IMG/VR virus record: IMGVR_UViG_3300028802_000048
Coordinates: 1 to 32,402 of that record
Direction: 5' to 3' (one strand)
Length of the DNA stretch: 32,402 nucleotides
Source: a virus
Part shown: positions 1-32,402 of the stretch, one piece after another
Numbering within the stretch: the first letter of the stretch is position 1
How the letters are laid out: each line of letters starts with the position of its first letter
Notes under the pieces: generated by a model
The model's database searches: none
What the model saw: the letters and a program-made list of their open reading frames with translations, nothing else
What the model was told of the DNA's origin: nothing
Translations under genes and position numbers: made by a program

Positions 1-42
1 GATTTTTCACTTGGACGGTCCAGCGATCCGAGGCCACCCCCG

Positions 43-456
43 TCACCGTGTCCGCGCCGTCATCGCTTCGCGTTGTCGTTTGCGTTGGTCACATGCCCGA
101 CACAAAAACTGAAGAGCGTCGAGACGCCAGAAGGTGGGGTCAGACGGCCCGAAGACTGGGACAATGTGATCCGCCACGAGTCCCGGCACGGTCAATCCGT
201 CTCGTTGACACTCACTGTCATGGGTTGGCTTCGCCTCGGGGAGTCGTGACCCACACAATCCCGCTCTTGGGACGTTGAGTTCCAAGAGTTTACTGATCCA
301 CATCTTCCGATGCTTTACCCACCGATGGCCATAGCCGCGCTCTTGTGGGAGTGAGCGCATAGCCTCCCAGGTCAGGGCACGCACAGGGTGCAGGGTGCAG
401 GGCACGACGCCAGGGCATCCGGCGTGAGCACACGCACGGGCTAAGGCGATGGCCAT
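43..456 (-). CDS. HNH endonuclease (phage type)
   Basis: A 137-residue protein with a C-terminal HNH nuclease core. ADHIVPV supplies the metal-binding Asp-His around residues 94-100, and an LC..C....K segment follows about 20 residues later, so Cys pairs and His frame the beta-beta-alpha-metal fold. An N-terminal Cys cluster (CAHAGCPG...C) probably binds structural zinc. HNH proteins of this size next to terminase genes assist DNA packaging cleavage in HK97-like phages (established for that group). Here the gene is last in the minus-strand order, and it would be directly upstream of the small terminase gene if the window is circular. No good ribosome-binding site precedes the ATG, so the start is moderately certain. 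Confidence 0.85.
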   Translation of the reverse strand: MAIALARACAHAGCPGVVPCTLHPVRALTWEAMRSLPQERGYGHRWVKHRKMWISKLLELNVPRAGLCGSRLPEAKPTHDSECQRDGLTVPGLVADHIVPVFGPSDPTFWRLDALQFLCRACDQRKRQREAMTARTR

Positions 457-504
457 TGGCCGTTATTGTGCGCCTGTGGGTTGTGGTGCGTCAATACGTC
501 GACA

Positions 505-831
505 CTACGTCTCGCGTATCGTGCGCCCATAGTTCGCCGCGAATAGCTTGGCCTTGAGCCGGTACGCTGGCGTTTTGATGCCCTTGACGTCCTCGGTAAT
601 GAGCGTGCCGCCTTCCCAGTACTCGAAGTCGCCCACATACGTGCAGATCGGAACATATTGCCGGAAACGATCGGCCCCATAGAGCGTGTATCTCGGCTGT
701 AGGTTGAGCCCGGTAATGTGGCCGGCACGCTCGAGGAGTCGCAATTCTCGGAAACGATAGGCTTCTTTCTTACTGGCGAATCGGATGCCGTCGATCACCG
801 TGGGAATGGCGAAGTACTTCCCGCGTCTCAT
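505..831 (-). CDS. DUF1064-family nuclease-like protein
   Basis: A 108-residue protein that matches the phage DUF1064 pattern: an N-terminal KYFAIPTVIDGIRFASKKEA segment with E near residue 23, then a D-F-E-Y...E-D-V-K-G block followed by T..YRLK.KL and a YG near the end. The E / D / ExVK spacing resembles a PD-(D/E)XK active site, so a small DNA endonuclease, perhaps junction-resolving or nicking, is plausible. The ATG overlaps the previous stop as ATGA and has a GAGGCG ribosome-binding site, so the longer upstream Met was not used. It lies between a small zinc-binding protein and the HNH gene. The family is recognised by motif only, and nuclease activity is inferred. Confidence 0.8.
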   Translation of the reverse strand: MRRGKYFAIPTVIDGIRFASKKEAYRFRELRLLERAGHITGLNLQPRYTLYGADRFRQYVPICTYVGDFEYWEGGTLITEDVKGIKTPAYRLKAKLFAANYGRTIRET

Positions 832-980
832 GTCGCCTCGCTCAGTTCCCCATGTCGACCGCATTGGAGACACCGAATCGGCGTATTGAGGCTGCCGTCA
901 TACCTCACCTGATCCCCGAGCTCGCAGCGCCCGTGCCGTTGGCAGTCCTGATACACGCACAACGGCGACGGGATCGTCAT
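828..980 (-). CDS. Small putative zinc-binding protein
   Basis: A 50-residue protein with five Cys residues, including a C-x4-C-x5-C cluster near the N-terminus and a CLQCG knuckle near residues 39-43. This is consistent with one zinc ribbon. Its stop overlaps the next start as ATGA, which supports translation in the operon. The start is uncertain because the ATG has no clear ribosome-binding site, and upstream in-frame codons would overlap the preceding gene. Small zinc proteins of this kind are common in phage early regions. No function is assigned. Confidence 0.55.
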   Translation of the reverse strand: MTIPSPLCVYQDCQRHGRCELGDQVRYDGSLNTPIRCLQCGRHGELSEAT

Positions 981-991
981 GGGCAGGAAGG

Positions 992-1285
992 CTAGACGAG
1001 CTTGTCTTGTGTCGCGTGACTGAGCGCCCATGCGGCCTTACCTTTCGCATTGAGGTATGACGGGCCTGTGGGTTTCGCCTTCTCCGGCGTCAGGACGGTG
1101 AGCGTCACCGGCCGGCACGCTCGCAACACCTCGCCAAATTGCCGTTCAATATAGCCCTGGATCTCAGCGTCCGGCACGGCAATCACCCATCCGGCGAGGA
1201 GCCGACAATCGCCAAAGTAGATCTGGCGAGCGCCAGGACTCACGCCGGCCATTTTGAGCAGCGCATCGAGATTCTTGTCACTCAT
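992..1285 (-). CDS. Hypothetical protein, 97 aa
   Basis: A soluble protein of 97 residues that I do not recognise. It overlaps the stop of the upstream HNH gene by ATGA, so it is almost certainly translated from the same message. The sequence is a mix of helix (first 20 residues) and probable strands (GWVIAVPD, VTLTVLTP). It has two Cys and no membrane segment. The C-terminus (SYLNAKGKAAWALSHAT) looks helical. Position between two nuclease-like genes suggests a DNA-metabolism accessory role, but that is context only. Confidence 0.75.
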   Translation of the reverse strand: MSDKNLDALLKMAGVSPGARQIYFGDCRLLAGWVIAVPDAEIQGYIERQFGEVLRACRPVTLTVLTPEKAKPTGPSYLNAKGKAAWALSHATQDKLV

Positions 1286-1845
1286 TTGGACACCGCTGGT
1301 AGCGCATCGTGCATACAGGCGAGCGAGACAGAACCAAATCCGGTCAACGCTATTTGTCGTTGACGCTCGATCTGATAGTTGACCGACATGCGAGCATGTT
1401 GCTCCTCATACTGCTCGTGCTCAGTTGGCCCCATCACCCAATGGATCACCAGCGGCTTCCGGCATAACACGCACTTAAACTCGCCGCCATGCGTGACCAG
1501 CATCTCAATGAGTTGCCGATCGTGATCCTTGATCTCGATCGTGATCTCGCGTAACGGACAAGAGTGACGGCAATAGAGCTCGACGACCATCAACCCGCCG
1601 TGATCTCGCTGGCTTCGGATCTTCGAGACCGTGGACGTATCTTTTACCGTGATCGCCCGTTTCCCACGATTACAGTCTCGACATGCCGCGACAAGGTTCG
1701 CCAGATCGTTACTTCCGCCGCCTGATTTGGGCTGTACGTGATCGACTTCCAGATCGGTTTCACTCGCCGCCTTCCCGCAATACGCACACTTAAACCCGCT
1801 CGCATGTAAGACGCGAAACCGTAACCCTTTAGAGATCTTCGCCAT
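1282..1845 (-). CDS. HNH endonuclease with second Cys/His cluster
   Basis: A 187-residue protein. Residues about 17-65 form a textbook HNH domain: C-A-Y-C, then DLEVDHVQPKSGGG, NL..AC..CN.GK. This fold cleaves DNA with a metal bound at the His-rich core. The second half holds another set of Cys/His residues (CRHSC, CVLCRK), which may form a separate zinc-binding DNA-recognition module. The start was chosen at the ATG with GAGGTG upstream rather than an earlier Met overlapping the lipoprotein gene. It is the first nuclease after the lipoprotein. It could be a free-standing homing enzyme or a packaging helper, and the sequence does not decide between these. Confidence 0.88.
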   Translation of the reverse strand: MAKISKGLRFRVLHASGFKCAYCGKAASETDLEVDHVQPKSGGGSNDLANLVAACRDCNRGKRAITVKDTSTVSKIRSQRDHGGLMVVELYCRHSCPLREITIEIKDHDRQLIEMLVTHGGEFKCVLCRKPLVIHWVMGPTEHEQYEEQHARMSVNYQIERQRQIALTGFGSVSLACMHDALPAVSK

Positions 1846-1846
1846 C

Positions 1847-2545
1847 TCAGCGCACCTCTTCCACGGACCACGCGACACCGCTACTGTTCGTGATCGCCAC
1901 GGCCCCACCGCCGCCCGTCAGGAGCGTGCCCTCGTAGCGCGTCGAGCCCCATGCCGTGCCGAGCAATTCATTCACGAGCAATCGGCCCCCGACCGTCGCG
2001 ATGAAATTGGAGCTCCGGCCGGGATACGTGCCGATGACCTTCACCCGCTGAATGAACGTCGGCATATCGAACACGGTATCGCCGCTGCCCGACCGTGACC
2101 AGATCGGCCCCGTGCGGACGCCGGACGCGTTCAATCCTATTGTCGGCACGCCGCCCGTATAGTTCGCCTGTACCGTTAGGATCGCGCTGTAGTTCGCTAC
2201 CGACTGCGGAAAGAAGGACACGATCACGTCTTGGCCTGAGCCGGGTTGAATCACGCCGCCGAGCCAGTTGGTTTTCCAGATCGTCGCCGTGATCTGGCCT
2301 TGTGGGACGGGCGACACCGAGAAGCCGGTCACGGTCAACGTGTCCGTGCCTTGATTGGTAATCCGCAATGTGCGTTCCCACCGTGCCCCGAGCTCCACCG
2401 CGCCGTAATTCATATCGCCTGACAGGGCAATGATGCTCGTCGGCAACAGGGACGATGTACGCGTGGGGCTGAGTGGCGAAGGCTTATCGCAACCAGCCAA
2501 GGCGAGAATCCCAACAAACGCTAAAACTCTCAATCTCTTTGCCAT
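1847..2545 (-). CDS. Secreted lipoprotein with ASH/Ig-like domain
   Basis: A 232-residue protein that begins with a classical lipoprotein signal: MAKRLR, a hydrophobic stretch, and the lipobox LAGC with the lipidated Cys at residue 19. Asp follows the Cys, which in E. coli-type sorting keeps lipoproteins in the inner membrane. Residues about 50-140 resemble an ASH/choice-of-anchor-D beta sandwich (LRITNQGTDTLTVTGF, ...VIVSFFP). The last 80 residues form another strand-rich module ending WSVEEVR. It is preceded by a long non-coding leader with its own promoter. Phage lipoproteins such as T5 Llp block superinfection, and such a role is a reasonable inference here. Virion function cannot be excluded. 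Confidence 0.82.
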   Translation of the reverse strand: MAKRLRVLAFVGILALAGCDKPSPLSPTRTSSLLPTSIIALSGDMNYGAVELGARWERTLRITNQGTDTLTVTGFSVSPVPQGQITATIWKTNWLGGVIQPGSGQDVIVSFFPQSVANYSAILTVQANYTGGVPTIGLNASGVRTGPIWSRSGSGDTVFDMPTFIQRVKVIGTYPGRSSNFIATVGGRLLVNELLGTAWGSTRYEGTLLTGGGGAVAITNSSGVAWSVEEVR

Positions 2546-2568
2546 AAAGACACCGTGGGCCTTACATC

Positions 2569-2587
2569 CCGCATAACCCATATGCGG
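2569..2587. repeat. Perfect inverted repeat, 7-base arms
   Basis: CCGCATA is followed by a 5-base loop (ACCCA) and TATGCGG. It ends 23 bases upstream of the lipoprotein ATG, so in RNA the hairpin would sit just before the ribosome-binding region and could affect translation. It may equally be a protein-binding operator. Confidence 0.6.
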
Positions 2588-2609
2588 CACGTTCCGAATG
2601 CTCTTGCAC

Positions 2610-2640
2610 GTCTAGCGGTGTCTCGTCCGTCTCGCTAGAC
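2610..2640. repeat. Perfect inverted repeat, 8-base arms
   Basis: GTCTAGCG and CGCTAGAC flank a 15-base spacer that contains two GTCTC-like copies. It is the second of three dyads stacked upstream of the lipoprotein gene. Confidence 0.6.
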
Positions 2641-2654
2641 CCCTCATGCGCCCC

Positions 2655-2705
2655 GATACCTACCAGATCAACGGTTGATGATCTGGCCATCCCGCAGTCG
2701 GTATC
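2655..2705. repeat. Nested inverted repeat
   Basis: Outer arms GATACC (2655-2660) and GGTATC (2700-2705) enclose inner arms CCAGATCA (2663-2670) and TGATCTGG (2679-2686) around an 8-base loop. The inner repeat also contains the shorter palindrome ATCAAC-G-GTTGAT. In RNA this makes a two-tier stem with an asymmetric internal loop. No T-run follows, so a terminator is unlikely. Confidence 0.6.
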
Positions 2706-2976
2706 AGTCGTCGAGCCGTCGATCAGCCCTTACGGGCCATGCGGTCACGGGTTGCCGGCCTTGGCAGCGCCCGCGCTTGGGTACAGGCTCGAACGTGTTC
2801 ACGACGCATTGTCGATGGCACCTTTGCCGGTTTCAACGGCCCAGGTAGTGGCCCCCTGGAACAGCGGACTTCACGTCCAAGCCCCTGAGCATGAGAGAGG
2901 TTGCGCGATCTGTTGTGGCGGGGTTACTATCAAGACCTTCGTCCCCGCTTGCCCTGCGCCAACAGGTCGAGCAGAA

Positions 2977-3000
2977 CGGCTCCGAGTAACATCGGGGCCG
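2977..3000. promoter_or_regulatory. Promoter-proximal hairpin
   Basis: CGGC and GCCG arms with an inner CCGA/TCGG pair and a 6-base loop. It begins about 12 bases after the predicted transcription start of the promoter at 3019-3048. On the minus strand it is followed by TTCTGCT, so it may act as a weak attenuator. On the plus strand the following bases are also pyrimidine-rich. Confidence 0.4.
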
Positions 3001-3018
3001 TTCGCCTTTCTGCCCGTC

Positions 3019-3048
3019 ACTATACGCCCCTCGTCGGGCCGGTGTCTA
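3019..3048 (-). promoter_or_regulatory. Sigma70-type promoter before the lipoprotein leader
   Basis: On the minus strand, TAGACA (5 of 6 to the -35 consensus, 3043-3048) is separated by 18 bases from TATAGT (5 of 6 to the -10 consensus, 3019-3024). The -35 box overlaps the stop codon of the preceding Cys-rich gene. Transcription would start near 3012 and run through about 465 untranslated bases to the lipoprotein gene. Confidence 0.6.
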
Positions 3049-3279
3049 CGCGCATCTCGAGCGCCGCCGCGCCTCGCGCCGACGTCGCAAAATCGCCTCA
3101 ATCTGCCCAGGGCTCAGATCCCGCGTCCACGGCTCCCGGTCGACGCCCGTGGCTTGCACCCGTTTGCAGTTCACGCCCGGCCGTTGCCGGCAGTCCTCGC
3201 ACCGCTTGATCTTCTGTTGCCGTTGCCGCGGCGTATAGCCGCCGAGACAGACGCACGGACACTCGCACGCATACATCAT
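3046..3279 (-). CDS. Cys-rich small protein (putative zinc binding)
   Basis: A 77-residue basic protein with an unusual N-terminal cluster CECPCVC, then CEDC and C further on, followed by a helical, Arg-rich C-terminus (RRRREARRRSR). The Cys pattern suggests a zinc-binding module, and the basic tail suggests nucleic-acid contact. Its ATG overlaps the upstream stop as ATGA, which fixes the start against a much longer upstream reading. The start is ATGATG, so the second Met is also possible. It is the last gene of the early block, and its stop overlaps a promoter for the next unit. Confidence 0.65.
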   Translation of the reverse strand: MMYACECPCVCLGGYTPRQRQQKIKRCEDCRQRPGVNCKRVQATGVDREPWTRDLSPGQIEAILRRRREARRRSRCA

Positions 3280-3467
3280 GCCGCCCCCGTGAACCGTTTC
3301 GCATAGCGCCGGCCAGTCGCCGTCTGCCCGCGGGACTTCCGATACAGCGCCGACGCCTTGTCCTGTTCGTAATCGAGCGCCGTCCGCGGCTGAATCCCCG
3401 TGGCGTGCCATGCGGGATCGGGCCGATCGCGCCACGCCAGGAACAGCCGATAGAGCCAGCGCGTCAT
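3276..3467 (-). CDS. Hypothetical protein, 63 aa
   Basis: A small basic protein, Trp- and Arg-rich at the N-terminus (MTRWLYRLFLAWRDRPD), with a charged C-terminal half. Both ends are joined to neighbours by ATGA overlaps, which is the main evidence that it is real. The N-terminal amphipathic stretch could sit at a membrane or bind nucleic acid. I do not recognise a family. Confidence 0.7.
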   Translation of the reverse strand: MTRWLYRLFLAWRDRPDPAWHATGIQPRTALDYEQDKASALYRKSRGQTATGRRYAKRFTGAA

Positions 3468-3658
3468 TCGCCCTTCTCCTTGTCGATGTCGCGCAACAGC
3501 CGATCGACATCCTCGATCGCGATCTCGGCCTTGCTCATCCTCACCGTCGCATCGGCCTGTTGCACCGTCAGCCGTCGCGCCTCTCGAGCCAATCGCCGAT
3601 CCTTCGCGTCCATGCGACGGCGAATCACCGATCCATCGACGAACCGTTGCGGCTTCAA
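3464..3658 (-). CDS. Hypothetical helical protein, 64 aa, TTG start
   Basis: A highly charged protein that is almost entirely predicted helix, with heptad-like spacing in its second half (IAIEDVDRLLRDIDKEKGE), so a small coiled coil is likely. The start appears to be TTG, overlapping the ERF stop as TTGA, with GAGGAG about ten bases upstream. A downstream in-frame ATG at codon 16 is an alternative. It sits directly after the ERF recombinase and may be an accessory factor. No family is recognised. Confidence 0.65.
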   Translation of the reverse strand: MKPQRFVDGSVIRRRMDAKDRRLAREARRLTVQQADATVRMSKAEIAIEDVDRLLRDIDKEKGE

Positions 3659-4389
3659 AATGGCGGCTCCTCGGGGAGCGTCAGCATGGCGTCGGACTCG
3701 AGCACGTCAGCGATCCCCAGGAGATCGCGCCCGTACTGGCCTTCCTTGTAGGTGAGCTCGGCATAGACGCCCCGCGCCTTCGACATCTTCGCCCACTCGG
3801 CGAGCTCCCGATCGAACGTGTTGAAGTCGTGCCCGTCGGCTTTGACGGTGTACTTCGTGAACGGCTTCCCGGCCTTGGACGTCCCGGCCTTTTGCCGGAC
3901 GTCTTCCACCTTCGCCACGACGGAGAGCCCGGCTCCCTTGGCCGGCTCCGGCTCGGCCGTGTGCGCCTTCGCCTTGTGCACCGTGCGCCCCACGGCTGAC
4001 TCGCCGTCGTCATCCTCGGCCGCGACACCGGCGACGGCCCCGAGCGCATACCGGCGAGCGTAGGTAATCGCCGAGCCCACGCCTTGCGCGTCCGCCTTCG
4101 TCACCGGCACGGCGAGCGTATCGGCAATGAATTGACCGGACGCATGCGCCAACACCGTCTCGACCTCAATCAGCCATTCGTGATCACCGGCCGAGACGAG
4201 CCGCGGAAACTGCAACACGCTCAGCCCGTGCGCGTTCAAGGCCGGCATACAGGCGTCTCGCACGGACGCCAGATCGGCATAGTGCGACTTGAAGAAGGGA
4301 TTATCCGAATCCTTCTTGGCTCCCGTCATCACCGCTTGCGCCTTGGCGAGCGCCGCGGCAAGCTCATTGATCGATTCGCTTCTCGTCAT
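3655..4389 (-). CDS. erf: ERF-family single-strand annealing protein with OB-like domain
   Basis: A 244-residue protein. Residues 1-131 carry the ERF signature: alternating K/F..SHYADL, L..HGL.VLQF, T.LAH.SGQ, and DAQGVGSAITYARRYALGA with an acidic EDDDG. ERF proteins such as P22 Erf anneal complementary single strands in phage recombination and genome circularisation. After a linker, residues about 155-232 look like an OB-type fold (KAGKPFTKYTVKADG..FNTFD...YGRDLLGIADV). The protein ends LPEEPPF, like the acidic SSB tip that recruits repair proteins. The ATG with GGAGGG upstream and ATGA overlap was chosen over an earlier Met. No replicase is nearby, so host replication proteins are probably recruited. 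Confidence 0.92.
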   Translation of the reverse strand: MTRSESINELAAALAKAQAVMTGAKKDSDNPFFKSHYADLASVRDACMPALNAHGLSVLQFPRLVSAGDHEWLIEVETVLAHASGQFIADTLAVPVTKADAQGVGSAITYARRYALGAVAGVAAEDDDGESAVGRTVHKAKAHTAEPEPAKGAGLSVVAKVEDVRQKAGTSKAGKPFTKYTVKADGHDFNTFDRELAEWAKMSKARGVYAELTYKEGQYGRDLLGIADVLESDAMLTLPEEPPF

Positions 4390-4871
4390 TCTGCCCTCCG
4401 AATCAACCCACACGACACGCACTCGACGGAGCCGTCATAGTGCCCGATCATGACCTCGTGGCAATTCGCGCACGCGCCGACGATGCCGACCGGCATCCGT
4501 GTCGCCTTCGTCGTCGCCGCCCAGACCTTCGAGAGCTCCATCCCGTAGCCTTGAATCGCCGACTCGATGACCTCCCAGAGAAATCCCGCCGGCAGATCCG
4601 GCATGTCATCCCCGTGCTGATACTCGAGCAGACTGACGACGCTCTGCGCCGTCCGTTTCCGTGCGAGCTGTCCGATGTCCGCGTCGAGATCGAGAATCGC
4701 CCGCTCCGCTCGACGGCCGTAGCCGGCACGGTCAATCGGCTTCAGGGCCTCCCAGGTCGTCGACGCCGCCGGATCAAAAATCTGATGCGCCGTATAGAGC
4801 GCCCGTGCGATCGTCTCAGAGACCAGCGAGAGCATCGCCGCCCGTGTCAGTGTGCTATTCTCAGGACTCAT
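4386..4871 (-). CDS. Hypothetical protein with C-terminal zinc ribbon
   Basis: A 161-residue protein. The first 120 residues are mostly helical (ETIARALYTAHQIFD..., ERAILDLDADIGQLARK), with no recognised domain. The C-terminus has a clear CANC...CVSC zinc ribbon (residues about 134-155). It overlaps the ERF start as ATGA and so is co-translated with it, suggesting a role in DNA recombination or replication. The ATG has GAAGGGA about seven bases upstream. A nearby hairpin (4887-4908) lies just before this ribosome-binding site. Function unknown. Confidence 0.75.
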   Translation of the reverse strand: MSPENSTLTRAAMLSLVSETIARALYTAHQIFDPAASTTWEALKPIDRAGYGRRAERAILDLDADIGQLARKRTAQSVVSLLEYQHGDDMPDLPAGFLWEVIESAIQGYGMELSKVWAATTKATRMPVGIVGACANCHEVMIGHYDGSVECVSCGLIRRAE

Positions 4872-4992
4872 CCCGTGTTCCCTTCTCGGCCCGGTTCCAG
4901 CCGGGCCGTTTTACTTCACGCGTGCCGGCCGGGATCTCCCAATCCCACGACGCGCCGCCGAGGTTGAATCCACGGCCCGCCGCCGCCGACAC
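4861..4992 (-). CDS. Small ORF, possibly frameshifted
   Basis: A 43-residue frame starting at GTG with protein-like content (GRGFNLGGASWDWEIPAG) and ending ten bases into the next gene. There is no ribosome-binding site. A second frame starts upstream at 5014 (GTG, reading SINQFSRV) and would join smoothly to this one if one G were skipped in the GGC-rich stretch near 4979-4989, giving about 50 residues. The gene may therefore be a single small protein interrupted by a one-base shift or an assembly error, or simply not coding. Confidence 0.4.
   Translation of the reverse strand: MSAAAGRGFNLGGASWDWEIPAGTREVKRPGWNRAEKGTRDES
4887..4913 (+). terminator. Plus-oriented rho-independent terminator-like hairpin
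   Basis: Perfect 8-base arms CGGCCCGG and CCGGGCCG around TTCCAG, followed on the plus strand by TTTTACTT. The T-run is on the plus side, yet all nearby genes are on the minus strand, so it would stop antisense transcription. On the minus strand it would form a hairpin just upstream of the 161-residue gene. Confidence 0.5.
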
Positions 4993-5046
4993 GCGAGAAC
5001 TGATTGATACTCACGACTCCGGATGTCGAGCGCCTCGTACGGTGTG

Positions 5047-5277
5047 CTACTGAACACGCACGACGGGACGCGCTGACGCCGCTTCATACCGATCCACCCA
5101 ATCCTGTGCCTCGTCGGCGACGGCGTGCAGCACCTGATCGAGCGCCTCGCGCTGTTCCCAATTCGCCACTTTCAGCGAGACGATCAGCCGTTCACGCTGT
5201 TCGAGTAAGTGCGTCAGCGCCGCATTGACCCGCCGTTCCTCGTCGAGCGCCAGCCGTAACGCTTCCACGTCCGTCAT
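5047..5277 (-). CDS. Hypothetical coiled-coil protein, 76 aa
   Basis: A small, highly charged protein predicted to be helical for most of its length (ALRLALDEERRVNAALTHLL), with heptad-like Leu/Ala spacing typical of a coiled coil. The start is the ATG with AAGGAGGAG upstream, overlapping the previous stop as ATGA, so a longer upstream reading was rejected. It follows a single-pass membrane protein. No family recognised. Confidence 0.7.
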   Translation of the reverse strand: MTDVEALRLALDEERRVNAALTHLLEQRERLIVSLKVANWEQREALDQVLHAVADEAQDWVDRYEAASARPVVRVQ

Positions 5278-5405
5278 CGCTCCTCCTTCTCTCGTCGCAT
5301 GCGACGGAGCATCAGCCCGTGCCGCCGCCGCTGTGAGCGCGTCTCGGCATAGACTGCCAGCCACCAGCACACGAGCGCAAACGCCAGCAGGACCACAACC
5401 GTCAC
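5274..5405 (-). CDS. Small single-pass membrane protein, 43 aa
   Basis: The GTG start overlaps the HTH gene stop as GTGA. Residues about 2-20 (TVVVLLAFALVCWWLAVYA) form one membrane helix, followed by an extremely basic tail (RSQRRR, RRMRREKEER) that would stay in the cytoplasm. The stop overlaps the next gene as ATGA. Another in-frame GTG lies two codons upstream. Such proteins are often membrane-acting phage early products or small holin-like proteins. No function can be assigned. Confidence 0.6.
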   Translation of the reverse strand: MTVVVLLAFALVCWWLAVYAETRSQRRRHGLMLRRMRREKEER

Positions 5406-5608
5406 GAGCACGCCCGCCGCTCGATGTCGATCCCGGTGAGCTTCTGCAACCGCTGCGCCGCCGCCGGCCCGAGCTGCCGATAGCCGGACAGCACGAGCGA
5501 CAGCATGGAATTGGAGATCTTGAGCTGTTGCGACAGCCAGAATTGCGTGCGCCCGTGCTCGGCGAGATAGACGCGCACTTGCCGCCGGAGATCCGTTTGT
5601 TGCGCCAT
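5402..5608 (-). CDS. Cro/CI-type HTH DNA-binding protein
   Basis: A 68-residue protein composed almost wholly of a helix-turn-helix domain of the Cro/C1 class: RTQFWLSQQLKISNSMLSLV is helix 2, turn and recognition helix 3, and LGPAAAQRLQKLTGI is the supporting helix. It is probably a transcription regulator that binds short operators. A promoter at 5616-5645 ends so close to the ATG that the mRNA would be leaderless, as for lambda cI from PRM, and no ribosome-binding site is seen. An imperfect dyad overlaps the -35 box and could give autoregulation. It heads the early operon. Confidence 0.85.
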   Translation of the reverse strand: MAQQTDLRRQVRVYLAEHGRTQFWLSQQLKISNSMLSLVLSGYRQLGPAAAQRLQKLTGIDIERRACS

Positions 5609-5615
5609 GCCGGAG

Positions 5616-5645
5616 AGTCTACGCCGCGCCTCGTGGCCGTGTCAA
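5616..5645 (-). promoter_or_regulatory. Promoter of the HTH gene, leaderless transcript
   Basis: On the minus strand a perfect TTGACA (5640-5645) is separated by 18 bases from TAGACT (5616-5621, 4 of 6). The initiation point falls at about 5608-5609, on or next to the ATG. An AT-rich imperfect inverted repeat (ATAAAC-AAA-GTTATT) overlaps the -35 box and is a candidate operator. Confidence 0.65.
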
Positions 5646-5687
5646 TAACTTTGTTTATCCGGCCGTCACTGAATCCGCAGGTCGTGC

Positions 5688-6023
5688 CTACGGCGTATAG
5701 ACATGAATCTCGTCGGCTTCGCCCGCCTCGAAATACGCCACGAAGCCGGCCCCGTCGATCGCCTTGAACCGCACGGTATAGCGACTGCCCGCCGCCGTCA
5801 GATCGGCCGCGTCCGGCGTCCAGGTGACGACGCCCGGCGACGTCGTTTGATCCGCCGCCGCCTCGATGTCGCCGGCCGTGTCGACGAGCTCGCCGAACCG
5901 ATCCCGCAGGGAGAGCGTGACGGTCAACCCGGTGAGATCGAGCGGCGTCGCGTCGGCCCCATAGCGGAGCGTGAACGCGAGCGGCGTGGTCCAGCCTTCC
6001 GTGAGCGTATACAGCAGCGACAT
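5688..6023 (-). CDS. BppU-like Ig-fold tail appendage protein
   Basis: A 111-residue beta-rich protein. The pattern LRYGADATPLDLTGLTVTLS, an acidic stretch, then GVVTWTPDAADL...G.YTVRFKA is that of BppU N-terminal-type domains found in phage baseplate and tail-fibre proteins. The ATG overlaps TAA of the repeat-protein gene, and GAGGA precedes it closely. It ends the long structural operon, since the next gene downstream has its own promoter. The exact virion position is unknown. Confidence 0.75.
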   Translation of the reverse strand: MSLLYTLTEGWTTPLAFTLRYGADATPLDLTGLTVTLSLRDRFGELVDTAGDIEAAADQTTSPGVVTWTPDAADLTAAGSRYTVRFKAIDGAGFVAYFEAGEADEIHVYTP

Positions 6024-6686
6024 TTAATCCTCGTCTTCTCCGGTGAGCGTCGTGGGATACAGATTGGACGGGAAGCGGATACTTTGGAACGAGGCACTGG
6101 TCAGCGCCCCGAGCGTCGTCGTCAGCGTGCCGGTAATCGGGAGCGTGCCCGTGGCCGCGAGCGTGAGCGCCCCGAGCGTGATCGTCGCCGTGCCCGATAA
6201 GGCCGTCGTGCCCGTGGCGACAAGCGTCAGCGCCCCGAGCGTCGTCGACACGATCCCGGTCATGCCTGACGTGCCCTCTCCGGCGAGCGTGAGCGCCCCG
6301 AAGGTTGCCGTCGTCGTGCCGACAATCGGGAGCGTCCCGGTCGCCGCGAGCGTGAGCGCCCCGAGCGTGATCGTCGCCGTGCCCGTCGATGCCGACGTGC
6401 CGGTGCCCGTGGCCGTGATCGCCAAGGCCCCGAGCGTCTGCGTGGTCGTGCCGACGATCGGGAGCGTGCCCGTCGAGACGAGCGTCAGCACCCCGAGCGT
6501 ATTCGACGCCGTGCCGACGACCGGACTGCCCGTACCGGAGCCGACCGACGCGAGCGTCGTGACGTTGCCCGGCGTCCGGCCGAATTGCGGATACCGCCGC
6601 CGCGCGACCGTCGTCGGGATCGTGCCCTCCGACGGCAGGACGGCGACGGCGTTCGGCGTCGAATGGAATTGAGGATACCGGCGCAT
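6024..6686 (-). CDS. Tandem-repeat tail appendage protein
   Basis: A 220-residue protein. The N-terminus has two copies of a RRYPQF..TP motif (residues 2-9 and about 29-37). Then residues about 52-200 hold roughly seven repeats of 17-24 residues built on GT.T.TLGALTL.ATGTLPI. Regular Gly-Thr and hydrophobic spacing suggests a beta-solenoid or extended fibrous rod. It has no Cys and ends with an acidic tail (GEDED). Its place among tail genes suggests a fibre or spike part. Repeat number could vary between strains by slippage. Confidence 0.75.
   Translation of the reverse strand: MRRYPQFHSTPNAVAVLPSEGTIPTTVARRRYPQFGRTPGNVTTLASVGSGTGSPVVGTASNTLGVLTLVSTGTLPIVGTTTQTLGALAITATGTGTSASTGTATITLGALTLAATGTLPIVGTTTATFGALTLAGEGTSGMTGIVSTTLGALTLVATGTTALSGTATITLGALTLAATGTLPITGTLTTTLGALTSASFQSIRFPSNLYPTTLTGEDED
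6080..6540 (-). repeat. Coding tandem repeats, about seven units
   Basis: Imperfect units of about 50-75 bases within the repeat-protein gene. They recur on the plus strand as GCCCCGAGCGT with CGTGCCGG or CGTGCCCG between copies. DNA identity between units is high, especially for the two GTATITLGALTLAATGTLPI copies. The regularity also keeps the antisense frame open, which explains a false plus-strand ORF. Confidence 0.75.
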
Positions 6687-6691
6687 GGCCG

Positions 6692-7099
6692 TTAGGCGTT
6701 GGCGTCAGTCAGCGTGAATCCCGAGACGGTGAAACTTTGCGCGGCCGTGAACGTCGTCGAGTCGACGGTCATATCGCCGCCGCCGCCGGTCGCTGTCACG
6801 GTGCCCTGAATGTGACAGGTTGAGCCGCCGGAGTCGTAGATCCGGAAGTGTGCCGCCGTTCCGCTGTTGTCCGCGCTCGTATCCTGCCATGTGCCCGACT
6901 TCGCCATCGAGCCGCTCGAGGCCGCGCCCATCCAATCCGACGGCAGGGTGAGCGTGGCGAGGACGGTGCCGGCGTCGGCCGTCGCACACGTGATCGGGGC
7001 TGCGCCCGATCGGATCTTCAGGATCGGGGCGGTGCTGATCGTCGTTTCGATAATGTCGAGCCGAGCGTTGCGAACAGTCGTCGAGAGTTGTAAGGCCAT
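6692..7099 (-). CDS. Conserved phage tail-region protein, 135 aa
   Basis: A 135-residue protein of a type common in phage tail-appendage regions: MALQLSTTVRNARLD, then ISTAPILKIRSGAAP, a T.LATLTLPSDW block, and a C-terminal half of short strands (STCHIQGTVTATGGGGDM). It is probably a beta-sandwich structural subunit. The ATG with AGGAG five bases upstream was preferred to an earlier Met inside the preceding gene. I recall the family as recurrent beside tail fibres, with no biochemical role known. Confidence 0.75.
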   Translation of the reverse strand: MALQLSTTVRNARLDIIETTISTAPILKIRSGAAPITCATADAGTVLATLTLPSDWMGAASSGSMAKSGTWQDTSADNSGTAAHFRIYDSGGSTCHIQGTVTATGGGGDMTVDSTTFTAAQSFTVSGFTLTDANA

Positions 7100-7110
7100 G
7101 TCTGCTCCTA

Positions 7111-7833
7111 CTATGCGAGATACGTGACGATCCGCTCGAACGTGTCGTCGCACGCCGAGGCCGTGAACCGCAAGATCAGATTATTCGCGTTCGTGTCGGT
7201 GCTGCTCAAGTCGACCTCGTAGATCCCGTTGCCGATCTCGGTCACGGTATCGGCCGAGTTCAGCGAGGCAAAGGCCCCGCCGTCCTTCGAGATCGTCGCC
7301 GTGACGGTCTTGCCAGTCGCCGGGGCGTGATTGGTCGAGTCGGTCATCATAAAGGAGAACTTGGTGAACGCGACGGCCTTCTTCACGTTGCCCTTGATCG
7401 GGACGGCCCCGCTCGAGGTGTTGATCTCGCCCGTGCCCGTGCCGACCTTGATCGTCGTCGACGGATAGCCCGCCGTGTCCGCGTTGACCGCCGTCGCGAG
7501 CCAGGATTGGACGTCGACCTTGATGTCGCCGGACTCTTGCGGATAGAAGACGAGGACGGTTGTTTTCGCCCCGCTCGTCGAGGTTTTCACGATGACGGCG
7601 ACACAGTCGGCATTCATTTCCGTGGACGTCAGGTCGAGGTAATACATGCCGCTGGACGTCGCGATCTCGGTTGCCTCGTTGCTGCAATCGGTGAACGTGC
7701 CCTCATCCTTCGACACTTCCGAGTCGAGCGCCGAGGCCGCGGTGACGAGATCGCCGTCGGCGTCGAGGATCGGGAAGACGGCTCGGAAGGCGGTATTTTT
7801 GATCGGAACGGGGCGAGCGTCGGTTGATGCCAT
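7111..7833 (-). CDS. Tail protein with two duplicated Ig-like domains
   Basis: A 240-residue protein that contains two copies of one domain. Residues about 15-85 (D..TAASAL..EVSKDEGTF...EIATSSGMYYLDLTS.EMNA) and about 160-235 (KTVTATISKDGGAF...TEIGNGIYEVDLSSTDTNA) match in order and spacing. Each has the TisKDGG.F...v.EignGiY.vdLt...t pattern of phage tail Ig-like modules. The linker holds a Gly-Thr-rich segment. It sits in the appendage cluster and is probably a fibre or baseplate decoration. Confidence 0.75.
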   Translation of the reverse strand: MASTDARPVPIKNTAFRAVFPILDADGDLVTAASALDSEVSKDEGTFTDCSNEATEIATSSGMYYLDLTSTEMNADCVAVIVKTSTSGAKTTVLVFYPQESGDIKVDVQSWLATAVNADTAGYPSTTIKVGTGTGEINTSSGAVPIKGNVKKAVAFTKFSFMMTDSTNHAPATGKTVTATISKDGGAFASLNSADTVTEIGNGIYEVDLSSTDTNANNLILRFTASACDDTFERIVTYLA

Positions 7834-7836
7834 GAT

Positions 7837-8574
7837 TTACAGACTCCATCCTTTGCCAAACGTGGGACCACTACTGCCGGTAAACGTCACGCCCGAGACC
7901 CGTTTGCTGGACGGTTGCCCGCCGCCGCCGCCGCCGCCCGCGGCCGACTTGAAGGACGCAATCGCCGACGACCGGAAGTCGGGCGAGCCCGTGCCGCTCC
8001 AGGTCGGGTTCACGGCCCCGGCCGACGTTTGGATCACATAGGCAATCGCGATCCCGAAGCCTTGCCCGACGACGGCCGCCGCTGATCCGTTTGACGGGAC
8101 GGTGAATCCGCTACAGGCGATCCCGGCGTTATCATAGACCGTCTGTACCGCGGTCACGACGACACAGTTATTCTCCGATGGCGTGATCGATCCCGGCTGC
8201 CGCGTCGTCGCCGCGCTCGAGGTGGCCACCCCATTTTCGTTGTCGAATGGCGAGGCATGGACGCCGCTAAATAAGCAGAAGGCGACCCCGGGGAAATTAC
8301 CGGTGCCCGTCGCCGAGACGTTAAACCCGCTCCCCGCGAGATCGTGACCAATCGTGTAGTACAGATTGATCATCTCGTTGCCGGCACTAACGCTGTATTT
8401 CGTCAGCGGCGTAAACGTCGTTGATCCTTCCGCGATGACCAGCGTGGCGTTATCCAGGCCGACGCCCGCCACGACCAAGAGATCCGAGCCGAGTGATGAG
8501 ACATTCGGAGATGTCGTCGCGTCGTGCTGATTCGCCGACGCGCCAGACGCCGCCACGACAAAGGTAATCGCCAT
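7837..8574 (-). CDS. Beta-rich tail appendage protein with Gly linker
   Basis: A 245-residue protein, strand-rich through residue about 215, with LGSDLLVVAGVGLD and AIASFKSA ends that resemble a jelly-roll-like module common in phages. A run of seven Gly follows, then a short C-terminal tail (SSKRVSGVTFTGSS...GWSL). The ATG, with AGGAG six bases before it, overlaps the previous stop by one base. The Gly run probably links the beta domain to an attachment tail. It may bind carbohydrate, but no catalytic motif is seen. Confidence 0.65.
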   Translation of the reverse strand: MAITFVVAASGASANQHDATTSPNVSSLGSDLLVVAGVGLDNATLVIAEGSTTFTPLTKYSVSAGNEMINLYYTIGHDLAGSGFNVSATGTGNFPGVAFCLFSGVHASPFDNENGVATSSAATTRQPGSITPSENNCVVVTAVQTVYDNAGIACSGFTVPSNGSAAAVVGQGFGIAIAYVIQTSAGAVNPTWSGTGSPDFRSSAIASFKSAAGGGGGGGQPSSKRVSGVTFTGSSGPTFGKGWSL

Positions 8575-9647
8575 CAAATACTCCTATGGGACACGCTCGT
8601 CCGAAACGTATCCGCCGGGGTTTGGGAGCCGAGCGAGGCGATCCCGATCGCCCATTTCGCGTTCCGCTGATCTTGAATATTCGCCCCGCCAAAAATGTCA
8701 TACCACGTGCCGTTAATGAGGTGAAACGCCGCCGCGCCACTGTGAAACCGATCGAACGTGCCGACGACCCCCGACGGTTGCATGATCGAGGCGTCGAGCG
8801 GAGACTTGACCCATCCCGTATTCGGCGACAGGCTCCGCGCAATGTTCGCCCCGAATGGCCCCGTGAGCCCGAACCCATACGTGCCGCCCAGGCCGCTCGG
8901 GCCGGCGTAGCCGGTTTCCCATGTCACATAGTAGTAGTCGCCGAGCTTAAAAAAGTGCTTCCATTCCATAAACTGCGCTTCCCACACCTTCGGGCCTTGA
9001 CTGAGGACGTCGGTCGCGACCTTCGTCCAGGTGAGGCCGTCCGACGAGGACGCATACCGAATCCCCGGCAGCACATGATCCGTGCCCGCCGCCGGGTTGC
9101 GGTAGGAATAGAGCGCGTGCCAGTGTGTCGCGTCCGCTTGGATCACACTGAATTGACTGACGCCTTCCTCGTCGGCCGGACTGCCGAGCGTGTGCGTAAA
9201 AATCGGGTTGCCCGCGTATTTCGTCCAGCTCTGCCCGCTATTGCTCGACGTGGCGAGGCCGATCGCGGAGCCCGTATTGCCGTTGTCGGCGGTGTAGTAG
9301 AGCCAGAGGTCGGTCGTGCCGATCGGTTGCACGACGCTATCCGCTCGGACTCCATAGGTTTTATTGTCCCACGCGCCCCCGGTGCCGGCGACGAGGAGCG
9401 GGTTGCCCGCATCCTCGGTCCAGGTCGTCAGGCTTGATCCCGGTGTGCAGACCGCCCGGCCGATGGACTGAATCCCCGTGACGACTGGCGCGGCCATCCC
9501 GCAGAAGATCAGCAGCAGCTTGGACGAGTCGAACGGATCGACGATGACGTTGTTGTCGAACGTCTGCGAATCGTGCCAGCCGCCACCGCTCGCCGCGACA
9601 ATGGGAGCGCCAGAGTTCAGCCGTGTTGGCTCGACCCAGCTACTCAT
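8574..9647 (-). CDS. Beta-propeller tail protein, GH43/GH32-like
   Basis: A 357-residue protein with repeated propeller-blade motifs: W.D..TFDNNVIVDPFDSSKLLL, VRADSVVQP..TTDLWLYYTA, SNSGQSWTKYAGNPIF, SSSDGLTWTKV and DYYYVTWETG. The Asp-box-like S.SG.SWTK motifs and the D-W-Y pattern are typical of five-bladed propellers of GH43/GH32-related proteins. A tail-borne enzyme or lectin acting on host polysaccharide is likely. Catalytic Asp/Glu residues cannot be assigned safely. The ATG overlaps the previous stop as ATGA. Confidence 0.7.
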   Translation of the reverse strand: MSSWVEPTRLNSGAPIVAASGGGWHDSQTFDNNVIVDPFDSSKLLLIFCGMAAPVVTGIQSIGRAVCTPGSSLTTWTEDAGNPLLVAGTGGAWDNKTYGVRADSVVQPIGTTDLWLYYTADNGNTGSAIGLATSSNSGQSWTKYAGNPIFTHTLGSPADEEGVSQFSVIQADATHWHALYSYRNPAAGTDHVLPGIRYASSSDGLTWTKVATDVLSQGPKVWEAQFMEWKHFFKLGDYYYVTWETGYAGPSGLGGTYGFGLTGPFGANIARSLSPNTGWVKSPLDASIMQPSGVVGTFDRFHSGAAAFHLINGTWYDIFGGANIQDQRNAKWAIGIASLGSQTPADTFRTSVSHRSI

Positions 9648-10648
9648 CGCGGGAGCCCGTTCCCGTGGCCGACCGTCAGCCCGTACATCTCGGCGACGTC
9701 CTTGGCGATCGTGGCGACGTCTCGCGCCTGTTCCGGCCGCGCCTGCCCACGGATAAACTCATACGCGACGGATTCGAGCACGCAATACGCCATCGGACGC
9801 CAGCCATGATACCCGCCCGCAATGCGGATCAGGTATTCCCAATAGCGCGACACCCAGCACGTACATTGATAGTCCTCGAGCTCGTACCGGCTGTGCTTCC
9901 CGCACGACTGATAGAGCGCGGACCCGTGCGCCGTCTGATAGCACGCGAGATCGATGTACTGCCCGCCGTGCTCCCGGTAAAACTCCGCTTCGCCCCCTTG
10001 CCAGGGATCGTCGAGCTCGACGGGATTGGAGCTCCCCACGAGCCGCTCGGGGCTACCGTGATAGCCGATCGCCATGCCCGGCATCAGCCCGTGCAGGAGC
10101 CGGAGCGACTCGCTCACCTCGTAGCTTGACCAGTCACCAATGACCGGCTCGCACGCCGGTATCCCGATGAGGTAGGGAAACAGCGACCACATCTCGGCGG
10201 CGAACCTCGGCCATCGTTCGTGAATCCGTGGCAAGGGTGACGGCCCGCCCCAGTCGAGCCAGATCATCGGCGCGAGCCCCCGATCCAGGCACGCCTCGAG
10301 CACGCGCCGATACGTCGGCAGGTCGTGCCACAAATCCGGCTGATCCCAGACGCCGTTATACGACGGCCCGCCGTCCGGGACGTTGAGTAGGACATGGGTC
10401 GAGCCGTTCGCCCGAAGCACCTCGCACCAGAGATCGAACCGTCCAGGCTCACGGACATACACCGTCGGCATGACGGGCGTATAGATGATCGACGTGTCGC
10501 CGGAGCCCGTGCCGTCGTACAGGTTGCACATGTTGCCGCGCACCCGCAGGAGCGCCGCGCCCGTCAGCCGGCCCCCACCGCCGCCCCCACCGGACCCGCC
10601 GCCGGGTTGCCCCGCCAGCCAGTACACGAGATCGTCAGACGTCATCAC
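9644..10648 (-). CDS. Glycoside hydrolase-like tail protein
   Basis: A 334-residue protein. A short N-terminal attachment segment is followed by a Gly-rich linker of ten Gly and one Ser, then a TIM-barrel-like domain. It shows alternating strands such as STHVLLNVPDGG, LAPMIWLDWGG and YLIGIPACEPVIGDW, and near the end YCVLESVAYEF. ACEP resembles the NEP acid/base motif of clan GH-A enzymes with Cys for Asn, and the second Glu could be the nucleophile. A tail depolymerase is a good hypothesis. The start is GTG followed at once by ATG, so either is possible. The upstream 99-residue gene overlaps it. Confidence 0.65.
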   Translation of the reverse strand: MMTSDDLVYWLAGQPGGGSGGGGGGGRLTGAALLRVRGNMCNLYDGTGSGDTSIIYTPVMPTVYVREPGRFDLWCEVLRANGSTHVLLNVPDGGPSYNGVWDQPDLWHDLPTYRRVLEACLDRGLAPMIWLDWGGPSPLPRIHERWPRFAAEMWSLFPYLIGIPACEPVIGDWSSYEVSESLRLLHGLMPGMAIGYHGSPERLVGSSNPVELDDPWQGGEAEFYREHGGQYIDLACYQTAHGSALYQSCGKHSRYELEDYQCTCWVSRYWEYLIRIAGGYHGWRPMAYCVLESVAYEFIRGQARPEQARDVATIAKDVAEMYGLTVGHGNGLPR

Positions 10649-10944
10649 GCCCCGACGGCAAACGGGATCACGAAGGTACCTTCACTGAACGGGCTAAACA
10701 CGAGCAGCCCGTTGGACTTCGTGCAGGACTCCCACGATCCCGCCGTGCCCTTCGGCCGCGCCTCGATGCCGCCCGTCGTCGTCACGCACAAGACGACCTC
10801 GGAGCCTTGCGCTCCTGGAAGCACCGTGCCCGGAGCCGGGAGCCCGGCATATTGCACCGCGATCGGGTTGGCGATCGTGACCGTGAACTTGCCGCCGCCG
10901 ACGTCGTTGAGTTGCTTTGCGCTGATGACCTGAAGCATTTTCAC
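10645..10944 (-). CDS. Small tail appendage protein, 99 aa
   Basis: A 99-residue strand-rich protein (GGGKFTVTIANPIAVQYAG, SEVVLCVTTTGGIEARP) with no recognised family. The GTG start overlaps the previous stop as GTGA and has AAGGAG eight bases upstream. An ATG two codons later is the alternative. It sits between the propeller protein and the hydrolase-like protein, and both junctions overlap, so it is likely a connector or adaptor of the fibre complex. Confidence 0.6.
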   Translation of the reverse strand: MKMLQVISAKQLNDVGGGKFTVTIANPIAVQYAGLPAPGTVLPGAQGSEVVLCVTTTGGIEARPKGTAGSWESCTKSNGLLVFSPFSEGTFVIPFAVGA

Positions 10945-12383
10945 TGCCAGAACTCCTTGTAATACGGCCAGATCGAGCCAGACGACACCGGCTCCGGCGT
11001 CGGCGGAATTGGCGTCGGCGGCTCGGGCGGGATCGGCGTCGGCGAGCCCGACCGGACCGGGAACGTCTGCCACGCGCCGGATGCGGTTTTCATTCTCGCC
11101 CAGGACTCCGCTATCGCCGGCCAGTATTCGAGCCCGTCGACGACCGCGCCGTTATAGACGCGCCGCTTGGCGAATCCGATCTGTGCCGTCACGCCGAGCA
11201 CGACGCCGAGCGCCCAGACGTCATGGAGCCGATCGACAATGACCTGCTCCGGCCACGTGTACGAGCCGTCCGTATGCCACTGACAATAGACCGGCACGAC
11301 GAACGCGCAATGAATCCCTGCCGAGATCAGCCGCCGCGTTGCCGACTCGATCGTGGCCATGGACACGTGAGGGTATGTATACACGCCCGCCCAGGCGTCC
11401 GCGTCCCGGTAAGGCATCTCCGCGACGTCAATCGGCCGGCCGTCCCGGTAGTAGAGCTCGACGATCCCGTGCTCGGCGGCGAGCGCCCGCGTGCCGCTCG
11501 GGTTGTAGTCGGACCCGTTGACCGTCGAGAAGGCGAACGGCGTTCGCTCGTGCGAGACATACGGCGGCTTCGAGCCTTCGACGCTGCATACCGTCGGCCC
11601 GGCATCGTCCGCAAACAGCGCCAGCCCGACGGGAAACGGCGAGCGCCCGAACTCAGGTACCGTCGTCTGTGGCGGCTCGACCGCGGCCGGCCAGGGCGGG
11701 CAGGAGATGAACGCGGAGCCGGTCGACGTCCGCGCACAGATCCGATGCAGCCCGGCCGCATTGACGACGTGTTCAGACTCGTAGCACTGGCCCGGAATGA
11801 CCTCAGACGTCACGCCGTCGTGATACGCGCCGATGGTATCCGGCCCGGCGATCTGCCCGACCGTCACGCCGTCGGCCGTCTGGGGAAACCGTAACCCGTG
11901 CTCCTCCACGTAGCCGCCCGACGTCGACTCGCACCACAACGGCACGCCGTTCTCGAGCCCGCGCATGCCGGCGACCGTGCCATCAGGGAATGGGTTGTCA
12001 TACCGATCCCGCTGCCCGTTCTCCAAGTCGATCCGGAGCCAGGAGTACGGCGAGTCGCAGACATACGCCACGAACCGTTTCGAGACGACGGCGAGCCGGA
12101 CGCACCGTGTCCCATAGGACGGCACGCCGAGATTCGTCACGCCGGCCGACGTAATCAGGAAGGCCCGATCGATCCCGTCGACCTCGGCCGCGCCGAGCAC
12201 CCACACCGTCCCGTCGAGCTTCGCCGCCATAGCGAGCCAGCGCATCGGCCCGGCCGACTGACGCCACACCTCCGCGCCGTTGACCCGGACCACCACCGCG
12301 CCGTCGAGGACGCGAGCGTCCGCGTCACCGGCCGGATGCCAACAGCACGACGGAAACGATCCGGCGAGACGCTCGAGGCTCAT
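10941..12383 (-). CDS. Large tail appendage protein, propeller plus barrel-like domain
   Basis: A 480-residue protein. Residues 1-280 are strand-rich with blade-like motifs (DGAVVVRVNGAEVWRQSAG, DGTVWVLGAAEVDG, SWLRIDLENG), suggesting a beta-propeller. Residues about 300-420 look like part of an alpha/beta barrel (GIVELYYRDGRP, SAGIHCAFVVPVY). The C-terminus is a Pro-rich linker (TPIPPEPPTPIPPTPEP) ending in IWPYYKEFWQ. It could be a receptor-binding or polysaccharide-degrading tail spike. The start ATG overlaps the previous stop as ATGA. Domains are inferred from pattern only. Confidence 0.6.
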   Translation of the reverse strand: MSLERLAGSFPSCCWHPAGDADARVLDGAVVVRVNGAEVWRQSAGPMRWLAMAAKLDGTVWVLGAAEVDGIDRAFLITSAGVTNLGVPSYGTRCVRLAVVSKRFVAYVCDSPYSWLRIDLENGQRDRYDNPFPDGTVAGMRGLENGVPLWCESTSGGYVEEHGLRFPQTADGVTVGQIAGPDTIGAYHDGVTSEVIPGQCYESEHVVNAAGLHRICARTSTGSAFISCPPWPAAVEPPQTTVPEFGRSPFPVGLALFADDAGPTVCSVEGSKPPYVSHERTPFAFSTVNGSDYNPSGTRALAAEHGIVELYYRDGRPIDVAEMPYRDADAWAGVYTYPHVSMATIESATRRLISAGIHCAFVVPVYCQWHTDGSYTWPEQVIVDRLHDVWALGVVLGVTAQIGFAKRRVYNGAVVDGLEYWPAIAESWARMKTASGAWQTFPVRSGSPTPIPPEPPTPIPPTPEPVSSGSIWPYYKEFWQ

Positions 12384-12721
12384 ACGGTCAATGTCGGATA
12401 CGCCTGATCCAGCTTCGTGAGGAGCTCGATCAGACTTTGGACGACGGAGATCCCGGCCGGAGCTAGGGCGAGACTCGCCGACAACCCGACGAGATGCACA
12501 AAGTCGCCCGCCGGAAGGACGTTGGGTACCACCGTCCCGGCCGTCACCAGCCCGAGCAGCGTTTGGAGAAACACCCGAGTCGCTCGCACGAGCACAATCA
12601 TCATCGGCGTGACAATGTGAATAATCACCGGCCGGCCTTCCGGCACGACGAGCCCGCCGGCTCCCGTGCCCGACGACGACGGGATCGTCACAATCGTGGG
12701 CTTGAACTCGACATCATCCAT
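12380..12721 (-). CDS. Putative holin
   Basis: A 113-residue protein. The first 45 residues are polar to mixed, then two hydrophobic segments follow: TRVFLQTLLGLVTAGTVVPN and HLVGLSASLALAPAGISVV, separated by a short DF turn, with a C-terminal LLTKLDQ. The RvFlQTLlg..tag....d.....l.asl.la..s pattern resembles phage holins of two-helix type. GGAG lies seven bases before the ATG. It is the last of three small membrane-type genes between the hub gene and the tail appendages, the usual place for lysis genes. No endolysin is adjacent. Confidence 0.65.
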   Translation of the reverse strand: MDDVEFKPTIVTIPSSSGTGAGGLVVPEGRPVIIHIVTPMMIVLVRATRVFLQTLLGLVTAGTVVPNVLPAGDFVHLVGLSASLALAPAGISVVQSLIELLTKLDQAYPTLTV

Positions 12722-12737
12722 TGAGGTACTCCATTGG

Positions 12738-13178
12738 TTATCGTGGCGATCCCATCAGACCCGGCTCGAAGATCGGCGTCCGGGGCTCCGTCTTCCGACG
12801 CGGGAGCGGCCTCGTGCTCGTCGTCGTCGTCGTCGTGTTCTCCGTCGCCCGCGTCAGCTGATCCGCGAGCGCATCGATCCGATCTTCAATCCCCATATGC
12901 ACCCGACGGAGATCGTCGACGGACGATTGCAACAGATCAATATGCGCCTCGACGCTCGACCACCGGACGCCCGCGAAGAAGATGCCACTGATAATCACGC
13001 CCGTAAACCCGAGCACGGAGATCCACCGATCGATCGGCCAGTGCGGGAACTTCCCATTGGCGGCGACGTGCGCCACGCCGCCGGCCGCGATCCGCTCGAG
13101 CGCCTCGATCTCTCGCAGCAATCCCCGATCGCTGATCGTGTCACTGGCCCGATCACTGATGCTCCGCTCGATCCTCAT
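12738..13178 (-). CDS. Membrane protein with coiled coil, possible lysis gene
   Basis: A 146-residue protein starting MRIERSIS, chosen because its ATG overlaps the stop of the 43-residue membrane gene as ATGA. Residues about 52-72 (WISVLGFTGVIISGIFFAGV) form one membrane helix. After it comes a helical heptad-rich stretch (HIDLLQSSVDDLRRVHMGIE...LADQLTRATE) and a Thr-rich run with a basic tail. The topology resembles phage proteins that sit in the membrane with an extended coiled coil, such as spanin-like or holin-partner proteins. There is no lipobox. Lysis role inferred from position. Confidence 0.6.
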   Translation of the reverse strand: MRIERSISDRASDTISDRGLLREIEALERIAAGGVAHVAANGKFPHWPIDRWISVLGFTGVIISGIFFAGVRWSSVEAHIDLLQSSVDDLRRVHMGIEDRIDALADQLTRATENTTTTTTSTRPLPRRKTEPRTPIFEPGLMGSPR

Positions 13179-13306
13179 CGCCAGACTTGCAGGAGCACGA
13201 TGATGCAGAGCAGGAACACGGACACCCAGATCGGCACTTTGCCGACGGCCGCGCCGACGGCGAGCCCGAGCGCAATCACGGCGAGTAACGGGATCAAACT
13301 GATCAT
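13175..13306 (-). CDS. Tiny two-helix membrane protein, possible holin
   Basis: A 43-residue protein, mostly hydrophobic: MISLIPLLAVIALGLAVGAA, a short GKVP turn, and WVSVFLLCIIVLLQVW, ending WR. It has a strong ribosome-binding site (AAGGAG five bases before the ATG) and an ATGA overlap with the next gene. Two short membrane helices with a small turn are typical of small holins or pinholins, but tail-region membrane proteins of unknown role look similar. It is the most hydrophobic protein in the window. Confidence 0.6.
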   Translation of the reverse strand: MISLIPLLAVIALGLAVGAAVGKVPIWVSVFLLCIIVLLQVWR

Positions 13307-13315
13307 GTCGGCTCC

Positions 13316-15508
13316 TTATGAGATCTCGAAGACGAGCGTAGCCCCGATCGTCGTGAGCGCCGATGACGTCGCCCACGGATCACCGGACGTCCGGCCAAAG
13401 GCGATATTACTGCCGCTCACGTACGCGTAGCCGTGACGCTCGACGTTATTGTCGATCGCTAAGACCGGGATAACGCACTCACCCGGCACGGAATAGCCGC
13501 CGGGGATCACCCGATTTAACACGGTCGACGGCGCACTCGTGACCGATGTGGTCACGAGAAAGAGTTGCAGCGTCATGATGTTTCCGACAATGCTGTAACT
13601 GCACCGATGCACGTCGCCCGATGCGACCGTCCACGACCCGCCGCTATTCGCCGTATAGTCGCCGGCACTAAAGGTTGGCGTCGTCGGCGGCACGTAGGTC
13701 AGCCCGCCGCCCGTCGCGCTGATCCAGTGCCACTTGATCCCGAGTCCGCCGCTATTCGGCGACCAGTAGAACAGCACGCCTTGATACGGCCCGAGCACGG
13801 CATCGACGTCGCCAGGACAGACGATCTCCGACGTCGCGGAGATGGCGAGCCCCGACCGATTCAAGACGGGAATACTCACGGACGTCTTATTGAGCACCCA
13901 CAAGAAGACGCCTTGCGTATTCGAGAAGCTCGGGGCTTCAATGCTCGTCAGCACGGGCGTACTCGTCGCGCTCGTGATCTCGACGACTTGATACGGCTCC
14001 CAGTCCTGCCCGCCCGTGCCGATGACGTCGAGATCGGTATTCCCGCTGAGACTGACGGTCGTGATCACGTCCGGATGGATGTTGTAGCCGCCGCCCGTAT
14101 GGACGGACGGCACGCCGCCCGTGCCGAGCGTCGTCGTCGGCGGTTGTTGCGCCCCACCGCCCACCGCGCCCGGCGGCGTAATCCGGAGCGAGATCGTCGA
14201 CGGGCTCGCGCCGTAGTAGCCGGCCGCGATCCGCTGTTGCCAGGACGCCTGAATGGGTCCGTCCGTGGCGGTGATATCGCGGATCAACCCGTCGTTATTC
14301 GGCTCGTTGCGCGTCGTGACGTCGGTGATCAGGAAGTCGGCGTTAATGGCCCGCTTCGCCGACGTGATATGGACGATCTGGCCAGGGTGAAACCCTTCGA
14401 CGACCGTGGAGAACTTGGCGATATTCGGCCGCGCCACGCGAGCGGCGATCATCCCATCGAGCAAGGCTTGTGCGACCGTTCGGTCGAAAATATCGGTACG
14501 GTCAATCCGATCTTGAAAGTGCCGACCGCCGGCCGCGGCCACCGCCGCCGCGTCGACCGCCGACAGCTCGAATGGGTACTGCGCGGTATAGTAAATCTCG
14601 AAATAGTACGGCGAGGAGAGCGTCGTGCGGTAGTGCATGCGGACTTGATTGGTCGAGACGTCATACGCCCACGGCAGGTTCGTATCGACGCCATACACGC
14701 CGACGGGCGTCATCACCACATCGCTCGTGCTGTCGAACACGGTCAGAAACCCCATCGGGTTTCCCGTCGCCAAAGCCCGCTCCGTCAGCGTGAAATCTCG
14801 CGTTACGCCGTCGCCGTTATGCCGCTCGGTCAGATCTTTCGTGCCCTGCCCAAAAAACCCGTACAGGATATTCGCGTACTGCGTCCGCTGCGGCTCGATC
14901 GTGAGATCCCCAACTTCGATACTGTCGTCGGCCTCGATGAGATCCGATGGCGCGGACGAGGTGCCGGGGATATACATCTCGAGTTTTTTCGCGTAGCTGA
15001 TCGTGGCGAAGTACTGATCGCCGACCGCCGCCGTCGCCGCCGAGATGTCGGCGAGACACTCATCGAATCGCTTTTTATGAAAACTGAACGGCCCCACCGT
15101 CGGCCCGTCTACCTGCCCGGCCGCGAGCGAGATCCCGTGCGTCGTGATCGAGGTGTTCGCGATCAAATACGCGAGATGGCTTTTCACGGTATCCGCCGCC
15201 AGATCCAGCGTGGCAAAGATCACGGTTAAGACGTCTTTGTAATCACGCGCCGTGATGTGCGTGACGAGCGCGGTATTATTCGGCCCCTCGAAGCCGCGCC
15301 GCTCGGCCGTCGCAATGAGCCCGCCAAAGATCGTGACGCCGTCTTCCACGATCACAATATCGTCGTCGATGTCGGGGCTATACGTGCCAGCTTGTGAGAG
15401 CACGTCGCCGCTCAGGGTGTTGGTGCCCTGTAGGCTCTCGGTGATCTGAAATGAGTTGAGGAGTACCTCGCGGGGGAAGCCCGCGATATAGACCGAGTCG
15501 ATCGCCAC
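13316..15508 (-). CDS. Tail hub / tip protein
   Basis: A 730-residue protein starting at a GTG that overlaps the tape-measure stop (TAGTG). Residues 1-380 look like the hub fold of phage tail proteins: LNSFQITESLQGTNTLSGDV, FGGLIATAERRGFEG, ITARDYKDVL, DGPTVGPFSFHKKRFDECLADIS. A central segment covers G-Q-I-VHITSAKRAI. The last 250 residues are strand-rich and end with a domain like receptor-binding C-termini (SGDVHRCSYSIVGNIMTLQL...). It probably forms the tail tip ring and binds the host. Usual distal-tail and peptidase genes are absent here, so their functions may be merged. Confidence 0.8.
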   Translation of the reverse strand: MAIDSVYIAGFPREVLLNSFQITESLQGTNTLSGDVLSQAGTYSPDIDDDIVIVEDGVTIFGGLIATAERRGFEGPNNTALVTHITARDYKDVLTVIFATLDLAADTVKSHLAYLIANTSITTHGISLAAGQVDGPTVGPFSFHKKRFDECLADISAATAAVGDQYFATISYAKKLEMYIPGTSSAPSDLIEADDSIEVGDLTIEPQRTQYANILYGFFGQGTKDLTERHNGDGVTRDFTLTERALATGNPMGFLTVFDSTSDVVMTPVGVYGVDTNLPWAYDVSTNQVRMHYRTTLSSPYYFEIYYTAQYPFELSAVDAAAVAAAGGRHFQDRIDRTDIFDRTVAQALLDGMIAARVARPNIAKFSTVVEGFHPGQIVHITSAKRAINADFLITDVTTRNEPNNDGLIRDITATDGPIQASWQQRIAAGYYGASPSTISLRITPPGAVGGGAQQPPTTTLGTGGVPSVHTGGGYNIHPDVITTVSLSGNTDLDVIGTGGQDWEPYQVVEITSATSTPVLTSIEAPSFSNTQGVFLWVLNKTSVSIPVLNRSGLAISATSEIVCPGDVDAVLGPYQGVLFYWSPNSGGLGIKWHWISATGGGLTYVPPTTPTFSAGDYTANSGGSWTVASGDVHRCSYSIVGNIMTLQLFLVTTSVTSAPSTVLNRVIPGGYSVPGECVIPVLAIDNNVERHGYAYVSGSNIAFGRTSGDPWATSSALTTIGATLVFEIS

Positions 15509-17808
15509 TAGCGCCCGACCCCGTAGGACGCGACCGCATCCGGCCACACCGGCACGATCGCCTCGGCGACTTGCCGCGCCCCGATATAGATCTGGGCCTT
15601 GAGCATCTGCCCGCCGCTGCCAGGGACCACGGGCGTCACGATCTCCGGATAGCCGCCCTCGGCCAGTCGGACGATCGTGCCGCCGGGACTCGGGAGCACC
15701 ATCCCGCCGCCGGCCATGGCCGGGACATTCGGCATCGACACCGACGCATCGGTACTGCCGGAGTCGGAGCCCGAGCCGCCGCCAGCGTTCCGATTCTCGC
15801 CGGGATCGTAGCCCGTGCTCGCGCCCGGTGAGACGTGCTTATCTCCAGGCCCGTTGTTGAAGAAGGCTTTATAGATCCCGTAGGCGATTAGGACTTCAAT
15901 CGCCGCGACGGCGAAGTACTCGCCCCAGGCCGAGCCGGCGACTTTCCCGAGCGCGGCATAGTAGCTGCCGCTCCCCGCGGCCGACGCCGCCGTGCCGGCC
16001 GAGCTCGCGCCCATCAGGGACGCGCCGATCGTCTCGCCGAGCTTCGCGCCCACGATCGCCGTGATCATGCCTTGAATAAACTTGTGCTCGAACTCATAGA
16101 GCAAGTCGCCGAGGATACGCGAGAACGCCCCTTGCACTTGCCCCCAGATCTCGGCCGTTACATCTTTCCAGTGTGACCAGTGGCCGATCAGCTTGACCGT
16201 CGTCTGCGCGACGTCGAACTCGAGATTGTTGAGCGTTTGTACGGCGTCATCCTTAAACTGCCGCCACTTGTCGATCGGCGGAGCCGGCATCAGCTTGACT
16301 TCGGTGCCGAGATTCTTGATCGCGTCGATCGAATCCTTTCCGACGCCGACCTTGGCGAGCTCGACAAGATCGACCATCTTGTCGTTGAACGTGATCCACG
16401 CCGGCACGACGAGCGTATTGAGATCCGATGACTGGGCCTTGAGCTCCTTCGAGAGCAGTTGTGTCCCGACCTTGACGCCCGTCAGCGTGGGGATCGCGTT
16501 CTCTTGCAAGTGATAGAGCACGAACGCCTGTTGAGCCCCTTCCTTCAGGCGAGCCGTGAGCTCCTTCATCTCGGCGGCATGATCTTCCGTCGCCTTGATT
16601 GACTTCGCCGTCTGGGCGTCTCGCTCCTTCTGATCCTTTAATCCTTGCTCGAGCGCCTCCGCGTTGGCCTTGTGCGCCTTGGCGAGCGCCGTCGTATTCT
16701 CGGCCCATGCGCCCGTCTGCGGGATCGATGCCACGACCTCCGCGAGAAGCTCCCGAGACTTGTTGATCTCCTTCTCGACTTGATCGACGTATTCGTTACC
16801 GAGACCGATCCTCCCGGTGATTACTTGATCCCAGGCGAATCCCCAATCCGTCGCATATCCGATCAGTTCGCCGACCGACGCGCCTTGGCGTTTATAGAAT
16901 CCTTCCCACCAGTCACCAAGCCGATCGAGATTCTCGATCGACCGATCGGACATGCCGCTATAGCCGTCTTCGAGCTTCTTAATATCGCCGAGCACCAGCG
17001 GAGCTAGTTCCCCCCAGGACTTGCCGAAGAGTTGCAGCCCAACCGCCGACTTCTCGGCCGCAGTGGGGAGCTTGGCGAACGATGCCGCCATGGTCTCGAA
17101 CATGGCCCCCGGCGACATCTTGAGCAGGGCATCGACGTTCAGGCCGAGCTTCGCCATGGCATCGGCCGCGCCGCCTTTGTTCTCGACGAGCTCGCGTTGG
17201 AGCCGCTGGACGGCCGACGCCGTAGTCTCAATCGTCGTGCCGACTTGTGCCCCGGCAAAGTCGAGCCGTTGCAATTCGCCGAGCGTCAGCCCCGTCGCCG
17301 CGCTGAGGTTAGAAAACTTGTCGGCCGCCTCAAAGGCCGATTTACCGAGCGCGAGGACGAGGCCCGTTACCGACGCGAGCCCGAGCCCTGACAGACTTAG
17401 GCCGAACTTGCCGAGCGTTTCATTCGCCCGATCCCATGCCGACGTCACCTGATCGGTATCGGCTTTGAGTTTTTTGAGATGCTCGGGCGCATCTTCGCCC
17501 ATGCGCTGATAGACCGCGAGCCCGTCTGTAACGGCCTTGTTGACCTTCCGCTGATCGGCTTCGCTCAGCAGCGAGACGTCGCCGATCCGCTTGACCGCCG
17601 CCGCGTACTCCTCGGCCCGTCGGATCTCGTCCGTGCCGAGGAAATCCTTCACCGCCGCATTGACGGCCCGCTGCCGCGGCTCGAGATCCTTTTGGAGTTT
17701 TTCGGCAAGCTCCTTAACGTCCGCGCCGGCCGTGGCCATGGCCGCGCTGAATTGCGCGGTATCGGCCGACAGGATGGCGCGTAATGTTCCGACGACGGCA
17801 TCAGCCAC
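15508..17808 (-). CDS. Tape measure protein
   Basis: A 766-residue protein. The GTG start (VADAVVGTLRAILSADTAQF) was chosen over an earlier Met because it matches the usual tape-measure N-terminus and has AAGGAG seven bases upstream. Long helices follow, then hydrophobic segments around residues 120-150 and 560-640 (FAVAAIEVLIAYGIYKAFF), as expected for a protein that lines the tail and enters the host membrane. Length suggests a tail of roughly 115 nm, using 1.5 angstrom per residue (inference). A Gly/Ser-rich region precedes the C-terminus. It follows the tail assembly chaperone, the standard order. Confidence 0.9.
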   Translation of the reverse strand: MADAVVGTLRAILSADTAQFSAAMATAGADVKELAEKLQKDLEPRQRAVNAAVKDFLGTDEIRRAEEYAAAVKRIGDVSLLSEADQRKVNKAVTDGLAVYQRMGEDAPEHLKKLKADTDQVTSAWDRANETLGKFGLSLSGLGLASVTGLVLALGKSAFEAADKFSNLSAATGLTLGELQRLDFAGAQVGTTIETTASAVQRLQRELVENKGGAADAMAKLGLNVDALLKMSPGAMFETMAASFAKLPTAAEKSAVGLQLFGKSWGELAPLVLGDIKKLEDGYSGMSDRSIENLDRLGDWWEGFYKRQGASVGELIGYATDWGFAWDQVITGRIGLGNEYVDQVEKEINKSRELLAEVVASIPQTGAWAENTTALAKAHKANAEALEQGLKDQKERDAQTAKSIKATEDHAAEMKELTARLKEGAQQAFVLYHLQENAIPTLTGVKVGTQLLSKELKAQSSDLNTLVVPAWITFNDKMVDLVELAKVGVGKDSIDAIKNLGTEVKLMPAPPIDKWRQFKDDAVQTLNNLEFDVAQTTVKLIGHWSHWKDVTAEIWGQVQGAFSRILGDLLYEFEHKFIQGMITAIVGAKLGETIGASLMGASSAGTAASAAGSGSYYAALGKVAGSAWGEYFAVAAIEVLIAYGIYKAFFNNGPGDKHVSPGASTGYDPGENRNAGGGSGSDSGSTDASVSMPNVPAMAGGGMVLPSPGGTIVRLAEGGYPEIVTPVVPGSGGQMLKAQIYIGARQVAEAIVPVWPDAVASYGVGR

Positions 17809-18160
17809 GATTCGGCTCCTTGATCGGAATCCCGCACGCCGCACTAATCGCTAAGAGCGCCAATCGTTGCTCCTCGGCCGATGGCCGTTTGATGATCCGC
17901 TTCTTCCCGAGTAGCTTCGCCAGATCGGGCATCTTCTTACTGCTCATCGTCTCGAAGTAGATCCGATTCGCTTGCCACGCGAGCGTTGTATCCTGCTCGA
18001 ACCGATCCCGCGCGATCGCCGTCGCCGCCTCGACCTCGACCCAGAGCTCGGCCGGCGTCAGCGCCCAGAACGTCTCCGTGCTCAGGCCGAGACGTCGGGC
18101 GTCAACCCAGAGTTGCCGCCAATCCCATCCCGGCCGCGCGGAGGGTTGGGCACGTCGCCG
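17801..18160 (-). CDS. Tail assembly chaperone, frameshifted second part
   Basis: This frame has no start codon but codes for a well-formed domain: WDWRQLWVDARRLGLSTETF, WALTPAELWVEVEA, then helices and a basic C-terminus (LLGKKRIIKRPSAEEQRLAL). The LGLS..FWALTP.ELW motif is that of tail assembly chaperone C-terminal extensions. It lies in the -1 frame of the preceding chaperone gene and opens after a TGA at 18161-18163. Translation must come by frameshifting between about 18160 and 18128. The fusion would bind the tape measure while the short form binds tail tube. The last codon overlaps the tape-measure start. Confidence 0.75.
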   Translation of the reverse strand, partial: RRRAQPSARPGWDWRQLWVDARRLGLSTETFWALTPAELWVEVEAATAIARDRFEQDTTLAWQANRIYFETMSSKKMPDLAKLLGKKRIIKRPSAEEQRLALLAISAACGIPIKEPNRG

Positions 18161-18495
18161 TCACCTCCGGCCGGCGGCTTCGGCGGCATGTTCGCCAGGA
18201 GCATCTCGGTCAATGCCGCCGAGAAGATCCGCGTATTGTTGATCCCGCCGCCCGCGTCGATCAGCGTCCCGACGTCGTTGGGTGTCTTGAACTCACGCGC
18301 ATGATGCGGCTGTAACACCGCGAACATCATGTGTGTCAAGGCGTCGATGTCGTAGGTATCGAGCGCCTGGATGATCTGTCCGTAGGACTTCCCAAGCCGA
18401 CGCTCGATGTCCCGGATCGCGTTCGTCGTCGGCCGGAGCGTGTATTCACGCTCGCCGACGACGAGGAGCACTTCGCCGCGTTCAATGTTCGCCAT
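18082..18495 (-). CDS. Tail assembly chaperone (first frame)
   Basis: A 137-residue protein. Residues 1-105 (GEVLLVVGEREYTLRPTTNA, RDIERRLGKSYGQIIQAL, MMFAVLQPHH) match the TAC-type domain that follows the tail tube gene in many siphoviruses. The C-terminal 30 residues are Pro/Gly-rich and look like a linker. The gene overlaps a second frame at its 3' end, which is expected for the G/GT pair of phage lambda. The ATG follows the tail tube stop by a few bases. The short form helps assemble the tail tube around the tape measure. Confidence 0.85.
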   Translation of the reverse strand: MANIERGEVLLVVGEREYTLRPTTNAIRDIERRLGKSYGQIIQALDTYDIDALTHMMFAVLQPHHAREFKTPNDVGTLIDAGGGINNTRIFSAALTEMLLANMPPKPPAGGDGDVPNPPRGRDGIGGNSGLTPDVSA

Positions 18496-18498
18496 GAC

Positions 18499-19008
18499 CT
18501 ACGCCGGCAATCCGGACAGGAAGGCTTCGGTTGGCTGGACGGAGATCTTCACGGTCAGTTTGTCATCGACCGTGACGCCGGCCGACGGCGTGAACTCCAT
18601 GATGAATCCAGTGAAATCGAGCTCGGTCGACGGGCTGACGCCGTCGTAATACCTGAGCTTCATGTTGCGGATCGTGCCGTTCTCGGCGAGCTTCGGGAGC
18701 CCGCCCGACGCGAAGGAGCCCGAGCCGCCGCCGGCGTAACTCTGACTCTGCTCGTAGGGGAGCCAGATCAGCTGACCGGAGAACGGAGCCGCCGACGCAA
18801 TGCCCGGCATGACTTCCCGGTGACGGCCCGGCGAGCGCAAGTGCGTCCGGTCAATCGCCGACCGTGCCGACGATCCCGCCTCGAAGGAGATCACGCCCGC
18901 GACGGCCTCGAAGGTCTCGGGGCTCGCCCCGTTCCCGACGAGCCACTGTGTGCCGTAGCCGACCAGGGCATCATCGGCCGCATAGAAATTGCCTGTACGA
19001 TCTGACAT
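18499..19008 (-). CDS. Major tail (tube) protein
   Basis: A 169-residue beta-rich protein. It lies between the tail terminator and the chaperone, the standard position for the tail tube subunit. Motifs include a start GYGTQWLVGNGASPETFEAV, central SSARSAIDRTHLRSPGRHRE and the C-terminal half LDFTGFIMEFTPSAGVTVDD. A Gly/Ser-rich loop (SYAGGGSGSFASGG) near residue 95 is an unusual insertion. The ATG follows the upstream gene by ten bases. Many copies stack to form the tube. Confidence 0.85.
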   Translation of the reverse strand: MSDRTGNFYAADDALVGYGTQWLVGNGASPETFEAVAGVISFEAGSSARSAIDRTHLRSPGRHREVMPGIASAAPFSGQLIWLPYEQSQSYAGGGSGSFASGGLPKLAENGTIRNMKLRYYDGVSPSTELDFTGFIMEFTPSAGVTVDDKLTVKISVQPTEAFLSGLPA

Positions 19009-19018
19009 GGGTACGCTC

Positions 19019-19429
19019 CTATTGGTAACTCACGATGTAATCGCGCATCACGCGCCACACTCGAAACTCTTCCGCGTCGAACACTTCCCGCACATCCGAC
19101 GGCAAGATCGAGAGCACCCGGACGGCCGGACTCCCGAGCGTGCCCGCCCATCCCGACAACCCTGACCCGGCCCCGTCGCCGTGCATGGCGGCATCCAAGG
19201 CAAACGCCGCCGCGAGCGTCACGGCCACGCTATCGACTTGCACCCGCGCCCGATACGGCCCGCCGGCCCCGCGCAAGTGCGTGCCCTCGAGCTCGTCGAT
19301 CCGCTGAATCCGTACCGACGGCACTTGCCCCTCTTGCGGAAACTGCCCGAGGTAGACCCGCGATCCGACGATGGCCGTTACGGACGCGAGCGCCAGGACA
19401 CGCACGCGGACGATCTCGCCGGCCGTCAT
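19019..19429 (-). CDS. Tail terminator-like protein (DUF3168 type)
   Basis: A 136-residue protein with the compact alpha/beta pattern of tail terminators: VRVLALASVTAIVGSRVYLG, QEGQVPSVRIQRIDE, YRARVQVDSVAVTL and the C-terminal WRVMRDYIVSYQ. It follows the gp10-like gene (ATGA overlap) and precedes the tail tube, the usual place. Such proteins cap the tube and join tail to head. Assignment rests on pattern and position, and similarity is moderate. Confidence 0.75.
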   Translation of the reverse strand: MTAGEIVRVRVLALASVTAIVGSRVYLGQFPQEGQVPSVRIQRIDELEGTHLRGAGGPYRARVQVDSVAVTLAAAFALDAAMHGDGAGSGLSGWAGTLGSPAVRVLSILPSDVREVFDAEEFRVWRVMRDYIVSYQ

Positions 19430-19866
19430 CGTGTCTTGACCTCGCCGTTGCCGGTGATTAACCGCCAGTAAATCGCCTTCATCGCGTCGAGCACGCCCTT
19501 GACATGCTGATCAAACGCCGGCCGCATGAACGGATGCGCCCCCATCTTGATCGTGCCGTATTCGATGAAGAAGCCGTAATAGAAGTACTGGGCCGCCGTG
19601 CCCTTCGCCGGGCCAATCTTCACGGCCACTTCGTCTTCGTGAACCTTGATCCCCTCGACCTTATCGGCCTTACTGATCGAGATATTGTCGGCAATGTGCT
19701 TCGAGCCCGCCCGGCTCGAGCGCCGTACGAGCCGCGACATTTCCGCCCGCATGGGCTCGCCGGCTTCCTTCAGTCCTTCATACAGCACGAGCGGCTTGAG
19801 CTCGGCAGATAAGGCGTTGAGCGCCTTGGCCAGTTCAGGCCCGCCGCTAAACTTCATGTCAATCAT
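19426..19866 (-). CDS. HK97 gp10-like head-tail joining protein
   Basis: A 146-residue protein. The core F.GG.EL.KAL..L...LKPLVLYEGLKEAG..MR.EM..LV and the C-terminal FFIEYGTIKMGAHPFMRPAFD are the classic HK97 gp10 pattern (E.GT....pHPFmRPAfd). This family acts at the head-tail joint or tail completion. The ATG overlaps the next stop by one base, and its own stop overlaps the tail terminator as ATGA. Confidence 0.9.
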   Translation of the reverse strand: MIDMKFSGGPELAKALNALSAELKPLVLYEGLKEAGEPMRAEMSRLVRRSSRAGSKHIADNISISKADKVEGIKVHEDEVAVKIGPAKGTAAQYFYYGFFIEYGTIKMGAHPFMRPAFDQHVKGVLDAMKAIYWRLITGNGEVKTR

Positions 19867-20231
19867 CAGCCATGCCCCAAGGTGAGGAGCTCGACGCCTT
19901 CGCGCCGGCCGATCTGATTCGCCGCGACAATGTTCAGCACGCGCCCCTGATAGAGAATCCGCCGGAGCTTCGGCACGTCAATCAGCCACGGGTCCATGTC
20001 GAGCCGGTAGTTAATCTCCCACCGCGTATCGTAGGACGCCGACAGTTGCTCGGCGGCGAACCGCTCCCGCGCCGAGATGTCTTCCCGGCTCGCCGGCATG
20101 GCGGCGACCAGCGTCGTCCAGGGATCGTCCGTCGGAGCCCCGACGCTATCGACGGCATCGGACGCCGCCCGCTGTTGGATCAGGATCGTGTGATCCCGTT
20201 CGCCCGGTTCCATCGCGGATCGTCGCGTCAT
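19866..20231 (-). CDS. Head-tail adaptor (SPP1 gp16-like)
   Basis: A 121-residue protein. The pattern GERDHTILIQQR, DPWTTLVAAMPASREDISARER, then the C-terminal strands IDVPKLRRILYQGRVLNIV is that of the head-tail joining stopper family. The start overlaps the connector stop (ATGA). A Met at codon 7 is the alternative start. It forms a ring below the portal that closes the DNA-filled head and receives the tail. Confidence 0.85.
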   Translation of the reverse strand: MTRRSAMEPGERDHTILIQQRAASDAVDSVGAPTDDPWTTLVAAMPASREDISARERFAAEQLSASYDTRWEINYRLDMDPWLIDVPKLRRILYQGRVLNIVAANQIGRREGVELLTLGHG

Positions 20232-20845
20232 ATCACCCGCGTCCAGAACCGCTCCGGCTGAATCGTCGCCGGGATCGTCGACGTGCCCGAGACGGACATG
20301 GACCGCTGTTTATAGAGCTCGGCCACCATCAATTCGATCCCCGTCAGGAACCGCGGCGGGATCTCCGCGTTCGTCGCGTAGCCAGCCTGATAGGTAATCG
20401 TGACGGCGTTCTGCTGGTACCGCGTCGACGGCCAGGACGCATCCGGCAGGGGATATAGCCAGGACGGCGAGATCGGCCCGCCTTCGACCAGCGTATAGTC
20501 CGCCGGGCTCACGGCCAGCGATTGATCGGCCCCGTTCTCATCGACGTAATCAAACGAGACGATCGAGATCAACGGGCTCGACCGCGGCAAGCGAATCCCG
20601 CCATACGGAAACCGATCCATGACGAGCGCCAGCGTCGTCGGAGCGAGCGTCCGATCCATGAACTCCTCGGCCGCTTCCGTCGCCGCTCGAATATCGCCCA
20701 TGATCTTGTCGTCGTTGAGCCCGTCATCGACGACGCGCAACACGGCCCGTTTGACATACGCGAGCACGAGCACGAGCTCTGACGCCGCCGTGATGACCCG
20801 ACGATTCCAGGTCACGTCCTCATCCCACGGGGAGCAATACATCAT
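20228..20845 (-). CDS. Head-tail connector (phiE125 gp8 type)
   Basis: A 205-residue protein. The segments LAYVKRAVLRVVDDGLNDDK, TEAAEEFMDRTLAP, LPRSSPLISIVSFDYVDENG, ADYTLV, ITYQAGYATNAEIPPRF and the helical end are those of the phage connector family (phiE125 gp8/HK97 gp6). It binds the portal ring. The ATG is a MMY start overlapping the glycosyltransferase-like gene by ATGA, so the sugar cassette runs straight into the connector gene. Assigned with confidence from the motif set. Confidence 0.88.
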   Translation of the reverse strand: MMYCSPWDEDVTWNRRVITAASELVLVLAYVKRAVLRVVDDGLNDDKIMGDIRAATEAAEEFMDRTLAPTTLALVMDRFPYGGIRLPRSSPLISIVSFDYVDENGADQSLAVSPADYTLVEGGPISPSWLYPLPDASWPSTRYQQNAVTITYQAGYATNAEIPPRFLTGIELMVAELYKQRSMSVSGTSTIPATIQPERFWTRVI

Positions 20846-21654
20846 GCGACCGCCTCACGAGGTAAGAGAAACGCCTTGAGCGAGAGCACCACGCGATCGA
20901 CGGTGATCGCGTCCAGTGCCGCCGCACAATGTCGGCATGGGAGCCAGGAGCCACACGGTGAATCCGGCCCGTCGTCGACGATCCCGAGATGCTCGGGATA
21001 GCCGAGCACCTCCCAATTGATCGCCCCACCGACGACGACGACGGCGAGCTTGTGGAGCGCCCGTGCCGCATGATGAAATGCGCCTTCCGTGCCGACGTAG
21101 CCGATCGACGCCGCCAGTACGCCGCACGCTTCGCGGAACGTGGACGCCGTGACCGTCCGCACACCCGGTAACGGCTTGGAGTCTTTATGTAACGGCTGCA
21201 CGAATTGGATCTGGGGATACGCCTCGACCACCGCCGCGTAGCGATCCCAGGACCAGACTTTGTTCCGCGTCGTGTCGGATTTCGCGTTGGGCTCGATGAC
21301 CACAAACGGCGACGGCAGCGAGCGCCCTAATCGCATGTCGTGGTCCGTCAGATACAACCGCCCGACATGATCGCGGGCTCGCCATGCCGTGTGATACCGC
21401 CAGCCCGTCTGACGCGTAAACGGATAGACGATGTAGGGACGCGCCCCCGTGCCGTTCGTCACGTAGGTATGCGGGATCTTCTTGAGCTCCGACGGATGGG
21501 CAATCACGGGATTCCCTTCCCAGAGCACATGCCAGCGTGGAGCGCCGGAGCGCTCGCAAATCGCCACCTTCCGATGCTCTGGATCGGCGTCATAGGCCCG
21601 CTGAGCGTGACCGGCTGCCAACAATTCGTCACCTAATCCCAAGACTAGGCCCAT
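20842..21654 (-). CDS. GT9-like glycosyltransferase (heptosyltransferase-like)
   Basis: A 270-residue protein. The N-terminus has GLVLGLGDELLAAGHAQRAY, a nucleotide-sugar enzyme-like motif, then WEGNPVIAHP. The C-terminal half resembles GT-B donor-binding: PFVVIEPNAKSD, WSWDRYAAVVEAYPQIQFVQ, ASTFREACGVLAASIGYVGT, EGAFHHAARALHKLAVVV. This is the arrangement of ADP-heptose LPS heptosyltransferases, a GT9 family. It overlaps FkbM by ten bases and the connector by ATGA. It may transfer sugar to a virion protein or host glycan. Donor and acceptor cannot be read. Confidence 0.75.
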   Translation of the reverse strand: MGLVLGLGDELLAAGHAQRAYDADPEHRKVAICERSGAPRWHVLWEGNPVIAHPSELKKIPHTYVTNGTGARPYIVYPFTRQTGWRYHTAWRARDHVGRLYLTDHDMRLGRSLPSPFVVIEPNAKSDTTRNKVWSWDRYAAVVEAYPQIQFVQPLHKDSKPLPGVRTVTASTFREACGVLAASIGYVGTEGAFHHAARALHKLAVVVVGGAINWEVLGYPEHLGIVDDGPDSPCGSWLPCRHCAAALDAITVDRVVLSLKAFLLPREAVA

Positions 21655-22304
21655 CCCATAATGAAGTCACCGATCATCGGCTTGCACATGGGCGACATCC
21701 CAAGCGCCGTCAAGTACCCAAGCGCCTGTTGGGGGGGAGCCCCGTAGTACTTCGCCTCGTGGTTTTTCTGCTCGATGATCACGATCGGCTTGTTCGCCAG
21801 GAGCGTCTCGCGTGCCCCTTGGCAGACCGGATACTCGAAACCTTCGACGTCGATCTTGATGAAGTCCACACCGGAGAATCCGTAACTATCGAGCGTCCGG
21901 ATCTCGACCGGCCCGTCAGCCACGAGCACCGCGTGGGTATCGCCGGAGCTCGACGGCTCCGTCACGAGCCGTGCCCGGCCATCGGCCGCGCCGAGCCCGA
22001 CCGGATGCAGCGTGCTGTTCGTGTACTCGAGCATGTTGGCGATCCAGCACTCTTGATGCGACGGCTTCGGCTCGAACGCGTGCAGCGTCTCGAAGTGCCG
22101 CGCCATCCAATAGGACCAGAGCCCCGCATGCGCCCCGACGTCGACCGCCACGCGCCGCCGCTCAGCCGGCACGAACTCCATGGCCTTTTCGTACTTCGAG
22201 ATCTGATACGTCAACCGCCCCTTGAGCCGGCGATTGGTTTTGATCATCCAATCCTGAAGATGACGCTCGCCGTCGGGGAGTTTCCAGAGATCGAAGTTGA
22301 TCAC
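21645..22304 (-). CDS. FkbM-family methyltransferase
   Basis: A 219-residue protein. The motif AVDVGAHAGLWSYWMARHF is the SAM-binding Rossmann motif I, followed by LHAFEPKPSHQECW (acidic strand 2), IRTLDSYGFSGVDFIKIDVE and GFE, the FkbM signature. Such enzymes O-methylate sugars. The start is GTG, overlapping the previous stop as GTGA, because the longer Met start lies within the upstream gene. Its place in a cluster of glycosyltransferases suggests methylation of the same glycan. The C-terminus (MIGDFIMGWA) is short. Confidence 0.85.
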   Translation of the reverse strand: MINFDLWKLPDGERHLQDWMIKTNRRLKGRLTYQISKYEKAMEFVPAERRRVAVDVGAHAGLWSYWMARHFETLHAFEPKPSHQECWIANMLEYTNSTLHPVGLGAADGRARLVTEPSSSGDTHAVLVADGPVEIRTLDSYGFSGVDFIKIDVEGFEYPVCQGARETLLANKPIVIIEQKNHEAKYYGAPPQQALGYLTALGMSPMCKPMIGDFIMGWA

Positions 22305-23050
22305 GCGTCCACCGTCTGTCGCGCTTGATGGGCCGCACGGACGCCGCGCCACTCGTCGGCGAACTCGTCGCGCTCATGCCCCGGCACGTCTGGCGTGCCC
22401 AAGGTGAAATGGACGATCGAGATCTGTTCCGGCTTCGGCGACGTGACGCCGGACAAGTAATTCCACTGCGCCGGGAGCTCGCCGACCTGAAACTCCTTGA
22501 GCCACTTGAACGCGTGCAAGTCCCGGCCCGGCCAGGTATTCAACGGCCAGGACTGAGGATCGCCGGCCGTGAGCACCTTATGCGCCGGATGCCCGCAGTT
22601 GAACAGCATGACGCTTGACCAATTCTTTTTCGAGTACTGCGTCTGTGTCTGCCCGCGTTTCTTCTCGTCGGCTTCCGGCATCGGCGCATGCTTCACGACT
22701 TGCACGGCGTAGTCCGGATCGGCATAGAGCATGAGCGCGGCGACGTCCTCCCGAAACAACACATCCCCATCCGTGAACAGCGCCCATCCGGTATGGTTCG
22801 CCAGCCACGGCACGAAAAACCGCGCGATGGCGTGCCCCGTCGTCATCGGGGCTTCGGAGATCTCGTCCCAGTACCGGCCGTCGGCGTGCTTCGTCGGCCG
22901 GAGATAGAGCCCGAGTCTTTCGAGTGGCCGCAGATCCACCCGAGCCACGTCCACCGGCAGACTCGATGTCGCCCGGAGCGAAGCCGCGGCGACGTCGTTG
23001 GCCACCGTCTCATGAGGGTCCCATCCGATATACACGCGCCATCGTCTCAT
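22301..23050 (-). CDS. GT-A glycosyltransferase (GT8-like)
   Basis: A 249-residue protein. The N-terminus (RVYIGWDPHETVANDVAAAS) and the central ARFFVPWLANHTGWALFTDG.DVLF segment match GT-A enzymes, with DGD as the DxD metal- and nucleotide-sugar-binding motif at about residues 106-108. The later segment (NWSSVMLFNCGHPAH) and a Trp-rich C-terminal region probably form the acceptor site. The ATG overlaps the previous stop as ATGA, and a more upstream Met was rejected. Substrates cannot be read. Confidence 0.82.
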   Translation of the reverse strand: MRRWRVYIGWDPHETVANDVAAASLRATSSLPVDVARVDLRPLERLGLYLRPTKHADGRYWDEISEAPMTTGHAIARFFVPWLANHTGWALFTDGDVLFREDVAALMLYADPDYAVQVVKHAPMPEADEKKRGQTQTQYSKKNWSSVMLFNCGHPAHKVLTAGDPQSWPLNTWPGRDLHAFKWLKEFQVGELPAQWNYLSGVTSPKPEQISIVHFTLGTPDVPGHERDEFADEWRGVRAAHQARQTVDA

Positions 23051-23856
23051 GCCGCCATCCTTGCTCGCGTCGCCTCGGCTTCGTCTCTCAGTACGCGCCA
23101 CGCCTTGCCGGCGGCGATCTCATCCATGGTCCACTGGTGAGACGCGAGCGCATGACAGAACTCCGGACGGTTGTCTGGATAGTACGGCCGCTCGATCTCG
23201 GCGAGATCGGCGAGCGCCATCCGGCGAGTCGCCGCCCACGGACACAACACGAACACCGGCACGCCGTAGATCAAGGCGTCGATCGCCACGTTGGAATGAT
23301 AGGTGACGACGGCCCAGGCGTCAGCGAGCGCGGACGCGATCGGCGTCGTCGCCGTCGCCTTGTAGCGCACCACGACCGGCCGATCGGTTGCGTCTTTCAC
23401 GGCGGCGACCATGGCCTTCTCGGCCTCATGCCCGTCAAACCCCATGAGCGCGGCATGGACGGCCGGAGCCGGACAGACGAGCACGTCACGGCCGGCCTTG
23501 CGCCACGGACGGATCGGCTTCTCGAGGAGCATGAACCGCCGCGCCCCGTCGCGCTCCTCCGTGCCCCGGTATTGGAACTCGTTATGGCTGATGCGATAGA
23601 ACGTGCTCCGCGCCCCCAGGAACGCATGATCGCCGTAGTACCAATCGCGGCCGGACTCCCGCGCCGCCGTGATCTGATTCCAGCCGACCGACGAGCCGAA
23701 GAGCGCGATCGGCCGGTGCAACGGCTCAGCGATCGGCAGATTCTTCATCACGCCCCCGCACCCCGTCGAGAAGGCCCGGGCGAACTTCGGCGACGTCGAC
23801 TCCCGCGGCGAACAGAGCGTGATCGGTGTGAACTCCCCAGGCCCCATGGAGATCAT
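23047..23856 (-). CDS. Capsule-type (KpsC-like) glycosyltransferase-like protein
   Basis: A 269-residue protein. The C-terminal half has VVRYKATATTP, then AWAVVTYHSNVAIDALIYGVPVFVL, resembling the donor-site motif of GT-B capsule and Kdo transferases (vtynS..a.dAL..G.PVf). The N-terminal half (KNLPIAEPLHRPIALFGSS, KPIRPWRKAGRDVLVCPAP) is less conserved. The gene sits within the same ATGA-linked run. Assignment to a precise family is not possible by eye. Confidence 0.65.
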   Translation of the reverse strand: MISMGPGEFTPITLCSPRESTSPKFARAFSTGCGGVMKNLPIAEPLHRPIALFGSSVGWNQITAARESGRDWYYGDHAFLGARSTFYRISHNEFQYRGTEERDGARRFMLLEKPIRPWRKAGRDVLVCPAPAVHAALMGFDGHEAEKAMVAAVKDATDRPVVVRYKATATTPIASALADAWAVVTYHSNVAIDALIYGVPVFVLCPWAATRRMALADLAEIERPYYPDNRPEFCHALASHQWTMDEIAAGKAWRVLRDEAEATRARMAA

Positions 23857-24509
23857 GGGAGCGCCTCGGCGAGCGGTTGCCGGCGAAAGACGCCGAGCGC
23901 CGTCTTGCGGCTCGCGTTGATCACGTCGACGCCGCGCTTTTTGAGCTCGGCGGCGAGATTGGGATAGTTCCGCATGAACAGATGGTACGGCGGCACGACA
24001 CCGCCCGGATGCGAACCGAAGTAGTGATCGCGCCCTTCCTTCGACGGCCCCATGTCATAGCCGAGCAGGATGATCCGCCGCGCCCCGAAATGGACGGCCA
24101 GATTGATCGCTTGATACCCGGAGTTTTTGCCCGTTCGAAGCCCAGACGGATCGGCTTCGAAGCCGTCGTCGCCCGTGTTTCGAAGTACGGTGATGTCGGC
24201 ATACGGGCCATGTTCCCGCCGGCCGGCCTTGGCCTTGGGCTCGACGGAGAACTTGAGCCCCGCGAATCCCGGCACGCCTTTATGCCAGCCCCACCACCGC
24301 GCATCGCACGCGTAGAGCACCTCGGCCCATGGCGCGAGTTGATACGTGTTGTTGATGGCAATGACGGACGCCCGGCCGCGGCAGTACTCGACGTCTTCGA
24401 CCGTCAGCGACGGCCCGCAGCCGAGACAGACCCAGACCTGGTTAGACGCCGGCCACGCGCCCACGCCGACGTCGGCCGCGGGTTGGGCGTTCTGGTACGT
24501 CTGGAGCAT
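23853..24509 (-). CDS. Sialyltransferase/DUF115-like protein (GxGPSL)
   Basis: A 218-residue protein. Near residues 29-35 it has GCGPSLT, then VIAINNTYQLAPWAEVLYAC and D..WW, the pattern of GT42/DUF115-type nucleotide-sugar proteins. The centre has LRTGKNSGYQAINLAVHFGA, RIILLGYDMG and HYFGSHPGG. It probably transfers or activates a sugar. The start ATG overlaps the upstream 74-residue gene by 68 bases. A GTG about 40 bases downstream is an alternative. It is first of the sugar cassette after the capsid genes. Confidence 0.7.
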   Translation of the reverse strand: MLQTYQNAQPAADVGVGAWPASNQVWVCLGCGPSLTVEDVEYCRGRASVIAINNTYQLAPWAEVLYACDARWWGWHKGVPGFAGLKFSVEPKAKAGRREHGPYADITVLRNTGDDGFEADPSGLRTGKNSGYQAINLAVHFGARRIILLGYDMGPSKEGRDHYFGSHPGGVVPPYHLFMRNYPNLAAELKKRGVDVINASRKTALGVFRRQPLAEALP

Positions 24510-24666
24510 CGGCGACCTGTTCCTGCTCGTCGAAGGTCACGATCTCAATGACGCCGGCTTTGAGGAAGTCGGCGAATTGAGGGTTGAGCCGCTCGACCTC
24601 GATCGTCTGCCCGTTCCGGTACGCCCAGTCACGGGCAGCGATCGAGGTCAAGAAGCGTATGGTCAT
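24442..24666 (-). CDS. Small head-region protein, 74 aa
   Basis: A 74-residue protein whose ATG overlaps the capsid stop (TAATG), so it is translationally coupled to the capsid gene. The N-terminal half is mixed (RDWAYRNGQTIEVERLNPQF...LKAGVIEIVTFDEQE). The C-terminus is strongly basic (RPTRGRRRRGRVAG). It may be a minor head or DNA-contact protein. No family recognised, and its 3' end overlaps the next gene by 68 bases. Confidence 0.7.
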   Translation of the reverse strand: MTIRFLTSIAARDWAYRNGQTIEVERLNPQFADFLKAGVIEIVTFDEQEQVADAPDVPERPTRGRRRRGRVAGV

Positions 24667-26042
24667 TACGCGTTGATGAAGTACTTCACCGGATGCGTCC
24701 CGGCGTCGAGCAAGTCGCCGTCGTGACGCGAGAAGGCCAGGAAGCCGACTTGGCCGTAATCCGCGTACCGCTCATCGAGCCGAACCAGCGTGATGTCGCG
24801 CACGTCACGGATGATGTACTTCGACAGTTGCCCGAAGATGACCGACTTGTCACCGCCGCTCGGCGAGCCCGGCCCCATCTGCGCCATGTCCTGATTGATC
24901 GTGTAGCCGTAGCCCAGGATCGTATCGGGAGCGCCGACGGCGAGCCCGGACTGCCACAACGGCATGCCCGTCGTGTCGCCGGAGTATTGCGGGACGCGGA
25001 CCTTCTTGAGCACCTTGAGCGTGTCATCGTGGAACATGAACCGAGCCCCTTGCCGGTACGCCGGGTCCACGGAGTGTTCCAGATCGACGAGCTCGTTGTA
25101 CGTGATCGACGCGCCGAGCGATCCCGTGACGCCGAGTGTTGCCGCCGTGACGATGCCGTTGGGCTTGTCTGAGCCGTCGCCCGTCGTGAAGTGCGTGTTG
25201 GTGATCCGGCCGATGCGCTCGCCGAGGAGCCGTCCGACCATCGACGCAAAGTCGATGCTTGAATCCTGCATGAGCTCGACGCTCACGAGGATCAGGCGTG
25301 ACGAGTACTTGTACGCCTTGAGCGTCATCGTCGTGAAGTGAATCGGGAGCTCGGTATACTGCCCGTTCTCGGCCAGGATCGCGCCCGTGTTCGACGTGTC
25401 ATTGGTCGACGGAAACGGCATGTCGCCGCCCTTCGCCGTCCGGATGACGTTGGCGACTTTCCGCATGCCGCCGAACTCGAGCAAGGCGATCTCAAGTTCT
25501 CGAATGGCTTCGTGGGCGACGGTGTAGCCGCCCTCTTCGCCGGAGCCGCCCGGTGAGCCGTCCGCGTAGACGCTCTGCGCCCGCTCGGCCCATGTCCGCA
25601 TGTCGTCGTCACGGAGCGACTTCGGAGCCCGTGACGGCAGTTGGAAGCTCAGCGTCTTCGCGTCCAGGTTGACGCCGGCCCGCTGTGCCGCGGCCCGCTG
25701 TTCCGGCTTGAGCTTCAGATCCGTCCCGGCCTGAAACCACGAGCGGAGCCCCTCGTACCCGTCGGCGATCCGCTGTTGTTCGCCGGACGCTCGGTTCGTG
25801 TCGATCGGCTGCTTGATCGGTGACGTCGGCTCGGAGCGCCGGCCCGTCGTCTCGGCGATCTCGGCGACCTTGAGGAGCCGACGCTCCGTCGCCATGAGTT
25901 TGTCGCGCTCGGCGTCGATCGCGTCGAACCGCGTCGACTCTTCCGGCTTGAGCTCGCGCTTTTCCGTCTTCGCCACTTCCAAGATCTCTTGGAGTGTCGC
26001 CGCGTGTTTGTTGATCTGTTCTCGAAGTTCCTTGACGTCCAT
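24666..26042 (-). CDS. Major capsid protein, HK97 fold
   Basis: A 458-residue protein. Residues 1-70 are a charged coiled coil (delta domain/scaffold), residues about 90-180 form a linker and N-arm, and the rest carries HK97-capsid motifs: AIRELEIALLEFGGMRKVAN, a short TMTLKAYKYSSRLILVS strand, GRLLGERIGRITNTHFTTGD, LGVTGSLGASITYNELVDLE, FMFHDDTLKVLKKV and the C-terminal FLAFSRHDGDLLDAGTHPVK. It is preceded by AAGGAG and follows a region with a terminator that isolates it from the upstream unit. The protease encoded upstream should remove the delta domain. Confidence 0.95.
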   Translation of the reverse strand: MDVKELREQINKHAATLQEILEVAKTEKRELKPEESTRFDAIDAERDKLMATERRLLKVAEIAETTGRRSEPTSPIKQPIDTNRASGEQQRIADGYEGLRSWFQAGTDLKLKPEQRAAAQRAGVNLDAKTLSFQLPSRAPKSLRDDDMRTWAERAQSVYADGSPGGSGEEGGYTVAHEAIRELEIALLEFGGMRKVANVIRTAKGGDMPFPSTNDTSNTGAILAENGQYTELPIHFTTMTLKAYKYSSRLILVSVELMQDSSIDFASMVGRLLGERIGRITNTHFTTGDGSDKPNGIVTAATLGVTGSLGASITYNELVDLEHSVDPAYRQGARFMFHDDTLKVLKKVRVPQYSGDTTGMPLWQSGLAVGAPDTILGYGYTINQDMAQMGPGSPSGGDKSVIFGQLSKYIIRDVRDITLVRLDERYADYGQVGFLAFSRHDGDLLDAGTHPVKYFINA

Positions 26043-26400
26043 GTTCTGACTCCTTGCCGTTGCACGGCGTCAGAAACGACAAAAGACGCCAGCATAGGCG
26101 AAACCTGTTACGGCTCACCGATGCGGACGTCCTCCCAGGACATCACGACATCATTTGTCGCCCGCCGATCCGGCCGCGCCGGCCGAATCCGTCAGGCTCA
26201 AAAACTTGACGGCTAGTATAAACGAAAACGGCCGGCCCGTATCATTCGATACGATGCCGGCCGCGCCAGACCTGATCCCGCTAGTCCTCGACTGCCCGCA
26301 CCGTGCCCGCACCGCACCTGCCACTACGGGCCAGTCCGTTCCCGATCGCTCCGTGCTAATCCGTTCCACTCCTGCTCAGCCTTGCGACGGCTTGCCCTGC
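26043..26400. other. 358-base non-coding region between moron and capsid
   Basis: No supported coding frame. It holds the terminator at 26216-26263, plus an 8-base perfect palindrome (GGACGTCC) and a 6-base-arm hairpin (CCGTCA / TGACGG) on the capsid side. No convincing promoter for the capsid gene was found here. The best -10-like hexamer (TATGCT) has a poor -35, so how capsid transcription continues past the terminator is open. Confidence 0.55.
26216..26263 (-). terminator. Strong rho-independent terminator
   Basis: On the minus strand, CGGCCGGC, AT, CGTATC form one arm; GAAT is the loop; GATACG, G, GCCGGCCG form the other, with one small bulge. TTTTCGTTTATACT follows. It lies 137 bases after the stop of the 156-residue gene and before the capsid gene, so it ends the unit that starts at the promoter at 27583-27612. 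Confidence 0.85.
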
Positions 26401-26871
26401 CTAACCTGCCATGCCCGCCTCGGCGTGATCCTGATCGACCAGTAACGGCCCCACCTGATCGAGCGCCTCAAACACCTTCGCCAGTTCCACGATTGACGCG
26501 TACTTCGCCCGAAACCGTTTCATGTCGGCGAGCGCATCGGCAATCAGTTGCCGCCGCTGCTCGTCGTCGGCCATGACCGCCGACACGAGCCGGTAGCCGC
26601 CCGCGTCCCGGTCAGACGTGAGATTCACGAGCACGCGCACGGGGACATCCCGATCCCCGAGCCGCTGGTAGGTGACGACGACTCGCGCCAGTTGCCGCGC
26701 CTGATACTCCCTGTATCGCTCGGCGGCTTCGGTGTCGTCCCACTCGAAGGCGCTGTGTAACGGCGAGTCTTCCGCCCGTGCCGCCTCGACGATGGCTTTC
26801 GGATGCAGGATGCCGCCGTGCGCCTTGGCGAGCCGACGCAGTTCGTTGACGATCTCCGGATTCGTTGTCAT
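26401..26871 (-). CDS. Conserved phage protein (HSAFEWDD type)
   Basis: A 156-residue soluble protein, mostly helical, with the motif SPLHSAFEWDDTEAAERYRE near residues 36-55, then RVLVNLTSDRDAGGYRLVSA and a C-terminal helical bundle (ALADMKRFRAKYASIVELAK). I recall a recurrent phage family with the HSxFEWDD signature but no biochemical role. The start is the ATG that overlaps the previous stop (ATGA) with GGAG five bases before; a longer upstream Met was rejected. It is second in the promoter-to-terminator unit. Confidence 0.78.
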   Translation of the reverse strand: MTTNPEIVNELRRLAKAHGGILHPKAIVEAARAEDSPLHSAFEWDDTEAAERYREYQARQLARVVVTYQRLGDRDVPVRVLVNLTSDRDAGGYRLVSAVMADDEQRRQLIADALADMKRFRAKYASIVELAKVFEALDQVGPLLVDQDHAEAGMAG

Positions 26872-27509
26872 TTGGACTCCTCGAGTCGGAACAGGCCCCA
26901 TCCCATGCCCGCGCTGTTTTTGCTATCCGGACGGCCTTCGCCGATCCCAACCTGCATACCAACACGCTGCATCAGATTCGCCACGTCTTGCATGGTGAAT
27001 TGATCCGCGTCGAAGCGAATCCTGACGACGGCTTTCCATGAGTGGTACGCCGCACGAACCGTGACATACGGTTGACCCGTCTCGACACGGGCCATGTCTT
27101 CCTGCTTCACGGGCTCGCCGATGATCCGAATGAGTGGGATCTGTGGTTCCGTGGCATCGACGCCATCGGCCTCGACAAACACGGAGAGCTTCGCCAGCGT
27201 CATCTTGAATCCGACGAGCCGACACGCGGAGATCATCGCCGCCCGAATCGCCGCCGCGTTGAACCCGTCCCATCCGTCGGCGTGACGGTATCGGGCTTCT
27301 TCGTACAGATCATCGGTGAGCTTGGCTTCGCGGTTTTTCTTACTGCTCGCCGCCTTGCCGGTTTCCATCTTCTGTTTCATCTGATTCTTTGTTTTCGCCG
27401 AGAACCGATGGATCACGAGCGGCGACATGCCAGTGATTCGGAAGGTTGCTAATCCGAAGTTCGGCGGTTTGATGGTAACGGTTTGTGACGTAGGATCGGC
27501 AGTAGCCAT
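26868..27509 (-). CDS. RAMP-like protein of unknown function
   Basis: A 213-residue protein. The start (ATG after GGAGGGG) replaces an upstream GTG. The N-terminus has FRITGMSPLVIHRFSAKTKN, the middle DGWDGFNAAAIRAAMISACR, and the C-terminus a glycine-rich end (VGIGEGRPDSKNSAGMGWG). This layout of an early SPL motif, a mid helix and a late G-rich loop recalls Cas7/RAMP proteins, but no catalytic residues are visible. It is the first gene of the two-gene unit and could bind RNA or single-stranded DNA. The family is known to me only as a phage hypothetical. Confidence 0.65.
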   Translation of the reverse strand: MATADPTSQTVTIKPPNFGLATFRITGMSPLVIHRFSAKTKNQMKQKMETGKAASSKKNREAKLTDDLYEEARYRHADGWDGFNAAAIRAAMISACRLVGFKMTLAKLSVFVEADGVDATEPQIPLIRIIGEPVKQEDMARVETGQPYVTVRAAYHSWKAVVRIRFDADQFTMQDVANLMQRVGMQVGIGEGRPDSKNSAGMGWGLFRLEESK

Positions 27510-27547
27510 GTCGAGCCCCTCCACGGGCTTGATCGGTCAGGGGTCGA

Positions 27548-27566
27548 CGAGCGAACCACTCGCTCG
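27548..27566. promoter_or_regulatory. Inverted repeat downstream of the moron promoter
   Basis: CGAGCGA and TCGCTCG arms around a 5-base loop (ACCAC). It lies about 10 bases after the predicted transcription start, so it is either an operator or a 5' hairpin of the message. Confidence 0.5.
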
Positions 27567-27582
27567 CCGGCCTCGATTTGTT

Positions 27583-27612
27583 ATCTTACTGTAGCGGCTT
27601 ACCGGCTGTCAA
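27583..27612 (-). promoter_or_regulatory. Sigma70-type promoter of the two-gene unit
   Basis: On the minus strand a perfect TTGACA (27607-27612) is separated by 18 bases from TAAGAT (27583-27588, 4 of 6). The -35 box starts just after the prohead protease stop. With the terminator at 26216-26263 it brackets two genes. It drives the 213- and 156-residue genes apart from the head genes on either side. Confidence 0.72.
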
Positions 27613-27614
27613 CC

Positions 27615-28184
27615 TTATCGACACCGACTCAGCCGCAATCGACGTTCCCGAAACTCCACCGACGGATTCCACGCATGCCCGCGATACTCCCCGAGCGAAC
27701 GCACCGCCACTTGCGTATCGGCATACGCTGGAAATGCCACGACGCTCACTTCGCGGATCGTCATGTCGTGAACCGATCGGATCGGCCAGTCGCCTTCCAT
27801 GTCCCACTCGTCGCCGCCCTTGGGCGTCCGGAAGGCGAAGCTCATGCCGGAGATGTCGCCCCGCTTGATCGACACCATCAGATCCCGCGCCGTCGCCGTG
27901 TCCGGCGGCTCGATCGTGACCTTGAGCCCTTGCCGGTCCTTTTCGAGCCGGAGCGTGCCGGCCCGCGTCCGGCCCAGGATCTTCGACGAGTCGTGATCGA
28001 TTAAGGCCCGGACGTCGAGCCCGTCGCGGAGCGTGCGATCGACCGCCGACGGCATGATGCGCTCCTTGAAGCCCCCGAGATCCTCCGACAGCGAGTCGAA
28101 CACAATGCCATAGCCGCGAATCAGCCGGCCGTCGGCCTCGGCTCGGCACTCCACAAACGATCGGCGTTCTAGCGTGTCTGCCAT
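27615..28184 (-). CDS. HK97-family prohead protease
   Basis: A 189-residue protein. It shows RGYGIVFDSLSEDLGGFKE and IDHDSSKILGRTRAGTL (catalytic His near residue 64), then KRGDISGMSFAFRT, which holds the catalytic Ser, and TIREVSVVAFPAYADTQVAV at the C-terminal part. This Ser/His protease clips the capsid delta domain during maturation. It is directly downstream of the portal gene. The C-terminus after residue 168 is basic and may be lost by self-cleavage. Confidence 0.93.
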   Translation of the reverse strand: MADTLERRSFVECRAEADGRLIRGYGIVFDSLSEDLGGFKERIMPSAVDRTLRDGLDVRALIDHDSSKILGRTRAGTLRLEKDRQGLKVTIEPPDTATARDLMVSIKRGDISGMSFAFRTPKGGDEWDMEGDWPIRSVHDMTIREVSVVAFPAYADTQVAVRSLGEYRGHAWNPSVEFRERRLRLSRCR

Positions 28185-28191
28185 GGACTCC

Positions 28192-30237
28192 TCATTTCAG
28201 CGTGTGGGCGATCTCGCGCTCGAAGCACTCGTTGGCGACGTCCTCGGCCCGGCCGCGCCAGCGGTCGAGCATGCCGGCGAGCGATGACGCGAGATCGGCC
28301 CCGTCATCGATCGCCGATTCGACGTCTCGCTTGGACGCCGCGACATGCGCGGACGCGTAGCCCTTGGCGAGCGCCCGTGGGTCATCGGTCGACCGAGACC
28401 AGGCGACATGAACGGTGAGCGCCGGCACGAGCGCGTCGACGATCAGCGCCTCGTGCCCGTCGTACCATTTCGCCATCCACTCGCGGAGCTTCTCGGGCGT
28501 CGTTTGGGCTCGCCGGACGCGCTCGGTCTCGCGTTCGATCATCCGTCGCATGACGTCGACGACGAGCCCGCGGTGTGCGGCAATCACCGCCGCGTGCGCC
28601 TCGGCTTCCACCGTCGCCAGCCGGGCAAGCTCGGCATCGACGGCGACCTTGGCGAGCGTCTCACGCTCGACGGCTCGAGTCGTCTCGGCCCGCGCCCGAT
28701 CGCGTTCGTCCGTGAGCAGGACGGAGAGCTTCTCGGCCGTCTCCTTCGCGGCCGATGCCGCCGCCTCATTCTTTGCCCTGAGCGAGACTTCCGCCTCTGC
28801 CCGCTCCGTCCGAGACACGAGCTCGGCTAGCATCCGTGCCGGCGTCTCGTCGACCGGCGGCTTGTCGGCCGCTGGCTGTGGCGTTGGCTGTGGTGGTGGA
28901 GCCTTGGCCTTCTCGATCTGGGCGTCGACGAGATCCACGATCTGATCCTTCGGAACCATCGCGCCTTGCACGAGGTAGAGTTGCCCTTGCCCGCCCGGTT
29001 GCGGATTCAGATCCTCGTACTCTAAGACCTGATCCGCATTGAACACGCCGCGATCCAGGAGCGCCGTATAGAGCGCCGTCCGCGCCGTCGTGTCGGCCCG
29101 GAGAAACGCGTTCGCATTGTGCTTCACAAACTGTTGGCGGGATTCGAGCGACGGGATCAGCTTGCGATTGCATTCTTCTTCCCACAGCGTGATCCAATTC
29201 AGTAAGCACCCTTTGTAATATTCGAGATCCTGTTGCTCGATATTGGAGAACGTCGCGTGCTCGAGGTTTTTGAGTTTATGCACAGGAATATTGAAAAACC
29301 GTGCGACCTCTTCGACTTGCTTCGAGCGCAGCTCATTCATCTGGGCGTTCTGTGGAGCCACGCCATTCGGCGTGTACTTCATATCGCCCCAAGTGACGAG
29401 CATGTCATTGGCCCGTTCTGGCCCGGTATGCCGCGCCTTGATGACGTCGCGGAGCCGTTGCGCCTCTTCTTCGGAGTTGATGCCGACCATCGAGAGCACG
29501 CCGCCAAACGTCGTGCCGTTGCCGAAGAAGGTTGATCCAAACTGCTCGGCGGCGAGCCCCAGGCCGATCGCTTGCCGCGCCAAGGTAATCACCGGATACG
29601 CACAGAACGGATCGTAGCCGAGCCCGACGATATGCAGGACGTTGGCGGGATCGAGATTCACCTCCGCGCCGTCGTCGCCGCGGACCTTGAAATACAGCCG
29701 TCGGCGTCCCGTCTTCTCGCGTTCGACTTTCACCTTATCGGGAGCCAACGGCCAGATCGCCACGGGACGGCCGGCCCCGTCGCGCTCGATCTCGGAGAAC
29801 CCGCCATGCCACGTCAGCGCATGCGCCGTGACGGTCCGCCGAAACACCATCGAGCCCATTTCCGGATTGGGCTCATATTTGAGCAATCTGTGGGTTTTTG
29901 AGTCTTCGTACGGGTCACTGCCGCCACTTGGGTTGCGCTTGCGGAGATTGAGCGGCAGCTTGGCCACGTCTGAGGAGATTTGATTCACGGCGTCATAGAC
30001 CGCCGAGAAGGTGAAGGCGTTCTCTTGCGTCACGGTGACGCCGGACGTCGAGCGCCCCGACGATCCGAAGTACCGCGACAGCGCGGGATCTTTGAGCGAC
30101 ATCGGACCCATGAAGTACGAGCGGAGCCCCTCGAGCCACCGCCGCGGACGGGATTTGATGATGGCCGGCGAGTCGTAGACGATGACGTCAGACAAAGAAG
30201 GCCCCCGATGCCCGCTGAGGTTGCCGGACCAGGACAT
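28192..30237 (-). CDS. Portal protein, HK97 family, with long C-terminal extension
   Basis: A 681-residue protein. Residues 40-430 are the portal core: VTQENAFTFSAVYDAVNQIS, VAKLPLNLRK, MGSMVFRRTVTAHALTWHGG, NVLHIVGLGYDPFC and the C-terminal core LEHATFSNIEQQDLEYYKGC. The last 240 residues are Pro-rich (PPPQPTPQPAADKPPVDETP) then strongly helical coiled coil (SRTERAEAEVSLRAKNEAAA). Such extensions are not universal and may hold scaffold-like or DNA-contact roles. The ATG lies 50 bases inside the terminase gene. A TTG at 30195 is the alternative start. Confidence 0.9.
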   Translation of the reverse strand: MSWSGNLSGHRGPSLSDVIVYDSPAIIKSRPRRWLEGLRSYFMGPMSLKDPALSRYFGSSGRSTSGVTVTQENAFTFSAVYDAVNQISSDVAKLPLNLRKRNPSGGSDPYEDSKTHRLLKYEPNPEMGSMVFRRTVTAHALTWHGGFSEIERDGAGRPVAIWPLAPDKVKVEREKTGRRRLYFKVRGDDGAEVNLDPANVLHIVGLGYDPFCAYPVITLARQAIGLGLAAEQFGSTFFGNGTTFGGVLSMVGINSEEEAQRLRDVIKARHTGPERANDMLVTWGDMKYTPNGVAPQNAQMNELRSKQVEEVARFFNIPVHKLKNLEHATFSNIEQQDLEYYKGCLLNWITLWEEECNRKLIPSLESRQQFVKHNANAFLRADTTARTALYTALLDRGVFNADQVLEYEDLNPQPGGQGQLYLVQGAMVPKDQIVDLVDAQIEKAKAPPPQPTPQPAADKPPVDETPARMLAELVSRTERAEAEVSLRAKNEAAASAAKETAEKLSVLLTDERDRARAETTRAVERETLAKVAVDAELARLATVEAEAHAAVIAAHRGLVVDVMRRMIERETERVRRAQTTPEKLREWMAKWYDGHEALIVDALVPALTVHVAWSRSTDDPRALAKGYASAHVAASKRDVESAIDDGADLASSLAGMLDRWRGRAEDVANECFEREIAHTLK

Positions 30238-31843
30238 TGGTGAGTGCCGTGATCGTGGCCTGTACGCCGTCGATCCGGCCCCGCGATCGTTTCTTGCTCA
30301 GCATGATGTTGTCCTTTTCGTCGCCCCGGCCGACGGCATTGGCGAGCATGATCGTCATCAGCGGATTCGGATCATGCCGGACCCGACGCTGTAACACGAA
30401 ATCACGAAAGTCTTTCGTCGACTGACTCAACGGGTTATACCGCTGATCGACGCCGAGCACGGGGATCTTGTCCTCGTCGCGGAGATTCGACATGAGCTCG
30501 TGGGCGTGCCAGGGATCGAAGCACAGCGTCTTGATCTTCCATTCCTTCGCCAGCGCGGCGAGATCCTGCCGGAGTTGAATCCGATCAATGACGTTGCCGG
30601 CCGTGACCCGGAGCCAGCCGTCGGCGGCGAATCGGTCGTACGGCGTCCGATCCCGTTTCGACCGCTCGCCGATATTGTCTTCAGGAAGCCAGAAGGTTGG
30701 CCGGATGGCGATCTCCGTCTCGCTCAATTTCCAGACCAGGACGGCCGCGGTGACGTCGATCGAACTCGACAAGTCGAGCCCCATCCAGCAGGGATAGCGC
30801 CGGAGCTCGGCATCGGGCGGGAGCGCGGGACAGGCGAGCCAATCTTCGACCGAGAAGTACCCCTCGACGCGTTGCAGTTTTTGGCCGAGGTAGAGCCGCC
30901 TGAACTTCGCTTGCTCGGCCGGATTGGCGAGCGCCTTCCGGCTTTCCTTCCGCATGAAGTCCGGCTTGACCGAGATATCCCAATTCGGATTCGCCTTGAT
31001 CCAGGTCGTCTCGAGCGTCCAATCGTCCTCGGGATCGGCCGCGGCAATGAAGGCGAACCACTCGGGGAGTGGCACCGTCCCTTCGAGCACCCGCGTACTG
31101 AGCAGGTGATGTTGCCCGTAGACGCTCTGATCGTCCTCGCCGGCCGTCGTGATCTCGAACAGCATCGGCTGTAACCGCGTGCCCATGCCGGACTCGATGA
31201 CCTCGATCTGATCGGCAGACTTCATCTTGTGCACTTCATCGGCGACGGCGATATGCGGCCGGAGCCCGTCGAGCGTGTCGGCGTCCGCGCCGAGCGCCTC
31301 CATCTTCGACTCGGTTTTGAGATCGTGGAGGTTGTATTTCGAGACCTCGATCATGGCCTTGATGGCCGGCGAGCGCACCACCATCTGCCGCCCGGCTTGA
31401 AACGAGATCCGCGCCTGATCCTTCTTCGTGGCGACCGAGTACCCTTCGGCCCCGTCCTCGCCGTCGAAGAATGTCAAGATGACGAGCATGCCGCCGGCCA
31501 ATGTGGACTTGCCCTGCCCGCGTGGAAGCTCGATAAAGGCGTTCCGAAACCGCCGCAGTCCCGTGTCTTTGTGGACCCATCCCAGGAGACTGCCGACGAT
31601 GAAGCATTGCCACGGCTCGAGGATGATCGGCCGGCCGGCCCAGTCCCGGCCCTTGTAGTGGCGGAACAGCTTGAACAGCCCGACGCCACGCGCCGCGAGC
31701 TCCGGCTTATAGACCCACTGGCTGCTAGTGTCGGCCAAATCCGCAAGGTGACGCTCGCACGCCAGCCGATGCCACTTGCCGGCCGGGAGCTCGCCGGCCG
31801 TCACCCGCCGAGCGTACGCCGTCGCCGGGTCACTTGACGGCAA
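30188..31843 (-). CDS. terL: Terminase large subunit
   Basis: A 551-residue packaging motor. The ATPase Walker A is ELPRGQGKST (residues about 105-114) and Walker B is IAVADE (residues 198-203). The nuclease domain has MGLDLSS, LCFDPWHAHEL and RGRIDGVQATITAL with the metal-binding Asp residues. It pulls DNA into the procapsid using ATP and cuts the concatemer. The start is TTG, overlapping the small subunit stop by 14 bases, with GAGG just before it. It closely follows the small terminase. Confidence 0.94.
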   Translation of the reverse strand: MPSSDPATAYARRVTAGELPAGKWHRLACERHLADLADTSSQWVYKPELAARGVGLFKLFRHYKGRDWAGRPIILEPWQCFIVGSLLGWVHKDTGLRRFRNAFIELPRGQGKSTLAGGMLVILTFFDGEDGAEGYSVATKKDQARISFQAGRQMVVRSPAIKAMIEVSKYNLHDLKTESKMEALGADADTLDGLRPHIAVADEVHKMKSADQIEVIESGMGTRLQPMLFEITTAGEDDQSVYGQHHLLSTRVLEGTVPLPEWFAFIAAADPEDDWTLETTWIKANPNWDISVKPDFMRKESRKALANPAEQAKFRRLYLGQKLQRVEGYFSVEDWLACPALPPDAELRRYPCWMGLDLSSSIDVTAAVLVWKLSETEIAIRPTFWLPEDNIGERSKRDRTPYDRFAADGWLRVTAGNVIDRIQLRQDLAALAKEWKIKTLCFDPWHAHELMSNLRDEDKIPVLGVDQRYNPLSQSTKDFRDFVLQRRVRHDPNPLMTIMLANAVGRGDEKDNIMLSKKRSRGRIDGVQATITALTNVLVRQPQRASGAFFV

Positions 31844-32342
31844 GAAGCCTCGCTAGTTCCGTCGCCTCGGTATCCCGCTCCGACTCCCGCGCCGGCCCCT
31901 TGCCGTCGGCGGCGAGCCCGTACCGCGCCTGGAGCTGTTCGCACCGGAGCATGAGCGCCCGCCAATGGGTCAAGAGGCTGTTGGCCTTGTACTCCGCTTG
32001 CTCCTGCCCGGCCCCGTCGATCGTGACCTTCAATTGCTCGAGCCCGCGGGATTGAATCGTCGCCCACATGACCTCGGCCCGCTCCGCTTGCTGACACAAC
32101 AGGACAAAGCCCGCCGACGTCGACGGCGTGAGCATGCCATTGGCCAGGGCTAACGGCGACCACTTCCGCCAGTACTTGAGCTCGCCAGCCGTCAGATCGT
32201 CCGGCTCGTCGACCGGCCCAGACGGGACGGGCTCCCGTTCCACGATCGCCATCGACCGTTTCCCGGCATTCCCGCCTAACCAGCGCTCCGATTGCGACTT
32301 TGGCGGTCGTCCACCGCCCAAACGAGTTCCGCCTTGTCCCAT
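31830..32342 (-). CDS. terS: Terminase small subunit (P27-like)
   Basis: A 170-residue protein. It starts with a basic segment (GGRPPKSQSERWLGGNAGKR), then VPSGPVDEPDDLTAGELKYW, helices with LLCQQAERAEVMW, and YKANSLLTHWRALMLRCEQL. This is the P27-family small terminase pattern, which binds the packaging site and stimulates the large subunit. GAGGT lies four bases before the ATG. It is the first gene of the window in transcription order. Confidence 0.9.
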   Translation of the reverse strand: MGQGGTRLGGGRPPKSQSERWLGGNAGKRSMAIVEREPVPSGPVDEPDDLTAGELKYWRKWSPLALANGMLTPSTSAGFVLLCQQAERAEVMWATIQSRGLEQLKVTIDGAGQEQAEYKANSLLTHWRALMLRCEQLQARYGLAADGKGPARESERDTEATELARLLAVK

Positions 32343-32402
32343 TTTTACCTCAGACGCCCTATTCTAGGTCACTTGCTGGTTTCGCGGTCATCGACGCGAA
32401 GG
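32343..32402. promoter_or_regulatory. Terminase upstream region with dyad
   Basis: This 60-base stretch precedes the small terminase. On the minus strand it has TAGAAT (5 of 6 to the -10 consensus) with no good -35. A perfect dyad TTCGCG / CGCGAA (32381-32400) has an 8-base centre. It could be a packaging (cos/pac) or regulatory site, and the opposite window end would continue it if the genome is circular. Confidence 0.35.

Follow-up and report, generated by a model that had tools for sequence, protein, structure and literature searches.

Firm support for the glycosylation of phage virions has been found in few systems, mainly in mycobacteriophages, where phage-encoded glycosyltransferases of Che8 and others have been linked to sugars on the capsid and the tail tube (Freeman 2023, as related in PMC11256854 and PMC12619734). 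In a close relative, Maravista, the transferases are encoded close to the 3' end of the genome and not in the head block. Proteomic analysis of Xanthomonas phage XacN1 reportedly revealed at least two glycoproteins, which the authors credited to the genes ORF328 and ORF334 (PMC5852040); apart from these, the phage has a pair of genes of the Maf/GT42-like type (called A below). Genes of type A are found in further phages. In P1, PmgO and PmgP form a tandem A-type pair encoded downstream of an annotated late promoter, and pmgO is non-essential, so that any role would be accessory. In D3, an A homologue (orf7-type, phrog_4603) sits exactly between the major head protein and the adaptor, and in D3, PAJU2 and Eowyn, the companions of A are a different gene plus one for a methyltransferase. 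The PAJU2 homologue, ORF010, carries the label 'structural protein', which we did not use as proof. Neither the orf7-type systems of D3 and PAJU2 nor that of P1 contain the transferases B, C or E described here. In Tetraselmis viridis virus S20, two A-type genes, a D-type gene, a methyltransferase and transferases form a block between capsid and head closure, in which the profiles used find no clear counterpart of B, C or E. The same general order is seen in the set of the Caulobacter phage CcrColossus (gp126–gp131) and its CcrPW homologues, which comprises A, two genes of type B, C, a gene annotated as a methyltransferase and a GT9 gene of type E. Unlike the locus studied here, this set belongs to a jumbo phage and lies in the late structural region, with tail genes on one side and lysis genes on the other; it carries no assigned function. 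The main text of the Colossus paper makes no mention of glycosyl genes (PMC3556154).

We analysed a window of 32,402 nucleotides (the whole stretch of DNA under study, IMG/VR virus record IMGVR_UViG_3300028802_000048), in which five genes, A to E, occupy positions 20842–24509 of the minus strand. They are flanked upstream by an HK97-type major capsid protein (MCP) gene (24666–26042, minus strand; PF05065, E=1.2e-54; phrog_10, 4.8e-57) and downstream by the gene of the head-tail adaptor Ad1 (20228–20845, minus strand; phrog_442, E=2.5e-19). A preliminary description, made from the letters alone, had placed a five-gene glycan cassette between capsid and connector and joined it to the connector by overlaps of 4 to 10 bases. 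Both points were borne out: all five ORFs were found where claimed on the minus strand, and the overlaps amount to 4 bases for A/B, B/C and C/D, 10 for D/E and 4 for E/Ad1. These coordinates use corrected starts for C (ATG at 23050) and D (GTG at 22304), whereas A could start at the ATG at 24509 or, instead, at a downstream GTG. By hydropathy, no membrane-type protein is among the five products: the maximum over 19 residues stays below 1.5 for A, C, D and E, and the peak of B (1.83) looks like the core of its fold. Serotype-converting gtr cassettes of temperate phages carry a membrane flippase and a membrane glucosyltransferase beside integration genes; the present cassette differs in having no membrane-type product and in lying inside the head block.

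All five products had been described as sugar-linked, and profile searches, relatives and structure prediction agree. Gene A (23853–24509, minus strand; 218 aa; GxGPSL motif) matches phrog_4603, annotated 'alpha-2,3-sialyltransferase', with E=4.9e-44, but stays under the curated Pfam cut-off for PF01973 (22 bits vs 34.6; E 1.5e-4) and is thus filed as a distant relative and not as Maf. Foldseek alone was weak for A. Its AlphaFold2 model (pLDDT 82.5) superimposes on Maf (5mu5) with a VIA Z of 14.9 (rmsd 4.0, 183 aligned), compared with 13.2 (2p2v) and 11.9 (1ro7) for Cst-I/II and about 4 for unrelated structures; by this predicted model, A shares the sialyltransferase-like Maf/GT42 fold with Maf and Cst-I/II. 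Residues G32, S34, D69, S130, G131, G150 and D152 are conserved to at least 90% among 52 sequences. Maf acts on flagellin, and loss of maf1 in Aeromonas affects flagellin glycosylation but not LPS (PMC3426422).

For gene B (23047–23856, minus strand; 269 aa), a sequence-profile search of the PDB returned chance matches only, and structure comparison was needed. The top 24 Foldseek matches of its model (pLDDT 82.1) are all Kdo transferases (KpsC, WbbB, KrkA; E 1.3e-7 to 9.8e-4), and the VIA Z against KpsC is 10.5 (rmsd 4.7, 223 aligned), compared with about 8.6 for generic GT-B folds. As modelled, B is a KpsC-like GT-B enzyme, closest to the Kdo-transferase fold. D76, conserved to at least 90% in 52 relatives, is the candidate counterpart of the catalytic Asp of KpsC, D160, and DUF6716 was found in 24 of the 52. 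Ferritin and T-cell-receptor matches to the profiles of A and B were dismissed as chance.

The remaining genes were assigned from sequence families, largely through relatives. C (22301–23050, minus strand; 249 aa) matches phrog_28018 (E=1.5e-44) and classifies as a GT8-like, GT-A fold glycosyltransferase through its relatives, as PF01501 (GT8) is matched by 21 of 47 (best 4.1e-9) while the C of the window itself lies below the Pfam cut-off. D94, D96 and H214, including the DxD motif D94-G-D96, are invariant in the 47 sequences. D (21645–22304, minus strand; 219 aa) belongs by profile to the FkbM-family methyltransferases (PF05050; E=3.3e-15, 57.1 bits, over the cut-off of 22.7). E (20842–21654, minus strand; 270 aa) is assigned to GT9, the heptosyltransferase family, through its relatives: PF01075 is found in 9 of 10 (best 2.4e-11) and is weak for the E of the window alone (0.21), and the E profile matches the heptosyltransferase WaaC in the PDB (9e-7). 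Catalytic-type residues of the cassette enzymes are kept across roughly 25–60% identity.

The embedding of the cassette in the head operon was likewise upheld by a survey of relatives, in which the same slot is used on many contigs; this recurrence could not be known from the single stretch. We found 64 non-redundant cassettes bearing E in IMG/VR. Head genes upstream and connector genes downstream are both seen in 25, the contigs of a further 14 cover the connector side alone, and 24 of the 64 have no head or connector neighbour by the profiles used. The first downstream structural gene is Ad1 in 28 of 45 cases and Hc1 in 11. In phages with the gene order MCP–portal, the cassette follows the portal and does not adjoin the MCP gene. 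A search of 29 whole records with phrog_10 added four positions, which were left out of these counts. Genes of GC-rich loci were called by same-strand scheduling, naive longest-ORF calling having made antisense artefacts. A B profile search of genome contigs gave no relatives, and the E profile was used in its place; prophages of two isolates, Mesorhizobium sp. CA8 and M. jarvisii LMG 28313, carry A, C, E and B within the head block. An IMG/VR search seeded with the MCP gave one relative (L008), with no cassette match between MCP and adaptor. The remark in the preliminary description that most siphoviruses have no such genes between capsid and connector is plausible, and genes of this kind recur in that slot, other occupants being methyltransferases, a hexapeptide transferase, an APS kinase and a GT2, besides unrelated accessory genes. 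Over 26 loci, Spearman coefficients among cassette genes are 0.34–0.45 vs 0.13–0.14 with the MCP, and the ties to connector genes are weak as well. Hence, the cassette is a module exchanged as a unit, and a tight match between enzymes and capsid is argued against. The internal order differs among relatives (ABCE, ABDE, ABBEDC, ABCDE, ACBDE and others) and members are optional; the proposal that gene order is reaction order and implies a chain of defined length was thus abandoned.

What the computation shows is to which families the enzymes belong, where they lie in the operon, that such sets recur and that they are exchanged as a unit. Since related sets occupy the same slot in dozens of viruses, the most likely destination of the glycan is the virus particle itself. 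We consider it somewhat better than an even chance that A to E form a soluble cytoplasmic module, expressed late with the head genes, which decorates a structural protein of the phage with an O-methylated glycan. Using nucleotide sugars already made by the Gram-negative host, the enzymes would assemble a short chain during virion assembly: A, by its Maf/GT42 fold, would make the first protein–sugar bond, sugars of the Kdo and heptose types may come from B and E, respectively, and a hexose from C, and D would cap the chain by O-methylation. Candidate acceptors are capsid, decoration, tail tube or fibre proteins. Of the preliminary description, the virion glycan stands as the best single reading, while the capsid as its acceptor found no support, given the position after the portal and, in the Caulobacter phages, behind the tail genes. 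A shielded or altered particle surface would likely benefit stability, reduce sticking to debris or give protection.

This reading draws on the overlapping five-family operon, the recurrence in the head block, also in the two Mesorhizobium prophages, the other occupants of the slot, the late placement elsewhere, the Maf fold and the lack of a membrane enzyme, and by analogy on the A-type pair and glycoproteins of XacN1 and the capsid and tail-tube glycans of mycobacteriophages. tblastn of B, C and E returned no mycobacteriophage among the hits. Against it stand four of five families shared with LPS, LOS or capsule synthesis, the weak co-variation with the MCP, the 24 of 64 cassettes lacking a head or connector neighbour, the non-essential pmgO and the crediting of the XacN1 glycoproteins to other genes. 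Should it be confirmed, it would matter for the stability of virions, for how phages recognise hosts and are recognised by the immune system, and for the engineering of glycoproteins. Many siphoviruses keep a multi-enzyme cassette among their head and connector genes, phages of Gram-negative bacteria have related sets, and the classical phages P1 and D3 have A homologues; this suggests that glycosylation of the coat may be a common trait that has been overlooked, and offers testable roles for the long-unassigned P1 pmgO/pmgP and D3 orf7.

The main rival, possible though on balance unlikely, is late remodelling of the host LPS/LOS core, in which the enzymes would modify lipid A-core before export, perhaps to keep progeny from adhering to debris of the envelope or to make infected cells resistant to superinfection. 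The preliminary description had listed host-surface alteration as an alternative; it remains one, but had been rated too low, because GT42 (Cst-I, Cst-II), GT8, GT9 (WaaC) and KpsC-type enzymes also serve LPS, LOS or capsule. As core LPS is made in the cytoplasm, the lack of membrane proteins is compatible with it, and the tail/lysis position in the Caulobacter phages fits late action. However, head-connector placement is common across diverse contigs, and the best structural match of A is the flagellin-directed Maf, though just 1.7 Z over Cst-I. Known host-modifying glycosylation cassettes of temperate phages sit outside the structural operon, unlike the cassette here.

Within the virion reading, we regard as tentative, and rather doubtful, the more specific proposal that the product on the virion is a protein-linked mimic of the LPS inner core, with Kdo- and heptose-type sugars drawn from host CMP-Kdo and ADP-heptose, a hexose and an O-methyl group. 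If true, the cassette would serve Gram-negative phages as an exchangeable module of coat glycosylation that dresses the particle in host-like sugars.

Exchange as a unit, weak ties to MCP and connector genes, related sets in prophages and unrelated accessory genes in the same slot would also suit a passenger (moron) at a permissive head/connector boundary, serving the lysogen and not the virion. We find this improbable: Caulobacter jumbo phages, which are lytic, also carry related sets, the cassette overlaps tightly with the gene of the adaptor, which implies late and not lysogenic expression, and catalytic-type residues are conserved despite the divergence given above. Glycans on hypermodified DNA bases, like those of glycosylated hydroxymethyl-pyrimidine phages, are very improbable; DNA-decorating phage glycosyltransferases are known (Pyle 2024, as related in PMC12619734), but the window and 7 related records, which may be fragments, contain no thymidylate-synthase/hydroxymethylase family (PF00303; control positive), and a search of the 8 records in which no control gave a signal returned no Tet/JBP match.

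Between the capsid gene and A lies a further ORF of 74 aa with a basic C-terminus (24442–24666, minus strand), which overlaps A by 68 bases. It has no family match among Pfam and PHROG profiles, and homologues are present at the same position in two related loci, L029 and L030.

The cassette A to E (20842-24509, minus strand) lies in a siphovirus record of 32,402 bases from IMG/VR whose structural genes, on the minus strand, run TerS, TerL, portal, HK97-type major capsid (MCP), A to E, head-tail adaptor Ad1, head closure Hc1, neck, tail terminator, major tail protein, tail chaperone and tape measure. The preliminary description had placed five overlapping glycan genes between capsid and connector, and gene order together with starts taken from the sequence bears this out: overlaps are 4 bases for A/B, B/C, C/D and E/Ad1, and 10 bases for D/E.

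A matches phrog_4603 ('alpha-2,3-sialyltransferase') at 4.9e-44. Its predicted model (pLDDT 82.5) gives weak hits in Foldseek on its own (top E 3.7e-3) and by VIA is closest to Maf glycosyltransferase 5mu5 (Z 14.9), followed by Cst-I (13.2) and Cst-II (11.9); unrelated folds score about 4. For B, sequence comparison yielded no strong match; the top 24 Foldseek rows for its model (pLDDT 82.1) are Kdo transferases, and KpsC scores Z 10.5, above the roughly 8.6 of generic GT-B enzymes. C is predicted to be GT8-like, with PF01501 matched by 21 of 47 relatives and D94 and D96 invariant, and D is an FkbM methyltransferase (3.3e-15). E belongs to GT9: PF01075 is matched by 9/10 relatives, and the E profile matches WaaC in the PDB. 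Family membership of A to E does not fix donor or acceptor.

Scanning IMG/VR with the E profile identified 207 relatives; the best 80 loci, clustered at 90% identity of E, reduce to 64 non-redundant cassettes, and survey profiles were iterated from the window's own proteins. Loci were picked on similarity to E and not on position; the share of siphoviruses without a cassette lies beyond the survey's scope. Head genes upstream and connector genes downstream flank 25 of the 64, the window included; 14 show the connector side only, one the head side only, and 24 neither flank, which is put down to short contigs, missed genes or phages of other types. Ad1 is the first structural gene downstream for 28 of 45 cassettes and Hc1 for 11; on the upstream side (n=28) it is MCP or the small ORF following MCP for 16 cassettes, portal for 6, Ad1 for 5 and neck for 1. 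Composition is ABCDE in 20, ABCE in 12, ABDE in 11 and partial in the remainder, and internal order is not constant (ABCE 11, ABDE 8, ABBEDC 8, ABCDE 6, plus others). Several relatives share a protein of ~135 aa between capsid and A (L012:1848-2252, phrog_5707; L016:855-1259; L048:6126-6524; L054:476-880; L112:3973-4368), which is a candidate for a head decoration protein and might accept the glycan. At a separate locus, L020:836-8802, a row of glycan genes includes five that are KpsC-like alongside A, C and two of D type, which suggests expansion by duplication.

For the 26 loci in which MCP, A, B and E are all present, A, B and E correlate with one another in pairwise identity at 0.34-0.45, and MCP with any of these three at 0.13-0.14. 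Across 30 loci, Ad1 and Hc1 correlate at 0.39, and A, B and E with either of them at -0.17 to 0.15. The cassette behaves as one block with some independence from the genes around it, which supports a module and makes an enzyme set tailored to the capsid less likely.

Phage virion glycosylation is already known and glycosyltransferase genes are common in phages; in a literature search covering few subscription journals, no publication turned up on a multi-gene cassette conserved at the siphovirus head-connector slot. Related sets occur elsewhere. Prophages of the isolates Mesorhizobium sp. CA8 (L115) and M. jarvisii LMG 28313 (L123) carry A, C, E and B in the MCP to portal interval, and Caulobacter phages Colossus and PW carry A-B-B-C-methyltransferase-E flanked by tail and lysis genes. 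A lies between capsid and adaptor in D3 and between Hc1 and neck in PAJU2; these two and Klebsiella phage Eowyn have a second, different set of A, a conserved gene of ~275-297 aa and a methyltransferase (L002:7442-8837, L022:5516-6908, L023:6589-8083). Adjacent tandem paralogues of A type are found in XacN1 (ORF375/ORF374, L128:8944-10253) and, 3' of an annotated late promoter, in P1 (pmgO/pmgP, L024:5956-7142), where both genes are on record as non-essential.

Altogether, the best reading is that soluble enzymes co-expressed with the head genes assemble a short, methylated sugar chain on a protein of the virion. A could begin the chain on protein, because it resembles Maf, which acts on flagellin (PMC3426422); B, E and C would then add Kdo-, heptose- and hexose-type sugars, respectively, from host pools, and D may provide an O-methyl cap. 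Indirect support comes from XacN1, for which PMC5852040 reports at least two glycoproteins, though its authors pointed to genes other than the A-type pair, and from mycobacteriophages, whose capsid and tail-tube glycans are mentioned in PMC11256854 and PMC12619734. Late remodelling of the LPS core is the serious rival, since GT42, GT8, GT9 and KpsC-type enzymes also work in making LPS, LOS or capsule, and the core is put together in the cytoplasm. A neutral passenger is possible, yet would leave the tight late-operon coupling unexplained. Glycosylation of DNA is unlikely, PF00303 being absent from the eight records searched with a working control; a Tet/JBP search of eight records also gave no match, but its control was silent too and it is uninformative.

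Elsewhere in the window, large ORFs in series downstream of the tape measure gene (7111-15547, minus strand) form an undescribed tail-tip region, with zero PHROG matches and no confident match for the ORFs scanned with Pfam. A further minus-strand gene (1847-2590) encodes a protein with an ASH/HYDIN-type Ig-like domain (PF22544, 9.3e-7, exceeding the cut-off).
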